DNA of 55,541 nt, from positions 1-55,541 of the forward strand of contig JANXSX010000215.1 of assembly GCA_025356475.1 (NCBI GenBank), written 5' to 3'. The notes below the pieces were generated by a model. The model did not search any database, was not told where the DNA came from, and worked only from the letters and a program-made list of their open reading frames with translations. Source of the DNA: Isosphaeraceae bacterium (GTDB lineage Bacteria; Planctomycetota; Planctomycetia; Isosphaerales; Isosphaeraceae). The translations under genes and the position numbers were made by a program. How positions within the stretch are numbered: the first letter of the stretch is position 1; every line of letters starts with the position of its first letter. Positions 1 to 55,541 of the stretch are shown piece by piece.

Positions 1-243
1 AGAAAGATTCGGCCGCTCGAACGGAACCAATCGCGTCTTCTCAGGATGGATCGTCAAACCGGAACCGGTGAAGGGGTCATGAACCGGTGAAGGGCCGGGG
101 CGCCCTGATCGGGACACGCTCTTGAGGTCCTATGCCCTCGCGTGGTTCCAGACGTCGAGCCCACAACGCGGCGTCCCCTTTTCTCTACAGGGTCCAGGAG
201 GACCTGTTCCCCGGCTTCATCAAGACTACGAGACGCTCCGACT

Positions 244-357
244 CCCAACCGCATTGAGCCACGAGTGATCAAGCGTCGAATGAAGATGTTTCCCTTGATG
301 ACAGAGCCCCGACCCGTACTCCGTAAACGCTTGCTGGAAAAGCAGGATGCGGCTTAA
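244..357 (+). pseudogene. remnant of the C-terminal tail of a DDE (IS4-type) transposase
   Basis: The frame ending with TAA at 355-357 encodes a basic tail (NRIEPRVIKRR, then FPLMTEPRPVLRKRLL) that resembles the extreme C-terminus I associate with IS4-type DDE transposases of planctomycetes (PxRxEPRxxKRRxKxxPLLxxPR). Nothing upstream in the same frame resembles the catalytic DDE core, there is no credible start codon with a ribosome site, and the other frames between 1 and 240 are broken by stops. A 14-bp direct repeat (GAACCGGTGAAGGG at 62-75 and 81-94) lies nearby. Seen: the basic C-terminal motif. Inferred: an old, truncated insertion sequence. It could be chance, since the fragment is short. 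The rest of 1-383 shows no supportable gene. Confidence 0.45.
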
Positions 358-383
358 GTTCATGCCATTCTGAGCCTACCCGA

Positions 384-1262
384 TCAATCGGTCCGGGTTG
401 CGCGAATGACACGGGGCTGATTACCTAGGTCGCGGATCGTCGGGGCCAGAGAGAATCCGGATTTGCTCTCAATCAATCGACGAACCTCGTCCTCGATGTC
501 ATAGCCGATTTCGAGGATGAGGTGGCCACCTACCTTCAAAAGTGGAATCGACTGTTCGACAAGCGGCTCGATGACTCGAAGTCCGTCCTCGCCTCCATCA
601 AGCGCGATTGCGGGTTCATAGCCGCGGACGTCCATATCGAGGGTAACTAGGTCCCCACTCTTGATGTAAGGGGGATTACTCAAAATGATGTCGAATGGCT
701 CTTCATCCTGAACTGGACCGAGCAAGCTCCCCTGGCGGAACGTAACTCGCCCGGCCAGGCCGAGTGAAGCGGCGTTGAGGGCGGCCACTTCGAGCGCGGC
801 AGGGCTGATGTCGGTTGCGAAAAAAGTGGCTTTCGGCTCCGAATGGGAACACGCCAGGGCAAGGCACCCCGAGCCGGTGCCGACATCGACTGCGCGAATG
901 GGCCCCTTTCCCTTGGCGACATTGAGGAACTCGACCACGACGTATTCCGAGTCGGGGCGTGGGATCAACACGGAGGGATTGACCTTGAAGGTCAAGACAT
1001 AAAACTCTTTGGAGCCGACCAGGTAGGCAACGGGAGTTCCCTTCGAGCGCCGCTTGACCAGGTCGCGAAAGACCGCCTTGGGTTCGTCGTCGACCTCGTC
1101 ATCGAAATGCGTGTAGATCTCGACACGTTTCCAACCAAGCGCGAAGCTAAGCAGGACCTCAGCATCGAGCCGGGGACTCTCTGAGCCTCGCGAGCCGAGA
1201 AACTCGGTGGTCCAGCCGAGCAATTTGCGCACGGTCCAGCGGTCGGCGGCGTCCTGGGGCAT
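384..1262 (-). CDS. prmC: PrmC, release factor glutamine N5-methyltransferase
   Basis: S-adenosylmethionine-dependent methyltransferase that methylates the glutamine of the GGQ motif in release factors RF1 and RF2, which speeds peptide release in the cytoplasm. The 292-aa length is normal for the family. Residues 1-90 form the helical N-terminal substrate-binding domain. The Rossmann SAM site is DVGTGSGCLAL (126-136) with the acidic DISPAAL loop (about 151-157). The catalytic NPPY tetrapeptide, which holds the target glutamine amide, is at 196-199. It starts 40 nt downstream of the prfA stop codon on the same strand, so enzyme and substrate are probably made from one transcript. The prfA-prmC order is widely conserved. 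The Shine-Dalgarno match before the ATG is weak, in keeping with coupled translation. Confidence 0.95.
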   Translation of the reverse strand: MPQDAADRWTVRKLLGWTTEFLGSRGSESPRLDAEVLLSFALGWKRVEIYTHFDDEVDDEPKAVFRDLVKRRSKGTPVAYLVGSKEFYVLTFKVNPSVLIPRPDSEYVVVEFLNVAKGKGPIRAVDVGTGSGCLALACSHSEPKATFFATDISPAALEVAALNAASLGLAGRVTFRQGSLLGPVQDEEPFDIILSNPPYIKSGDLVTLDMDVRGYEPAIALDGGEDGLRVIEPLVEQSIPLLKVGGHLILEIGYDIEDEVRRLIESKSGFSLAPTIRDLGNQPRVIRATRTD

Positions 1263-1302
1263 GGCGGGTTAGGTGTCTTTCGTGATGAGTGACGCGATCC
1301 GA

Positions 1303-2376
1303 TCAGTCGCTCAGATCACCGAGTTGCTCACGTCGGTCGTGGTCGATCAATGCGGTCGTCAACGGGGAAAGGTCGCCGAGAATGATTCGATCCAGGTTAT
1401 AGAGCGTCAAGCCGATCCGATGATCGGTCACTCGATTCTGTGGAAAACTGTATGTCCGAATGCGTTGCGAACGGTCACCTGACCCAATCAAGGTCTTCCG
1501 CTGCTCAGCACGCTCGGAGTGGACCTTGGCGACCGTTTGGTCGTACAACTTTGATCGCAGAAGCCGCATCGCTTTGGCTTGGTTCTTATGCTGGCTTCGT
1601 TCATCGCGGCAGCAGACCACGATCCCGGACGGTTTGTGAGTGAGCCGGACAGCACTCTCGGTCTTATTCTGGTGCTGGCCCCCTGGTCCACCGGCCCGCA
1701 TGACGTCGCGTTCCAAGTCCTCGGGGCGGATGACAATTTCGACCTCTTCGGGCTCGGGAAGAACCGCCACAGTGGCCGCCGAGGTATGGACCCTCCCCTG
1801 AGTTTCAGTCTCAGGAACCCGCTGGACGCGATGGCCGCCGCTCTCGAACTGAAGGTTGCGATACGCACCTGGACCACTCACCCCGAAGGTCGCTTCGCGG
1901 AACCCGCCAAGTTCGGTCGGCACAACTTCAATGGCCTCGAACTGCCAGCCCATTGTCTCGGCATAACGACGGTACATTTCCCAGAGGTCGCGGGCGAACA
2001 ATGCAGCCTCGTCACCCCCGGTTCCGGCGCGGATTTCGACAATCAGGCTGGCCCGGTCCGCGCCTGCGGTCTTGTCGTAAAGCGCGTCGCGGAGTGCCTC
2101 ACCCACAACTTTGTGTTGGTCCCGGAGCCCGGTGAGTTCGGTCTCAGCATACTGGCGCATGTCGAAATCGGCTTCGTCTTCCACCATCGCCTCGGCTTCT
2201 GCGATGACGCGACCGAGTTCCAGATAACGCCCGTAGGGCTCACCGAGTTTTGCGAGCGTCCCGCGCTCTTTGGCCAGTGTGATCAGTCGGACAGGATCGC
2301 TCCCGACGGTCGGGTCCAGGAGCGCTGCCTCGACTTCAAGGAATCTCTGATAGTCCGACTGAAGCTTCTCGAACAC
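1303..2376 (-). CDS. prfA: peptide chain release factor 1 (RF1)
   Basis: Recognises UAA and UAG stop codons in the ribosomal A site and triggers hydrolysis of peptidyl-tRNA. The 357-aa length is typical. The tripeptide anticodon is P-E-T at 188-190 ([10 protein letters not shown]), which follows the RF1 PxT pattern and rules out RF2 (SPF). The catalytic GGQ is at 232-234. Its context, [19 protein letters not shown], reads more like the RF2 loop (SGPGGQHVNKTESA) than the classic RF1 loop (SGAGGQHVNTTDSA). The start is GTG; an AGGTGA Shine-Dalgarno sequence lies just upstream and no better ATG is available. It sits between rpmE and prmC in a conserved translation cluster, and a strong hairpin separates it from rpmE. 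Confidence 0.96.
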
Positions 2377-2460
2377 GTTTCACCTGTTCGATCGCAGAGG
2401 ACTTGGATTGGGAAGGCACGATGTCGCGTCGAGGGCAGCTCAAGCCGGGCTTAAACATAC

Positions 2461-2505
2461 ATACGGCCCGCCAACTGACGACGTGCGTCAAATGGCGGGC
2501 CGTAT
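2461..2505 (-). terminator. long perfect hairpin between rpmE and prfA
   Basis: ATACGGCCCGCCA (2461-2473) is perfectly complementary to TGGCGGGCCGTAT (2493-2505), a 13-bp stem. The loop contains a second nested stem, TGACG/CGTCA (2476-2480 with 2486-2490). On the minus strand it lies about 100 nt after the rpmE stop codon and is followed by a T-rich stretch (GTATGTTTAA). Most likely it terminates rpmE transcription, fully or partly, upstream of prfA. Lack of a clean U-run means attenuation or mRNA protection remain possible. Confidence 0.65.
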
Positions 2506-2602
2506 CATTCTCGTCTCACTTCAGAATTGGGGAATGGTTCCTCGGCGAACCAAGGCGGATTTTCTCCGATTCCGATTCCGGTTCCGAAGTGAGACGGAGT
2601 CA

Positions 2603-2884
2603 CTAGGACTGGGCTGGTTCGACTTCCTTCTTCTTATTGTAGCTGCCACCGAATTTCTTGTTGAACTTATCGACACGTCCAGCGGCATCGACGAACTTCG
2701 TCTTACCGGTATAGAACGGGTGCGAGGCGGATGAGACATCCACGATAATCAATGGGTAGACTTTCCCGTCTTCCCAGGTCACGGTCTGGTTGGTCTTGAC
2801 CGTGGAACGGGTCTTGAAGGTGAAGCCACAAGAGGCATCTTGAAAGATGACCTCGTTATACTTCGGATGAATGCCGTCTTTCAT
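2603..2884 (-). CDS. rpmE: 50S ribosomal protein bL31, cysteine-poor form
   Basis: Ribosomal protein L31 of the large subunit, at the inter-subunit bridge near the central protuberance. The 93-aa protein begins with the family signature MKDGIHPKYNEV and carries SHPFYTGK(T)KFVDAAGRVDKF near the middle. The start was chosen because an upstream extension in the same frame lacks L31 similarity, while MKDGIHPKY is the universal N-terminus. Zinc-binding L31 has two cysteine pairs. Here only one cysteine is left (DASCGF) and the usual CSxCHPF reads SSASHPF, so this is a zinc-independent (C-minus) form. It is the first gene of the rpmE-prfA-prmC cluster. A long C-terminal tail of charged residues (KKKEVEPAQS) is unremarkable. 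Confidence 0.93.
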   Translation of the reverse strand: MKDGIHPKYNEVIFQDASCGFTFKTRSTVKTNQTVTWEDGKVYPLIIVDVSSASHPFYTGKTKFVDAAGRVDKFNKKFGGSYNKKKEVEPAQS

Positions 2885-3050
2885 GGCGGAACGACCTAAA
2901 AACACCACCAAAGAGGGCGGTGGCTTGTGCAAGAGAAGGAGACTGACCCCAGCCAACGACAGCCTTGAGGGTCGACATTTTCAATACCATACCATTCCAT
3001 GAGTCGATCGGGCAACGGACCTTCAGGAAGGGGCAGGAGGATTGCAAGAT

Positions 3051-3168
3051 CCCTCCCTTCTCGCTCCGGGAAAAGCTGGACAAAGGCCGGATAACAGCTT
3101 GTCCGCTTGACTTTCGCTGCCGGCCCCTCATTCGCCACTTCGTGGCACTTTCTCCCGAAGGAGAATGG
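3051..3168. repeat. REP/BIME-like pair of inverted intergenic palindromes
   Basis: Two short palindrome units face each other. The left one (about 3051-3094) reads CTTCTCGCTCCGGGAAAAG then CAAAGGCCGGATAA. The right one, in opposite orientation (3122-3168), reads CCCCTCATTCGCCACTTCGTGGC then TTTCTCCCGAAGGAGAA. The right unit has two visible stem-loops: GCCAC-TTC-GTGGC (3134-3146) and TTCTCC-CGAA-GGAGAA (3150-3165). The consensus 'CTTCTCCC..GGGAGAAGGTG(G)C..GAAG..GGATGAGGG' is a familiar bacterial dispersed intergenic repeat. The element fills much of the 364-nt gap between the TlpA-like gene and rpmE; no small gene is credible there. Known: such repeats fold in RNA and stabilise or terminate transcripts. 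Inferred: the same here. Confidence 0.5.
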
Positions 3169-3248
3169 AGAAACAATTCTGCAACTTTCCTGCCTTCAGG
3201 ACTGGAAAACGTGGCACGTTTGACTGCGGTCTGACTCGGATCGGCTGA

Positions 3249-4022
3249 TCATTTCGCCTTCTTCTTAGCAGGGAAAGGCTTGCCGTCCAGGAAGTCTGAG
3301 ACTTCCTTCTCGACCTGATCGTACTCGAATTGGTCGTTAGGATCGTCGTAGGTGTAGCGTTTGATTAGCTTGCCGGACGGATCGTAGAGGTAGACTGCGG
3401 GGATGACGCTTAGATCAAGTTTATTGTATTTGTCGTCTTCGCTCTCGTCGAGGATCAGGTTGGTGATCTTCGACTTCTTCTCGATCAGGAACTTGCGGGC
3501 GTCGCTGACCGCTTTGGGATCGCCTGCATCGTCGATCGTGAGCGAGATCACCTTGAGACCTTTGGCGGCATACTTCTTTTGCATTTCGAGAACATGGGGG
3601 TAGTTCTCCTTACAAGGTCCACAGAAGGTGGCCCAGATATCAACCATTGTCAGCTTGGCATCTTTATTGACGACGCGCTTCGAGTACTCGGCGAACTTGA
3701 CGAGTTCCAAGGCCACACCGTCGGCGTCGTCTGCGGCGGGATCGCACCCTTGGACCAGGATTTCGGCTTTGGGTACCTCGGTCTCGGACTTCGGCTCTTC
3801 CGCCTTAGGAGGATCCTCCGCCTTGGGCGTGACCTCGGGCGCGACTGGAGGGACCGGTGTTGGAGCGGGCTCCGCCTTCTTGGCCTCGACAATGGGATCG
3901 ACCGCAGCCGGCTTGATCACGTCGGTAGGGGTCGGGTTGATCGAGGTCCCAGGATCCTCGGTGCAACCCAGGATCAAGATCAACGACACAAGGAGAGTGG
4001 TCGAGCTTATCGGTCTCTTCAT
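3249..4022 (-). CDS. TlpA/ResA-like thioredoxin lipoprotein
   Basis: Predicted membrane-anchored thiol-disulfide oxidoreductase facing the periplasm or paryphoplasm. The chosen ATG (4022) gives MKRPISSTTLLVSLILILGC, a type II signal peptide with lipobox LILGC; the upstream in-frame extension is discarded because it would bury this signal. After the lipidated cysteine comes a low-complexity Pro/Glu/Lys/Ala linker of about 75 residues (PAPTPVPPVAPEVTPKAEDPPKAEEPK and on), probably spanning envelope space. The thioredoxin-fold domain follows (roughly 105-255), with the redox site WATFCGPCKENYP (Cys-Gly-Pro-Cys). It resembles ResA/TlpA proteins that reduce apocytochrome c or other envelope disulfides, but the partner is unknown. 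It lies 179 nt downstream of another redoxin gene on the same strand. Confidence 0.85.
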   Translation of the reverse strand: MKRPISSTTLLVSLILILGCTEDPGTSINPTPTDVIKPAAVDPIVEAKKAEPAPTPVPPVAPEVTPKAEDPPKAEEPKSETEVPKAEILVQGCDPAADDADGVALELVKFAEYSKRVVNKDAKLTMVDIWATFCGPCKENYPHVLEMQKKYAAKGLKVISLTIDDAGDPKAVSDARKFLIEKKSKITNLILDESEDDKYNKLDLSVIPAVYLYDPSGKLIKRYTYDDPNDQFEYDQVEKEVSDFLDGKPFPAKKKAK

Positions 4023-4201
4023 GATTTTCAGAGCCTCAAGCGAGGGGCAACATCCGTCAAAATGGCGAGCGTTCTGCGCGAACGAAGACGGTCGGTTCCG
4101 AGGGATGGGCTCGGGAACGACCGTCATCTCAGGGACGATGGCGACTCGTGAACGAGTCACCTAGGCAAACTGAAGAAAATAGACTTCTCCAGTGTACAGG
4201 A

Positions 4202-4822
4202 TTACCTCTTGTACTGAACGCCGCAACCGGTGGCGCGGGTCTCTTCGATTTCGACGGTCTCGCCGGCGAGGACGGCGTTGATCGCGTCCTTGAGGTAGGT
4301 CTTCTTGACGCCCGACTCGTTCATGGTGCTGTCGTCCATGGCACCGAGGTACTTGACGGTGCGGGTCTTGTCGAGCACGAAGTACTCGGGGGTCACCTTG
4401 GCACCGTAGGCTTTGCCGATGTCGCCGGCGGGGTTGTAGCCGTAGGCGAAGCTATAGCCCTTCTCTTTGACCTTGGCCTTGATGGCTTCGAGGTCGTCGA
4501 CTTTGGCGGTGGGTGAGGCGTCGTCGGTGCAGCAGATGGCGACGAACTTGACGCTCTTGCCCTTGTAGCTGCTGGCGAGTTCGATGGTGCGGTCTTCGCA
4601 AGCAACCACAACCGGGCAATGGTTCGCGAAGAAGGTCACGACAACGACGTCTTCCTTGATGTCTTCGAGCGACAAGGAAACTTCCTTGCCATTCTCAATC
4701 GACTTAACGCCGGTGAACTTAGGGGCCTTGTCGCCGGCGCTCAGCTTGCTGTTGTACTTGCCGGCAAGGGCGGGGCTGGCGACGAGGGCCAGAGCGGCCA
4801 GGCTCAGAATCATCTTGCGCAT
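4202..4822 (-). CDS. exported redoxin of the peroxiredoxin-like (PRX_like1) family
   Basis: 206-aa secreted thioredoxin-fold protein. The ATG at 4822 starts MRKMILSLAALALVASPALAG, a clear type I signal peptide with AxA cleavage; a longer in-frame extension upstream lacks signal character. The redoxin core shows VVVTFFANHCPVVVACEDR, the NHCP-V...C/E motif typical of PRX_like1 proteins. The usual CxxC is replaced by a single N-terminal cysteine (NHCP) and a more distant cysteine (ACED). Further cysteines occur in AICCTDD and near the C-terminus (GCGVQYKR). The substrate is unknown; the family is usually annotated as thioredoxin family or redoxin domain protein. A long leader with two hairpins precedes it. 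Confidence 0.8.
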   Translation of the reverse strand: MRKMILSLAALALVASPALAGKYNSKLSAGDKAPKFTGVKSIENGKEVSLSLEDIKEDVVVVTFFANHCPVVVACEDRTIELASSYKGKSVKFVAICCTDDASPTAKVDDLEAIKAKVKEKGYSFAYGYNPAGDIGKAYGAKVTPEYFVLDKTRTVKYLGAMDDSTMNESGVKKTYLKDAINAVLAGETVEIEETRATGCGVQYKR

Positions 4823-4881
4823 CGGTGCGTGTTCCTTGGGGGTGTGCCGGAAAAGAGACCGGATGGGGACCTCACAGGCGG

Positions 4882-4941
4882 CCCCTCGAACAGAGGGGTC
4901 GGCTCCGATAACGGCAGGCTCAGAACCATCCTTTCTGAGCC
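4882..4941 (-). promoter_or_regulatory. structured 5' leader upstream of the redoxin gene (two stem-loops)
   Basis: In the minus-strand transcript, GGCTCAGAA-AGGATGG-TTCTGAGCC (4941-4917, 9-bp perfect stem) is followed by CCCCTC-TGTTC-GAGGGG (4898-4882, 6-bp stem), about 60 nt before the ATG at 4822. No named riboswitch consensus is recognised. The arrangement could be a leader control element or a processing signal. The remainder of the 397-nt interval 4823-5219 shows no supportable gene. Confidence 0.4.
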
Positions 4942-5219
4942 TGGCCGGGGTTCGGTCGGTCGGTGGGGGCAGACAGGATCTTTGGACTCTCTGATCAGGA
5001 GCGTTATTCAAGCGAATTTCGGCCCTGAAATCCTCTTCACATTCCTACAGCTTCGGACATGATTTTAGGTCAGCCCTCCCCGGGAGTCAACGGTTTGCGT
5101 TCCGATCACCGCCGTTCCTCAAGGGCAAGGGCATGAATTTGGATGGTTCCGCCCTCCCAATCATCAGGCGGATCCAGAACGACCATCTTGGCCGGGCACA
5201 GATCTCGCGATGATCCAGC

Positions 5220-5909
5220 TCAAGGTTGTGTGACACCATAAGTGGGGTTCACGAAGGAGGGAGTGGTCGCCGTGGGAGGGATCCCAACCGAGCCTCCAGT
5301 CCCAAACGGTCCGGCGTTGCCGAACGAGGGACCCATCACATTCCCGCTGTTCGAGCCCATTCCTGTACCGTAACTGACGCCGACCGGTAGAGGAGTTAGC
5401 CCCGTCCCCGCAGGTTTCGGCCCGTAGTAGACCTGGCCATAACTCACCGACTGATCGACAGAACTTGAAGTGCCGTTGTAACGATCATAAATCACAGACG
5501 TCTGCCCACCGTTCTGATTTTGATACGTATACACTTGATAGCGATTCGGTGCGCCGGGGAGATTGTCGGTCGTCACCTTCCCAACGGTCGAATGAGTTAG
5601 ACTCGAGCCCGCGCTCAGGGGGCGACTGGAGCTTGGCGGAGAGTACATTCCAGCGGGGGGCAGGAAGGGAGCACGCGGTCGGTTATAGTCTCGCCGGTCA
5701 ATTGGAGTTCGCAACCCATCGAATCCAACTGCGACAGGTCGCTGTCCCGGTCGGGTCGTGGGGGAATATAGCGATCCAATCGGGGCGGACTCAGGGCGAG
5801 GGGCTGAGGCTCTTGGTGGCGAAGCATTCGCCCCGGGGGGCTGGGCGAACACGGTGCTTGACGTGTTGAGGCAGAGGATCGCCAGAAGTGTCGTCATGAT
5901 GGTTCGCAT
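5220..5909 (-). CDS. exported low-complexity Pro/Gly/Ser-rich protein of unknown function
   Basis: 229-aa protein not assigned to a family. The ATG at 5909 is preceded by GGAAGGAAGG (strong Shine-Dalgarno) and starts MRTIMTTLLAILCLNTSSTVFAQ, a Sec signal peptide with cleavage after VFA-Q. The mature part is rich in Pro, Gly, Ser, Thr, Tyr and Asn and poor in charged residues, with a more structured stretch around YQVYTYQNQNGGQTSVIYDRY and a glycine-rich tail (YGTGMGSNSGNVMGPSFGN). No cysteine pattern, catalytic motif or membrane anchor is visible after the signal. The composition suggests an extracellular or envelope structural or adhesive role, but that is inference. The next gene upstream is a lipoprotein, 156 nt away. 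Confidence 0.7.
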   Translation of the reverse strand: MRTIMTTLLAILCLNTSSTVFAQPPGANASPPRASAPRPESAPIGSLYSPTTRPGQRPVAVGFDGLRTPIDRRDYNRPRAPFLPPAGMYSPPSSSRPLSAGSSLTHSTVGKVTTDNLPGAPNRYQVYTYQNQNGGQTSVIYDRYNGTSSSVDQSVSYGQVYYGPKPAGTGLTPLPVGVSYGTGMGSNSGNVMGPSFGNAGPFGTGGSVGIPPTATTPSFVNPTYGVTQP

Positions 5910-6065
5910 GCGAGCCTTCCTTCCACAGCCACCAGGAAACAAAACGTGGGGTTGAGGAGATCGGCTGATGCCGATATCCCCACTCCACATATTACGCAAG
6001 TTGAATTCCGTTTGCTACCAAATCTTACAAACGATTCATCAGGGTCGAGCCGAAACTCGAATCGA

Positions 6066-6788
6066 TCAGCGTTGGTTGTTGCTGAACTTGACGTCTTGAA
6101 TGTCGTCGCCGGGAGCGTGTTCGACAAAGTGCCAGGAGATTTCAGCGGCGGCGAGTTTGAGGAACTTCTGGCGGAACGAAGCCTTGCTCACCCCCTGGTC
6201 GACCGGGATCGGACCACGGACGGGGAAGACGGTGTCGCGAACATCGCTGTAAATGGTGTTGGCTTCTTTGGGCTGGTCGGTCTGCCTTTTCCCTTTGCTG
6301 TTCTTGGGGTGATCGAACTCGACCACCTGGATGTTGGTCTTGGCGATCCCTTCCAACATTCCTGGACTGTTGGGATTACCGACCGAGAACTGCTCGACCT
6401 CAAGGAAGATGGCGACATCGGCCTCGAACGCCTTGGCGGCCTCTGAAGGATCGGTCCAGCTTGGGTGGGCTTCGATCCACGACCAGACCTTCTCCTGGTC
6501 GACCAGTTCGATTTTTTTGACCTTCTCTCGGAGGAGTCGAACAACCTCGCGAGTCAGCTCTCGGTCGAGCGAGACGTACTCGGTCTGAGCCGACGGAATC
6601 ACATGGGTCAGGATGACCACCTTCTTGCCCTTCAACGTAGGCCCAGGCGCCGCAATCGTGGGCTCAAACGGCTGAAGGAAGTAGAGAATCGATCGCGGGT
6701 CGCAGCCGGAGAGGCAGGCGAGGCTCGCGAGTCCCAGTAACGCGGCGGTCGAATGGCGTCGCGTCCAAGCGCGTGGCCCAGGGGTCAT
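6066..6788 (-). CDS. putative lipoprotein of unknown function
   Basis: 240-aa protein. The ATG at 6788 overlaps the stop codon of the DUF2752 gene as ATGA, which fixes the start. N-terminus MTPGPRAWTRRHSTAALL followed by GLASLACLSGC gives a lipobox (LSGC), so export and lipidation are expected. The globular part begins KKVVILTHV and includes RELTREVVRLLREKVKKIELVDQEKVWSWIEAHP and EADVAIFLEVEQF. This alternation, a transcript-like 'value + name + argument' fold, resembles small envelope lipoproteins related to curli/FlgO-type NTF domains only distantly, so no function is claimed. It is translationally coupled to the upstream DUF2752 membrane protein, suggesting they act together at the membrane. 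Confidence 0.7.
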   Translation of the reverse strand: MTPGPRAWTRRHSTAALLGLASLACLSGCDPRSILYFLQPFEPTIAAPGPTLKGKKVVILTHVIPSAQTEYVSLDRELTREVVRLLREKVKKIELVDQEKVWSWIEAHPSWTDPSEAAKAFEADVAIFLEVEQFSVGNPNSPGMLEGIAKTNIQVVEFDHPKNSKGKRQTDQPKEANTIYSDVRDTVFPVRGPIPVDQGVSKASFRQKFLKLAAAEISWHFVEHAPGDDIQDVKFSNNQR

Positions 6789-7234
6789 CGTAACACCCTC
6801 CCAAGTCCCAGACGAATCATCCAGACCAGCAGGCAAAGGCCCGAACCGGCCACAAAAATCAGAGTCAACGGCACATCAAATGTCCAAGTCCCCACCGGAC
6901 GGCCACTCATCGCGCCAGCCATCAGCCAGACTGCGACCAGCCCGAATAACGGGGCAATCAGGCAGCCTGCGGGGTTGGCTCGCCACGCCCGAGCGAAGTC
7001 TCCCCTGGTCATCCATGCGAACGAGGTTGTCATGCCACACGTAGGGCACACCATTCCCGTTCGCTGGGCGAATCCGCAAGGAGGCAGGCCAAGTTGCTGA
7101 TGAGTCCCAAACCCCCGAGGGTCGGGTTCCAACCAGCGGGCAGTCGCGAGAACCGTCACCAAACCGAGCGAAGCCAGCATCAACCCCCAACGTCCAAGGC
7201 GGTTCAGACGAGGTCGATCAAGATGGAATCTCAT
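6785..7234 (-). CDS. DUF2752 membrane protein
   Basis: 149-aa integral membrane protein. The family motif is visible: GLPPCGFAQRTGMVCPTCGMTTSF, i.e. the conserved CPxCGMTTSF cysteine pair, followed by a hydrophobic stretch (CLIAPLFGLVAVWLMAGAM) and another near the C-terminus (FVAGSGLCLLVWMIRLGLG). One further segment lies near the N-terminus (GLMLASLGLVTVLATARWL), giving about three membrane passes. DUF2752 proteins are widespread in Bacteroidetes, Actinobacteria and planctomycetes and have no established biochemical role; the cysteine pair could bind metal or take part in redox. The stop codon overlaps the start of the downstream lipoprotein gene by four bases. The Shine-Dalgarno site before ATG 7234 is weak, so the exact start is less certain. 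Confidence 0.85.
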   Translation of the reverse strand: MRFHLDRPRLNRLGRWGLMLASLGLVTVLATARWLEPDPRGFGTHQQLGLPPCGFAQRTGMVCPTCGMTTSFAWMTRGDFARAWRANPAGCLIAPLFGLVAVWLMAGAMSGRPVGTWTFDVPLTLIFVAGSGLCLLVWMIRLGLGRVLR

Positions 7235-7360
7235 GAGGAAAAAGCCGCGAAGGCGGTGGGATGTGAAGCAAGCGGCGCATCAGGTCGGAAGGGTCAGCGG
7301 AACTTAACGCTTCTTCAGGAATCCGGCAAGCTCAGGTTCAGACTCGCAGGAAATCCCGAC

Positions 7361-8026
7361 TCAAAGCCTCTCAACCCATTCCTCCGCCTCAAGTGTCGCC
7401 TGCAACATCCTCCGCTCGATCTCTGCCCTGCACTCTTCAAGCGTGGCTCGATCTGCATCGGGCGGCACGGACATCGGCTCGAGTGCGACGGCGGCGGCGG
7501 TCGAGAAAGGACGCGGGACGGCGAATTTATCCCAGCTTTTTGCTCGCCAGGGACGCTTGAACGCCAGGCCGACTCCGACGATGGGTAGCCCGGTCTGACG
7601 GCCTAAGAACGGCACTCCCTGGTGAACGTGTCGCCGTGGTCCTTTGGGACCATCGGGGGTGACGCAAAGGTGCCCTTGATCCGCTCGCTGAGTCATCTCG
7701 CGAAGCGCGCGGGCCCCTCCCCTCGTCGTTGAACCTCGCACTACGCCGAAGCCCAGCCGCTTCACGACCTGCGTGATCAATTCACCATCGCGATGATCGC
7801 TGATGAGGATCTGCATCTCAGGCCGGGCCCAGTAATACGCAGGAAAGAGCATCAGCTCATGATAGAAGGCATAGATGAACCGCTGACCCGACACTCGGGC
7901 TTGGGCCGGATCGGACGACGGGTCGTCGAAACGGATATGGAACCTGCTACTGCCGACAATGGTTCGGACAAAGAACGCGCCGGCAATTCCGACCGCTTTG
8001 ATCGCCAGAGGATGTTGGATCTTCAA
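7361..8026 (-). CDS. lysophospholipid acyltransferase-like DUF374 protein
   Basis: 221-aa protein of the DUF374 family, a branch of the LPLAT acyltransferase superfamily thought to add acyl chains to lipid A precursors or other lipids at the inner membrane. Motifs seen in order: FYHELMLFPAYY (replacing the HxxxxD box with a conserved His), ISDHRDGELI, GSTTRGGARALREM, and TPDGPKGPRR, all hallmarks of DUF374. The N-terminal hydrophobic segment AIKAVGIAGAFFVRTIVG can act as a membrane anchor. Start is TTG (8026), supported by GAGG nine nucleotides upstream; there is no ATG in a suitable place. It is downstream of dapF on the same strand. A hairpin TTCGACCT/AGGTCGAA (8050-8074) lies just before it in the leader. 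Confidence 0.85.
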   Translation of the reverse strand: MKIQHPLAIKAVGIAGAFFVRTIVGSSRFHIRFDDPSSDPAQARVSGQRFIYAFYHELMLFPAYYWARPEMQILISDHRDGELITQVVKRLGFGVVRGSTTRGGARALREMTQRADQGHLCVTPDGPKGPRRHVHQGVPFLGRQTGLPIVGVGLAFKRPWRAKSWDKFAVPRPFSTAAAVALEPMSVPPDADRATLEECRAEIERRMLQATLEAEEWVERL

Positions 8027-8181
8027 CAGACGGGTCCTCAGTCGCGGGGTTCGACCTCTGTAATTAAGGTCGAAGCGAGCCGCAAGGTAACCCAGTCACC
8101 GCGATCCGTCGAGGCGGACCGCAGTTGTGACTCTCACGTTTCCATTCTCAACCGTGGGCTCACGACAGGATCCACCAAAAC

Positions 8182-9018
8182 TCAGCCTGGCCAGTCGCCC
8201 GAAAAGACTTCGGTGGCCGGTCCGGTCATGAAAACCGAGGCGTCGCTCGAGGGCCACTCCAGCTCGAGGTCACCGCCTGGGAGATGAGCCAGCAACGTCC
8301 GTCCCGTTCGTCCTGTGAGCACTCCCGCAACGGCCACAGCGCACGCGCCGGTCCCGCAGGCCAAGGTGATCCCCGAGCCTCGTTCCCAGGTGCGCATCCG
8401 GACTTCTCCTGGCGACAAAACTTCGACGAAATGGACATTCACTCGCCGAGGGAACGTCTCATGATGCTCAAGCATCGGTCCCAAGGTCTCGACTGGGTAG
8501 GAATTCACATCGTCCACATAAACGATCGCGTGGGGATTCCCCATGGAGACTGCGGTCACGGCGAGATCTCGGTCTCCCACACGTAGGATCGCGTTGACCG
8601 GCGGGTCGCCCGGCAGGGTGGTCGGGATCTCCGAGGAAATCAGAATTGGTGGACCCATATCGACCCGGACCCGCTCGGCCTTGCCCCCGTGGACTTCGAT
8701 GTCGAGCGTCAGAACACCCCGACCGGTTTCGATGGTCACGCGATCCTTGGTGGCGATCCCATGGTCATAGACGAACTTGGCAACGCAACGGACCCCATTG
8801 CCGCACATTTCCGACTCAGAACCGTCGGCGTTGAACATGCGCATCCCGGCGTCGGCCCGTTCCGAAGGTCCAATCAGGATCAGGCCGTCGGAGCCGATCC
8901 CAAAGTGGCGGTCACTGACCTCGATCGCGAACGACTTGGGATCGATCGGTCCGCGCTGATGGAAGGTTTCCACATAAACATAATCGTTGCCAAGCCCGTG
9001 CATCTTCGTAAACTTCAT
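8182..9018 (-). CDS. dapF: diaminopimelate epimerase
   Basis: Interconverts LL- and meso-diaminopimelate in the cytoplasm for lysine and peptidoglycan synthesis. The 278-aa length is typical. Two-base catalysis cysteines are visible: Cys72 in [16 protein letters not shown] and Cys221 in [12 protein letters not shown], with the conserved N-terminus [15 protein letters not shown]. Its ATG overlaps the TGA of a 54-codon upstream ORF (GTATGA), so translation is probably coupled to it. The presence of dapF supports a meso-DAP peptidoglycan, in line with recent revision of planctomycete cell-wall biology. Confidence 0.96.
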
Positions 9019-9179
9019 ACGAGCGATTCCTCTTGATCTTCAAACCTGAGAAGTGAGTCGGTCGAAAGTTCCATCGCTTCCACGATTGATCGGATTGCGG
9101 AGTACCTGGCCAGGTCGCGAACTTCGGTGGCCTGATGGAGTACATTCCTCGTGGCGAACTCTCGTCGCTCGAGGTTCAT
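9015..9179 (-). CDS. 54-aa protein encoded directly upstream of and overlapping dapF
   Basis: Short gene with strong local support. ATG at 9179 is preceded by AGGAG with an 8-nt spacer (TTAGGAGCTGACAAG-ATG); its TGA (9017-9015) overlaps the dapF ATG as ATGA. A sigma-70-like promoter (TTGTCA-N16-GATAAT) lies 41-68 nt upstream. The predicted protein ([20 protein letters not shown]... ending [10 protein letters not shown]) is soluble, amphipathic and charged, mainly helix-forming, with no cysteine, signal peptide or membrane segment. I do not recognise a family. It could be a small regulatory protein, a leader whose translation sets dapF expression, or a DapF partner. The coding case rests on signals and frame, not on homology. 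Confidence 0.7.
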
Positions 9180-9219
9180 CTTGTCAGCTCCTAAAATCGA
9201 CCTGACTTAGAATTCTGAG

Positions 9220-9247
9220 ATTATCATGGGGTGTGAGTGCCTGACAA
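9220..9247 (-). promoter_or_regulatory. sigma-70-like promoter for the 54-aa ORF and dapF
   Basis: On the minus strand, TTGTCA (9247-9242) and GATAAT (9225-9220) are separated by 16 nt, close to the consensus. Transcription would start near 9213 and give a leader of about 30 nt before the ATG at 9179, with the Shine-Dalgarno AGGAG at 9192-9188. It lies in a 140-nt divergent region shared with the site-2 protease gene. Confidence 0.5.
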
Positions 9248-9250
9248 GGT

Positions 9251-9278
9251 TTGCGGATCATGCGTTGGGTGGTGTAAT
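9251..9278 (+). promoter_or_regulatory. possible promoter for the site-2 protease gene
   Basis: TTGCGG (9251-9256), 16-nt spacer and TGTAAT (9273-9278) on the plus strand, 42 nt before the chosen ATG at 9320. It matches the sigma-70 consensus imperfectly and is offered only as a candidate. Confidence 0.3.
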
Positions 9279-9319
9279 CTCGATGATCGGTAAGCGAAAT
9301 CTCCTTGAAGGGCGTCCGA

Positions 9320-10081
9320 ATGTTCGAACTCTCCGGCGAAACGCCTTACGATGTAAAGTTTGAACTCCTGCGCATCCCCGTGCGTGTTCAACCGATGTTT
9401 TGGCTAGTGACTGCATGCATGGGATGGGATGGCCGTAATCCCCAGAACACGCTAATTTGGGTCGCCTGCGTTTTGGTCTCGATCCTGGTTCACGAGTTCG
9501 GACACGGCCTGATGAGCCGGCGGTTCGGTGGTCGCCCTTCGATCATTCTCCATTCCATGGGCGGGGTCTGCACCTCCCAGGGCTGGGAATCGGTTATCGA
9601 ACGGATGGCCGTGATCCTGGCAGGCCCGGGGGCGGGACTCGCACTTTTCCTTCTCGTGCTCACGGGATGCAACCTGGTCGTCGGCATGACGCCTACGGAT
9701 GCGCTCGCCCTCGTGGGTTGGGGGAGCATGGATCAACTCGATATCGCACGCAACCGACTCTTCAGCCTGAGAAGCCCCCTGATCGTTCCTGCGATTTACG
9801 ACCTGATTTACATCAATCTCTACTGGAGCCTGTTTAACCTGCTACCGATTTATCCACTCGACGGCGGCCAATTCCTGGGCGTTGTGCTTTCCAAAAGGTA
9901 TCGGCAGGAGGCCACTCGATGGATGCACACGGTAGGATTACTTGTGGCGGGGGGCTTGGCAATCTATCTCTTTGGAACCGATCGTTACCGCTATGAAGCG
10001 TTCTTCTGTGGCCTGCTGGCCTTCCACAACTATCAGTTGCTGCAAGCGGTGACAGGTAAGGGCTTCGAACGCTGGAACTGA
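9320..10081 (+). CDS. site-2 protease family (M50) intramembrane metalloprotease
   Basis: 253-aa polytopic membrane zinc protease. The ATG at 9320 is chosen because AAGGG lies 7 nt upstream; an in-frame TTG 15 nt earlier has no ribosome site. The metal-binding HEFGH motif is His58-Glu59-...-His62, and the second ligand-bearing motif NLLPIYPLDGGQ contains Asp181. Hydrophobic segments are visible at about 45-58, 95-120, 160-180 and 195-215. The compact architecture, with no PDZ or CBS domain, matches the minimal S2P subfamily (peptidase M50B-like) seen in many planctomycetes. The substrate is unknown; S2P enzymes cut transmembrane segments of anti-sigma factors or signal peptides. It is followed 30 nt later by a DUF3634 gene. 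Confidence 0.85.
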   Translation: MFELSGETPYDVKFELLRIPVRVQPMFWLVTACMGWDGRNPQNTLIWVACVLVSILVHEFGHGLMSRRFGGRPSIILHSMGGVCTSQGWESVIERMAVILAGPGAGLALFLLVLTGCNLVVGMTPTDALALVGWGSMDQLDIARNRLFSLRSPLIVPAIYDLIYINLYWSLFNLLPIYPLDGGQFLGVVLSKRYRQEATRWMHTVGLLVAGGLAIYLFGTDRYRYEAFFCGLLAFHNYQLLQAVTGKGFERWN

Positions 10082-10111
10082 CCCACCTGGGTCTGAGGAT
10101 ACCTCTCGGTC

Positions 10112-10447
10112 ATGCTTCTCAAGCTTATCCTGACAGCGCTCGGCATCATCTTTCTCATTACCTTGGTGGGTCGCGCCCTCAACTCGGTCGGCCTGAGTCT
10201 GGGGCTGACCTCGGATTTCGTGATCCGTCGCCCTCCTGGAGGGCGGGTCGTGATTCGTGGGCAGATCCCATGGTCGAAGTACGGGGGGATCAAGGAGTTT
10301 TTTGGACACGACCTGGCAGACGCTGGACCGTTCGTCATCCGGGGGACCTGGCAAAGCGGGTCGGGCTTGCAACTGACCTGGGGAGGGAGGCTGAGCCCTG
10401 GACAACGCCAGAGGGCGAGGAACTTTCTCCTCGAACACCTAAGATAG
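10112..10447 (+). CDS. DUF3634-like small membrane protein
   Basis: 111-aa protein with one N-terminal membrane helix (LLKLILTALGIIFLITLVG, residues 2-20) and a cytoplasmic or envelope-facing basic remainder. The pattern RRPPGGRVVIRGQIP then LQLTWGGRLSPGQRQRARNFL fits the DUF3634 family, in which a 'G.v..rG.iP' strand and a 'QR.RN' end are conserved. No enzymatic motif is visible. The gene follows the site-2 protease by 30 nt and precedes lon, so all three may be part of a proteostasis transcription unit; this is inference from position only. Confidence 0.6.
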   Translation: MLLKLILTALGIIFLITLVGRALNSVGLSLGLTSDFVIRRPPGGRVVIRGQIPWSKYGGIKEFFGHDLADAGPFVIRGTWQSGSGLQLTWGGRLSPGQRQRARNFLLEHLR

Positions 10448-10624
10448 TCAGGTTTTCCCGCAATCCTGATGCTACCTAGGGGGAGGGGACTTTCCTTCCG
10501 GGACCGAGTCAGGAACAATCGTTACTGTTGTTCTCGATTGCGTCGTAGTCTTGGACGCACGGGACGAAATCTCACGACGCTCCCCGACCTCGCAGCCCAC
10601 CTCCCGCCAACCCAGCGAATCCCT

Positions 10625-13156
10625 ATGAGCAAACGCAGCAGGACGACTCCTCGCCCCGAAGACGCGGCTTCGCCACCCACCAAACGTGGAAAATCTGCGA
10701 AGCCGGGCATGGCGATCGTCATCCGGGAGCGCGGGAAAGCTGCCGATCATACCGAGTCGGACATCATGGCGCTTCTGCCATTGCGAACGGATGTTGTGTT
10801 CCCCCAAACCGTTGTGCCGCTCGTTGTGAATCGGAATTCGGGGATCAGACTGATTGATGAGGTCCTCGTCACGGAACATCCGATCGCTCTCGCCACCCAG
10901 CGCGAGCCCGATTCGGACGATCCCACGATCAATGACCTCTATCCAACCGTGTGCATCGGTAACGTACTGAAGATGCTCAAGTTCCCGGACGGGTCCACTC
11001 GGATCGTCTGTCAGGGGATCAAACGAGCCCGGCTCGTCGAGATCGTCCAGACTGAACCAATCTTGCTCGGACGAATCGAACCTCGCGACGACGTGATTGA
11101 AGAAGGGGTTGAACTCGACGCTCTTCTGCATCATGTGAACAGTCTGTTCAACAGGATGGTGGAACAGAGTGGCCAGATCCCCGAAGAGCTTCAAGTCGCC
11201 GCAATGAACACGCGCGAGCCGGGTCGGCTCTCCGACCTGCTCGGTTCGAGCCTCCCGTTCACTATCGAAGAGAAGCAAGCCCTGCTCGCTGAGATTAACG
11301 TTCGCGCCCGGCTCGAGAAGCTGGGGCAACTCCTCTCGCGTCAGCTTGCTGTGCTCGAACTGTCGAGCAAGATCCAGGCGCAAGTCGGTTCTGAGATCAC
11401 CAAGGCCCAGCGCGATCATTTCCTCCGCCAGCAGATCAAGGCAATCCAGGAAGAACTCGGCGAAGGGGAAGGGGATAACCCCGACCTTGATGAGCTTTGG
11501 GCCAAGCTCGAGAAGGCGAAGCCACCCGCCGAGGTTCTCGCCGAAGCCGAACGCGAGATGGAACGGCTCGCAGGCATGCACCCAAGCTCGGCGGAATACT
11601 CGATCGTCCGGACCTATATTGATTGGCTGGCGATTCTCCCCTGGTCCAAGACGAGCCGCGATCGGCTCGACCTTAAGCGGGCTCGGAAGATCCTCGATAC
11701 CGATCACTACGACCTCAACAAGATCAAGGAACGCATTCTCGAATACCTGGCTGTTCGCAAGCTCAAGAAGGATATGAAGGGGCCGATCCTCTGTTTCGCG
11801 GGTCCTCCCGGAACCGGTAAGACCTCGCTCGGCAAGTCGATTGCCAAAGCGCTCGGTCGCGAGTTTATCCGCATCAGCCTCGGCGGCGTTCATGACGAGG
11901 CCGAGATTCGCGGCCACCGGCGAACCTATGTTGCCAGTATGCCGGGGCGAATCATCCAGGGGATTCGCAAGGCGGGCACGAACAATCCTGTGTTCATGCT
12001 CGATGAAGTCGATAAACTTGGGCACGACTTCCGAGGTGATCCCGCCGCCGCTTTGCTCGAAGTTCTCGACCCTGAACAAAACTCGACCTTCCGCGACCAT
12101 TACCTTGATGTCGATTTCGACCTCTCCAAAGTGATGTTCATCGCCACCGCAAACATGCTGGAAACCATTCCTGCCCCCCTGCTCGACCGTATGGAAGTGC
12201 TTCAACTGCCAGGCTACAGCGAGGAAGAGAAGATCCTGATCGCTCAGAAATTCTTGATTCCTAAGCAGCTCGAAGCGCACGGATTGACCGGGAAAGACCT
12301 AACCATCCCCGACGACTCCGTTCGTCGCGTGATTGCCGACTACACCCGGGAATCGGGACTCCGCAACCTCGAGCGTGAGCTCGCCGCATTGTGCCGCAAA
12401 GTCGCGCGCCGCCATGCCGAAGGGAACAAGAAGGCCACGACAATCAATGTCACAGCCGTCGCCGACCTGCTCGGCCCGACGAAGTTCTTCCGCGAGGTCG
12501 CGGATCGCACCGGAACCCCTGGCGTCGCGACCGGCCTCGCTTGGACCCCGACCGGTGGCGAGATTCTCTTCATTGAGGCCAGCGGTATGCCGGGTAAAGG
12601 GGGCCTTACCCTGACCGGATTGCTTGGCGACTCGATGCGAGAAAGCGCTCAGGCCGCAATGAGCTACCTGCGAAGTCATGCCGAAGCGATGGGCATCGAC
12701 AAAACGTATTTCACAAAAACCGATGTCCATATCCACGTCCCTGCCGGAGCTGTTCCAAAAGACGGGCCCTCGGCAGGTGTCGCGATTGCAGCGGCTCTGA
12801 TGAGCTTGTTCCGCAAGCGGGCAATTCATCAAAATCTGGCCATGACAGGCGAAGTGACCCTCACTGGTCGCGTCCTTCCTGTCGGTGGCGTTCGTGAAAA
12901 GGTCCTGGCCGCCCGACGCGCTGGGATCACGATCTTGCTGATCCCTCGTCACAACGAAAAGGATCTCCTCGAACTGCCCAGTGAGGTCAAGGCCGAGCTA
13001 ACCTTCCACTCGATTGACACGCTCGACGATGTCCTGCCCTTCCTGTTCCCGACGATCGACAATACTCCTAAGTCGAAGGCCCCCAAGACGAGTCTTTCGC
13101 CCAAAGTCTTGCCGGTGACCGTCCGACCAGCGACCAAGTCGGTACGTCGGCCGTGA
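10625..13156 (+). CDS. lon: ATP-dependent Lon protease
   Basis: Cytoplasmic AAA+ serine protease that degrades misfolded and regulatory proteins. The start ATG 10625 gives 843 aa; the preceding in-frame codons are basic and unlike Lon. After a roughly 48-residue Lys/Arg/Pro-rich N-terminal extension, the LAN substrate domain begins at LPLRTDVVFPQTVVPLVVNR. A coiled coil leads to the Walker A GPPGTGKTSLG (near 394), Walker B FMLDEVDKLG (near 456), and the protease dyad Ser716 in PKDGPSAGVA with Lys759 in GGVREKVLAA, spaced 43 residues as in E. coli Lon. A C-terminal tail of about 36 residues (PKSKAPKTSLSPKV, then VRPATKSVRRP) is extra. Its TGA overlaps the GTG start of the downstream ABC ATPase gene, which is unusual for lon. 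Confidence 0.95.
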   Translation: MSKRSRTTPRPEDAASPPTKRGKSAKPGMAIVIRERGKAADHTESDIMALLPLRTDVVFPQTVVPLVVNRNSGIRLIDEVLVTEHPIALATQREPDSDDPTINDLYPTVCIGNVLKMLKFPDGSTRIVCQGIKRARLVEIVQTEPILLGRIEPRDDVIEEGVELDALLHHVNSLFNRMVEQSGQIPEELQVAAMNTREPGRLSDLLGSSLPFTIEEKQALLAEINVRARLEKLGQLLSRQLAVLELSSKIQAQVGSEITKAQRDHFLRQQIKAIQEELGEGEGDNPDLDELWAKLEKAKPPAEVLAEAEREMERLAGMHPSSAEYSIVRTYIDWLAILPWSKTSRDRLDLKRARKILDTDHYDLNKIKERILEYLAVRKLKKDMKGPILCFAGPPGTGKTSLGKSIAKALGREFIRISLGGVHDEAEIRGHRRTYVASMPGRIIQGIRKAGTNNPVFMLDEVDKLGHDFRGDPAAALLEVLDPEQNSTFRDHYLDVDFDLSKVMFIATANMLETIPAPLLDRMEVLQLPGYSEEEKILIAQKFLIPKQLEAHGLTGKDLTIPDDSVRRVIADYTRESGLRNLERELAALCRKVARRHAEGNKKATTINVTAVADLLGPTKFFREVADRTGTPGVATGLAWTPTGGEILFIEASGMPGKGGLTLTGLLGDSMRESAQAAMSYLRSHAEAMGIDKTYFTKTDVHIHVPAGAVPKDGPSAGVAIAAALMSLFRKRAIHQNLAMTGEVTLTGRVLPVGGVREKVLAARRAGITILLIPRHNEKDLLELPSEVKAELTFHSIDTLDDVLPFLFPTIDNTPKSKAPKTSLSPKVLPVTVRPATKSVRRP

Positions 13157-14655
13157 CATCGGTGAGACTCCTGCCCCGCGTCGCCTTACACGAGATCAGC
13201 AAGGCGTTCGCGGGTGCTCCTGCGCTTCGTGGGGTCGACTTCGATGTCCTCCCCGGCGAGATTCATGCACTCTGCGGCGAGAATGGAGCAGGGAAGAGTA
13301 CGCTCATGAACGTGCTCGGCGGGGTGATCCGTCCCGACCATGGCAAGATCGAGATCGACGGTAGAGACGTCATCTTCCGAGGACCTGCGGATGCCCTGGA
13401 GCAAGGGGTCGCGGTCATTCATCAAGAGTTGAGTCTGGTCCCCTGCCTCACAGTCGCCGAGAACCTTTACCTCGGCCACGAGCCCCGCCTAGGCCCTTGG
13501 ATTCGCCGGAACGTCATGTTCCGCAAAGCGGATGCGATTTTAGAGCGGCTTGGGTTCAAAGTCTCGTCGCGAGCCAAGGTCGCGAACTTACCGATTGGGA
13601 CAAGGCAACTCGTCGAAATCGCCAAGGCGCTGAGTTGGGCGGCCAAGGTCTTGGTCCTCGACGAGCCGACCGCCGCGCTGAGCCGCGCCGAGGTCGAACG
13701 ACTGTTCGAGGCACTTGCAGACCTCAAGAAGCAACATATCGCTATCGTTTATATTTCGCATCACCTGGACGAGGTCAACGAGATCGCCGATCGAGTGACC
13801 GTACTCCGTGACGGGCGAAGAGTCGGAACTTGGCTGGCCCGCGACCTGGGTACCGACCGGCTCATCCAACAGATGCTCGGTCAAGAGGTCGCGATCGCCG
13901 AGAAATCGATGAGACCCCAAGAAGAATCCTCGATCTGCTGGCGAGTTACAGAAGCGCGAACCGACACGCTCAACGGCGTCGATCTATCCGTCAGAACAGG
14001 CGAAATTGTCGGCTTGACTGGGTTGGCAGGGGCAGGCCATGAACAGCTTGCCTCGTGTGCGTTTGGGAGCGAACACTTGACGAGTGGCCGCATGGGTTTG
14101 TTGGGAGAGCCGTACCAACCAAACCACCCCCGACACGCGATCACGCGAGGAGTCGCCTCCGTTCCCGGCGATCGACGGCGATCGGGCTTGATTCCCACTC
14201 TCGACATCGCCGACAACCTGACGCTAAGCATTCTCGACCAAGCTCAGCGTCGGTTCTTTCTTGATCGAACAGCAATGCGAACCCTAGCGAAACGATGGTG
14301 TGATACATTTGAGGTCGCCAGGAAGAGCTTGACTCAAGGGATACTCACGCTCTCGGGTGGTAATCAGCAGAAAGTTCTCATGGCCAGATGGGTCGCGACT
14401 TCGCCCAAGTTCTTGATCCTCAACGATCCCACCCGTGGAATCGACGTCAAAACGCGCGAGTCGATCCATCAACGCGTCGAAGCCCTTGCCGAGGCTGGTC
14501 TCGGGGTCCTTCTGGTCACGTCCGACACCCAGGAACTCGTTCGACTGGCAGACCGAGTGGTCGTGCTTCGCGAGGGACGGGTCGCCGCAGAACTGGGCCG
14601 GTTGGGGATCTCGGAAGAGACGATCGTGGCCGCGATGATAGGGGCGGGTGCATGA
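13153..14655 (+). CDS. sugar ABC transporter ATPase (RbsA/MglA type, two ATPase domains)
   Basis: 500-aa fused ATPase that energises a CUT2-family sugar importer at the inner membrane. Domain 1: Walker A GENGAGKST (42-50), signature LPIGTRQLVEIAKAL, Walker B VLVLDEPTAAL. Domain 2: degenerate Walker A GLAGAGHEQL, signature LSGGNQQKVLMARW, and the family-typical DPTRGIDVKT. The second Walker B is FLILNDPTRG, with Asn-Asp in place of Asp-Glu, consistent with a non-catalytic or weak second site. Start is GTG, overlapping the lon stop by 4 nt; its own stop overlaps the permease ATG (ATGA). The translation order lon-ATPase-permease-binding protein suggests one messenger. Confidence 0.92.
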   Translation: MTSVRLLPRVALHEISKAFAGAPALRGVDFDVLPGEIHALCGENGAGKSTLMNVLGGVIRPDHGKIEIDGRDVIFRGPADALEQGVAVIHQELSLVPCLTVAENLYLGHEPRLGPWIRRNVMFRKADAILERLGFKVSSRAKVANLPIGTRQLVEIAKALSWAAKVLVLDEPTAALSRAEVERLFEALADLKKQHIAIVYISHHLDEVNEIADRVTVLRDGRRVGTWLARDLGTDRLIQQMLGQEVAIAEKSMRPQEESSICWRVTEARTDTLNGVDLSVRTGEIVGLTGLAGAGHEQLASCAFGSEHLTSGRMGLLGEPYQPNHPRHAITRGVASVPGDRRRSGLIPTLDIADNLTLSILDQAQRRFFLDRTAMRTLAKRWCDTFEVARKSLTQGILTLSGGNQQKVLMARWVATSPKFLILNDPTRGIDVKTRESIHQRVEALAEAGLGVLLVTSDTQELVRLADRVVVLREGRVAAELGRLGISEETIVAAMIGAGA

Positions 14656-15602
14656 ACAGGCAGATGGCCCAAAAGTTAGCGGCTCGACTCCCGCAGATCC
14701 TTCTTGCTGTCGTTGCGCTCGTACTCATGGCACGCACCGACCGGTTTTTCACTCCGACAACATTGGGAAGCATTCTCAAGCTGGCAAGTATCGTCGGAGT
14801 GCTCGCGGCGGGTCAGACATTCGCATTGATCGGCGGCGGGTTCGACCTCTCACAGGGGGCTGCCCTCGGTCTGGTCGCAGCCGCGACCGCATGGCTCTCG
14901 ACACAGGGGGTCCCCGCCCCTGCCCTCGTCGTGTTTGCGCTTGGGCTCGGGGCGTTCCTGGGATCGATCAACGGCGTGTTTGTCGCGACGGCGCGCACGA
15001 ATGCCTTTGTGACCACGCTAAGCACTCTTTTAATCTTTCGCGGGACAACATTCGCACTCTTGAATGGTCATCCAATCGCCAATGTCCGCGTCTTCCGGCT
15101 CCTTGATGAAGGTCTGACTTTAGGGACAACGCTCGTCGCCTGGCGGAGCGTGGTCTTTCTCTCATTCGTAGGCATCGCATGGGTGATCCTCAGACGGACG
15201 GTGTTCGGTCAGCATCTCTATGCGACCGGGGGTAATGCCGAAGCCGCTCGGCTAGCGGGGATTCGCACGAGCTACGTGAAAGTGGCCTCCTTTGCGTTGA
15301 GTGGAATGTCGGCAGGGCTGGCGGCGGTCCTGCTCCTCTCATGGGTCCGTCTGGCCAAGCCAGACACCGGGACCGGCTACGAACTCGACGCGATCGCAGC
15401 CTGTGTGGTTGGTGGGGTCTCCCTTCAAGGGGGAGCAGGCAGTGTGATCGGGGCTGCGTTCGGCTGCCTTCTGCTCCAGTCGCTCGGGACTCTGATCACG
15501 ATGAGTCGGTTTCCCGACGAGTACCGCAATCTCGTCACAGGAGCGGTCATCTTGACCTTCGCAGCGACCGATGCGCTGGCGAGACGCTCAGATCGTCGCT
15601 AA
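14652..15602 (+). CDS. sugar ABC transporter permease (RbsC type)
   Basis: 316-aa integral membrane protein forming the channel of the CUT2 importer. The ATG at 14652 overlaps the stop of the ATPase gene as ATGA. Multiple hydrophobic segments are visible, starting with ILLAVVALVLMARTDRFF. Family motifs include GQTFALIGGGFDLSQGAALGL (the RbsC 'GGIDLSVG' region, here GGFDLSQG), TNAFVTTLSTLLIFRG, LYATGGNAEAARLAGI (contact loop with the ATPase) and YELDAIAACVVGGVSLQGGAGSVIGAAFG. Subunit partners are the genes on either side. Substrate class cannot be fixed from the sequence; a sugar or polyol is likely. Confidence 0.92.
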   Translation: MNRQMAQKLAARLPQILLAVVALVLMARTDRFFTPTTLGSILKLASIVGVLAAGQTFALIGGGFDLSQGAALGLVAAATAWLSTQGVPAPALVVFALGLGAFLGSINGVFVATARTNAFVTTLSTLLIFRGTTFALLNGHPIANVRVFRLLDEGLTLGTTLVAWRSVVFLSFVGIAWVILRRTVFGQHLYATGGNAEAARLAGIRTSYVKVASFALSGMSAGLAAVLLLSWVRLAKPDTGTGYELDAIAACVVGGVSLQGGAGSVIGAAFGCLLLQSLGTLITMSRFPDEYRNLVTGAVILTFAATDALARRSDRR

Positions 15603-15789
15603 CATTGAGCAGGATGGGTCAGGCAGAGGATCGCGTGCGATCTCGCCGAGAGGGACGGTTTCCTCACGACGATCGCTCGGACTCCTATCGGTACAACACG
15701 ATTCGTAGTACCCCGACACATCGATCGTTGATTTGCTCCAATTGCGATCCCTGCGCTGAACGCATTTCTCTCTCTTGCGAGGTCGCTTG

Positions 15790-16776
15790 ATGTCACACTC
15801 TTGGTCGATCAAATATTTATTCCTCAGCGCATGGATGACGCTGTTTGTGATGGGTTGTGGCGGAAGCACCGACCCCCAAGGCAGTCCATCCGGGAAGATG
15901 CCGGGCTCTTCGGCAACGAACCCGAAGCGGATCGGGGCGGTCTTGCCGATGTTCAGCCACCCGTTCTTCATCGCGCAGAAGGCGGGGCTGAAAGCCAAGG
16001 CGAAAGAACTCGGGATCGCAATCGACGTTCGCGACGGGCAGGATGACGACCTGAAACAGATCTCCCAAGTCGAGGCACTCCTGAATTCAGGGATTGATCT
16101 TTTGATTCTTTGTCCGCGCGATGCCGATGCGCTGGTCCCCGCAGTTGAGGCTGCCAATCGTGCCAATGTACCGGTCATTGCCTTGAATCGGCTCCTGAAT
16201 GGTGGAGCGGTCCTCTGCTACGTGGGGGCCGACGACCTTCAAGGGGGCATTGTCCAGGGGGAGACGCTCGCGGCTGCACTTGGTTCACAGGGGGGTTCGA
16301 TTATCTACCTGCAAGGCACGCAAGGCTCGAGCCCGCAACGAAACCGACGGGAAGGCTTCCTCCGTAGCCTCAATCGACATCCCGAGATCAAGATCGCCGA
16401 CGACCGATTTGCCGCTTTCCAGGAGGACAAAGCCAAGGCCGTAATGACCGACCTGGTTCAGGCCCATCCAAAGGGGTCAATCCGTGCGATCGTCGCTCAA
16501 GCCGACGAGATGGCACTCCCAGCCGCCGAGGTCGCCAAAGCCGAAGGCTGGAAGGATCTGATTGTGATTGGTCTTAACGGCAATACTGCGGCTTTTGCCG
16601 CAGTCGAATCCGGCGAGATCTACGCGACCGTGCTTCAAGATCCCACGGAGCAAGCCGTTCGCGCGGTCGAGACTGCCGATGAGTACTTCCGAGGAATCAA
16701 AGTTCCTTCGTCGGTCATCACTCCTCTGGTCGCAGTCACGAAAGAGAACGTCAAGAAACTCAAGCCCGCATATTGA
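15790..16776 (+). CDS. periplasmic sugar-binding lipoprotein (RbsB type)
   Basis: 328-aa solute receptor for the importer. ATG 15790 has GAGG 7 nt upstream and starts a lipoprotein signal (SAWMTLFVMGCGG; lipobox VMGC), so the receptor is tethered to the membrane. The type I periplasmic-binding fold is evident: IGAVLPMFSHPFFIAQKAGLKAKAKELGIAIDVRDGQDD, LLNSGIDLLILCPRDADALVPAVEAANRANVPVIALNR, and IVIGLNGNTAAFAAVESGEIYATVLQDP, typical of ribose/galactose/inositol receptors. It lies 187 nt downstream of the permease, allowing extra receptor expression from a separate promoter. The ligand is unknown; the following Gfo/Idh/MocA dehydrogenase points to a polyol or uronic-type sugar. Confidence 0.9.
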   Translation: MSHSWSIKYLFLSAWMTLFVMGCGGSTDPQGSPSGKMPGSSATNPKRIGAVLPMFSHPFFIAQKAGLKAKAKELGIAIDVRDGQDDDLKQISQVEALLNSGIDLLILCPRDADALVPAVEAANRANVPVIALNRLLNGGAVLCYVGADDLQGGIVQGETLAAALGSQGGSIIYLQGTQGSSPQRNRREGFLRSLNRHPEIKIADDRFAAFQEDKAKAVMTDLVQAHPKGSIRAIVAQADEMALPAAEVAKAEGWKDLIVIGLNGNTAAFAAVESGEIYATVLQDPTEQAVRAVETADEYFRGIKVPSSVITPLVAVTKENVKKLKPAY

Positions 16777-16795
16777 ACTGGAGTCCGTGCAAGAG

Positions 16796-17770
16796 ATGTC
16801 GAATTCAAAGTCACTTCGGTGGGGTATCCTTGGCTGTGCTCGAATCGCACGCCGGGGCTTGATTCCCGGCATTCACGGGTCGAGTTCGAGCCAACTTCAT
16901 GCGATCGCCAGTCGCGACCAGGCGACAGCTCAGGCTTGGGCCGATGAGTTTGCGATTCCGCGTGCCTATGGCTCTTACGAAGCCCTGTTAGGCGATCCCG
17001 AGATTGACGCGGTGTACATTCCACTCCCTAACGAGCTTCACCTACCTTGGACGATCGCTGCGGCCGATGCCGGTAAGCATGTCCTGTGTGAAAAACCCTT
17101 GGCGATCAATGCGCAAGAAGCAGCTCAGATGGTGAATCATTGTAAGTCACGAAATGTGGTTTTGATGGAAGCTTTCATGTGGCGTTATCAACCGCGTGTT
17201 CAAGGCTTGATGTGGCGGATCGCCGACGGTGAGATTGGCGAACTCCGCTTGATCCGTTCTTCATTCTCGTTCCCGATCGATGCCGGTGACTGGCGTCTTG
17301 ATCCCGTGCGTGGGGGAGGAGCCCTTTGGGACGTCGGGACCTACGGCGTCAGTACCGCCCGACTCTTTGCCGGTAGCGAACCGCTCCAGATCGAAGCCTC
17401 GGCGCACTTCGGTCCTACTGGTGTCGATCTATCGTTAGCGGCCCTGATGCGCTTTCCGAACGATGTGATCGGAGTCATCGATTGCAGTTTTGAACAACCG
17501 TTCCGGCAGACGTATGAACTTGTCGGCACCAAGGGATCGATCGAGGTTCCGGACGCCTATCTTCCTCCCGACCAGCCACTGGCCGTGCTCCGTGCTGCCG
17601 ACGGAGTTGCGACCACTCTCCCGCCGTTCCCAGGTCAAAATCAATATTCTGCGATGGTCGACGCGTTTGCCCGAGGGGTTGCTGACGGCCTATCCTCGCC
17701 TTCGGAGGACGGACTCCAGCAGATGGTTGTCCTCGATCAAGTACTCGCAGCCGCTCGCAAGGTAATATGA
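16796..17770 (+). CDS. Gfo/Idh/MocA family NAD(P)-dependent dehydrogenase
   Basis: 324-aa cytoplasmic oxidoreductase. The start ATG 16796 yields MSNSKSLRWGILGCARIARRG, with the Rossmann dinucleotide-binding motif GILGCARIA. The characteristic catalytic stretch HVLCEKPLAINAQEA carries the Glu-Lys-Pro triplet found in glucose-fructose oxidoreductase, inositol dehydrogenase and MocA proteins. The C-terminal alpha/beta domain has the conserved GGGALWDVGTYGVSTAR. Starting 19 nt after the transport receptor, it probably oxidises the imported sugar or polyol. The substrate cannot be named from sequence. A similar fold is used by deoxysugar biosynthesis enzymes, so a biosynthetic role is the main alternative. 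Confidence 0.88.
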   Translation: MSNSKSLRWGILGCARIARRGLIPGIHGSSSSQLHAIASRDQATAQAWADEFAIPRAYGSYEALLGDPEIDAVYIPLPNELHLPWTIAAADAGKHVLCEKPLAINAQEAAQMVNHCKSRNVVLMEAFMWRYQPRVQGLMWRIADGEIGELRLIRSSFSFPIDAGDWRLDPVRGGGALWDVGTYGVSTARLFAGSEPLQIEASAHFGPTGVDLSLAALMRFPNDVIGVIDCSFEQPFRQTYELVGTKGSIEVPDAYLPPDQPLAVLRAADGVATTLPPFPGQNQYSAMVDAFARGVADGLSSPSEDGLQQMVVLDQVLAAARKVI

Positions 17771-17809
17771 GGCCGTTTGCTGCTCGACTCGTCGAGGTGG
17801 CAACGGCCT
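17770..17809. terminator. two-tier hairpin between convergent dehydrogenase and yraN
   Basis: Outer arms AGGCCGTT (17770-17777) and AACGGCCT (17802-17809) are perfect complements; nested inside, CTCGA-CTCG-TCGAG (17783-17796) forms a second stem. The first base is the last base of the dehydrogenase stop codon, and yraN ends at 17821 from the other side. It is likely a bidirectional terminator or mRNA end structure; there is no clean U-run, so factor-independent termination is uncertain. Confidence 0.5.
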
Positions 17810-17820
17810 TGGGAGTTTCC

Positions 17821-18219
17821 TTACCGAAACATCTGCCAGCGTCCTACCGACTCGAAGGCGTTGGGGATATGTTCAATGATCGGTTCACCAGAGACGTCGG
17901 GCCAGACGATCGCAACGACGTCGAACCGCCATCGGCCTTCGAGCAAGTGGTGCTTCTTGAGGAAGTGAAGAGCGGCGTCGGTCAGCCGCTTCTGCTTGGC
18001 CAGGTTGACCGCTTCGGCGGGAGTGCCGTGCTTCCTGGTTTTGACCTCAACGAAGACGACGAGGTCGCCCTCACGCGCGATGAGGTCGATCTCACCTTGG
18101 GGGATCCGATAGCCCCGAGCCAGGATTCGCATGCCGTGCCGCTTTAGATAGCGGCCTGCGGCCCGTTCACCCTGGCCACCGAACAGTCGGTTCCAGGCGG
18201 CCTGGGCGATGGAGTTCAT
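17821..18219 (-). CDS. yraN: YraN family protein (UPF0102), nuclease-like fold
   Basis: 132-aa protein of UPF0102. The motifs match the family: GERAAGRYLKRHGMRILARGYRIPQGEIDLIAREGDLVVFVEVKTRKHG. Within this, GEIDLI and VFVEVKTR form the (E)D...ExK pattern of PD-(D/E)xK endonucleases; the role of the family is not settled, though it is often found near rnhB or rpl genes. The start ATG overlaps the stop codon of the upstream small lipoprotein as ATGA. No signal peptide is present, so it is cytoplasmic. It is convergent with the Gfo/Idh/MocA gene, separated by a hairpin. Confidence 0.9.
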   Translation of the reverse strand: MNSIAQAAWNRLFGGQGERAAGRYLKRHGMRILARGYRIPQGEIDLIAREGDLVVFVEVKTRKHGTPAEAVNLAKQKRLTDAALHFLKKHHLLEGRWRFDVVAIVWPDVSGEPIIEHIPNAFESVGRWQMFR

Positions 18220-18464
18220 TGAATGTTGAAGTGACCCTCGATTTCACGAGCCTCATCGCTCAAGAGGCCCGGTCGGCGGTTCCCAGGGTGGAACGCCTTC
18301 GCCCCCTCGGCTTTGATTGAGTGGACGTCGCCAGTCGCGATCTCATCCTTGGTCTCTTCCTTCTCCGCCGACGCTTTCTTGCGATGTGCGAGGGTCTCGC
18401 AGCCTGAGAAGCAGGCAATTCCCATCAGCAAGACAAAGCTCAGTCGGAACGTGTGACGTGCCAT
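18216..18464 (-). CDS. small putative lipoprotein
   Basis: 82-aa protein. ATG 18464 has a GAGGTGGG ribosome site and begins MARHTFRLSFVLLMGIACFSGC, a lipoprotein signal with lipobox CFSGC. The mature 60-odd residues are very charged (HRKKASAEKEETKDE, EAREIEGHFNIQ), predicted largely helical or unstructured, and include a Pro/Gly-rich central stretch (FHPGNRRPGLLSDEA). No family recognised. Its TGA overlaps the yraN ATG by four bases, so the two proteins are made in coupled fashion even though one is exported and the other cytoplasmic. Confidence 0.75.
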   Translation of the reverse strand: MARHTFRLSFVLLMGIACFSGCETLAHRKKASAEKEETKDEIATGDVHSIKAEGAKAFHPGNRRPGLLSDEAREIEGHFNIQ

Positions 18465-18697
18465 CTTTCCCACCTCAACGAGCCGCCGGGCGGCAACCAA
18501 ACAGGATGGCTCGCGGTGCGTGCGGGACGGAGACTCTCCCGCTTCCGAAGTGGCGTTCGCGTTATCCCACAAGTCCCCAATCAAGTCTAGCTCGGATCCG
18601 GACCAGTTTCGGGCTGGCTACCTCGAAAACTCACAAGAACTCGTGAAGCACTGTCTACTTCAATCCGATCCCTGGCGGCATGAGTACAGATCAAGAC

Positions 18698-20170
18698 CTA
18701 ACGGGCCTCTTGTTCGGGCTTCGACCAACCCCAACCCAAAACCATTGTCACGAGTCCAACCAGCGGCAATAGCCCCATCGCCAGGAATACCCCTCCAAAA
18801 CCACCGGTTGTATCCTTCACCCATCCCACAACTGGCAAGAATCCTGCCGCGAACAGGTTGCCCAAGGCTCCCAGGAACCCGACGATCAGGCCGGTATTCT
18901 GGTCGGAGATCTCCTGGCAGAAAGCGAAGTAGTTCGCCATGAATGCAGCAGCTCCCAGCGCCATCAGACCTAACAGTATGATTACTAATGAATCATTATG
19001 AACCAGGCCTACGAGTGTGCCGCAGGCAATCAGAACCACGCACCCGCAGAGGACGATCAAGCGAGCTCGGTCGGGTGCAAGACCGCGTCCTGCGAGTTGT
19101 TTCGAGAGCGAGCCTCCGATCAGGTTTCCCGCATCGGCAGCCACGAAGGGGATCGACGAAAGCATACCACCCGCAAGCATCGTCATACCTCGATCGGTTT
19201 GAAGGTACGTGGGGAGCCAGTTCACCAGGAAGTGCCAGCAGACGTTGATCGACACCGACACGACCGCCATGACCCAGAACCGCCGCAAGCGGACGACCTC
19301 GCCGAGGCTCAGCGCCCACCGGGCCCCTTTCAACTCGTGGAGCGGTAGCATCCGCGCGACCGCCAACAGACCGATCATCACCCCGGCAATCGCCCACCAG
19401 ATCGCGGGCTTGCCGACCTTCGGGAAGAGCAGGATTGCCGCAAGCGGGGGCAGCATCAATGTCGAGAATGCCAGCCGCGCGTTGAGGCTCAAACCCGATC
19501 GAGCGACTTCCCCGGGCAGTTCATCCAGGCCGACCGGATCCGCCTTGCCCACATCAACCAGACGCATCGAGCGGGGATCTCGGAGAAAGAGTCCCCAGGC
19601 GATGACCCAGAGGAAGCCGAGCGACCCAACCACGATCAGCGCCGTTCGCCAGCCGTAATGGGTGGCTAACCAAGGGACAGTCAGTGGTGTCAGAACCGCC
19701 CCTACGGCCGCTCCTGAGTTGAAGATCCCGTTGCCGAGCCCGCGGTCCGAAGGAGGCAAGACCCGGCTCGTCACCTTCAATGCGCACGGCCAGTTGAACG
19801 ACTCACCGAATCCGAGCAGGCCCCGAAGCGTCATCAGGACACCGAGAGTCGGTGAGAACGCCCCAGCAACTCCCGCCATTGACCACCATGCGACCGCCAT
19901 CGCATAGGTCCAGCGCACGTCGAACCGATCGGCCAAGAAACCCGCTGGGATCTGTGCCGCCGCATATGAGAGCTGGAAGGCCGCCAAAACCCAACCAAAA
20001 CCCTCTTGAGTCAGGCCAAATTCGCTGCGTATTTCGCCGCCCACTAAGGTGATCGTCTGCCGGTCCATGTAGTTCAGGACCGTCGAAGCAAACATCAGCC
20101 AGCAGAGCCCCCACGCCCATTGATCCGCTCGGATCTGAACAGGACCGTCGAGGCTTTTGTCCGAACTCAT
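18698..20170 (-). CDS. MFS transporter, anion:cation symporter (ACS)-like
   Basis: 490-aa major facilitator superfamily carrier with about 12 membrane segments. ATG 20170 has GAGG nine nucleotides upstream; the upstream in-frame Met is less well supported. The segment NYMDRQTITLVGGEIRSEFGLTQEGFGWVLAAFQLSYAAAQIPAGFLADRFDVR matches the ACS subfamily pattern (hexuronate and sialate transporters: 'YxDR' and 'AxxQxPxGxLxDRFG'). LLGFGESFNWPCALKV is the equivalent of the ACS 'GxxEaxxxPa' motif. Likely substrate is an organic anion such as a uronate; this is family inference. It stands alone, convergent with none and divergent from the gene at 20480. Confidence 0.85.
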   Translation of the reverse strand: MSSDKSLDGPVQIRADQWAWGLCWLMFASTVLNYMDRQTITLVGGEIRSEFGLTQEGFGWVLAAFQLSYAAAQIPAGFLADRFDVRWTYAMAVAWWSMAGVAGAFSPTLGVLMTLRGLLGFGESFNWPCALKVTSRVLPPSDRGLGNGIFNSGAAVGAVLTPLTVPWLATHYGWRTALIVVGSLGFLWVIAWGLFLRDPRSMRLVDVGKADPVGLDELPGEVARSGLSLNARLAFSTLMLPPLAAILLFPKVGKPAIWWAIAGVMIGLLAVARMLPLHELKGARWALSLGEVVRLRRFWVMAVVSVSINVCWHFLVNWLPTYLQTDRGMTMLAGGMLSSIPFVAADAGNLIGGSLSKQLAGRGLAPDRARLIVLCGCVVLIACGTLVGLVHNDSLVIILLGLMALGAAAFMANYFAFCQEISDQNTGLIVGFLGALGNLFAAGFLPVVGWVKDTTGGFGGVFLAMGLLPLVGLVTMVLGWGWSKPEQEAR

Positions 20171-20367
20171 GCGTGGGCGCCTCGCACTTGCGGGATAGGG
20201 AAGCCACAAGCATGCCAGAACAGGCTAGATTGAACAATTACGGGGTGGACAATTCCAAGCGGCACAAACGTTTGATCGGATTAGGCTCGCAACGATATCA
20301 GAGCCGAACTCGTGATCATGTCACCGATCTGGGTCATTTTTTCGTCCATTCACACCCTTCAGGACCG

Positions 20368-20395
20368 TTGTGAATCCTCTCTGTTGAGGTAGAAT
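20368..20395 (+). promoter_or_regulatory. possible promoter for the 253-aa gene at 20480
   Basis: TTGTGA (20368-20373), 16-nt spacer and TAGAAT (20390-20395), about 85 nt before the ATG at 20480. It sits in the 309-nt divergent region between the MFS gene and this gene, in which no small gene is evident. Confidence 0.35.
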
Positions 20396-20479
20396 CCTTC
20401 AGTAGCCGCATTCTCAGCGAGCGTGATTGACCTACGATTTTCGGGCGACCGACGGACAAGTGCAGGAAGGCAGGTCAAA

Positions 20480-21241
20480 ATGGCCAAGAACCATGGGGCG
20501 AAGCAACAAAAGAAACTGGCGAAACAGAAGGCCAAACGCTCGGAAAAGCGTTCCATCTTGCTCCAACGCACATCAAACGATCCCACAGTCCGGCTTCGTC
20601 AGGCGGAGAAGTGGCCGGTCGTCCAGGCTCTGGTCTCGGATGGTTTATGGTCAGACGGGATAGGCTACGGGATCATCGCGCGTCGGGTCAGTGGAGGGGA
20701 GCTTATCTGGGGCATTTTCCTCCTCGACGTCTACTGTTTAGGTCTGAAGGACGTCTTCTGGCAGGCGGGTTCTCTCGGCCAGTTCAAAGAATTGCTCGAA
20801 AAAATCACGGACCACAGTCCTCAGAAGCTCGTCAAGACGTCTCCCGAGGCTCTGGTCAAGATCGTTCTCGGCTCGGTTCAGTTTGCGAAGGCTTTGGGGT
20901 TTCCTGCCCATCCCGCCTATCGAAACACCGCGATGCTGTTGAGCGGCATCGATCCCGCGACTTGCCCCGACGAATTCACGTTCGGCAAGGACGGCAAGCC
21001 TTTCTACGTTCAAGGGCCATTCGAGTCCGAAGCTCAAGCTTGGACGATCCAAAGACGAATGGTCGAACTGGGAGGTCATTTCATGATCGGAGTATCCTCC
21101 TTGGAGCGTCTCCGATCGGCGAACTCTCTTGAGGACTTTGATGACGACCTGTTCGACGATGACGACGTATTCGACGAACTTGACGAAGATGAAGCCCAGG
21201 GTCAACTTGAAGCACCAACAGAGCAGGACAGCCCTGATTGA
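20480..21241 (+). CDS. conserved hypothetical protein with basic N-terminus and acidic C-terminus
   Basis: 253-aa cytoplasmic protein. ATG 20480 has GGAAGGCAGG just upstream. Residues 1-25 are very basic (MAKNHGAKQQKKLAKQKAKR), residues about 35-205 form a globular domain (VQALVSDGLWSDGIGYGIIARR, WGIFLLDVYCLGLKDVF, QFAKALGFPAHPAYR), and the last 45 are almost only Asp/Glu (DFDDDLFDDDDVFDELDED). I recall this combination, with the 'FLLDVYCLGvKD' stretch, from hypothetical proteins in myxobacteria and planctomycetes but know of no function. The split charge suggests interaction with nucleic acid or a basic partner. No enzyme motif is visible. Confidence 0.75.
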   Translation: MAKNHGAKQQKKLAKQKAKRSEKRSILLQRTSNDPTVRLRQAEKWPVVQALVSDGLWSDGIGYGIIARRVSGGELIWGIFLLDVYCLGLKDVFWQAGSLGQFKELLEKITDHSPQKLVKTSPEALVKIVLGSVQFAKALGFPAHPAYRNTAMLLSGIDPATCPDEFTFGKDGKPFYVQGPFESEAQAWTIQRRMVELGGHFMIGVSSLERLRSANSLEDFDDDLFDDDDVFDELDEDEAQGQLEAPTEQDSPD

Positions 21242-21445
21242 TTGAGTTTTCGGGCTTCGTCGAGTACAGCCCGTTCGGTAAGAGTGGAAAGCCCGGTTCG
21301 ATTCTCGACTCAGGACCGACCATTCTCGGAGCCTGGCCTTATCAAGCCAGCCCCCCTGCTTTCCATTCGGTCCCTCGTCGAATCGGGCTGGAACTGCTAG
21401 AATCTGTTTCTGTGACTCCCTACCTCGCTCGCTGGACATCCTGAG

Positions 21446-21919
21446 TTGCCCGAATCGCCGAAAGTCGCTCTGACGATCCATGAGATGCGCGGCGATTGGT
21501 CGCGATTGCTTCGGTCGACTGCGGCGATTTGGGGCGTTTCACTCCGTGAGACCAGATCCACCGAAGACTTGCGTGAGAGCTTCTCCGGGCAATCGGTTCC
21601 TATTGTGACGATCAGCTTGGCCACCCGTCGTGAGCAGATGCTTGCGGACCTGGTCATGTGTCGATCGTCGATTCCGAACGCATTGATCCTTGTCATTGAA
21701 CCTTCCCATCAGGCGGAAGCGGTGGAATTGATCCGCGAGCTTGGTGCAACTCAGGTTCTCTCCGGGGCCGTGCTTCCACCAACCGTCATCGACCTCCTCA
21801 AGGACTGGGTGGTGTTGGCGTCCCAGCGGCGAGAGCGGGTCGGCTGGATCCGGTCGGTGGCCACCCCCTTGGGGCCTCCGGCACCTTGGTTCGAGCGTTG
21901 GATGGGCGACTGGGTTTGA
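21446..21919 (+). CDS. hypothetical protein, possible receiver-like fold
   Basis: 157-aa protein if started at TTG 21446; an ATG at 21485 would give 144 aa. Neither has a strong ribosome site, so the start is unsettled. It has beta-alpha alternation (VPIVTISL, ALILVIEPSHQAEAVELIRELGATQVLSGAVLPPTVIDLLKDW) reminiscent of a pseudo-receiver domain: the strand-loop 'ILVIEPS' and the 'GATQVLSGAVLP' region resemble the beta4/beta5 portion, but no phosphoacceptor aspartate or lysine is identified. The tail (PPAPWFERWMGDWV) is Trp-rich. It lies 48 nt upstream of mrp on the same strand and may be in its operon. Confidence 0.6.
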   Translation: MPESPKVALTIHEMRGDWSRLLRSTAAIWGVSLRETRSTEDLRESFSGQSVPIVTISLATRREQMLADLVMCRSSIPNALILVIEPSHQAEAVELIRELGATQVLSGAVLPPTVIDLLKDWVVLASQRRERVGWIRSVATPLGPPAPWFERWMGDWV

Positions 21920-21967
21920 CCCGACTTCTTCAAGATTGACCCTCTGGTTCGTGAGGAACCTAACGCG

Positions 21968-23038
21968 ATGTTTGGTAATTCGGCTTCGACTTTGACGGAA
22001 ACGATGGTAATCGCCGCTCTCAAGGGGGTGAAAGACCCAGACTTGGGCCGAGACCTCGTCGATCTTGGGATGATCAAGAACATTCAAATTGGTGCGGGAA
22101 CCCTCGCCCTGACCGTAAACTTGACCACCCCAGCCTGTCCGATGAAAGCCAAGATCGAGGGCGATATTCGTCAGGCGTTGGGGGCTCGGCTGGGCACGGA
22201 CCTCGCAGTTACGGTCAATATGACCGCTGACGTTCGAGGCAAGGGAATCACCGAGAAGGGGGATATCCCGCTCGTCAAGAATGTGATCGCCGTCGGCTCA
22301 GGCAAAGGAGGCGTGGGCAAATCGACGCTGGCGGCCTCGATCGCCTATGGCCTGAAATCGTATGGGGCAGCCGTGGGACTGATGGATGCCGATGTGTACG
22401 GCCCCTCGATCCCCCACCTGACGGGAGCGGAAGGGCGGCCCTCGGCCAAGGGCGAACGCATCCAACCGATCGAGACTGCCGACGGCCTCAAACTGATGTC
22501 CATTGGCTTCTTGGTCGAGCCTGAGCGGGCTGTGATCATGCGTGGGCCAATGTTACATGGGATTATGCAACAGTTTTTGCATCAGGTGGACTGGGGCGCA
22601 CTCGACTACCTCGTGATTGACCTACCTCCGGGGACGGGTGACGTGCCGTTGACCTTGGCCCAAACGCTGCCACTCACTGGAGCGGTTGTCGTCTGCACCC
22701 CGCAGGAAGTCGCCCTAATTGACGCTCGTCGTGCGATCGCCATGTTCCGCCAGCTCAAGGTCCCCATTCTCGGGGTCGTCGAGAACATGACCGGCGAGAT
22801 TTTTGGACGTGGCGGTGCAGCGAAGATGGCCGCCGACGCCGGGATCCCCTTCCTCGGCGAGGTTCCTCTCACCGTAACGATGCGCGAGCGTGGTGATGCC
22901 GGCAAGATCGGTGATGCGCTCAAAGAGGACTCACCATCAAGGCCTTACTTGCTGGGGATTGTCGAGCAATTGGCAGCTCAGATCAGCATCCAGAACATCA
23001 AGTCGCCCAAACTGCCGAAACTCGAGATCTTGAATTAA
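21968..23038 (+). CDS. mrp: Mrp/ApbC/NBP35 family P-loop ATPase, iron-sulfur carrier type, lacking the CxxC
   Basis: 356-aa P-loop NTPase of the Mrp/NBP35 family, thought to deliver iron-sulfur clusters to apoproteins in the cytoplasm. ATG 21968 has GAGGAA nine nucleotides upstream. Residues 9-88 form the N-terminal MIP18-like (DUF59) domain, with VKDPDLGRDLVDLGMI. The deviant Walker A SGKGGVGKST is at 111-120, with DADVYGPSIPHL (the Mrp signature) and DLPPGTGDVPLTL. Where most Mrp proteins have NMSx..CxxC before the GxGGA motif, this one reads VVENMTGEIFGRGGA (about 270-285): the short cysteine-bearing loop is deleted. It may therefore be unable to bind a cluster by the usual dimer-interface site. 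Confidence 0.92.
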   Translation: MFGNSASTLTETMVIAALKGVKDPDLGRDLVDLGMIKNIQIGAGTLALTVNLTTPACPMKAKIEGDIRQALGARLGTDLAVTVNMTADVRGKGITEKGDIPLVKNVIAVGSGKGGVGKSTLAASIAYGLKSYGAAVGLMDADVYGPSIPHLTGAEGRPSAKGERIQPIETADGLKLMSIGFLVEPERAVIMRGPMLHGIMQQFLHQVDWGALDYLVIDLPPGTGDVPLTLAQTLPLTGAVVVCTPQEVALIDARRAIAMFRQLKVPILGVVENMTGEIFGRGGAAKMAADAGIPFLGEVPLTVTMRERGDAGKIGDALKEDSPSRPYLLGIVEQLAAQISIQNIKSPKLPKLEILN

Positions 23039-23073
23039 CGCGAATCTCTTACAGATCATCGCTTGAACAAACG

Positions 23074-23117
23074 AAACAGGACTGAGTGACCAACATGTTG
23101 GTCGCTCAGTCCTGTTT
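23074..23117. terminator. bidirectional terminator between mrp and the minus-strand ABC operon
   Basis: AAACAGGACTGAGTGACCAA (23074-23093), loop CATG, and TTGGTCGCTCAGTCCTGTTT (23098-23117) form a 20-bp stem with a single G-U wobble. A-runs on the left and T-runs on the right give a U-tail in both directions. It lies in the 104-nt gap between two convergent genes and is the clearest terminator of the window. Confidence 0.88.
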
Positions 23118-23142
23118 TGCATCAAGTCGGAAGGATACCGAC

Positions 23143-24549
23143 TTACTTGGGAGCGGGGGCCTGGGTTGGTGTCGCTGTCGCGCCGATGGGCATCATCTCA
23201 AGAGCGTCGAACGGGTCAGGGGCGTAAGACCCTTCTGAAGCTTTGCCCAAGGCGAGGAACGGCGTCTCATCGGGGACTTCCTTACCATACTGACGCAGGC
23301 TTCGCACATAGCGTCGGACGATCAAGCCTGTGTCGCGCTGGTTCAGCTCGTCATTGCGATACGACTCGTGTTTGTCGAGCAGGTCTTTCCAGATTTCCAG
23401 CCCTTCCTTGAACTTTTCGACAGCCAAGGGGAAATCTGCGGACTTGTAAGCTCGTGTCCCTTCATAGAAGCGACGACGGGCGTCTACACCTTCCTGGGTC
23501 ATCTCGGCGGCAGATCGATCCTTCCAGTAAGGATAATTCATCTGCGAACCCCACCGATCGCTCCAGTACCGAGCGTTTTCAGAGAGCGCGAAGAAGATCG
23601 CAGGATTGGTGCAATCATCGATCCGAATCTTGAGCCCCGGCTCGTTGTGGGAGGGGAACTCAAACTTCCCAAAGGTCTCCCAGTCGGATAGTGCCTTGGC
23701 CCACTCACTCTTAGCGACTTCACCGAAGGTTGCTGGCACACCTTGGATACTCTCTTTTTCCAGCCCTGCGGCATAACGCGTCTGAGCGTGAGCAGCCATG
23801 GAACGGAAGGCCAAGTCGCCTTCGCGACCTTTGCGTTGGGTGGGGGCATCGACATAGAAGGTCGAGTCGATGTCTTTCTCAGTTCCGCTGTTCAGTCGCT
23901 CGCCAACTCCGGAGTCAACTAATCTCATCGACTGAAGGAACCAGCCACGACCGAGTTGGAAGTTGTCGTTACGGACGACGCGATCCTCAGGATCGAACTT
24001 GAAAACCTCGTCGGTATCATCCCGAAGCAGGCGACGAAGGATAATCGTCTCGTCCGCGAAGCCTAGCTTGTGGTAATAGGTCCACGCGGTATCCCACTGG
24101 AGATCTGCGGATCGGCTGTTCTTCCGAACGCCTTCTTGGAGGAATTTGATCCCCTGCTTGATCCAGTCGTACTTATCTTCGGGCGCGTCCCACTCGACCG
24201 ACACGTTGTAGGCGAGGTTCCAGCCCTGGAAGGTCCAGACCGAGAGGAAGTGAGGCTGGAGGCGGGTAATGAAGTCGATAGTCGCCTTCAGTTCATCCCA
24301 CTCCTGCGCCTTCTTGAGTCCTTCCGCCTTACTCCACAGATAGTTTGCCGCCATCCCGCGGGCACCACCCAGGAGGGCGAGCTTGAGCATGATGTCGCCG
24401 GTATCGATCTGGCCGATTGTCGCCTCGCCCAGATCCTTTTCGGTCTTGACCCGGTTGAGCCATGTACCGTAAGGCCACATGGCACCGAACAGACCGACAA
24501 TCGTGAGGGCGTAGATGATCTTGCGGAGCTGATTCGGGTTGGATTTCAT
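23143..24549 (-). CDS. membrane-anchored protein of an ABC-2 export-like system, unknown function
   Basis: 468-aa protein with one N-terminal helix (IIYALTIVGLFGAMWPYGTWL, residues 11-31) and a large soluble part. The N-terminal soluble region has a recurrent helical, TPR-like look (LQPHFLSVWTFQGWNLAYNVSVEWDAPEDKYDWIKQGIKFLQEG, and RRFYEGTRAYKSADFPLAVEKFKEGLEIWKDLLDKH), rich in Trp, Tyr and acidic residues. The C-terminal 20 residues are Pro/Ala/Thr-rich (ATATPTQAPAPK). The start ATG overlaps the stop of the ABC permease gene as ATGA. Since the permease and ATPase come just upstream, it is probably the third component, acting outside the membrane. No family name is assigned with confidence. 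Confidence 0.75.
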   Translation of the reverse strand: MKSNPNQLRKIIYALTIVGLFGAMWPYGTWLNRVKTEKDLGEATIGQIDTGDIMLKLALLGGARGMAANYLWSKAEGLKKAQEWDELKATIDFITRLQPHFLSVWTFQGWNLAYNVSVEWDAPEDKYDWIKQGIKFLQEGVRKNSRSADLQWDTAWTYYHKLGFADETIILRRLLRDDTDEVFKFDPEDRVVRNDNFQLGRGWFLQSMRLVDSGVGERLNSGTEKDIDSTFYVDAPTQRKGREGDLAFRSMAAHAQTRYAAGLEKESIQGVPATFGEVAKSEWAKALSDWETFGKFEFPSHNEPGLKIRIDDCTNPAIFFALSENARYWSDRWGSQMNYPYWKDRSAAEMTQEGVDARRRFYEGTRAYKSADFPLAVEKFKEGLEIWKDLLDKHESYRNDELNQRDTGLIVRRYVRSLRQYGKEVPDETPFLALGKASEGSYAPDPFDALEMMPIGATATPTQAPAPK

Positions 24550-26990
24550 GCGGCCACCTCGCGCGACTTGAGGATGAAGAATCCTGTGACGGTGAACGGC
24601 AGCACGTAGGCGAAAGCCAGTCCGATGTTGCCCAGCAAGATAGGTGTCGTCACCGCATAGCCGAGGGCAACGGTGTTGCTGACGTCCAAGGCCGAGAAGT
24701 TGGGGACGATGTAGACCAGCCTGGTCATGACCGGCATGATCAACGAGTCGAGGGTCTTGGCAGCCACGACCGACAGTGTCGGCGTCAGCTCATTCATAAG
24801 GTTGTCGTGGGCGATTAGTCGAATCAAAGACTCGAACGGCCCACCGCCAGCCATGTTGGTTACAGCAAACTGCTGAAGGAACCCGAAGGCCGCGACGCCG
24901 GCAACACCGAACGCCAAGGTGGTCAAGAGAGCCACCGGCCAGCTCAGGAAGGTTCCTGCGAAGACACCGATCGCGGTCAAAACCATGGCCTGCAACCAGA
25001 TGCAGAGCAGACCCTTCACGAAGTTCCAGCCGAAGTTTCCACTCGAGGAGAGCAGATAAAGGTCGCTTTCGGCCATCCCCAAATACTGAGTTGGGCTGAT
25101 ACAGCGAACCACGATCCGGAGTGCTCCATTCGAGCCGGCAAGCAGCTTGGCAGGGATAAGCTCTTTATTCGTGTAGTACTCGCGAATCGGGATAATGTTG
25201 TTGTACTTCTCGCCCGTGAACGGGTTGGTGACCTCGAGTTCGGCGAAGACGGGCTCACCAACCACTCGACCCTTGGTCGTCCGGTAGACAGTGAACGTCA
25301 TCTCAAGAGGGACTCGAGGCGAGTGAAACTTGGCGGCATCACGACGAGCGCGAAGTGCTTCGGCCGGCTTTTGATCCGCATCGAGTTTGGTCGCTTGCTC
25401 TTCGAAGACGACGGCCTGTTTGTTGAGGTTTTCATATTCCTTCGTGAGCCGATCAATCTCTTGCTTATTCTTACTCGCGTTGTTGACCGCCTTGTCGATT
25501 TCCTTGCCACTCGCCTTGGTGGGGTCGACACCTGCTGCGCGAGCATCGGCGAACTTCAGATTCACAATCTGATCTTGGATCGACTCGATGGTGTTGGCTT
25601 TGAGGAAGTCTTCGACCGGGATCTTGCGGCTGATCCGTTTCTTGGTTGGCTCATAAGGGTCGGGAATCGAGTCGCCGAACAGCCAGATCGCGGCTGAGGG
25701 CGTGGCTCCTTCGACGAACGAGCGATACTCAAGTTCCTGACCGACATCGATTCCCTTGAATTGCGGAGTGCCACGCGAGTCGAGGAAGGTGAGCGATCCC
25801 TTCACAGGCACACGTGCCGACATGCGAGTCCGGAGCTGAGAGGCCTGGTCGCTGAGTTGCTTGGCGGCGGGCAGGCGGTTCTGGTCACGTGCTTTCTTGG
25901 CGGCTTCCTCGGTCTGAACAATCGCGCCCAGATAGACGTTACGCCAGAGATACGTAAGACTGATCCCGCCGAAAATCACCACGATCAAGGTGCTGAGTGC
26001 CATGAAGCCGAGCAACCGTCCCCAGATTAACTCCAAGCGACGAACGGGCTTTGACACCACCGAGTAGATGGTCATGCCTCGGATATCGTTGGGCAAGCTG
26101 ATCGGTGTCAGGATTGTGATCATCGAGATCAGCAGGATCCAACACAGGGTCGAAAGTGTGCCGACGTACTGGCGACCGATCTCCGCGACGCGGTCGTCCG
26201 AGGGACGGAGGAACCAGTGGGTGAATGCCAGGACCACCACGAAGATGATCATCACAACCCAGAAGGCTTGCATGCGTCGAAAGGACTCAACCCAAGTCTG
26301 CCAGGCGATCGCGTAGAGCCGTCGTGGCCGGACCGCCACGAACTCGGACAGGAATAGCATTGTGAGTTGGAAGAGGACAACGAAACCCATGAAGGTTGGT
26401 GCCAGTCTCGCACCGATCAACAGGAGGAATGGCAATCCACCCTGTCGTTCGGTACCGAGCATCGACGCTGTCACGCCCTGGAGAATCCAGGCAGCTCCAA
26501 CACCGAAGATTGCAGCCAAGTGAATGCCCGCAAGGACCCAGCGGTCCGACTTGCGCCCGGTTCCGCCGATTGCTTTCCAGAGGCCGAACTCGACCCAGAC
26601 GAAGACCATCACACCGAACACCAGTCCCAGGATCGCCGTGAGGGGCACGCCCGAGATATCGATGTTATTGACCCGCTTTGTCGACTGGAGGACGTTCAGC
26701 AAACTTGTGCCGAAGAGCCCGATCAGACCGACTGAAGCGGCGATGTCGAGAAACTTATTACTGAGGGCGGTCCGGTCCTTGATTCCCTGCGCGAACCTTG
26801 CCCCGAGCCAGCCGACTAGGGAAAGGAGAGCCAACACCTTGATCCAGGTCAGGGTCGATCCAAACCATAGCTCGCTCGTCTGGTTGGGATCGCCGAGCAC
26901 AACTAGCCAGCCGGCCAGCTTTTTCATTGCGTCCGACACCCCGGGCGGTTGAGCCCCCTGGGCGAAGAGGAAGAGAGAAGGCGCCAGCAT
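24546..26990 (-). CDS. ABC-2 type transporter permease with a large extracytoplasmic insertion
   Basis: 814-aa integral membrane protein. ATG 26990 is preceded by GAGGAG (11-nt spacer); an alternative TTG further upstream is unlikely. About six hydrophobic segments occupy the N-terminal third (e.g. VLALLSLVGWLGARF, AILGLVFGVMVFVWVEFGLW, FWVVMIIFVVVLAF, LCWILLISMITILTPISLP) and more lie near the C-terminus (LQAMVLTAIGVFAGTFLSWPVALLTTLAFGVAGVAAFGFL). Between them is a soluble domain of roughly 300 residues (about 365-660), with a central coiled-coil stretch (IDRLTKEYENLNKQAVVFEEQATKLD) and beta-rich parts. NDIRGMTIYSVVSKPVRRLELIWGRLLGF is the conserved ABC-2 coupling region. It overlaps the next gene by ATGA. 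Function unknown; its relatives move lipids, polysaccharides or toxins, or exert force on cell-envelope proteins. Confidence 0.8.
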   Translation of the reverse strand: MLAPSLFLFAQGAQPPGVSDAMKKLAGWLVVLGDPNQTSELWFGSTLTWIKVLALLSLVGWLGARFAQGIKDRTALSNKFLDIAASVGLIGLFGTSLLNVLQSTKRVNNIDISGVPLTAILGLVFGVMVFVWVEFGLWKAIGGTGRKSDRWVLAGIHLAAIFGVGAAWILQGVTASMLGTERQGGLPFLLLIGARLAPTFMGFVVLFQLTMLFLSEFVAVRPRRLYAIAWQTWVESFRRMQAFWVVMIIFVVVLAFTHWFLRPSDDRVAEIGRQYVGTLSTLCWILLISMITILTPISLPNDIRGMTIYSVVSKPVRRLELIWGRLLGFMALSTLIVVIFGGISLTYLWRNVYLGAIVQTEEAAKKARDQNRLPAAKQLSDQASQLRTRMSARVPVKGSLTFLDSRGTPQFKGIDVGQELEYRSFVEGATPSAAIWLFGDSIPDPYEPTKKRISRKIPVEDFLKANTIESIQDQIVNLKFADARAAGVDPTKASGKEIDKAVNNASKNKQEIDRLTKEYENLNKQAVVFEEQATKLDADQKPAEALRARRDAAKFHSPRVPLEMTFTVYRTTKGRVVGEPVFAELEVTNPFTGEKYNNIIPIREYYTNKELIPAKLLAGSNGALRIVVRCISPTQYLGMAESDLYLLSSSGNFGWNFVKGLLCIWLQAMVLTAIGVFAGTFLSWPVALLTTLAFGVAGVAAFGFLQQFAVTNMAGGGPFESLIRLIAHDNLMNELTPTLSVVAAKTLDSLIMPVMTRLVYIVPNFSALDVSNTVALGYAVTTPILLGNIGLAFAYVLPFTVTGFFILKSREVAA

Positions 26991-27084
26991 GATGAGAAAC
27001 TCTCCTCGATCGCCCCCCAATTACGAGGGCAAACCGGGTGCGATGAAAGAATAATTGAACGAGGAATTGATCACCGATATCGAA

Positions 27085-27123
27085 TTCACAACACCCGATC
27101 CATTGGTCGACGAGTGTTGTGAA
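27085..27123 (-). other. intercistronic hairpin between ABC ATPase and permease
   Basis: TTCACAACAC (27085-27094) and GTGTTGTGAA (27114-27123) form a perfect 10-bp stem with a 19-nt loop; flanking CCGAT/ATCGG can extend it around a small bulge. It lies between two genes read from the same strand, so it could slow decay of the ATPase message or lower permease output instead of ending transcription. Confidence 0.5.
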
Positions 27124-27141
27124 ATCGGGAAGTTCCGCAGC

Positions 27142-28077
27142 TTACTTGGAGCGGGCGGAGGCGAGTTCGTCGTCTGCAACCGACGGCTTTGATGCAATGT
27201 CGGCCGCGACGCGGCGACGACCAGGGTGCTGGTCGCTCTCGCGGACGATCCGCAGGAAGAGTTCTTCCAAGGTCGTCGTGGGGTGATCAACCTCGTACTT
27301 GACGCCATTCCGATCGAGGACATGGCGAACTTCGGACAATACCGATTCGGACAGATCGGTCGTCTTAATTTGGGTCACGTCCTGGACCGTCAACAAGTCG
27401 CTGACTTTGCCGAGTTCCCGCAATTCGCCACGGTGCAAGATGGCGATTCGATCGCAAATATCCTGCATGTCGGCGAGCAAGTGCCCGGAAAGGACAATCG
27501 TCTTGCCTTGATCCCGAAGGTCCTTGATCAGTTCCTTGATCTCGGCGGTGCCGATCGGGTCGAGGCCCGAGGTCGGTTCGTCGAGCAGGATCAGCTCGGG
27601 ATTGTTGATCAGGGCCTGGGCCAGACCGATCCGGCGCTGCATACCTTTGGAGTATTCGCGCAACTGGCGGTGCTTGGCGTGTGAGATCCCGACCATCTCG
27701 ATCAGGCGACCGACCCGCTTGGTCCGCTCCGCCTTGGAGATCTTGAAGAGCCGTCCATAGAAGTGGAGGGTCTCTTCGGCGTTCAAGAACTTGTAGAGGT
27801 ACGACTCTTCGGGGAGGTAGCCGATTCGTTCATTCTTGGCGACGTTGAAGGTCGGCTCGCCGAAGATGAAAGCATCCCCCTCAGTGGGGAAGAGCAAACC
27901 GAGGAGCAGTTTGATCGTTGTGGTTTTACCCGAGCCGTTAGGGCCGAGCAGACCGAAGATCTCACCACGGTGAACTTTGAGATCGAGCGCCTTAAGCGCC
28001 TGAACTTTGGGTCGGCCCCAGAAGTCCCGGTAGACCTTGGTCAGGTTCCGCGTCTCGATGATGACGTCACTGCTCAT
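27142..28077 (-). CDS. ABC transporter ATPase of the ABC-2 system
   Basis: 311-aa ATPase of the drug/polysaccharide-export type. Start ATG 28077 (a GTG one codon upstream is possible) has AAGG 10 nt upstream. Walker [11 protein letters not shown] (45-54), signature [15 protein letters not shown], Walker [15 protein letters not shown] and the switch His in [12 protein letters not shown] are all intact. The C-terminal region after 210 ([48 protein letters not shown]) resembles the extension found in CcmA/NatA-like exporters and is followed by a tail of charged residues. It pairs with the adjacent permease to form the membrane motor; substrate not predictable. Confidence 0.9.
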
Positions 28078-28439
28078 CACGGGGTCGCCTTGCGTATGCG
28101 AATCGGGAGGGGGTGAAGCTGCAAATGCGGACGTTGCGGTCCCAAGATCTGGTGCGGAGGAAAATATCAGAGCGATGAGATCCGCGAATACACCAGAGAG
28201 GACACAACGACCGCACAGATCGACGGCACATCATTGCGCTGTCGGTGCTACGGTTGAGACCACGTCTTGGTTCGCGCGATCGAAGCGAACGCGACAAAAT
28301 TTCCCAAGCCGCAGCCATCCGTGCCTGAGAACATTACCATGAGGATATCGGATAAAACGCCGAACAGCAAGCAAACGAGGGCCAGACCCTCAAGAACAGA
28401 GTCTAGCCCATGTGACCGATGTCGCAAGACTGCAACAGT
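28078..28439. other. intergenic region upstream of the ABC operon, no gene seen
   Basis: 362 nt between the start of the ATPase gene and the stop of the exported protein at 28440, both on the minus strand. I see no supportable ORF, RNA gene or clear terminator. It must hold the promoter of the ABC operon, but no pair of consensus boxes stands out. Confidence 0.5.
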
Positions 28440-28925
28440 TTAGGGCATTAACCCGGTGGTTCCCGGAACGATCGATGGGGCTTCAGACCGCCCATTGAAT
28501 CGAGGAGGTGCGACGACCGGTGTTGCGTTCATGGTCGCGTTGTAAGGATGAATCGGAGTGTCAGCCGTCGGACCCATCGGACGACCTGCCGGGTGATCGC
28601 CACCCATCCCCGAGTAGGGGAGATACCGTTGCCCACGCATCACGTACGGGTTGTAGTACGTCGGCATGTACATCTCTTGGATCGGAAGCGACGTGTATCG
28701 ACGAAAGTAGTAATCGACCGTGCGGTTCGCGCCGAGAGGCAAGGCGTCCCCGTAGTCGACATACCCATACCCATCGGGGTTTCCATTCGGGAACCCCCAG
28801 CCGTTCCCGGGACCATCGCGTAAGATCCGCCCGCCGGGTCCCGGCTTGACGATCTCAACATGACCGCGACCGAACAATCCGCCGGGCGTCGATAGGCTAA
28901 GGACCAGGACGAGTGTGGCTACCAT
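28440..28925 (-). CDS. exported Gly/Pro/Tyr-rich protein of unknown function
   Basis: 161-aa protein. ATG 28925 has GAGGAG 7 nt upstream. The N-terminus MVATLVLVLSLSTPGG is a short signal-like hydrophobic stretch. The mature part is Gly/Pro/Tyr/Asn-rich (GWGFPNGNPDGYGYVDYGDALPLGAN, DYYFRRYTSLPIQEMYMPTYYNPYVMRGQRYLPY), with many aromatics and few charged residues; the last third is Pro/Thr-rich. No catalytic motif or repeat is apparent. It is similar in style to the Pro/Gly/Ser-rich exported protein at 5220-5909, but no clear sequence relationship is visible. A structural envelope or extracellular role is inferred from composition only. Confidence 0.65.
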   Translation of the reverse strand: MVATLVLVLSLSTPGGLFGRGHVEIVKPGPGGRILRDGPGNGWGFPNGNPDGYGYVDYGDALPLGANRTVDYYFRRYTSLPIQEMYMPTYYNPYVMRGQRYLPYSGMGGDHPAGRPMGPTADTPIHPYNATMNATPVVAPPRFNGRSEAPSIVPGTTGLMP

Positions 28926-29141
28926 GCGTTCGCTCCTCGAATGTAAACCGACTTGGTTTGGCCTCCGACCATCCTTTTGGATCGGCTATCTGCCAGAGTG
29001 GAACCCAGGAGCAGGAATCCTCTTGAGTGATCCGCTTCCGACCAATCGTCGTAATCGTTACGATGCAGAGGACGATCGGCCCGAGCCTCCCCCTCGCGGA
29101 CCGTTACAGACGATCCAGACCCTACCCGCGATGGTTTCGGC

Positions 29142-29714
29142 ATGATCCTCCTCATCGACAATTACGACTCGTTCACATATAACCTCGTCCAGCGCCTGGG
29201 CGAGATCGATCCCTCGCTCGATCTCAAGGTCGTCCGAAACGACAAAATCACGCCGGACGACGTCGAATCGATGACCCCCACCCACCTGATCGTGAGTCCC
29301 GGCCCCTGCACACCCCGCGAGTCGGGGGTCTCAAATGCGATTATCGAGCGATTTGCGTCTCGGATTCCACTCCTTGGTGTCTGTCTGGGCCACCAGTGCA
29401 TCGGCCATGTGTTTGGGGCGGACGTGGTTCGGAACGACCGGATCATGCATGGCAAAACTTCGATGATCTACCACGATGGCCAAGGGGTTTATCGCGGCCT
29501 TTCGAACCCGTTCCAGGCGACCCGATATCACTCGCTGGTGATCCGTCCAGGGACGCTTCCTCCCGAGTTATTGGTCGTCTCAAAGACCGAAGAGGGGGAG
29601 ATCATGGGGGTGCGACATTCCTCGTACCCGTTGGAAGGGGTACAGTTTCATCCAGAGAGTTTCTTAACTCTTGAGGGGACGAAGTTGTTGAGGAATTTTA
29701 TCGGGACCGCATGA
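29142..29714 (+). CDS. trpG: glutamine amidotransferase subunit of anthranilate or aminodeoxychorismate synthase (TrpG/PabA)
   Basis: 190-aa class I glutamine amidotransferase that supplies ammonia to chorismate-using synthases for tryptophan or folate. Catalytic triad: Cys81 in LLGVCLGHQCIG, His170 and Glu172 in GVQFHPESFLT. N-terminus MILLIDNYDSFTYNLVQ and VSPGPCTP are family signatures. TrpG and PabA cannot be separated by sequence alone and a dual-function protein is common, so the symbol is tentative. No trpE or pabB partner is in the window. It starts a plus-strand run with moeA 21 nt downstream, divergent from the exported protein gene. Confidence 0.92.
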   Translation: MILLIDNYDSFTYNLVQRLGEIDPSLDLKVVRNDKITPDDVESMTPTHLIVSPGPCTPRESGVSNAIIERFASRIPLLGVCLGHQCIGHVFGADVVRNDRIMHGKTSMIYHDGQGVYRGLSNPFQATRYHSLVIRPGTLPPELLVVSKTEEGEIMGVRHSSYPLEGVQFHPESFLTLEGTKLLRNFIGTA

Positions 29715-29735
29715 CCCCAAAAGGCTGGATCCGCC

Positions 29736-30944
29736 ATGCTTACCCTCGCCGAAGCCCTCGACGCCGTCCTCGACCACTGCGGGGCGCTCCCACCTCGCCG
29801 TGTGGTTCTTCGCGAGGCGTTAGGCTGTCTGCTGGCTGAGGATGTCGCAACCGATCTCGATCTGCCCCCCTTCGATAAAGCCCTCATGGACGGTTTCGCA
29901 GTCCGGGCGGCGGACTTCGATCCGAGCCAACCCACTTGGTTCAAGATCGTGGAGACGATCACAGCGGGTATGGTTTCCACGCGAACGATCGAGTCTGGGG
30001 AAGCCGCTTCGATCATGACAGGTGCCCCCCTCCCTCCTGGAGCGGACTCAGTGGTCCAGATCGAACGAGCGAATTATGAGTCCATGGGGGTGACCCTGAC
30101 CGACCCTGATTTCAAGCTCGGTCGACATGTGCTCACACGTGGGCGAGAGATGCGCGCGGGGGAGATCGTCGCGAGACGCCATGAGCGACTCAATCCCGCC
30201 AGACTTGGCCTGCTCGCCTCGGTCGGACTCACGTTCGTTTCCGTTCAGTCCCGTCCTCGGGTGGTGATCGTTCCCACCGGTGACGAACTTGTCGAGCCCG
30301 ACCAAGTTCCCGGCCCAGGTCAGATCCGCAACTCGAACGCGACTTTGCTCGACGCCTTGGCACTCAAGGCTGGGGCGTTTAGCCGGACGACGATGATCGC
30401 CCCCGATGAGCCTGAAGGACTGGCAGCGCGACTTCGCGACGGGCTTCATGAGGACGTGCTCCTCATCACGGGAGGAGTCTCCGCAGGCAAGCTCGACCTG
30501 GTTCCGGCAACGCTCGAACGCCTGGGGGTCTTAAAAGTCTTTCACAAGATTAAGGTCAAGCCTGGTAAGCCTTTGTGGTTTGGAGTCGGACCCGCTCGAT
30601 CCTTGGGACAGCCGGGCACACTCGTGTTCGGTCTTCCGGGCAATCCAGTCAGCGCGGCGGTGGGATTCGCTCTGTTGGTCGCCCCCGCGCTTGAAGTCCT
30701 GGCCGGAGGCTGCAAGCGAGCGACCCCGCTGACGACATTCCCCTTAGCAATTCCCTATGCGCATCGAGGAGATCGACCGACCTATCAGCCCTCAAAACTC
30801 GTTCACGGTCGGATCGAACCGCTTCCTTGGGCGGGCTCCTCCGACTTGCGGACCCTCGCCTCTGCGGATGGACTGGCCTCGTTTGCGGAAGGGGACCGCG
30901 ACTACTCGGTCGGTGAGCTCGTTCCGTTCCTGGACCTGAGTTAG
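29736..30944 (+). CDS. moeA: molybdopterin molybdenumtransferase MoeA
   Basis: Inserts molybdate into adenylated molybdopterin, the last step of molybdenum cofactor synthesis, in the cytoplasm. The 402-aa length is typical. Signature regions: PPFDKALMDGFAVRAADF (usually PxxDNSAMDGYA; the aromatic is here Phe), GEAASIMTGAPLPPGADSVVQIE, VVIVPTGDELVEP, ITGGVSAGKLDLVPATLERLG (the 'GGVSVGxxD' loop, here GKLD) and VFGLPGNPVSAAVGF. ATG 29736 follows the trpG/pabA stop by 21 nt. Substrate enzymes for molybdenum are not encoded in the window. Confidence 0.93.
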   Translation: MLTLAEALDAVLDHCGALPPRRVVLREALGCLLAEDVATDLDLPPFDKALMDGFAVRAADFDPSQPTWFKIVETITAGMVSTRTIESGEAASIMTGAPLPPGADSVVQIERANYESMGVTLTDPDFKLGRHVLTRGREMRAGEIVARRHERLNPARLGLLASVGLTFVSVQSRPRVVIVPTGDELVEPDQVPGPGQIRNSNATLLDALALKAGAFSRTTMIAPDEPEGLAARLRDGLHEDVLLITGGVSAGKLDLVPATLERLGVLKVFHKIKVKPGKPLWFGVGPARSLGQPGTLVFGLPGNPVSAAVGFALLVAPALEVLAGGCKRATPLTTFPLAIPYAHRGDRPTYQPSKLVHGRIEPLPWAGSSDLRTLASADGLASFAEGDRDYSVGELVPFLDLS

Positions 30945-31041
30945 TTGAACGGATTTTTGAGAAGATCTGGGCGAGAACCGCGAAAGTCGTATCATGCGGG
31001 TCGCTCGAAACCCAGATCGATGAGGCTGGAGCGCGCCGTTT

Positions 31042-32736
31042 ATGGCCGAAATCATGACCCAACCTGCCAGCCCTTCCACGCAAGTCTTCGCTTCTGAGGC
31101 AGTTGTGACGTCCAAGGGTCACCCTGCCTTATCAGCGGTGGCGTCGGCGGTTGGCCTCTGGTTTTCATTCGCCCCCGCTGAGTGGAGTTGGTTGGCCTGG
31201 GTCTCGCTGGTGCCGTTGTTCCGTCTGGTAACCAACCATGCGTCCCCGTCGCGAAATTATCTCGGGGCCTGGATGGGTGGTCTTGTATTTTGGCTGCTCT
31301 GTCTCCAGTGGATCCGGGCGATCGACCCGGCCGCCTGGGCTGGCTGGCTGGTGATGGCGGCGGTCTTGTCTCTCGGTTGGCCGCTATTTCTCTGGCTGGC
31401 CCGTCGCGCGGTTTCCTTGGGGGTTTCGCCTCTCCTGGCGGCTCCGATCGCTTGGGTAGGACTCGAATCGCTGCGGACGCACATCCTCAGCGGGTTCCCG
31501 TGGTACTTCCTAGCCCATAGCCAGTATCGCATCGCGCCACTGATCCAGGTGGCCGATTTTGCCGGTTCGCTCGGCCTAAGTTTCTTGATCGCCACGGTCA
31601 ACGCCCTGATCTGTGATCTCATGTCAAGAACGACCCTTCGGAGTCGCGACGTCGCGATTCGGTCTGGAGTTGTCGGTCTGGCCGTTGTTTTCACGTTGGG
31701 ATACGGGGTGTTCCGGCTCTCGACGGCTCAGTTTCGACCTGGGCCACGGATCACGCTTTTGCAATCGAACCTCCTGCAACGGATGAAGTCGGATCAGTCG
31801 GCCGACGAGATCCTGGGGATTTTTCGGGGCTTGATGGATCAAGCAGCGAGAGAAGGACCCCCTGCCGACCTGATCGTCTGGCCCGAGACCGCCTATCCTT
31901 ACTCGTTTATCGATATCGACCATAAGCTCGGCTCGGAAGAAGTCGCTAAGGCCTTTGCCACGGCCAAGAAGCATGCATCGGACGAGTGGGTGCGGATCCA
32001 CGACATCGTGACGGAACACGTTCGCTCGATCAGTACCAGTTATCATGTGCCAATGCTGATCGGAACCCCCGCCGACCGATTCGATAGCCGAGGCGTCTCG
32101 CGGACAAACTCGGCTGTCTTGGTGATGCCGGATGCCAAGGCGCGACTTCGGACCTATCAGAAGATTCAGCTCGTCCCGTTCGGCGAGTACATCCCGCTCA
32201 TCGAACTCTTCCCGTTCCTGACGGCGTTAACCCCCTACCCCGCCGGCGGCATCCCCAGCCTAGCCCCGGGGCAGAGTCCAGCCTGGTTCGACTTGGGACC
32301 ATACCGCTACTCACCCTTGATCTGTTTCGAGGACACGATCCCTCACCTGGTTAGACGGTCGTTCTCGGAAGCTCCCGATGGTCGTCAGCCCGACCTCCTG
32401 GTCAACCTAACCAATGACGGCTGGTTCCGAAACACCTCGGAGCAACAGATCCATCTCGCCGTGAGTATCTTCCGAGCCGTGGAAAACCGGGTCCCCATGG
32501 CCAGGGCTGTGAATACCGGGATCTCGGCGATCATTGATGGGAATGGGTCGATCGTGGCGAGCCTTCCTGCGGATAAGTCCTCACAATTAACCGCGATCGC
32601 CCCACTTGACGACCGAACTGCGCTTTATTCCGTGGTTGGAGACTGGGTCGGTTGGTCCTGCATGTTTGGCTGCATTTTCGTGGGACCACTGACATTTTGG
32701 CGATCGCGTCGACCGCGCCGAGCGATTGCACTCTAA
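31042..32736 (+). CDS. lnt: apolipoprotein N-acyltransferase
   Basis: 564-aa inner-membrane enzyme that adds the third acyl chain to the N-terminal cysteine of lipoproteins. The window itself encodes several lipoproteins that could be substrates. ATG 31042 has GGAG 10 nt upstream. About six to eight N-terminal membrane segments precede a nitrilase-like domain with the catalytic triad Glu282 (IVWPETAYP), Lys374 (YQKIQLVPFGEYIP) and Cys428 (PLICFEDTIP). Spacing between Glu and Lys (92 residues) exceeds that in E. coli Lnt (68), so there is an extra loop there. A further helix (WSCMFGCIFVGPLTFW) ends the protein. An intact Lnt implies mature triacylated lipoproteins, consistent with a diderm envelope. 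Confidence 0.93.
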   Translation: MAEIMTQPASPSTQVFASEAVVTSKGHPALSAVASAVGLWFSFAPAEWSWLAWVSLVPLFRLVTNHASPSRNYLGAWMGGLVFWLLCLQWIRAIDPAAWAGWLVMAAVLSLGWPLFLWLARRAVSLGVSPLLAAPIAWVGLESLRTHILSGFPWYFLAHSQYRIAPLIQVADFAGSLGLSFLIATVNALICDLMSRTTLRSRDVAIRSGVVGLAVVFTLGYGVFRLSTAQFRPGPRITLLQSNLLQRMKSDQSADEILGIFRGLMDQAAREGPPADLIVWPETAYPYSFIDIDHKLGSEEVAKAFATAKKHASDEWVRIHDIVTEHVRSISTSYHVPMLIGTPADRFDSRGVSRTNSAVLVMPDAKARLRTYQKIQLVPFGEYIPLIELFPFLTALTPYPAGGIPSLAPGQSPAWFDLGPYRYSPLICFEDTIPHLVRRSFSEAPDGRQPDLLVNLTNDGWFRNTSEQQIHLAVSIFRAVENRVPMARAVNTGISAIIDGNGSIVASLPADKSSQLTAIAPLDDRTALYSVVGDWVGWSCMFGCIFVGPLTFWRSRRPRRAIAL

Positions 32737-33037
32737 ATTCTCTAATCCACCAGGGTTGCCTCGACCGGGTTCATAGGGTAAGTTTGGGCCAGTTCCACCG
32801 TTAACCCATCTCCAGTCAGTTTGCTTCCGATTTTTTGGGAGTAGCGACTTGCCGGAGTGAGTTTCGGGCAGATACGATAAATAGAACTCGCCTTGGCGGT
32901 TGTCCGGGTTTGTCTGACTTGACACGTTAGGTAACCCTGGAGGTTGTCGAGGTACTCACTTCACCCCGGACACCCGCGTGGACTGACCTCCCTCCATCGG
33001 AGGTTGGCCCTCACTCTTCGATCCGTAGGATGGGACC
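32737..33037. other. intergenic region upstream of the MreC-like gene
   Basis: 301 nt. It contains a weak promoter-like pair TTGCCG (32849-32854), 18-nt spacer and TACGAT (32873-32878), an isolated TTGACA (32919-32924) without a good -10 box, and a 6-bp hairpin ACCTCC/GGAGGT (32986-33004). No gene is apparent. Confidence 0.35.
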
Positions 33038-33910
33038 ATGACGCTCGTCGGCAAGATCCTCGTGATCATTATCATGGCCTGCTCGCTCCTTTTCCTTGGG
33101 TTCTCCACGGTCGTTTTCACGACCGCCACGAACTGGAAGGTTGCGACGGCCGCCCAAAAAGACATTGTCACCAAGCGTGGCGCTGAGGTCGACAAGCTCA
33201 AGGCTGAAGTCGCGGATGCCCAGAAGGCAGTCGAGGCCACCAAAGCGGATCGCGATGAGAAGCTGAAGAGCTTCAGCCTTGAGATCGCCAACAAGCAAAA
33301 AGAGATCGACCAACGTCTGGACGAGGCGACTCAGGCCAAGACCTCGCTTGAGAAGGCTCAGGAGAACGCCAATCTCGCGATCAACGAACAAGTTGCTCGT
33401 ACGGGTGAGGTCACCCTTCTCCGCTCCCAGAACGAAGCGATCCGCACCCAGGCGGACGAGTTTAAGCTCTCGAAGACAGACCTGAAGACTCAGGTTTTGA
33501 CCTTGGAACGGCAACTCGAAACCGCAAAGCAGAACAACGCCGACCTGCTCGACCGGGTCGCAGTGATGGGCAGCTTCTTGCGTTCCAAGGGGTTCACCGA
33601 CAACGTGATCACGCTTCGTGGCCAGATCAGCGGCGTCGCCCCACCGCCCGATGTTGAGGGGGTCATCACCCGCATCGAGCCCAACAATCGGCGGGTCGAG
33701 ATCTCGATCGGTTCTGACGACGGCCTGCTGGTTGGCCATGAGCTTTCGGTCTATCGGCTGAAGCCCAAGGTCGATTATATCGGCAAGATCCGGATCATCT
33801 TGGTCGAGCCCGATAAAGCGGTCGGTGAAGTCGTTGGCGGCAAGACGTACTTAGGCAAGAAAATGGAGGAGGGTGATAATGTCACGGCCACGATCCGGGC
33901 GCGGGGCTAA
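33038..33910 (+). CDS. membrane-anchored coiled-coil protein, MreC-like architecture
   Basis: 290-aa protein. ATG 33038 has AGGA at 7-nt spacing. Residues 4-28 are a membrane helix (VGKILVIIIMACSLLFLGFSTVVF); residues about 38-180 form a long coiled coil of Lys/Glu/Ala/Gln heptads (DKLKAEVADAQKAVEATKADRDEK and following); residues about 205-290 are beta-rich (VEGVITRIEPNNRRVEISIGSDDGLLVGHELSVYRL, YIGKIRIILVEPDKAVGEVV). The order helix, coiled coil, beta domain with a 'GSxDGLxVG' turn mimics MreC, but the extracellular domain is short and there is no mreB or mreD beside it. Similar proteins are common in planctomycetes without a known role. It overlaps the next gene by 32 nt. Confidence 0.7.
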   Translation: MTLVGKILVIIIMACSLLFLGFSTVVFTTATNWKVATAAQKDIVTKRGAEVDKLKAEVADAQKAVEATKADRDEKLKSFSLEIANKQKEIDQRLDEATQAKTSLEKAQENANLAINEQVARTGEVTLLRSQNEAIRTQADEFKLSKTDLKTQVLTLERQLETAKQNNADLLDRVAVMGSFLRSKGFTDNVITLRGQISGVAPPPDVEGVITRIEPNNRRVEISIGSDDGLLVGHELSVYRLKPKVDYIGKIRIILVEPDKAVGEVVGGKTYLGKKMEEGDNVTATIRARG

Positions 33911-34133
33911 CACACCCGCCGCCAAACCGACCCGCGGCCGAGCCGCCGCCGGTGGTCGTCCTGGCGTTTTCGTTCAAACTCCACAGAGCGATGTTTACGT
34001 CGCAATGCTTGGGGTATCGCTCGCATCTCTCCTGATCGGGGCAATTCTCCTCGCCTTGATCATGAGAAGCTACGAGTGGAAGACGAAGGTCGCTGCTCAT
34101 CCGACATTCACGGCTATCACTGCCCAGGTCTAA
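33879..34133 (+). CDS. small single-pass membrane protein overlapping the coiled-coil gene
   Basis: 84-aa protein starting at ATG 33879, preceded by GGAGGAGGG with a 5-nt spacer; it begins inside the last codons of the coiled-coil gene. The N-terminal 35 residues are Arg/Ala/Gly/Thr-rich and basic, residues about 45-65 form one membrane helix (AMLGVSLASLLIGAILLALIM), and the C-terminus is short. The overlap means the two membrane proteins are made together, so a complex is likely. A terminator hairpin follows within 25 nt of the stop codon. Confidence 0.75.
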   Translation: MSRPRSGRGANTPAAKPTRGRAAAGGRPGVFVQTPQSDVYVAMLGVSLASLLIGAILLALIMRSYEWKTKVAAHPTFTAITAQV

Positions 34134-34155
34134 ACCCTGGAATTGAAGTCCAACT

Positions 34156-34193
34156 CGACCGGCTCCGATGATTAGCATCGGGCCGGTCGTTTT
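34156..34193 (+). terminator. terminator after the small membrane protein gene
   Basis: CGACCGGCTCCGATG (34156-34170) and CATCGGGCCGGTCG (34176-34189) pair as a 14-bp stem with one bulged base and loop ATTAG, followed by TTTT. It is 20-60 nt past the stop codon at 34133, so it fits a rho-independent terminator for this membrane-protein unit. Confidence 0.8.
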
Positions 34194-34353
34194 CGTTAAG
34201 CACCGGCACAGTTCGGGCAAGTCAATGGGGACTGGCTCGGGCGTCTCCTGGCTTGTATGAGAGCCGGGCGGGCGTTACCTTCATGATCTTCGCGCCTGGG
34301 GCTTCCGCTCCACGGGGCATGGCGGTTCATCCCCCGGGGCTTTGGCATAGACG

Positions 34354-35856
34354 ATGGATTCCGCAAGTCAATCGAGCCGCCCACTTAACATCGTTCTGGC
34401 CGCCTCCGAGGCAGTTCCGTTTGCGAAAACGGGGGGACTTGCCGACGTCGCGGGTGCGCTACCCCCTGCGATCGAGAGGCTTGGTCACCAGGCGACCGTT
34501 TTCCTGCCTCTGTATCGTGAGGCGTGGCGATCGGGCGTTCCCCTCAAGCCTCTCGAAATCAAGCTCCAAGTTCCCGTCGGCTCGACCCTTGTTGAGGCGA
34601 CCCTCGCGCAAGCAACCCTGCCGGGATCCACGGTTCCAGTCTATCTGATTGGGCAAAGCCGGTACTTCGATCGCGACGGGCTCTATGGGCGCCATGGCTC
34701 CGACTATCCCGATAACTGTGAGCGATTCGTCTTCTTCTCCCGGGCGATTCTTGAAGCCATCGTCGCGCTCAAGCTCCGTCCCGACGTCATCCATTGCAAT
34801 GACTGGCAGACGGGCCTCATCCCCGTTTACTTGAAGGCTTTCTATCGCTCTCATCCCGAGCTTGCCCAGGCTGGGACATTGATGACGATCCACAACATGG
34901 CCTTCCAGGGGATGTTCTGGCACTGGGATATGCCCGTGACCGGCTTGGGTTGGGACTACTTCGACTGGACGAAGCTTGAGTTTCATGACCGTCTCAACCT
35001 GTTGAAGGGCGGCCTGGGTGACTCCGACTTCCTCAGTACAGTGAGCCCAACCTATGCTCGCGAGATCCAGACACCTGAGTTTGGCTGTGGCCTTGACGGT
35101 CTGCTCCGAAGCCGAAGTGATGATCTCCGCGGGATTGTGAATGGGATCGACCCTGCTATCTGGAGCCCGCAGCTCGACCGCTTGATCGCTCATAATTATG
35201 GAGCCGGCAACTTGGCCGAGGGCAAGGCCGTCTGCAAAGCCTCGCTCCAGCGCCGGGCTGGCTTGGCTGAACGGCCCGAAGTTCCGATCTTCGCCGCGAT
35301 CGGTCGGCTTGACCCTCAAAAGGGCTGGGATCTCCTTGTGCCTGCGGCTGACGAATTGCTCAAAGAAGATGTCCAACTCATCGTTCTGGGCGAAGGCCAG
35401 CCGCGATTCCACGATGCCTTGGATCGGCTGGCCGCCCGGCATCCTGGGAAGCTCCGGGCGTTCCTCGAATTCTCAAATTTGCTCGCGCACCAGATCATCG
35501 CCGGTTCCGACCTGTTCCTGATGCCAAGTCTGTATGAACCTTGTGGCCTGACTCAGCTCTATAGCCTCGCTTATGGGACAGTGCCGATTGTTCGCGCGAC
35601 CGGTGGGCTAGCCGACACTGTTGTGAATGCGACCCCAGAGACCCTGGCGGAGACAACCGCGACCGGGTTCGCATTTCGGGACCCCTCGGTTGCTGACCTT
35701 CTGGAGGCAATCCATCGTGCGCTTGCGCTCTGGCCCGACTCTGAAGCATGGCACAGGCTTCGGCTCGCAGGACTACAATCGGACTGGACCTGGGACCGCT
35801 CGGCCCGGTCGTATGTTCGGCTCTATCAAGAGATTGCCCAACGCGCCCACACATGA
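34354..35856 (+). CDS. glgA: glycogen (starch) synthase
   Basis: GT5 glycosyltransferase that transfers glucose from ADP-glucose to the growing alpha-1,4-glucan chain. The 500-aa length is normal. Motifs: KTGGLADVAGALP near the N-terminus (ADP-glucose binding), HCNDWQTGLIPVYL, AIGRLDPQKGWDLL, and the C-terminal SLYEPCGLTQLYSLAYGTVPIVRATGGLADTV. ATG 34354. It begins a plus-strand block with galT, a hypothetical and a GH57 enzyme, a plausible glycogen/maltodextrin metabolism set. Neither glgB nor glgC is in the window. Confidence 0.95.
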   Translation: MDSASQSSRPLNIVLAASEAVPFAKTGGLADVAGALPPAIERLGHQATVFLPLYREAWRSGVPLKPLEIKLQVPVGSTLVEATLAQATLPGSTVPVYLIGQSRYFDRDGLYGRHGSDYPDNCERFVFFSRAILEAIVALKLRPDVIHCNDWQTGLIPVYLKAFYRSHPELAQAGTLMTIHNMAFQGMFWHWDMPVTGLGWDYFDWTKLEFHDRLNLLKGGLGDSDFLSTVSPTYAREIQTPEFGCGLDGLLRSRSDDLRGIVNGIDPAIWSPQLDRLIAHNYGAGNLAEGKAVCKASLQRRAGLAERPEVPIFAAIGRLDPQKGWDLLVPAADELLKEDVQLIVLGEGQPRFHDALDRLAARHPGKLRAFLEFSNLLAHQIIAGSDLFLMPSLYEPCGLTQLYSLAYGTVPIVRATGGLADTVVNATPETLAETTATGFAFRDPSVADLLEAIHRALALWPDSEAWHRLRLAGLQSDWTWDRSARSYVRLYQEIAQRAHT

Positions 35857-35925
35857 AGACGCCAATGATCGCCGCTGAGTTTGCATCGGGTCGTTCGACT
35901 TCGCCATTTGACTTGGAGCTCAGCG

Positions 35926-36927
35926 ATGCCCGACCTGCGCAAAGATCCGATCGTCGGTCGCTGGGTCATCATCGCACTCGAGCGGGCCAAGCGTCCCCAC
36001 GACTTCAAGCCCCCGGTCCAGAAACTTGCCGGGGCCGAGACCTGCCCCTTCTGCGCAGGACGCGAGGAGAACACCCCGCCCGAGATTCTCGCCTACCGAG
36101 AGCGTGGTTCGAAGCCCAACGAGCCCGGTTGGCGGCTGCGTGTGATTCCCAACAAGTACCCGGCTTTGAAGATCGAGGGCCAGCTCAATAAGCGTGGCGA
36201 AGGCATCTACGACAAAATGGCCGGTGTCGGTGCCCACGAGGTCATCATTGAGAGCCCTGAGCATCATGTCAGCCTCTCGACCCTCACCGAAGAGAATATC
36301 CGAGAGGTCTTATGGGTTTACCGCGATCGGCTGGTCGACCTCAAGAAGGACACCCGGTTCGTGCATGGGATGATCTTCAAGAACGTGGGAGCCGCCGCAG
36401 GAGCGAGTCTGGAGCATACCCATAGCCAGCTCATCGTCACCCCGATCGTACCGATCTCCGTCGCCGAGGAGATGAACGGTTCCCTGGAGTTCTATAACTA
36501 CCGAGGGCGCTGCATTTATTGCGACATGATCGAGCAGGAACTTGCGACCGAAAGCCGAGTTGTCCTCAGCTCAGAGCATTTTGCCGTCATCTGCCCGTTC
36601 GCCAGCCGATTCCCGTTCGAGACCTGGATCGTCCCCAAAGCGCACTCCAGCCACTATGAAAATATCCCCAAGTCCGGCGTCGATGATCTGGGAACCGTCC
36701 TGAAGCAGACGCTCACCCGGCTGGAGACCGCGCTCGACAATCCGCCGTACAATTACATCATCCACACCTCGCCATTCGACCATCAAGATTTGCCCCACTA
36801 TCACTGGCACATCGAAATCATCCCCAGGCTTACCAATATTGCCGGTTTCGAGTGGGGGACCGGGTTCTATATCAATCCCGTACCCCCCGAGGATGCCGCC
36901 CGGTTTTTGCGAGATGCCACGATCTAG
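35926..36927 (+). CDS. galT: galactose-1-phosphate uridylyltransferase
   Basis: 333-aa HIT-superfamily enzyme of the Leloir pathway that exchanges UMP between UDP-glucose and galactose-1-phosphate. ATG 35926 has GGAG 7 nt upstream and starts [20 protein letters not shown]. Zinc ligand pair CPFCAGRE near 43-46, the IPNKYPA strand, the 'HxHxQ' counterpart [15 protein letters not shown] and the HIT-like [11 protein letters not shown] near the end are visible. The histidine of the active site is the second of the HxHxQ motif. It lies downstream of glgA. Some HIT relatives act instead on ADP-sugars, so GalT-like nucleotidyltransferase is the cautious alternative. Confidence 0.88.
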
Positions 36928-36933
36928 AACCTG

Positions 36934-36939
36934 TATACT
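36934..36939 (+). promoter_or_regulatory. possible -10 box before the 175-aa gene
   Basis: TATACT (36934-36939) is preceded by TG one base too close for an extended -10; no -35 box is convincing. It would start transcription about 30 nt before the ATG at 36975, which could free this AT-richer gene from galT read-through. Confidence 0.25.
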
Positions 36940-36974
36940 AGGATCAGTACCGACCGCAGACGAGGTTCTATGGA

Positions 36975-37502
36975 ATGTCTATCGAGCTTCAAGATCTCTG
37001 GCCAGATGACATTAACGTCGAGGTTCTTCCTCCTGTCGCGATCCTCCGCGCTCAGTTAGAGCCACTTCGTCACAAAACCAAAGGAATTCTCCAGGCCGAA
37101 CTTGATGTTGTGAACTCTGATTCGTCGAACTTGATCACATACAATCTGGATATCATCGCTCCATCCTTGGCAAGCTATCGACATCGGATTCTTACAGCCA
37201 CACACGACAAGATTTTGGTCTACCCAGTCACTATTACAAGTGCATGCTTAATTTCACGACGGGTTTCAGAGAGTCCCGAGATGCCCGCGAGAGTCCCGGC
37301 CCTCCCAAGGTTGGGCGACATGTTCTCAAAATCGGACGAATACGAGGAATTTGGTTCCCGAAGAGCCGCCGGTGAACGCGAATTCCAGCACTCACTGCGA
37401 CTGATCCTCAAATCTCGTGAAGTCACATCTATCATTTCTTCCTTGATCGCACGATCCAATCAGTTGCAACTCGATCACGAAAAGTCTACCTCCTCCAACT
37501 GA
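36975..37502 (+). CDS. hypothetical protein, AT-richer than neighbours
   Basis: 175-aa soluble protein without signal peptide or membrane segment. ATG 36975 has GAGG nine nt upstream. N-terminal half reads VEVLPPVAILRAQLEPLRHKTKGILQAELDVVNSD (helical) then NLDIIAPSLASYRHRILTATHDKILVYPVTI (beta-like), and the C-terminal half is Arg/Glu/Ser-rich with an amphipathic helix FQHSLRLILKSREVTSIISSLIARSN. No family recognised. The base and codon choice (many NNA/NNT codons) is visibly poorer in GC than the surrounding genes, a sign of recent transfer or relaxed expression. It ends 8 nt before the GH57 gene. Confidence 0.65.
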   Translation: MSIELQDLWPDDINVEVLPPVAILRAQLEPLRHKTKGILQAELDVVNSDSSNLITYNLDIIAPSLASYRHRILTATHDKILVYPVTITSACLISRRVSESPEMPARVPALPRLGDMFSKSDEYEEFGSRRAAGEREFQHSLRLILKSREVTSIISSLIARSNQLQLDHEKSTSSN

Positions 37503-37510
37503 GAATCCTG

Positions 37511-39667
37511 ATGTCCTCAGTCCGTCTAATCCTGGCCTTGCACAATCATCAGCCGGTCGGCAACTTCGACGGCGTGTTCGCGGCAACCTACCGTGATAGC
37601 TATGGGCCGTTCCTGGATGTGATGGAATCGTACCCGGAGATTCCGTTTGCACTCCACACGTCGGGCCCATTGCTGGAATGGCTGGTGGCGAACCGGCCGG
37701 AGTATATCGCACGTCTCAAGGCGATGGTCGCCGCTGGGCGAGTCGAGATCCTGGGCGGGGCCTTTTATGAGCCGATCCTGACCATGATCCCGGCGCGAGA
37801 TCGCGTCGGTCAGATCCGTCGATTCAGCGAGTATCAGGCGAAGTTGTTCGACACCAAGATTCGCGGGATGTGGATCGCGGAACGGGTCTGGGAACAGAGT
37901 CTGGTCGGGTCGTTGGTGGATTCCGGAATCGAATACACACTTCTCGATGATTTCCACTTCCAGCGCGCTGGGGTTCGGGAAGATCTTTTGTTCGGGCATT
38001 TCCTGACCGAAGATGAGGGCAAGCTCCTCAAACTCTGGCCGATCAGCGAGCGGATGCGCTACCAGGTTCCGTTCCAGGAACCTCACGCGTCGTACGAGTA
38101 TCTTCGTCAGATCGCCGAGGAGAAGCCCGGCTCGGTCGTAGTCGTTGCGGACGATGGCGAGAAGTTCGGCGGCTGGCCCAAGACGTTTGACCATGTCTAT
38201 ACCAACGGTTGGTTGAGACGCTTCTGCGATATGCTGATGGCGAACTTGTCTTGGATCGACGTGGTCACGCCATCTCGGGCACTCGAGACGACGATTCCAG
38301 TCGGAAAGGTCTATCTGCCCGACTGCTCCTACCGCGAGATGACCGAGTGGGCTCTGCCAACCGAGTTGCTCCTGCCGTATCAGGCGGCGACCGCTAAGGA
38401 GTTTGCCTCCGAACTGAGGCCATTCGTGCGGGCTGGTGGGTCATGGCGCAACTTCAAAGTGAAGTATCCCGAGACCGATGAGATGTACGCGCGCATGCTG
38501 GGGATCTCCAAGCGGCTCGCAGCTCTGGAGGCCAAGGGGCACGAGCATTCACTCGACCTGGCGCGTGATCATCTCTACCGAGGTCAATGTAACTGCCCGT
38601 ACTGGCACGGCTCGTTTGGCGGCCTGTATCTGCCTCATTTGCGTCATGCGATCCATCATCACCTGATCGCAGCGGACAATGCGCTCGATCTCGCCGAGGG
38701 CAAAACCGGTCCGCGAGTCGCGCTTGAAGTCGCCGATTTCAACCTCGACGCTCGCCAAGAGGTCCGACTCGAAAACGAGACCATGATCGTCCACGTTCGG
38801 CCTGCCCTTGGCGGACATATCTATGCCTTGGACGCTCGCGACTCACTTGTGAATCTGCTCGGAACCCTCGACCGCCGCCCGGAACCTTACCATGACACCA
38901 TGCGGGGCAATACTCCACCGCCGGCGGGTCATGACTTCCAAGTCAAAGATGCCACGCTTGTCGATCAACTGATCTATGATCGTTTTCCCCGCAAGACGCT
39001 GGTTGATCACTTCTACTCCGAGGATGTGTCGCTCGCCGACCTGATCGCGGGCCGTGAGGTCGAGCACGGTGACTTCGCGACCGGAACCTACTTGTCCAAG
39101 ATCCAGCGAGGGCCGAAGCGGGTTGCCCTGATCATGGACCGGCCCGGTCGCGTGGATCAGCATACGCTACACATACGCAAGACCGTCAGCCTGGACGCGA
39201 GCAGCCAAACCCTGGACGTTTTGTATACGCTGGAGGAACTTCCCCAGGACGTTAGCCTTCACTTTGCGGTCGAGATCAATGTCGCAGGGATGGCGGGCCA
39301 TGCCCATGACCGGTTCTATGCCGACCTCTCGGGCGAGAAGCTGGGCACACTCGATAGTCGGCTCGAACTTGACGAGGAGCTTGGCATCCAGCTCAGTGAC
39401 GCCTGGCTCGACCTTGGAGTCAAACTCGAGTGGTCTCAAGCCGGTGGGATTTGGTGCTTCCCGATCGAGACGGTCAGCCAAAGTGAAGCGGGGATTGAAG
39501 GGGTCTATCAGAGTTCCGCAGTCTTGCCACACTGGCATGTGGAGGCCGATTCGGAAGGGCGCTGGGAGGTCCGGATCCGGTGGACGATCGGTAAAGCTGT
39601 GCAACCTTCGAAGGAGCAGAACGGGGCAGCGATCCATACGCACTTTCGCCAGGGGGTCGAGGCGTGA
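37511..39667 (+). CDS. GH57 family 4-alpha-glucanotransferase/amylase-like enzyme
   Basis: 718-aa glycoside hydrolase of family 57. Motifs: LALHNHQPVGNFD (region 1), GGAFYEPILTMIP (region 2), the nucleophile Glu124 in WIAERVWEQ (region 3), and the acid/base aspartate in VVVADDGEKFGGWP (Asp214/Asp215, region 4). This combination and the length match 4-alpha-glucanotransferases with C-terminal DUF1925/DUF1926 beta domains (from about 400 to the end). It likely reshapes maltodextrins or glycogen in the cytoplasm. There is no signal peptide. The start ATG lies 8 nt after the previous gene, and its stop overlaps the DUF58 gene start (GTGA). Confidence 0.9.
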   Translation: MSSVRLILALHNHQPVGNFDGVFAATYRDSYGPFLDVMESYPEIPFALHTSGPLLEWLVANRPEYIARLKAMVAAGRVEILGGAFYEPILTMIPARDRVGQIRRFSEYQAKLFDTKIRGMWIAERVWEQSLVGSLVDSGIEYTLLDDFHFQRAGVREDLLFGHFLTEDEGKLLKLWPISERMRYQVPFQEPHASYEYLRQIAEEKPGSVVVVADDGEKFGGWPKTFDHVYTNGWLRRFCDMLMANLSWIDVVTPSRALETTIPVGKVYLPDCSYREMTEWALPTELLLPYQAATAKEFASELRPFVRAGGSWRNFKVKYPETDEMYARMLGISKRLAALEAKGHEHSLDLARDHLYRGQCNCPYWHGSFGGLYLPHLRHAIHHHLIAADNALDLAEGKTGPRVALEVADFNLDARQEVRLENETMIVHVRPALGGHIYALDARDSLVNLLGTLDRRPEPYHDTMRGNTPPPAGHDFQVKDATLVDQLIYDRFPRKTLVDHFYSEDVSLADLIAGREVEHGDFATGTYLSKIQRGPKRVALIMDRPGRVDQHTLHIRKTVSLDASSQTLDVLYTLEELPQDVSLHFAVEINVAGMAGHAHDRFYADLSGEKLGTLDSRLELDEELGIQLSDAWLDLGVKLEWSQAGGIWCFPIETVSQSEAGIEGVYQSSAVLPHWHVEADSEGRWEVRIRWTIGKAVQPSKEQNGAAIHTHFRQGVEA

Positions 39668-40563
39668 GTACGGTCGGGTCGGCAAGTATGAATGCGGGCT
39701 CAATCGTTCGCCGGGCTCGCCGGCTCCGGTTTCGGGTCGGTCCGCTCGCCCTTTCGGAACTAACGGGCGCTTATCGGAGTGCCCGGCCCGGTTCTGGTCT
39801 GACCTTCTCCGAACTCCGACCGTATGAGCCTGGCGATGATGTTCGGCATTTGGATTGGAACGTCACCGCCCGGCAAGGTCGCCCATTCGTGCGCAAGTAT
39901 GTTGAAGAACGTTCGCTCTTATTATGGTTAATCATTGATGTCTCATCGAGCCTGCAATTCGGGACGCCGGGCTCGACCAAGGCGGATCGGGCAATGCAGG
40001 CTGCGGCCCTATTATCGACCGCTGCGATCCTTGGGGGCGATCGCGTGGCGTTGATCCTTGTCACTGATCGGGTCGAGGTCGAAATCCCTCCCGGTGGCGG
40101 TGCCCGTCACCTCGCCCGCTTGACTCGGGCCCTGGTCGCCACAGTCACTGGCTCGCGCCGGACCGATCTCGCAGCCGGTCTCCCCCCCCTGCTCCGGAGT
40201 GCTCGCAAGGCCTCGGTTGTCGTGATCTCTGACTTTCTCGATCCTGAGCCGCCGGGACCCTGGAGCCAACTCTCTCGGAAGCACCCCACTCTGGCGATTC
40301 GCATCGTCGATCCTCGTGAGGAGTCGCTACCTAATGCCGGGTTGGTCGACCTGGTCGACGCTGAGGATGGGTCGCGACAAACGCTGGATACGGGATCCCT
40401 GCGCGTTCGGAACGCTTATGCCAGGCTGGCCCACGAGAGGCACGAGCGCTTTCGACGTTGGTGTGCCGGCTCCCGAATCACACGGATGGAGATGTCCACA
40501 GTTGAAGATCCGCTTGCGGTTCTGCTCCGCCATTTCCGCGATCCGACCCGAGTCGTCCGGTGA
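39664..40563 (+). CDS. DUF58 domain protein
   Basis: 299-aa cytoplasmic or membrane-associated DUF58 protein. Family motif RPGSGLTFSELRPYEPGDDVRHLDWNVTARQGRPFVRKYVEER is intact (DVRxIDWxxSAR type), followed by the degenerate von Willebrand A domain LWLIIDVSSSLQFG with a DxSxS-like metal-site start. Start is GTG 39664, overlapping the GH57 TGA. In other bacteria the partner of DUF58 is a MoxR AAA+ ATPase directly upstream, but here the GH57 gene takes that place. Function of the cluster is not established; in some bacteria it supports aerotolerance or envelope assembly. Confidence 0.9.
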   Translation: MSTVGSASMNAGSIVRRARRLRFRVGPLALSELTGAYRSARPGSGLTFSELRPYEPGDDVRHLDWNVTARQGRPFVRKYVEERSLLLWLIIDVSSSLQFGTPGSTKADRAMQAAALLSTAAILGGDRVALILVTDRVEVEIPPGGGARHLARLTRALVATVTGSRRTDLAAGLPPLLRSARKASVVVISDFLDPEPPGPWSQLSRKHPTLAIRIVDPREESLPNAGLVDLVDAEDGSRQTLDTGSLRVRNAYARLAHERHERFRRWCAGSRITRMEMSTVEDPLAVLLRHFRDPTRVVR

Positions 40564-41012
40564 CCCCCAAGACCCCAAGAAGCTACATTCCGCCCCGGCC
40601 CAACCTCGGGATCGAGCCCTGGCCTCATGCGGCGAACTCCTGGATCTTGCCCGTTGGATCAGCGATCGGGGCGTTGTTGATCGGTCTGCTTGTGATCCGG
40701 TCGAGGCGGATCAAGACGAAATTCGCCTCTCAGGTGAGCTCGATATCCGTGGAAAGCTGGCCCGCCGCTGCCGATGAACTCAGGCGAAGGCTGGGCAATG
40801 ATTCGGTCGCCAGGACGAGCGAAGAACTCTTAGGAGCGATTCCGACCCGGATCTCAGCCGAGGAACGAGCGTTCATTGCTGAGATCTTAACAAAGGCCGA
40901 TTTGATCAAGTTTGCGAACCTTGAAGCCCCAAGCCTTACTCCTACAGATCGGCTCCAACTCGACAGACTTTGGCATGTTCTGGGCGCAGCCTCGACACCT
41001 GACTTGAGGTGA
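40560..41012 (+). CDS. small single-pass membrane protein in the DUF58/Bat operon
   Basis: 150-aa protein. Start is GTG 40560, overlapping the DUF58 stop. The N-terminus is Pro-rich and soluble, one membrane helix follows (LPVGSAIGALLIGLLVIRSRR, about 31-51), then a soluble helical domain (about 55-150: SVESWPAAADELRRRLGNDSVARTSEELLGAIP, AFIAEILTKADLIKFANLEAP). This is the position and shape of the DUF4381-type subunit in Bat operons, but I cannot confirm the family. Its end overlaps with the ribosome site of the next gene. Confidence 0.75.
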   Translation: MTPKTPRSYIPPRPNLGIEPWPHAANSWILPVGSAIGALLIGLLVIRSRRIKTKFASQVSSISVESWPAAADELRRRLGNDSVARTSEELLGAIPTRISAEERAFIAEILTKADLIKFANLEAPSLTPTDRLQLDRLWHVLGAASTPDLR

Positions 41013-41020
41013 ACTCACCG

Positions 41021-42034
41021 ATGCGTCTGGCCGAACCGTACTGGCTTTTCTTGCTACTTCTGGCACCCTGGCCGTTCCTCGTCCAGCGATGGAAGCGACG
41101 GGTCACATGGCCAGGTTTCATCATGCTCCCCAAGCGACCCCGAGGACTCGCGGGCCTGCTCCGTCACTTACCGAATACGATTCGGGCGATCGCGATCGGG
41201 TGTATGGTCGTCGTTCTGGCTCGCCCTCAGTCGATCCTTGGTGAGATCGAGGTCAATGCGCGGGGCATCTCGATCATTGTTGCTCTCGATCAAAGCGCCA
41301 GCATGACGACAGATGATTTCGGATCGAGCCTTCCACGGACTCAGCCTTCGGAACCTCAAACGCGGTTCGAGTCCGCCAAGCAGACCTTCGAGACGTTTGT
41401 GAAGGAGCGACCCAACGACCTCATCGGCCTTGTGGCTTTCGCTACGTTTCCCGACCTTGCCTGCCCGCCGACCCTCGACCACGCCTTTCTGGTAGAGACG
41501 ACTCGGGCCCTTCGACCCGCCAAGCCGGGGGAGAGTAGTACGAATCTGGGAGATGCCATCGCCTGGTCACTGGACGCGCTGAGGACGGTCCCAACATCCA
41601 AGAAGGTGTTGATTCTCTTGACCGATGGACGCGATGCGCCTGGGGTTCCCTCGCCCCTTGAACCCCTCGCGGCGGCGATGCTTGCCAAGGACCTGGGGGT
41701 GACATTGCATACGATCGCGGTGGGCAAGCCGGGTGGCGTCTCCCGCGCATTCGAGCCCAAGACCGGGCTCCGGCCTGTGGTAGGGATCGATGATGGGCCC
41801 GACCTGGAGTTGCTCAAGGCGATGGCGGAACTCGGTGGCGGGCATGCTTTCGAGGCTATCGATGCCGATGCGTTGGCGGACGTTTTTCGGACTCTCGACC
41901 AACGCGAACGGGTCCCGCTGACAGGGACGGTCCGGACACGTTATCGTGAGGAATACGCCCCCTGGCTTGCCGCGAGCCTGGTCTTGCTCCTCGTCGAGCG
42001 AGGACTATCGGGGAGTCGATGGCGTCGGATCTAG
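41021..42034 (+). CDS. batA: BatA-like von Willebrand factor A membrane protein
   Basis: 337-aa protein anchored by two N-terminal helices (YWLFLLLLAPWPFLVQ, about 7-22, and AIAIGCMVVVLARPQ) and one C-terminal helix (WLAASLVLLLVERG). The VWA domain has an intact MIDAS: DQSASM (DxSxS), the Thr in SSTNLGDA, and LLTDGRD. ATG 41021 has the near-perfect ribosome site GAGGTGA, formed from the stop region of the previous gene; an upstream GTG 41009 overlapping the stop as GTGA is the alternative. Typical BatA partners (DUF58, BatB, BatD) follow. Role in stress tolerance or envelope complex assembly is known only for homologues. Confidence 0.85.
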   Translation: MRLAEPYWLFLLLLAPWPFLVQRWKRRVTWPGFIMLPKRPRGLAGLLRHLPNTIRAIAIGCMVVVLARPQSILGEIEVNARGISIIVALDQSASMTTDDFGSSLPRTQPSEPQTRFESAKQTFETFVKERPNDLIGLVAFATFPDLACPPTLDHAFLVETTRALRPAKPGESSTNLGDAIAWSLDALRTVPTSKKVLILLTDGRDAPGVPSPLEPLAAAMLAKDLGVTLHTIAVGKPGGVSRAFEPKTGLRPVVGIDDGPDLELLKAMAELGGGHAFEAIDADALADVFRTLDQRERVPLTGTVRTRYREEYAPWLAASLVLLLVERGLSGSRWRRI

Positions 42035-42088
42035 ATCCAAAACCACGTGTCATGATTCCACATAGGGTTTTTGACGAATACTCTCGTT

Positions 42089-43765
42089 ATGATCGACTTT
42101 GCCCATCCCCTCTATTTTTGGCTCCTCTTGATCCTCGTTCCTCTGGGGCTCTGGAGTTGGTTTGCGCGACTGCGGAAGAAGCAGGCATGGGAAGCGCTCG
42201 GCCAGGTGGGCTTGGCTCCCGGGGACCGTACATGGCTGGTCATGACAGCGATCGGTTTTGGGATCGTTGGGCTGGCGGAACCTCGTTGGGGAAACCTCCT
42301 GGGTGAGCAGCTTCCGGCTGGGCGCGACGTGATCTTTCTTGTTGATGTGAGCAGAAGTATGTCGGCTGAGGATGCCATCCCAAACCGCTTGGGGGTGGGT
42401 ATCGAAACGGGGCGATCGTTGGTCAAATCACTCGGGCCGGGCGACCGAGCGGCGGTCGTCGCCTTCGCGGGTCGAGCGCGAATGCGGTGCCCCTTGACCG
42501 AGAACCTGGGGGCAGTCGATCAGGCGCTCCGATCTCTCAAACCTGCTGAGGTTCAGCCGGGTGGGTCCAACTTGGGGGCGGCGATCGAAGAAGGGTTAGC
42601 AGCTTTCGGCGAAGGGCATGAAGAGCACTCCGGCGGTCGTTCGATGGTCTTGATCTCCGACGGTGAGGATCACGTCGAGAGCTGGCCCGCGCAGATGGGG
42701 CGGCTGGTCCACGACGCGATCGTGGTGACAACGATCGGCGTCGGCGATCCGGAGCTTGGGGTCGAGATCCCAACCGAACATGGCCCACTCGTGTACAAGG
42801 GTGAACAGGTCAAGACACGTCGCGTGGATGGTGCCCTGGCGGAGATTGCGGCCACAACAGGCGGGGTGTACTTACCGGTAGGATTGGCGGCTGTTGATCT
42901 TGGCCCACTCGATCGGTCGACCTTGGCACCGGCTGCGAAACGGATCTTTGAAGTCCGAACACCTCCCCAGCGCGCCGAGCGATTCGGGCCAGTGGTCATG
43001 CTCAGCCTGGCCCTACTGCTCCTGAGCTGCCGACCGGGGCGGGTGCCGCGTCAGAGTGCGATCGCTGCGGCCGTATCGACAATCGCAGTTTTGGTCATAG
43101 CTGCGGGACCGACAGTTACCGACCTGATGGCTGAGGGGCAGAGAGCCTTTCGAGCGGGTGAGGTCGGCAAGGCATTCACGGCCTTCGATCAAGCACATGT
43201 GTTGGCACCTGATAACCCAATCGTCAGTACCAACTTGGGTGCCTGCCTCTATCAGTTGGCTCGGTATCCTGAAGCGAGAACCAACTACCTGGCGGCGCGA
43301 ACTCGGGCGGGAACGGTCTTAACCGTCAAGCTGGATTTCGCGTTGGGCAATGTCGCGCTTCGACTGGGAGACCCGACAGAAGCCATTGAACATTATTCGA
43401 ACTGTTTGAACTCCCTAGCAGGAGGATCAGAGCTGGACTCAGTTCGTACCGATGCAGTCATCAACAAGCGTTTCGCGGAAGACTTGCTCAAGAACCCAAC
43501 GCCAAACCCAAGCGACCAAGAAGGATCGGCTGACCCGTCCGAGTCGCCCGACTCAAAAGCCAACCAGCGGAAATCGCAGCCATCGGATAACCCGAACTCA
43601 GGGTCCGGCGAACGAAAACCGCAAGGGGGTGAGGATTCACCCCCCAGCTCTCCCGACTCGCGTCTGAAGGCTGCGATTCGGGCGGCTCAACGAAACCGCG
43701 AGGCGTTTCGGGTCCCCGACGAAGCCCCCCCTAGGCCGAACTCGGACGGTCAGAAAGATTGGTGA
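42089..43765 (+). CDS. BatB/BatC-type protein: VWA domain fused to TPR domain
   Basis: 558-aa protein combining what are often separate BatB and BatC proteins. N-terminal helix (FAHPLYFWLLLILVPLGLWSWF), then VWA domain with MIDAS DVSRSM (DxSxS), GGSNLGAA and VLISDGED. A second helix (VVMLSLALLLLSCRPG) follows, then a hydrophobic stretch (IAAAVSTIAVLVIAAGP), a TPR block (about 340-450: MAEGQRAFRAGEVGKAFTAFDQAHVLAPDN and so on), and a Pro/Ser/Asn-rich disordered tail with Arg-rich end. ATG 42089 is chosen; a TTG 18 nt upstream exists and neither has a strong ribosome site. Adjacent genes are BatA- and BatD-like. Confidence 0.83.
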   Translation: MIDFAHPLYFWLLLILVPLGLWSWFARLRKKQAWEALGQVGLAPGDRTWLVMTAIGFGIVGLAEPRWGNLLGEQLPAGRDVIFLVDVSRSMSAEDAIPNRLGVGIETGRSLVKSLGPGDRAAVVAFAGRARMRCPLTENLGAVDQALRSLKPAEVQPGGSNLGAAIEEGLAAFGEGHEEHSGGRSMVLISDGEDHVESWPAQMGRLVHDAIVVTTIGVGDPELGVEIPTEHGPLVYKGEQVKTRRVDGALAEIAATTGGVYLPVGLAAVDLGPLDRSTLAPAAKRIFEVRTPPQRAERFGPVVMLSLALLLLSCRPGRVPRQSAIAAAVSTIAVLVIAAGPTVTDLMAEGQRAFRAGEVGKAFTAFDQAHVLAPDNPIVSTNLGACLYQLARYPEARTNYLAARTRAGTVLTVKLDFALGNVALRLGDPTEAIEHYSNCLNSLAGGSELDSVRTDAVINKRFAEDLLKNPTPNPSDQEGSADPSESPDSKANQRKSQPSDNPNSGSGERKPQGGEDSPPSSPDSRLKAAIRAAQRNREAFRVPDEAPPRPNSDGQKDW

Positions 43766-43769
43766 GTCG

Positions 43770-45017
43770 ATGGGTCTGCTCATCTGGCTGGTGATCGCAA
43801 TGGTCGATCCGATACCGATGGAAGCTCGCATCGTCACAACGGGGCCGCTTTATGTCGGACAGGTGATCGAGCTCCAAGTTCAGGTCGTGGCAGGGGCGAA
43901 TCCTCCCGAGTTGATCGCGCCCAAGCTCATGGAGGCCTCGATCCATCTGGTGGCTACGACCGCTCGACCGCTGACGACCTCGGCGATCGGCAACCTCACC
44001 CTCACGGAGCGAGTTCAATATACAAGTCGATATCACCTGACACCACGTCGCGCCGGCTTCCTGAATCTGCCACCGTTTCGGTCGAAATTGGCGGATCGAG
44101 TTGGTGGGTCGAATTCACTGCGGATCAAGGTCGAGCCGGTCCCCGATGCAGGGCGGACTCGTGAGTTCCTGGGCGGGGTGGGACGATTTGAACTTGAGTC
44201 GGAAGTCGAACCGACATTGGTCCGGCTCGGGGAGAGTTTTACCTATCGGCTTATCATGACAGGTGAAGCATCGGTTGGTTCCACTCGTGATCCCCAGATC
44301 AATGCAGAGCTTCTCGAAGAACGGGGACTGGTTCTGACTCCCGAGCCGGTCGAGTCGCGGGACGAGCCCCCGACCAGAGTTTTTCGATATCGCGTTCGCG
44401 CGACCAGTCCCGGAGTCTGGTCGATGCCGCCCGTGCGAATCTCGGCGTTCGACCCGACCACGAATCACTACTTGACCAAATCAACGTCATCCGCAAATGT
44501 TCGTGTGAAAGATATCCCACTCTTTCAGCCAAACAAGTGGATCACACCGGGTCCAAGTTCGCCTAAACCGAAATGGCACATCGTCGAGATCGCTGGGTTA
44601 ATCATCGGACTCGCGACAATCGGCGCAGTCTTCGGCTGGGTACGAGTTCGGCTTGCTCGTCTGCGAACCTGGCCCAGGACCATGCAGAAACGATTCGACG
44701 CAAATTTCAGTCAAAGGGATGTCGCCAGGCTTTTCCTCACGGGCCTGTTTGATCATTTGAACGTATCAGCACGAAAAGTCGGTCCACGACAAATCAGGCC
44801 GAACTTATCCGATGACCCGCCGACCCCGGCGCTGACTTCAGACGAGGTCCGGGAGGTCATCGAATCGCGAACTGGCGATCACAGCCTTGCGCAGAAGGTC
44901 GCTGACGTGGTTGAACGCTGTGACCGTGTTCTCTATGGAGGCCACCCGGATGATCAACTAAGTCACCAGATCAAAGAGCTGCTCGACGACTGGTCCCGCC
45001 TACCCATCAAGCGGTAA
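43770..45017 (+). CDS. BatD-like membrane protein
   Basis: 415-aa protein with an N-terminal signal-anchor-like helix (MGLLIWLVIAMVDPIPM), repeats of beta-sandwich character (GPLYVGQVIELQVQVVAGANPPELIAPKLMEASI, VEPTLVRLGESFTYRLIMTGEASVG) and a membrane helix near 270-290 (IVEIAGLIIGLATIGAVFGWVRVRL), then a cytoplasmic C-terminal helical domain. This layout is that of BatD (oxygen-tolerance) proteins. It starts 4 nt after the BatB-TPR stop. As the last gene of the operon it precedes a convergent hairpin. Confidence 0.8.
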   Translation: MGLLIWLVIAMVDPIPMEARIVTTGPLYVGQVIELQVQVVAGANPPELIAPKLMEASIHLVATTARPLTTSAIGNLTLTERVQYTSRYHLTPRRAGFLNLPPFRSKLADRVGGSNSLRIKVEPVPDAGRTREFLGGVGRFELESEVEPTLVRLGESFTYRLIMTGEASVGSTRDPQINAELLEERGLVLTPEPVESRDEPPTRVFRYRVRATSPGVWSMPPVRISAFDPTTNHYLTKSTSSANVRVKDIPLFQPNKWITPGPSSPKPKWHIVEIAGLIIGLATIGAVFGWVRVRLARLRTWPRTMQKRFDANFSQRDVARLFLTGLFDHLNVSARKVGPRQIRPNLSDDPPTPALTSDEVREVIESRTGDHSLAQKVADVVERCDRVLYGGHPDDQLSHQIKELLDDWSRLPIKR

Positions 45018-45062
45018 GAGGCACGTCACACCCGCCAGTGAAGTGGGCAAGGGACGCGCCTC
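45018..45062. terminator. bidirectional hairpin between BatD and the helicase gene
   Basis: GAGGCACGTC (45018-45027) pairs with GACGCGCCTC (45053-45062) with one mismatch; inside, GCC/GGC-rich segments can pair again. It sits in the 71-nt gap of two convergent genes. There is no strong U-run, so it is a moderate candidate. Confidence 0.45.
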
Positions 45063-45088
45063 AGATCGATCCGTCAAAAAGCATCAGA

Positions 45089-46420
45089 TCAAGCGTTGCT
45101 ATACGCGTTCGGACTGGAACCGGTGCTCCACAGCTCGCGAAATCGCGACGACTTTGAGCGGTCTTCGCGTCGGTGAGCTACGAAGTTTTGCAGGTCTAAG
45201 GTTGGCAACACCTTATTGATTAGGTTCTCGATCGCTGTGAGCGGCTCGCCTTGGTCGGGACCGACGAAGAGATACGCCAATCCATCCTTTCCCATCCGAC
45301 CCGTCCGACCAATCCGATGGACGTAGTTTTCAGGATCGTCGGGAATATCAAAGTTCACGACATGCGAGATGCCGTTAACATCGATCCCGCGGCCCACGAC
45401 ATCGGTGGCGACGAGGACCGAAATTGCGCCTGAACGGAAATCCTGCATCACACGATTTCGAGCAGACTGGGCCATATCACCGTGGATCGTAGCGACCCCT
45501 GCGACACGCCCTTTGATCCGATCGGCGAGCTTGTCCGCTCCACGCCTGGTTCGCGTAAAGACGATGCACTGACTAGGACGGTCACGTTCGAGCAGGTAGA
45601 GCAATAGGTCGGTCTTACGATCGTGGTCGACCGTGACGTAATACTGCTTGATGGCTTCGACGGATGGCTCATCCTTGGAGAGGTTCATCTCAACAGGATT
45701 GTACATATAACGGCGAGCAAGCTTGCGGATGTCGTCGCTAATGGTTGCCGAGAGCAACATCGTCTGGTGCGGATCGGGAATCTTACGAAGGATGCGTTCG
45801 ATGTCGGGTCGGAACCCGATGTCCAGCATCCGGTCGGCCTCGTCGAGAACGACGTGGAAGCAATCGGACAGGTCAAGGGTGCGTCGTTCGATATGGTCGA
45901 GCACGCGCCCTGGTGTTCCGACCACAAGGTCGAGTCCACGTGCCAAGGCACGCAGTTGTTTATCGATGGGCTCGCCACCGTAGAGGCCGCAGATTGCGAC
46001 ATCTTGGCCAGCGGCAAGTCGTTGAAGTTCAAGCACGATCTGCTGGACGAGTTCGCGAGTTGGCGCGAGAATGATGCCCTGGGGACCATGGCCCCGAGCT
46101 TCCAGCATTTCGATCAAAGGAATCCCAAACGCGGCAGTTTTGCCGGTCCCCGTCTTCGCCTGGCCGATGACGTCGAATCCATCGAGGGCTACAGGGATGA
46201 GTTCCGCTTGGATGGGAGAGGGGTGGGAATAGCCGATCTTCCGGAGCGCCTGGAGCATGGCACGGCTCAAGCCGATCGACGCGAAGGCGAGAGGGCTCTC
46301 GCACTCCTCCGCGACACGATGAATCAAACAAACCTCCATCAGGGAATTGGTCAGGACCGACGTTCGGAACTGACGCGGCCGGCATCTCGGTCCTCGAGTC
46401 ACCTGGCTCGTCTTATTCAT
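45089..46420 (-). CDS. DEAD-box ATP-dependent RNA helicase
   Basis: 443-aa helicase of the DEAD-box family. Motifs in order: Q motif SIGLSRAMLQALRKIGYSHPSPIQAELIP, motif I AKTGTGKTAAFG, Ia PTRELVQQIV, II VLDEADRMLD, III SAT, IV region QCIVFTRTRRGADKL, V VATDVVGRGIDV and VI HRIGRTGRMGK. The core matches RhlE/RhlB type helicases, with no long C-terminal RNA-binding tail. It probably works on structured RNA in ribosome assembly or mRNA decay. Start ATG 46420 (MNKTSQVTRG) is chosen; another Met codon lies 27 residues further in and neither has a good ribosome site. Confidence 0.92.
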   Translation of the reverse strand: MNKTSQVTRGPRCRPRQFRTSVLTNSLMEVCLIHRVAEECESPLAFASIGLSRAMLQALRKIGYSHPSPIQAELIPVALDGFDVIGQAKTGTGKTAAFGIPLIEMLEARGHGPQGIILAPTRELVQQIVLELQRLAAGQDVAICGLYGGEPIDKQLRALARGLDLVVGTPGRVLDHIERRTLDLSDCFHVVLDEADRMLDIGFRPDIERILRKIPDPHQTMLLSATISDDIRKLARRYMYNPVEMNLSKDEPSVEAIKQYYVTVDHDRKTDLLLYLLERDRPSQCIVFTRTRRGADKLADRIKGRVAGVATIHGDMAQSARNRVMQDFRSGAISVLVATDVVGRGIDVNGISHVVNFDIPDDPENYVHRIGRTGRMGKDGLAYLFVGPDQGEPLTAIENLINKVLPTLDLQNFVAHRREDRSKSSRFRELWSTGSSPNAYSNA

Positions 46421-46584
46421 GCTATCAGTATCCGCCTCACTCGTCAAATCCGACCTCTTCGGTCCGCTCGGAATCCTCGTCACGGTGGTGGCTTGTTTGC
46501 GACGGGTAGGGTCGCTAGGCTCAAGTGGAATCTCGCCAAAACCGACGTGACACGTTTCTTTTTTGCAACCTGGGAGCCTCACCA

Positions 46585-46785
46585 ATGGCCGACCAAGCCG
46601 CGGATCTTCAGCAAAAGTATCGGCAGTTCCTCGACTTGATGCCGTTGACACTCGCCCTTGCGGGTTTGCCCACCAGTGAGACTCGGCTCTATAGTGAGGA
46701 ACAGATCGAGGCTCGCGCGATCACGGTCCGTCTTGCGTATAAAGTCGCCCGAAGTTTGACGAAGGAATGCCTGAGCGGATCGTGA
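46585..46785 (+). CDS. small conserved-looking soluble protein
   Basis: 66-aa protein. ATG 46585 has GGGAG with an 8-nt spacer. Mostly helical by composition (MADQAADLQQKYRQFLDLMPLTLALAGLP then SEEQIEARAITVRLAYKVARSLTKECL), with a motif 'LPLTLALAGLP' in the first helix. No signal peptide, membrane segment or enzymatic motif. I think similar short proteins occur in other planctomycetes but cannot verify it here. It is divergent from the helicase gene and 160 nt ahead of another small gene on the same strand. Confidence 0.65.
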   Translation: MADQAADLQQKYRQFLDLMPLTLALAGLPTSETRLYSEEQIEARAITVRLAYKVARSLTKECLSGS

Positions 46786-46945
46786 AGGTCGCGCCGGGTG
46801 GACCGTACATTGGGTCAGGAATACGGGTTTCGCGTCTACATGGGCGTGACAGGGTTGCCGATAAAAAGTCGCATGGTTGAGCGGGCCGAGGAATTGTCCC
46901 GCTGACCGGCTCGCTTGCGAGCTACAACCAATCCTGGGAAACCCC

Positions 46946-47338
46946 GTGCGAAAGGCCCTCCGAGACATGATAGCGCCACAGCAAACAGGCGGCCGCCGCC
47001 AGCTCCGCGCCGCGATTATCGGGCTGGGCCTCGATGGTCCTGAAATCCCAAGGCGATTGAGCACCGGCGAGCATTGCCTGATCTTGGGCGGGTCGGCCGA
47101 AACTCACGCCGATATGCTTGAGACCGTCCTGCGCCTCGACGACGAACTCGAACGCATCGGTCGACCGCTCGGTGAGCTGACGCCAATGGAACTCGCCGAG
47201 ATCGCCTGGCGGATCGATAGCCCCGAGCTGGCAGAGATCGCCTGGCGACTTGAGGCCAATCTTGAGGAATCGGGCCAATCGTTCGACGATTGTACCGCCG
47301 AAGAATTGACCGAGATGTGCGCCCCCGTCGAGCTTTGA
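46946..47338 (+). CDS. hypothetical protein with a 12-residue tandem repeat
   Basis: 130 aa if started at GTG 46946 (GGGA six nt upstream); ATG 46967 would give 123 aa, and I cannot settle which is right. The protein reads RRQLRAAIIGLGLDGPEIPRRLSTGEHCLILGGSAETHADMLETVLRLDDELERIG, a shape I associate with a small planctomycete family ('IIGLGLDG...RR.T.GE...LGGS.ETH'). The C-terminal part contains ELAEIAWRIDSP followed at once by ELAEIAWRLEAN, a duplication also clear in DNA (47189-47212 and 47225-47248, offset 36 nt). No catalytic signature known to me. A strong terminator follows. Confidence 0.65.
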   Translation: MRKALRDMIAPQQTGGRRQLRAAIIGLGLDGPEIPRRLSTGEHCLILGGSAETHADMLETVLRLDDELERIGRPLGELTPMELAEIAWRIDSPELAEIAWRLEANLEESGQSFDDCTAEELTEMCAPVEL

Positions 47339-47361
47339 ACTAGATGTCCGTCTGAACGATC

Positions 47362-47405
47362 GGGGGTGGGGCCTATCTCTAAGGCTCCGCCCCCGCTCTG
47401 TTTTT
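47362..47405 (+). terminator. rho-independent terminator after the tandem-repeat gene
   Basis: GGGGGTGGGGCCT (47362-47374), loop ATCTCTA, and AGGCTCCGCCCCC (47382-47394) pair over 13 bp with two G-U wobbles; TTTTT follows at 47401-47405. It lies 24 nt past the stop codon at 47338, a classic arrangement. The rest of the 303-nt interval 47339-47641 upstream of the sigma factor gene shows no gene. Confidence 0.85.
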
Positions 47406-47641
47406 CACACCCCGAGTCTGTGACCGCCGCAACCAAGACTCCAAGCGGATCGGTTCCACCAATCCACGGGAACACACAGATCAAGGCAACTTGAGGGTTC
47501 GACTCGACACCAAGCGATCGCATGGTCAGAATCTTTCGGTCCCCCCGACGAATCTTGAAACGGGGGCAGACAGGACTGGGTAACACGCTGTGTGGTACCA
47601 GCCCGACGCGGTGGCCGGGGCCTGGCCAGGTACGACGAGCG

Positions 47642-48175
47642 ATGGATGACCGTGCATTGGTCGAGGCGCTCCGGTCCGGCGACCCGCAGGCTCCACGCTT
47701 GCTGATCGATCGGTTCGGTCGTGTCGTCTTTGGCCTCTGCTTACGCATGATGGGTCACCGGCACGACGCCGAGGATGTCATGCAGGAGTCGTTCGTCCGC
47801 GCCTTGCGGGGTCTCGATGGCTTCGATGGCGATCGTCCACTTCGACCCTGGCTCCTGGGAATCGCCGCCAACCGCTGTCGGACCGCCCTGGCAAAACGGT
47901 CGAAGCGACCGATCCCTGGTGAGTCCGCCGAAGAGCAGGTCGACCACCGGCCAGGGCTGACCGATCCTGATGATCTGGCCGGAGAACTGCGGCGGGCGCT
48001 CGAACGGCTTCGGCCTGAGTACCGTACCGCCTTTATCCTGTTTCACGAGCAAGGTTTGCCTTACGAGGAGATTGCCCTCGCGCTGGACCGACCGATCGGG
48101 ACCGTGAAAACCTGGTTGCATCGGGCTCGGGCCGAGCTTGCCGAGTCTCTGACACGTCGCGGGGTGCATCTCTAA
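47642..48175 (+). CDS. RNA polymerase ECF-type sigma factor
   Basis: 177-aa sigma-70 family extracytoplasmic-function factor with only regions 2 and 4. Region 2: GRVVFGLCLRMMGHRHDAEDVMQESFVRALRGLDGFDG, ending RPWLLGIAANRCR; region 4: LRPEYRTAFILFHEQGLPYEEIALALDRPIGTVKTWLHRARAEL (the helix-turn-helix). ATG 47642 is selected over an in-frame ATG 120 nt upstream, since the product then has standard length. It is followed by a putative single-pass membrane protein and a large exported protein, so a sigma/anti-sigma module is likely. Target promoters are unknown. Confidence 0.93.
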   Translation: MDDRALVEALRSGDPQAPRLLIDRFGRVVFGLCLRMMGHRHDAEDVMQESFVRALRGLDGFDGDRPLRPWLLGIAANRCRTALAKRSKRPIPGESAEEQVDHRPGLTDPDDLAGELRRALERLRPEYRTAFILFHEQGLPYEEIALALDRPIGTVKTWLHRARAELAESLTRRGVHL

Positions 48176-48205
48176 GCTTCGATCTGTTTTGCGTGAGGTA
48201 CGGTG

Positions 48206-48889
48206 ATGAACGATAATCCCTTCGCGCGAGAATGCCAGACGTGGCTCGATGCGCGACGTCCCCTGCCCGCCGACAATGATCCCGTCTGGGCTCGGTGGCC
48301 GGTCATCGATCGCGAGTCGAATCTTGCCACGCTCGCAAGCTATCGACAGCTCCAGAATGCGATCGCACAGTGGGCCTCGCCTCCTGCTTTTGAGGCTTCG
48401 GAATCGCTCGTCGCGACGCTTTCGATGGTTCCGAGACCTCTCCGGCGGAGCTGGCACCCTGCTCGGTGGGCGGCTGCGGCGGCGTTGATCCTCACCGGGG
48501 TCGTTGGCTTGCGAGGGTTCCTTGAGCGGGAACCGGCCCCAGTGGCGGCAGTTCGGGCGAGCTCCCGACCCCTCAACCTGGCCTTCTTGCAGGCGACCGA
48601 AGCGACGCTTCAACTGGCCCGAGCCACCGGCGAGCCTGCAGCTCGGGTCGGTCGAACCGTCTTCGAGAGTCCGGAATGGACCTCAAATTCGACTGCGTTC
48701 TTGCCCCCAATCTCGATCGAACGGGCTTCGGGAGCATTGCTAGGCGTCGGTCAGCGAGTTGGTGAGGGGGTCCGACCTCTGGGGGGCTCCGCCCGCAAAG
48801 CGTTTGGGTTTTTGGTGGCACCCGTCAGTTCGGGTTCGAATCCTCCGATGCCTGCCAAGCCGGCAACTGCCTCGGATCTTATCCTCTAA
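48206..48889 (+). CDS. putative anti-sigma factor or single-pass membrane protein
   Basis: 227-aa protein, ATG 48206 with GAGG 7 nt upstream. Residues 1-85 are cytoplasmic and helical (MNDNPFARECQTWLDARRPLP, SNLATLASYRQLQNAIAQWASPP), one helix follows (HPARWAAAAALILTGVVGLRG), and the rest is outside, rich in Ala, Pro and Gly. The typical zinc anti-sigma motif HxxxCxxC is absent. Position directly behind an ECF sigma gene makes an anti-sigma role likely, but direct sequence support is limited to topology. Confidence 0.65.
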   Translation: MNDNPFARECQTWLDARRPLPADNDPVWARWPVIDRESNLATLASYRQLQNAIAQWASPPAFEASESLVATLSMVPRPLRRSWHPARWAAAAALILTGVVGLRGFLEREPAPVAAVRASSRPLNLAFLQATEATLQLARATGEPAARVGRTVFESPEWTSNSTAFLPPISIERASGALLGVGQRVGEGVRPLGGSARKAFGFLVAPVSSGSNPPMPAKPATASDLIL

Positions 48890-48915
48890 GCCAACCTTGG
48901 TCGGAGTCTGGAACG

Positions 48916-50691
48916 ATGCGGAAATTGCGAGTTTGGATCAGTCGCCGCGATCGCCTAGCGGAGACTCGTTCGCATTTTCACCTTCCTCTGGTTCTCCTCG
49001 GCATTTCCCAGGTTTTGCTGACCTCGCTTGCTGTGGCAGGGCCGGTGGATTCGCTCTTGAAGATTGCCCCTCCCCACGCTGCCGCGACCCTGGTCGTCGA
49101 GGATGCGGGAAGTCAAATCCGCAGCATGATATCGTCCCCCCTAGCGATGGGGCTCAGGAAGCTCCCGGCTGTCCGGAACTGGCTCAAGTCCGACGATTAC
49201 AAGAACTTTGAACGCGCGAAACGGGATATTGAAACCACGCTTGGACAGGGTGATCTGGGCGACCTGATCGAGTCGCTTCTGGGTGATGCGATCGTCCTCT
49301 CTTTGGAAGTGCCACCAGGTGGTTCACTCGATGGTGCCCGAGGCTTGCTTCTGGTCCACGCTCACGACGTCAAGAGGCTGACCGCCACGATCGAATCGCT
49401 CAACCGCTACGAGACGAAAACGGGCCAGCTCGTCAAACTTGAAGAACGCCGCCATGCCGATCGGGCGTATATTGCCCGACACTTCCAGCCAGGGGGACGA
49501 ACAGGTGACTTCTACATCACCTTTGATGATGGGCGGTTGGCGTGGTCGGATAATGAGAAGGTGATCCAGGGGGTTCTCGAACGGAGTAGCGGACAATCGA
49601 CTGGACTCCTTGAGTTGAAGCGGTATAGCGACGTCCGCGCCCGGCTCCCCGAGAAGATGCTCATTGCGCTCTATCTCGATCCGACCGTGATCACCCCATT
49701 ACTTGCTCAAGCCCCCTTGCCTCAAGATCCCCAAGGTGAGCGGGTCGCGGCGATGTTCGGTCGTTACCTTTCGGCCATGATTTATGCAGGACTCGGGGTC
49801 GAGTTTCGCGATGGATTTCATGTTCACATCCACGAATCCCTCGACCCCAAGAAGCTCGACTCGTGGCAGAAGCGCTGGTCGGCACGAGCAGGGTCGAGTG
49901 ATCACCTTGCCGAGAAGGTGCCGATCACAACGGTCGCGATCGCGTCCGGCCTCATCGATCTGACCTCGATCCGAGAGGCGGTCCTGAGCCTTCTTTCTGA
50001 AGGAGACGTCCGAAGAGTCGAGAACCTTACGCTGGGTCTAAGCGGGCTTCTCCTCGGGCTCGATCCTGCGCGTGATGTCCTTCCCAGGCTTGGCCCGGCG
50101 GTCCTGGCGTATCTCGATGATTCGGTCGATCCCAAGTCGGACACAAAGCCCCCCGTCGTTGGTGTGGTCGGTTTGGCAGACTTACCTGGGGCGGACTCGC
50201 CCCGATTGGTCCAGGCGCTCGAGAATTGCCTGAAGACCCTGCTCGCGTTTCGGGCGGCCGAGGCGAATGGCCAAGGCAAGGCGATCCGGGTTGAGACGAC
50301 CACGATTGGCGAGGCGACGGTAGTTCACCTGGCGGGTGCGGTACCCTCATTGGCGTTCGCGATGGGTAAGAACTACTTAGCGGCAGGCACGTCGGTCGAA
50401 GCCGTTGCGGGCTTCGTGAATGGCTCGTCCTCCAAGAGCGGACCCCTGGCCCAACTCCGTACACGCTACTTCGCCGATTCGCAGACTTATGCGAGCATCG
50501 ATTGCCCGGCACTCGCGCGGATGGCGCGTCGCCAGAGGGCAAGTTGGGGGGAATCTGCGACGGACATCGAGAGCGCTCTGGAACTTCTCGACCTGTTCAC
50601 AGGTGCGTATGTGACGACCTCAATGGCCGAGGATGCGAGCTGGGCTCATCACACGATCGGCCTCGTGAGCGAGACTCGCGAGCCGAAATGA
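48916..50691 (+). CDS. exported protein, DUF3352-like
   Basis: 591-aa protein exported through an N-terminal hydrophobic segment (FHLPLVLLGISQVLLTSLAVAG). ATG 48916 has GGAG nine nt upstream. After the signal come many beta-alpha segments (LLKIAPPHAAATLVVEDAGSQIRS, LLGDAIVLSLEVPPGG, ARGLLLVHAHDVKRLTATIESL, and RTGDFYITFDDGRLAWSDNEKVIQGVLER). This layout, with paired 'APxxAxxvV', 'LGD' and 'WSDNEKVI' motifs, resembles DUF3352 proteins. It probably acts in the envelope under control of the adjacent sigma factor. No enzymatic motif is visible; the C-terminus is close to queF. Confidence 0.7.
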   Translation: MRKLRVWISRRDRLAETRSHFHLPLVLLGISQVLLTSLAVAGPVDSLLKIAPPHAAATLVVEDAGSQIRSMISSPLAMGLRKLPAVRNWLKSDDYKNFERAKRDIETTLGQGDLGDLIESLLGDAIVLSLEVPPGGSLDGARGLLLVHAHDVKRLTATIESLNRYETKTGQLVKLEERRHADRAYIARHFQPGGRTGDFYITFDDGRLAWSDNEKVIQGVLERSSGQSTGLLELKRYSDVRARLPEKMLIALYLDPTVITPLLAQAPLPQDPQGERVAAMFGRYLSAMIYAGLGVEFRDGFHVHIHESLDPKKLDSWQKRWSARAGSSDHLAEKVPITTVAIASGLIDLTSIREAVLSLLSEGDVRRVENLTLGLSGLLLGLDPARDVLPRLGPAVLAYLDDSVDPKSDTKPPVVGVVGLADLPGADSPRLVQALENCLKTLLAFRAAEANGQGKAIRVETTTIGEATVVHLAGAVPSLAFAMGKNYLAAGTSVEAVAGFVNGSSSKSGPLAQLRTRYFADSQTYASIDCPALARMARRQRASWGESATDIESALELLDLFTGAYVTTSMAEDASWAHHTIGLVSETREPK

Positions 50692-50822
50692 TGCCATCAA
50701 CCCGATCGCTCGTCGCAATGGGACCACTTCTCGGACTGACGGGGGGGCGACGTCCTACCTGCTCTTACTGTAGGATGAGGCACACGCCCAAGATGGACGA
50801 CCTCAGCGAGTGAGCTTCTGCT

Positions 50823-51167
50823 ATGATTTTGGAGACGTTCGAGAATCAGTTCCCCGATCGTGATTATGAGATTGAAATCACTTGTCCGGAGTTCACGGCG
50901 GTCTGTCCCAAGACCGGTCAGCCGGACTTCGCAACCGTGGTCATCACCTATGTTCCGGACCTGGCCTGCATCGAACTCAAGAGCCTGAAGCTCTACCTTG
51001 TCGACTATCGCAATCGGGGTATCTTCTATGAGCATTCGATCAATACTATCTTGAATGACCTCGTCGGGGCGTGCCAACCCAGGTCGATGACGGTCGTTGG
51101 CAAGTTCACGCCTCGGGGTGGCATCTCGTCGAAGATCACGGCGAGCCACAAGGCCTCGAAGTCGTAG
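50823..51167 (+). CDS. queF: preQ0 reductase QueF
   Basis: NADPH-dependent 7-cyano-7-deazaguanine reductase, which makes preQ1 for queuosine in tRNA anticodons. The 114-aa protein is the short, type I (YkvM-like) form. Motifs: [40 protein letters not shown] (with the catalytic Cys of [11 protein letters not shown]), [28 protein letters not shown] (NADPH binding) and [13 protein letters not shown]. An in-frame stop at 50811 fixes ATG 50823 as the first possible start. No other queuosine gene is present. It sits upstream of a SAM hydrolase gene (49-nt gap). Confidence 0.92.
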
Positions 51168-51216
51168 AGACTTCGCCAGCTTCATTCCCCCTTGGCGGCA
51201 CGTTGAGGAGTCCTCC

Positions 51217-52011
51217 ATGCCCCCGCCGATTCTGACCCTCACGACCGACTTCGGCTGGGAAGGTCCCTATGTGGCCGCCGTGAAAGGGGTGGTGCTGGGG
51301 CTCGTCCCCGACGCACGGATCGTCGATGTGAGCCACTCGGTCGCCCCTCAAAATATTCGCGAAGGTGCATTTGTTCTCTCCAGTGTCATCGACTCCTTTC
51401 CCAAAGGTTCCGTCCACCTGGCGGTCGTCGATCCGGGGGTGGGAACCGATCGCCGATTGATCGCCGTTCTGTTCCAGGGGCATTGGTTCGTCTTGCCCGA
51501 CAATGGCTTGGTTGCCGGTGTGTTGATGGGTCGGATGCCCGAACTCGTCCGCGAGATCAATAATCCGGACATCCGGCGCGTCCAAGTATCGGCCACGTTC
51601 CATGGCCGCGATATCTTGGCCCCGGCCGCAGCTTTCTTGCTCAACGGGGGCAATCCTGAAGACCTGGGTCCACTCCGAGAGAGCCTGATCGACCTGCCCG
51701 ACTTTGTCGCGACTCCCAAAGATGGTGGTTATCTCGGTGAGGTCCTATTTCGCGACCCATTCGGAAACCTAATTTCCAGCATACGTGGCGAACAGCTTGA
51801 GGGCGACCCACGCTCCTGGATCTTCGAGATTGCCGGTCGAGAGATACACGGGCTGGTTCGGACATACGGCGACAGTCCGTCGGGCCGACTGGTCGCTCTC
51901 ATCGGTAGCTCGTCTTGGGTGGAAATTGCGGTGGTCAACGGCGACGCGGCCCGGACGCTCGAATCCGGGCGCGGGACAACGATCCTAGCTCGGCGAGCGA
52001 ATCCAACATGA
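51217..52011 (+). CDS. SAM hydrolase (S-adenosyl-L-methionine hydroxide adenosyltransferase, DUF62)
   Basis: 264-aa enzyme of the DUF62/SAM hydroxide adenosyltransferase family, evolutionarily related to fluorinase and chlorinase but cleaving SAM with water to adenosine and methionine. ATG 51217 has GAGGAG 6 nt upstream. The catalytic triad aligns as Asp72 (VDPGVGTDRR), Arg79 and His129 (ATFHGRDILAP). TTDFGWEGPYVAAVKG and DPFGNLISSI complete the family pattern. The absence of the extended 23-residue fluorinase loop around residues 85-100 fits a hydroxide, not halide, acceptor. Its stop overlaps the bioA ATG (ATGA), so expression is coupled. Confidence 0.88.
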   Translation: MPPPILTLTTDFGWEGPYVAAVKGVVLGLVPDARIVDVSHSVAPQNIREGAFVLSSVIDSFPKGSVHLAVVDPGVGTDRRLIAVLFQGHWFVLPDNGLVAGVLMGRMPELVREINNPDIRRVQVSATFHGRDILAPAAAFLLNGGNPEDLGPLRESLIDLPDFVATPKDGGYLGEVLFRDPFGNLISSIRGEQLEGDPRSWIFEIAGREIHGLVRTYGDSPSGRLVALIGSSSWVEIAVVNGDAARTLESGRGTTILARRANPT

Positions 52012-53381
52012 GTGCTGAGACCCTTGACGACGCCACGCTCCGGGCCTGGGACATTGCTCACCTCTGGCATCCCTTTACTCCTCAGGGCGACTGGGCGGAA
52101 TCGACCCCCATCATCATCTCACATGCGGATGGCTTCGACCTGATCGATACCGAAGGGAACCGCTATCTTGATGGTGTCGGCTCGCTCTGGTGCAACGTTC
52201 ACGGCCATCGGCACCCTAAGCTCGACGCCGCGATCAGGGACCAGCTCGATCGGGTGGCTCACTCAACCCTGCTCGGTCTGACCCATCGACCTGCAATTGA
52301 GTTGGCCCGTCGCCTGGTCGAGATCACTCCTAAAGGCTTGAACCGGGTCTTCTTCTCGGATGATGGATCAACCGCAGTCGAAGTTGCCCTCAAGCTGGCC
52401 TACCAGTATTTCCAGCAGAAGGCCCAGCCCGAGCCCAAGCGAACGAAGTTCCTGGCATTCACAAACGCGTACCATGGTGACACACTTGGTGATGTGAGCT
52501 TGGGTGGAATTAAAGGGTTTCATGGCCTGTTCTCGCCCTTGCTCTTCCCGGTCTTGCGGGCTCCATCGCCCCATTGTTACCGATGTCCGATCCAATTAAC
52601 CCGTCCTTCGTGCCAGATCGCCTGCCTGGGCGAGGTCGCCAGGTTGCTCGAAGAACATCCCGGCGAGGTCGCCGCCGTCGTCATTGAGCCCCTGGTCCAA
52701 GGCGCTGCTGGGATGATCGTCCATCCCGAAGGATTCCTCCGTGGACTCAGAGAACTCACACATCAGCATGGGACGTTGCTAATCGCCGACGAGGTCGCGG
52801 TTGGCTTTGGACGGACCGGGAAAATGTTTGCGTGTGAACATGAAGATGTTTCACCAGACATCCTTTGTCTGGCCAAAGGATTGACGGGCGGTTACATGCC
52901 CCTGGCTGCCACCCTGACAACCGATCAGGTCCACTCTGCTTTTATTGGTTCAGCGGCGGACGGCAAGACGTTTGCACATGGCCACACCTTTTGCGGCAAC
53001 CCCCTCGGCGCGGCCGTGGCGCTTGCGAATCTGGAGATCTTTGCCAGCGAAAAGCTGATCGATCAACTCCCTGCTAAGGTCGAGCATCTGAGCCGCCGGC
53101 TTGAGGAATTCCATCAGCTCACACATGTCGGCGATGTCCGCCAGAAGGGGCTGATCGCCGGAATCGAGTTGGTAGCCGACCGCGCGACCAAGACCCCCTA
53201 CCCCTCCGAGAATCTCATGGGTCGGCAGATTTGCAACCTGGCGCGATCGCTTGGCGTGTTCATCAGGCCCTTGGGCGATGTACTTGTGGTGATGCCCGCC
53301 CCAGCGATGCCGCTCGACAAAATTGATCGACTTATCGATGTTATGCTTTCGTGTACATATCAAGTCACCGAATTCAAGTGA
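52008..53381 (+). CDS. bioA: adenosylmethionine-8-amino-7-oxononanoate aminotransferase
   Basis: 457-aa PLP-dependent class III aminotransferase of biotin synthesis: converts KAPA to DAPA using SAM as amino donor. ATG 52008 overlaps the stop of the SAM hydrolase gene. Motifs: HLWHPFTPQGDW at the N-terminus (BioA type), DEVAVGFGRTGKMFACEHEDVSPDI and the PLP lysine Lys290 in CLAKGLTGGYMPLAATL. HCYRCPIQLTRPSCQIAC adds a Cys cluster near 190-205 not seen in the E. coli enzyme and worth note. bioD follows 18 nt later; bioB and bioF are elsewhere. Confidence 0.93.
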   Translation: MSAETLDDATLRAWDIAHLWHPFTPQGDWAESTPIIISHADGFDLIDTEGNRYLDGVGSLWCNVHGHRHPKLDAAIRDQLDRVAHSTLLGLTHRPAIELARRLVEITPKGLNRVFFSDDGSTAVEVALKLAYQYFQQKAQPEPKRTKFLAFTNAYHGDTLGDVSLGGIKGFHGLFSPLLFPVLRAPSPHCYRCPIQLTRPSCQIACLGEVARLLEEHPGEVAAVVIEPLVQGAAGMIVHPEGFLRGLRELTHQHGTLLIADEVAVGFGRTGKMFACEHEDVSPDILCLAKGLTGGYMPLAATLTTDQVHSAFIGSAADGKTFAHGHTFCGNPLGAAVALANLEIFASEKLIDQLPAKVEHLSRRLEEFHQLTHVGDVRQKGLIAGIELVADRATKTPYPSENLMGRQICNLARSLGVFIRPLGDVLVVMPAPAMPLDKIDRLIDVMLSCTYQVTEFK

Positions 53382-53399
53382 ACATCGTGGTGGATTGTC

Positions 53400-54092
53400 A
53401 TGGTTCTACCGCCGGGCCTTTTCATCACTGGGACCGATACGGGCGTAGGCAAGACCCACATGGCATGTGGCGTCGTCATGGCGCTGGTCCGTGAGGGACG
53501 CAGGGTCGGAATCATCAAGCCGGTGTCTGCCGGGGGGACCGAGGACGCCGCCTGCTTGATCGCAGCGCTTGGCCGCCCCGTCTCTCTGGACCTCGTCAAT
53601 CCGATTCGACTTGCCGAGCCGCTCGCTCCTCCTGTCGCAGCCCGACGCGCCGGGGTATCGCTCACATTTGAGGAGGTGGTCAACGCGACCACCCGCTCAA
53701 TTGCGGAGTTTGGATCTTCGATAGAGGTCATGGTTATTGAAGGGGTAGGTGGCCTTCTTTGTCCGTTGACCGACGGGACCACCGTTGCAGATCTCGCCGC
53801 ATATTTCGACTATCCTCTCATCGTCGTGGCCAGGCGTGGACTTGGGACCTTGAACCATACGTTATTAACGCTTGAGGCCGCCCAAACACGCGGGTTGAGA
53901 GTCGCAGGCTTGATCCTGAACGGTTCTGAGCCCACGATAAGTGTGATCGCTGAGCAAAGTGCGGCTGAGGAACTCTCCAGGCGAATCGGCCCGATTCCGA
54001 TCCTGGCCGAGGTTGTGCATGGTGCCGTGCTCGACTCGCACCAGAGTCTAGACTGGTTCGGTCGAGCCTCAGTACCTCGACGTGAGCGTTGA
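53400..54092 (+). CDS. bioD: dethiobiotin synthetase
   Basis: 230-aa P-loop enzyme that closes the ureido ring from DAPA, CO2 and ATP. Walker A FITGTDTGVGKTHMACG at the N-terminus, VSAGGTEDAACLIA, VIEGVGGLLCPLTDGTTVADLA and the nucleotide-binding SAEELSRRIGPIPILAEV-like end confirm the family. ATG 53400. It is downstream of bioA in the same transcription unit. The 'KPVSAGG' segment (CO2/DAPA site) is present. Length is normal. Confidence 0.93.
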   Translation: MVLPPGLFITGTDTGVGKTHMACGVVMALVREGRRVGIIKPVSAGGTEDAACLIAALGRPVSLDLVNPIRLAEPLAPPVAARRAGVSLTFEEVVNATTRSIAEFGSSIEVMVIEGVGGLLCPLTDGTTVADLAAYFDYPLIVVARRGLGTLNHTLLTLEAAQTRGLRVAGLILNGSEPTISVIAEQSAAEELSRRIGPIPILAEVVHGAVLDSHQSLDWFGRASVPRRER

Positions 54093-54135
54093 TGGCTGGT
54101 CGAAATTAGGCGAGTCCGCAAGTGGAGTCTGAGCG

Positions 54136-55170
54136 ATGACCGACGACGAATCGTTCGTGCTTCAACCAGGTTCCGTTCCACCGAGTACGTCGGGGAGTGG
54201 AGATTCGTTGATGATCGATCTCTCGGCTCCGATCTCCGCCGGGTCGCCGGGTCGAATCGAGCCGGACCCGATTCTGCACAGTTCCGGCTCGGGCGAATCG
54301 GTCGCGGCCAATCCCTTTGGGCCGCCTCCCGTTTTCCCTTTCGACCGGATCTCCAGCGATGTTGACGAGCTCCTCATCCTCCCAGGCCTCGATCTCGGTT
54401 CGAAATCTTGGGGCAATCCCGCGCCGAATCAGGCGGCCCCCGAACCCCCTTCGGCCACGGTGTCCTTCGACGAATACCAGCCGCATCCCTCGCGTTTGCC
54501 CCTGATTCTGCTGGGAAGTTACGCGAGTGCCATGACGATCGCGCTGGCCTGGGTACTGCTCTCGGGGCGATCGCTGGTCGGCAGTGGCGAATCGTTCGCG
54601 CCCACCGAAGGACGGAGCGACACATCCAGGCGTGTCAAGGAGTCCGCAAAGCTCGCCCCGGCAGCTAGGTTGCCCGATGCGCAGGTCACAACTCTCGGCA
54701 AGTCCATTCGTGTCGGCAATTTAGAAGTCACCCCGCTCGATGTGAGAAGAGGACGCGTGAGTCTGAGCCGACTGAACGCACCCGACGAAGCCCGAGACGG
54801 AGAGGCCGATACGCTGCAACTTCGCTTAAGGCTGCGCAATCTCTCCGACACCATCCGGTTTTCACCATTGGATGAGAGTTATATTCGGGACCGCGACCGA
54901 GGTGCCCCCGATAGCTTCGTGAAGCTTGGAGACACGGAGCGGATCTACCTCTATCCCCTCGCCGCTGAGAGCGAGTGGTCCATCGTGGGACAGGCTTTTC
55001 CAACCCTCAACCCAGGTGAAGTTGCCGAGACGATGGTTGTCAGTAGTGGCAACGTCGGCGAGGTGGGGCAAGCGTCGATCCTCTGGCGGATTCGGTTACG
55101 CGTCGGCTTCGATGAGTCCGAAACCGTGGGCGTTCGTTTCGAGCCTGGACAGATCACCGCCATGCCGTGA
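54136..55170 (+). CDS. membrane-anchored protein with a DUF4352-like C-terminal domain
   Basis: 344-aa protein. ATG 54136 has GGAG eight nt upstream. The first 118 residues are disordered (Ser/Gly/Pro/Asp-rich), followed by one helix (LPLILLGSYASAMTIALAWVLLSG, about 119-142) and an outside segment. The C-terminal 150 residues form beta strands (GKSIRVGNLEVTPLDVRRGRVSLSRL, TLQLRLRLRNLSDTIRFSPLDESYI, NPGEVAETMVVSSGN) that recall the DUF4352 / Telokin-like fold. It lies 43 nt after bioD, and biotin-linked function is not implied by sequence. The long charge-poor N-terminal region is unusual for an inner-membrane anchor. Confidence 0.65.
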   Translation: MTDDESFVLQPGSVPPSTSGSGDSLMIDLSAPISAGSPGRIEPDPILHSSGSGESVAANPFGPPPVFPFDRISSDVDELLILPGLDLGSKSWGNPAPNQAAPEPPSATVSFDEYQPHPSRLPLILLGSYASAMTIALAWVLLSGRSLVGSGESFAPTEGRSDTSRRVKESAKLAPAARLPDAQVTTLGKSIRVGNLEVTPLDVRRGRVSLSRLNAPDEARDGEADTLQLRLRLRNLSDTIRFSPLDESYIRDRDRGAPDSFVKLGDTERIYLYPLAAESEWSIVGQAFPTLNPGEVAETMVVSSGNVGEVGQASILWRIRLRVGFDESETVGVRFEPGQITAMP

Positions 55171-55255
55171 CTTACGAGGCTTCCCAAACCCATGTCTGAG
55201 GGCTGGTGCCTTGATGCATCCGAATTGCCAAATTGGGTTCGATTGGTAGCGCAGG

Positions 55256-55541
55256 TCAGGCGGACTTGCGAGCCAGGTAGGCCTCGTGACGCTCCGCTTT
55301 TTGACGCTCGCGACGATAAAGACGATTCCCAGTGGCCTCTTTCTTGACCTCGGGGACAACCGCAACAGCCGTGGCCACCACAATCGGGGGCGTTACGACG
55401 ACCGGGATTGGGTTCGTTTCGCACTTGGACTGGGGGGTCGGGGCAGCCTGGGTTGGCCTGCTGATCGGGGCTTTTGACTGGCGAAGGATCGTGATCGACT
55501 TGCGAAACTGCCGTAAGGCGGAGGATTCGTAACGTCGGATC
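55256..55541 (-). CDS. C-terminal part of a gene running off the right edge
   Basis: 94 codons remain open to the end of the window on the minus strand, with TGA at 55258-55256. The coded tail includes VVVTPPIVVATAVAVVPEVKKEATG, then RLYRRERQKAERHEAYLARK, i.e. a hydrophobic, valine-rich patch followed by a strongly basic helix. Upstream part of the gene is outside the window, so product and start cannot be given. Codon choice resembles neighbours. The frame is long enough to support it, but a shadow of a plus-strand gene cannot be fully excluded, as no plus-strand gene is evident here either. Confidence 0.5.
   Translation of the reverse strand, partial: IRRYESSALRQFRKSITILRQSKAPISRPTQAAPTPQSKCETNPIPVVVTPPIVVATAVAVVPEVKKEATGNRLYRRERQKAERHEAYLARKSA

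Follow-up and report, generated by a model that had tools for sequence, protein, structure and literature searches.

A Bat gene cluster behind glycogen genes in an Isosphaeraceae bacterium and the separate locus of its probable MoxR partner

The Bat (Bacteroides aerotolerance) operon of Bacteroides, Borrelia, and Riemerella has the gene order MoxR-DUF58-VWA-VWA/TPR-BatD (PMC5700661, PMC11834572). NorQ/NorD (PMC9976466) and RavA/ViaA (PMC3893208, PMC10585395) are MoxR/VWA chaperone pairs. MoxR, DUF58, and Bat genes are usually regarded as a single MoxR-first operon, and a cluster with MoxR missing may be mistaken for a different system. We studied a 55,541-nt stretch of an Isosphaeraceae genome (contig JANXSX010000215.1, hereafter the window; the genome is G000), for which a preliminary description had noted a GH57 gene in the place of MoxR and had proposed that either MoxR is encoded elsewhere or the Bat complex works with polysaccharide metabolism. 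We consider it probable that the locus is a dismembered standard Bat operon, with its ATPase acting in trans and its remnant lodged behind glycogen genes.

Genes and junctions of the locus

DUF58, BatA, BatB (VWA), a TPR BatC, and BatD are co-directional from 39664 to 45017, all on the plus strand (Table 1). BatA and BatB were assigned by VWA domain, gene order, and Bat models scoring below their cut-offs (Pfam BatA N-terminal, 5e-4, and NCBIfam BatA_Lepto, 1e-26, for BatA; NCBIfam BatB and BatC for the BatB-BatC fusion), and a MIDAS motif (DxSxS) could be read in the translations of all three VWA-type proteins. In relatives, too, the DEAD-box helicase adjoins BatD. The small protein m150 matches the C-terminal half of the protein called X in the standard planctomycete operon, and an HMM of the m150 family gave 18 matches above the inclusion threshold among the ORFs of 31 loci (best 4e-13). 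An assignment of m150 to DUF4381 was rejected: the window's m150 has no Pfam match, and in G009, where protein X is longer, that protein gives only weak matches to DUF4381 (E 0.004) and BatD (E 0.005), both below cut-offs.

Table 1. Features of the locus, in window coordinates.
Feature	Position	Strand	Evidence or remark
GlgA, glycogen synthase	34354..35856	+	Pfam Glyco_transf_5 3e-81; TIGR02095 glgA 550 bits
GalT-like nucleotidyltransferase, HIT/GalT domains	35926..36927	+	TIGR00209 galT 127 bits, cut-off 102
u175, 175-aa protein	36975..37502	+	stop 8 nt before GH57
GH57, 4-alpha-glucanotransferase/alpha-amylase type	37511..39667	+	Pfam GH57, AmyA-A_glucT_m, AmyA-gluTrfs_C
DUF58, VWA-like, MIDAS DVSSS	39664..40563	+	GTG start; Pfam DUF58 2.5e-60
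m150, small protein, one hydrophobic stretch	40560..41012	+	HMM of m150 family
BatA, VWA, MIDAS DQSAS	41021..42034	+	Pfam VWA_2 1e-14
BatB-BatC fusion, VWA + TPR, MIDAS DVSRS	42071..43765	+	Pfam VWA_2 7e-18, TPR_2 2e-11
BatD	43770..45017	+	Pfam BatD 1.5e-8
DEAD-box helicase, convergent marker of BatA-BatB-BatD block	45089..46651	-	Pfam DEAD 3e-49
Segment BatA...DEAD, sigma...QueF, SAM-type enzyme, bioA/bioD-like, H390	41013..55170		opposite orientation in relatives

The junctions are as previously described: the GH57 ORF ends in a TGA that overlaps the DUF58 start (GTGA at 39664), DUF58 overlaps the GTG start of m150 (GTGA at 40560), and the m150 stop (TGA, 41010-41012) falls within a Shine-Dalgarno-like GAGGTGA, with 11 nt between the end of its GAGG and the probable BatA ATG at 41021. 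An alternative BatA start, GTG at 41009, would instead overlap the m150 stop. The overlap conserved in the family is the 4-bp one between DUF58 and the small protein (28/36); a candidate stop-start overlap of GH57 and DUF58 was present in just 3 of 24 linked family genomes (G000, G004, and G007). Promoter- and terminator-like sites at the locus were as numerous as in shuffled sequence, that is, as expected by chance.

GH57 had been placed at the head of the run, but GlgA, a GalT-like gene, and u175 precede it on the same strand. GlgA lies 5' of GH57 in many loci having enough flank, and GalT is still upstream of DUF58 where GH57 is lacking, by 75 nt in G011 and by about 1 kb, with a 300-aa ORF between, in G008. 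For u175 no family was found in Pfam or NCBIfam, the only match being Nnf1 at E 0.05, and a relative (41%) occupies the same place in G010 (L010, L040). The GH57 protein is homologous over its full length to PDB 1k1w (phmmer 7e-120), the GH57 4-alpha-glucanotransferase of Thermococcus litoralis; in the alignment, E124 and D215 correspond to E123 and D214, the catalytic Glu and Asp of that enzyme. Barrel, middle and C-terminal domains, and the Glu/Asp pair are kept, and transfer on alpha-1,4-glucan is the activity predicted by homology. Unlike the 1k1w enzyme, it is encoded among bacterial glycogen genes with Bat genes downstream. It would appear to be an ordinary glucanotransferase of glycogen metabolism, and any role in the Bat complex would be hypothetical.

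MoxR genes and their linkage to DUF58

The reported absence of MoxR from the window was borne out by tblastn with the genome's own MoxR/AAA set, which gave two weak matches only (11807-12343, E 1e-4; 11753-11896, 4e-4). In the genome as a whole, a complete AAA_3 match marks eight MoxR genes; there are also three weak AAA matches and one MoxR fragment at the edge of contig C31, which shares sequence with the start of the C99 gene and is therefore probably that gene. The DUF58s likewise number eight, and seven adjoin a MoxR on the same strand, the exception being that of the window. Seven of the eight MoxRs correspondingly stand by a DUF58, while the eighth, on contig C223, is free-standing, flanked by an FHA gene and a PMT-like gene, with no DUF58 near. 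It has AAA_3 (1e-62) and AAA_lid_2 (6e-23) domains, Walker A/B motifs GVPGLAKT and LADEIN, and a solved relative in 2r44 (2e-95). Where other planctomycete families have a MoxR at the head of the operon, it is orthologous to this C223 gene, and the suggestion that MoxR is encoded elsewhere is thus supported. A moxR beside a second DUF58 cluster, which the preliminary description had named, together with a lack of cotranscription with GH57, as evidence against its own proposal, does occur literally, in seven pairs, but these are paralogues and not the cognate pair.

Of the 45 family genomes, 40 have a clear C223-type orthologue, at 62-76% identity (others 55% or less), and in all 38 of these that were viewed FHA lies upstream, its matches within 0.8 kb. 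Orthologues of the window's DUF58 are present in 36/45, and 35 of these 36 genomes also carry the C223-type MoxR; the one without it, G044, is a draft of 74% completeness. Among genomes with both genes, the C223-type MoxR is directly upstream of the same DUF58 in 39/39 from other families of the class; in the window's family this was so in 0/35, and two further families likewise do not have the adjacency (f3, 0/37; f8, 0/4; 0/41 together). Twenty outside loci were opened, and the 12 from families with the adjacency all show MoxR-DUF58; searched by tblastn with the proteins of the window, these 12 gave BatA in 11, BatB in 10, and BatD in 7. The cognate MoxR is therefore present in the window's genome as the C223 gene; its contact with DUF58 is putative.

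In the MoxR-DUF58 pairing count, second copies within a genome were dropped, genomes with only MoxR (G060, G081, G100, G110, G146, G155, G181, and G195) or only DUF58 (G058, G089, G099, G134, G137, G170, G187, and G191) were left out, and G120 and G183 were retained, shown as DUF58-only. Because the best MoxR and best DUF58 of G047 fall in different ones of its two MoxR-DUF58 pairs, this genome was paired by place. The family linkage counts omit the second operon of G009, on C86.

Mirror-tree comparisons lean to MoxR and BatB over GH57. Distances of DUF58 correlated with those of the unlinked MoxR (partial r 0.58 given GH57, n = 31) and of BatB (partial r 0.67, n = 16), against -0.06 for GH57 given MoxR; the GH57 value was 0.65 given GalT and 0.57 given SAM. 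Without G004 and G005, the DUF58-MoxR correlation drops to 0.46, and that of GH57 given MoxR becomes 0.14 (p 0.07). Because the controls sigma (0.58, n = 11), QueF (0.45), and FHA (0.37) also correlate with DUF58 given GH57, BatA does not (0.04), and GH57 itself correlates with MoxR given DUF58 (0.75), we take the mirror-tree as weak support.

Linkage to GH57, its baseline, and an inversion

The junction of GH57 and DUF58 is not private to this strain: GH57 is directly upstream of the orthologous DUF58 in 24/34 family genomes with both, at GH57 identities of 56-66%, and the two persist unlinked in the other 10. As a baseline, a set of neighbouring genes downstream, not cotranscribed, lies directly (within 1 kb) by DUF58 in 16/29 genomes and within 10 kb in 23/29, and it is kept in 7/7 informative genomes that lost the GH57 link. 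Because this set is kept comparably to GH57, linkage alone is no proof of function, although direct adjacency somewhat above the control, together with its persistence at such identities, could reflect selection. The linkage changes state twice on a quick tree, with G008 and G011 scored as linked (GalT before DUF58) and G012, G033, and G034 also entered as linked, their DUF58 being divergent. GH57 and DUF58 were never adjacent in the outside loci viewed around GH57, MoxR, or DUF58. Traces of DUF58 2-5.5 kb downstream of GH57 in four of them (L060, L067, L071, and L085) are short and weak (31-35%, about 1e-11), and no MoxR of the paired types was found in these four loci. The GH57-side and Bat neighbours look inherited together; given the unlinked genomes, the two state changes, and the comparable baseline, a joint function of the Bat complex and polysaccharide metabolism does not follow from the linkage.

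Within the family, contiguous DUF58-m150-BatA-BatB-BatD was seen only in the window's genome, the only one of 33 family genomes with both genes to have DUF58 and BatB on the same strand and no more than 3 kb apart. Most of the family carries DUF58-m150 separately from BatA-BatB-BatD, in four genomes (G004, G005, G008, and G010) by one inversion of the segment from 41013 to 55170. Gene order inside this segment is unchanged, and its end, at H390, falls shortly before that of the contig. No relative shows the m150-BatA junction, which may therefore be a misassembly. A quick tree had G000 as the oldest branch (SH-aLRT 94), a placement that a careful mixture tree built on fewer rows (41) did not recover: there the family base is unresolved and G000 groups with G011, G004, and G005 (89/95). 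G000 as sister of all others was not rejected by an AU test (p 0.19), so that either state of the inversion may be the older. Most simply, the joined state of the window would be the older one.

Alternative readings and comparison with known systems

On the reading that we prefer, the ancestral arrangement would have been the standard planctomycete operon MoxR-DUF58-X-BatA-BatB-BatD, from which the AAA+ ATPase MoxR split in the lineage leading to the window's family, probably to work in trans from its own locus behind the FHA-domain gene. The DUF58-m150-BatA-BatB-BatD remainder would have come to lie directly behind GlgA-GalT-u175-GH57 and is probably read through from the glycogen run. A MoxR hexamer acting in trans would most likely serve DUF58 and the membrane VWA proteins BatA/BatB, together forming a machine that uses ATP to assemble or remodel envelope proteins, in line with proposals for other MoxR/VWA pairs. 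It is quite unlikely that another MoxR, or none, serves this DUF58 and that the C223 MoxR works only with its FHA neighbour. The constancy of the FHA-MoxR pair (38/38), the five genomes that keep a C223-type MoxR without a clear DUF58 orthologue (G012, G013, G015, G016, and G026), and the seven paralogous MoxRs of the genome would fit such a reading, but each of those seven has its own DUF58, and both the pairing in other families (39/39) and the co-occurrence within this one (35/36, with the incomplete draft G044 as exception) point to the C223 type. The m150-BatA junction itself is a separate matter, and we regard its origin by assembly artefact or chance re-inversion, rather than as the older state, as doubtful but a serious possibility: the joined arrangement is confined to one genome of 33, the segment is inverted or apart in relatives, and the careful tree puts G000 with two genomes of the inverted state (G004 and G005). 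Against this, the junction carries a sensible ribosome site and restores the order of other families, and the segment's gene order holds up to H390 near the contig end.

The glycogen enzymes and the Bat unit might instead be one functional module, in which glucan-pathway expression or substrates set Bat activity, e.g., tying envelope maintenance to carbon reserves. The excess of direct GH57-DUF58 adjacency over the downstream set, weak DUF58 matches after GH57 also in G012, G033, and G034, the retention of GalT near DUF58 without GH57 (G011, and G008 with an ORF between), and the joint absence of GalT, GH57, and DUF58 from G013, G015, and G026 are all in line with it. However, these last drafts are 77-92% complete and may simply lack this piece, the non-cotranscribed set stays within 10 kb of DUF58 in 23/29 informative genomes (including 7/7 with the GH57 link lost), both genes persist unlinked in 10 genomes, and the outside loci offer four weak DUF58 traces near GH57 and no adjacency, so we consider this module unlikely. 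More speculative still is a rewired Bat system, in which the ATPase would respond to an FHA (phospho-signal) partner and the DUF58-m150 arm would depend on the glycogen operon for its expression, such that envelope remodelling would be gated by phosphosignalling and carbon storage.

The dismembered operon that we favor would thus be seen in several stages within one class: intact; with FHA-MoxR apart; and with DUF58-m150 apart from BatA-BatB-BatD, by inversion in four genomes. The case names a specific candidate partner protein in trans, and it shows that family-wide adjacency needs a baseline before function is inferred from it. By analogy, the Bat cluster here, without its usual first gene moxR, has a putative role in tolerance of oxidative or other stress. 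The window resembles the Bat operon in having DUF58, BatA, BatB with a BatC-like TPR, and BatD on one strand, with MIDAS motifs in three VWA-type proteins, and differs in that MoxR sits outside the operon, following an FHA gene elsewhere in the genome, that only the hydrophobic and C-terminal half of protein X is left, and that glycogen genes precede the cluster. With NorQ/NorD and RavA/ViaA it shares a MoxR AAA+ ATPase with a VWA partner and presumably the mode of action; whereas those pairs are tied to respiratory enzymes, the partners here are DUF58 and membrane VWA proteins.

A free-standing MoxR

DUF58 has no MoxR neighbour in the window, and the preliminary suggestion that a MoxR is encoded elsewhere was borne out by an orthologue in the rest of the genome, free-standing on contig C223. 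Genome-wide, PF07726 gave complete matches to eight MoxR genes. It also picked up three weak AAA hits and, at an edge of contig C31, a fragment. Because the fragment has a stretch identical to, and overlapping, the start of a MoxR gene on C99, itself cut at the contig end, the two pieces are probably one gene split by assembly. There are also eight DUF58 genes, and seven of each kind are same-strand neighbours; the eighth MoxR is that of C223, with an FHA-domain gene before it and a PMT-like gene after it. Its type forms a clear single orthologue set in 40 of the 45 genomes of the window's own family (f1), at 62–76% identity (100% to itself), and all other MoxRs listed share at most 55% with it, a value reached by a second copy in genome G009. 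In all 38 f1 genomes viewed, the separated MoxR has an FHA gene upstream of it, and an FHA match precedes MoxR in the intact operon of G049 (L185) too; a phospho-signal input to MoxR is possible.

Among 198 genomes drawn from the class, 88 outside f1 matched the C223-type MoxR (E ≤ 1e-95), 90 matched the window's DUF58 (E ≤ 1e-30), and 80 matched both. Adjacency, defined as MoxR first, same strand, and <400 bp apart, was counted in these 80, with some rows dropped and one genome paired by place. The two genes were adjacent in 39/39 genomes of families f2, f4, f5, f6, f11, f12, and f14, in 0/37 of f3, and in 0/4 of f8; the count for f1 was 0/35, excluding an extra operon in G009. Twenty outside loci were opened at the C223-type MoxR. 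All 12 from families with adjacency contained MoxR-DUF58, and tblastn with the window's proteins placed BatA in 11, BatB in 10, and BatD in 7 (L189 and L196 are cut by a contig end; L190 has DUF58 and otherwise just a distant BatD trace). All 8 from f3 and f8 had MoxR without DUF58, and 16 DUF58 loci of these families gave no tblastn match near DUF58 to C223-type MoxR, BatA, BatB, or GH57, with one weak match to another MoxR (3e-4, L243). We thus conclude that the head ATPase is separated from this operon in f1, f3, and f8. Such dispersal in planctomycetes was undescribed among the matches listed in a search of titles and abstract starts with partial coverage, where absence is not proof; an Isosphaeraceae genome comparison (PMC5352709) names GH57, and MoxR was not found in the available part of its text.

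G009 carries, besides its split set, a second MoxR-DUF58-X-BatA-BatB operon of the other-family type (X being the protein between DUF58 and BatA in the standard planctomycete operon), whose MoxR shows 54% identity and whose DUF58 is 37% identical to that of the window. Transfer, a paralogue, and contamination are alternatives.

GH57 and its neighbourhood

The GTGA overlaps described at 39664 and 40560 are exact, and the stop of the small protein m150 does lie within a ribosome-site-like GAGGTGA of BatA. GH57 does not head the run, however, because GlgA, GalT, and u175 lie closely upstream; except for that word, the observation is real. GH57 aligns with 1k1w along its length and retains both catalytic residues, E124 and D215. 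m150 is the counterpart of the C-terminal half of protein X. A 41% relative of u175 occupies the same place in G010.

Features of the gene run and of other loci observed
Feature	Position	Strand
GlgA	34354-35856	+
GalT-like protein	35926-36927	+
u175 (175 aa, without known family, between GalT and GH57)	36975-37502	+
GH57 4-alpha-glucanotransferase-type enzyme	37511-39667	+
DUF58	39664-40563	+
m150 (150 aa, single hydrophobic stretch)	40560-41012	+
BatA	probable start ATG 41021	+
BatB-BatC fusion	42071-43765	+
BatD	43770-45017	+
DEAD-box helicase	after BatD	convergent
bioA- and bioD-like genes	51915-54092	
FHA-domain gene beside C223 MoxR	L132 (G000:C223) 7545-9440	-
Second operon of G009	L151 (G009:C86) 5168-10482	
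GalT match upstream of DUF58 in G008	G008:C3:216950-217945	

Nor is the GH57-DUF58 junction private to the strain. Within f1, GH57 occurs in 40 genomes, a DUF58 orthologue in 36, and both in 34; they are adjacent in 24 of the 34 and on different contigs in 10, where the stretch following GH57 or preceding DUF58, roughly 1.5 kb or longer, lacks the other gene. Two genomes have no GH57 match: G011 reads GlgA-GalT-DUF58, with 75 nt between, and G008 reads GlgA-GalT, a 300-aa ORF (also without a GH57 match), then DUF58. In G012, G033, and G034, which have no clear DUF58 orthologue, GH57 is closely followed by a weak DUF58 match. A quick tree gives two changes of state for the link. The GH57/DUF58 overlap is rare (candidate start at -4 in 3/24 linked genomes); that of DUF58/m150 is kept (-4 in 28/36, by a simple ORF rule).

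The GalT match of G008 is interrupted by a single in-frame TAA, which may reflect a sequencing error or gene decay. GalT, GH57, and the DUF58 orthologue are jointly absent from G013, G015, and G026, through locus deletion or draft gaps; all three have the C223-type MoxR, and G013 and G015 have BatB. In other planctomycetes, four loci (L060, L067, L071, L085) show weak DUF58 traces (31–35%) 2–5.5 kb downstream of GH57.

As a control we used the H390-SAM-QueF set, found downstream of DUF58-m150 in relatives; of the 23 genomes having it, 22 have it convergent (in G006, QueF and SAM are on the DUF58 strand). Of 29 genomes that had a match or sufficient downstream sequence (7 further genomes were uninformative), it lies ≤1 kb from DUF58-m150 in 16 and ≤10 kb in 23, including 7/7 informative genomes in which the GH57 link is lost; it is absent in 6 with at least 8 kb of downstream sequence. 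GH57 adjacency is somewhat above the strict figure and below the loose one, so the control leaves the functional meaning of the link undecided and serves as a caution. In Mantel-type analyses of DUF58 distances with GH57 partialled out, the correlation was 0.58 for the unlinked MoxR (n = 31), 0.67 for BatB (n = 16), 0.58 for sigma (n = 11), 0.45 for QueF, 0.37 for FHA, and 0.04 for BatA. DUF58 against GH57 gave -0.06 given MoxR (i.e., GH57 adds nothing) and 0.65 given GalT; GH57 against MoxR gave 0.75 given DUF58. These values lean toward MoxR and BatB over GH57, but weakly, because sigma, QueF, and FHA also correlate, BatA does not, and GH57 itself correlates with MoxR. The link to polysaccharide metabolism proposed in the preliminary description is, on present evidence, a conserved neighbourhood; GH57 would best be read as a glycogen enzyme lying upstream by chance, perhaps lending its transcript.

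The Bat half and an inversion

In the relatives opened, BatA-BatB-BatD lies apart from DUF58-m150, mostly with the DEAD helicase and sigma-factor block. The two groups are 13–17 kb apart and in opposite orientation in G010, G004, G005, and G008; the window has the same genes (BatA ... DEAD ... sigma ... QueF, SAM, H390) oppositely oriented, with BatA directly behind m150. Judged by gene order, the difference amounts to one inversion with one end at the m150 stop. Most simply, the window's order would be the older state, because other families carry DUF58-X-BatA-BatB on one strand; trees do not firmly support G000, the window's genome, as the oldest branch, and a re-inversion or misassembly is possible. 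The adjacent bioA- and bioD-like genes, named by eye from translation, fall within the segment inverted in relatives.

Comparison with known systems

Genetic pairing of MoxR proteins with VWA proteins is frequent, and in the case of NorQ/NorD a model has been proposed in which the MIDAS binds the target and the hexamer ring is plugged by the VWA part (PMC9976466); in Riemerella a Bat operon headed by MoxR, with DUF58, acts in stress tolerance (PMC11834572), and the Bat gene set is common to spirochaetes (PMC5700661). MIDAS motifs are kept in the window's DUF58, BatA, and BatB, and ATPase motifs in the C223 MoxR. Components for the same machine are therefore present, encoded at two loci, and the C223 MoxR would meet DUF58, BatA, and BatB despite that separation.
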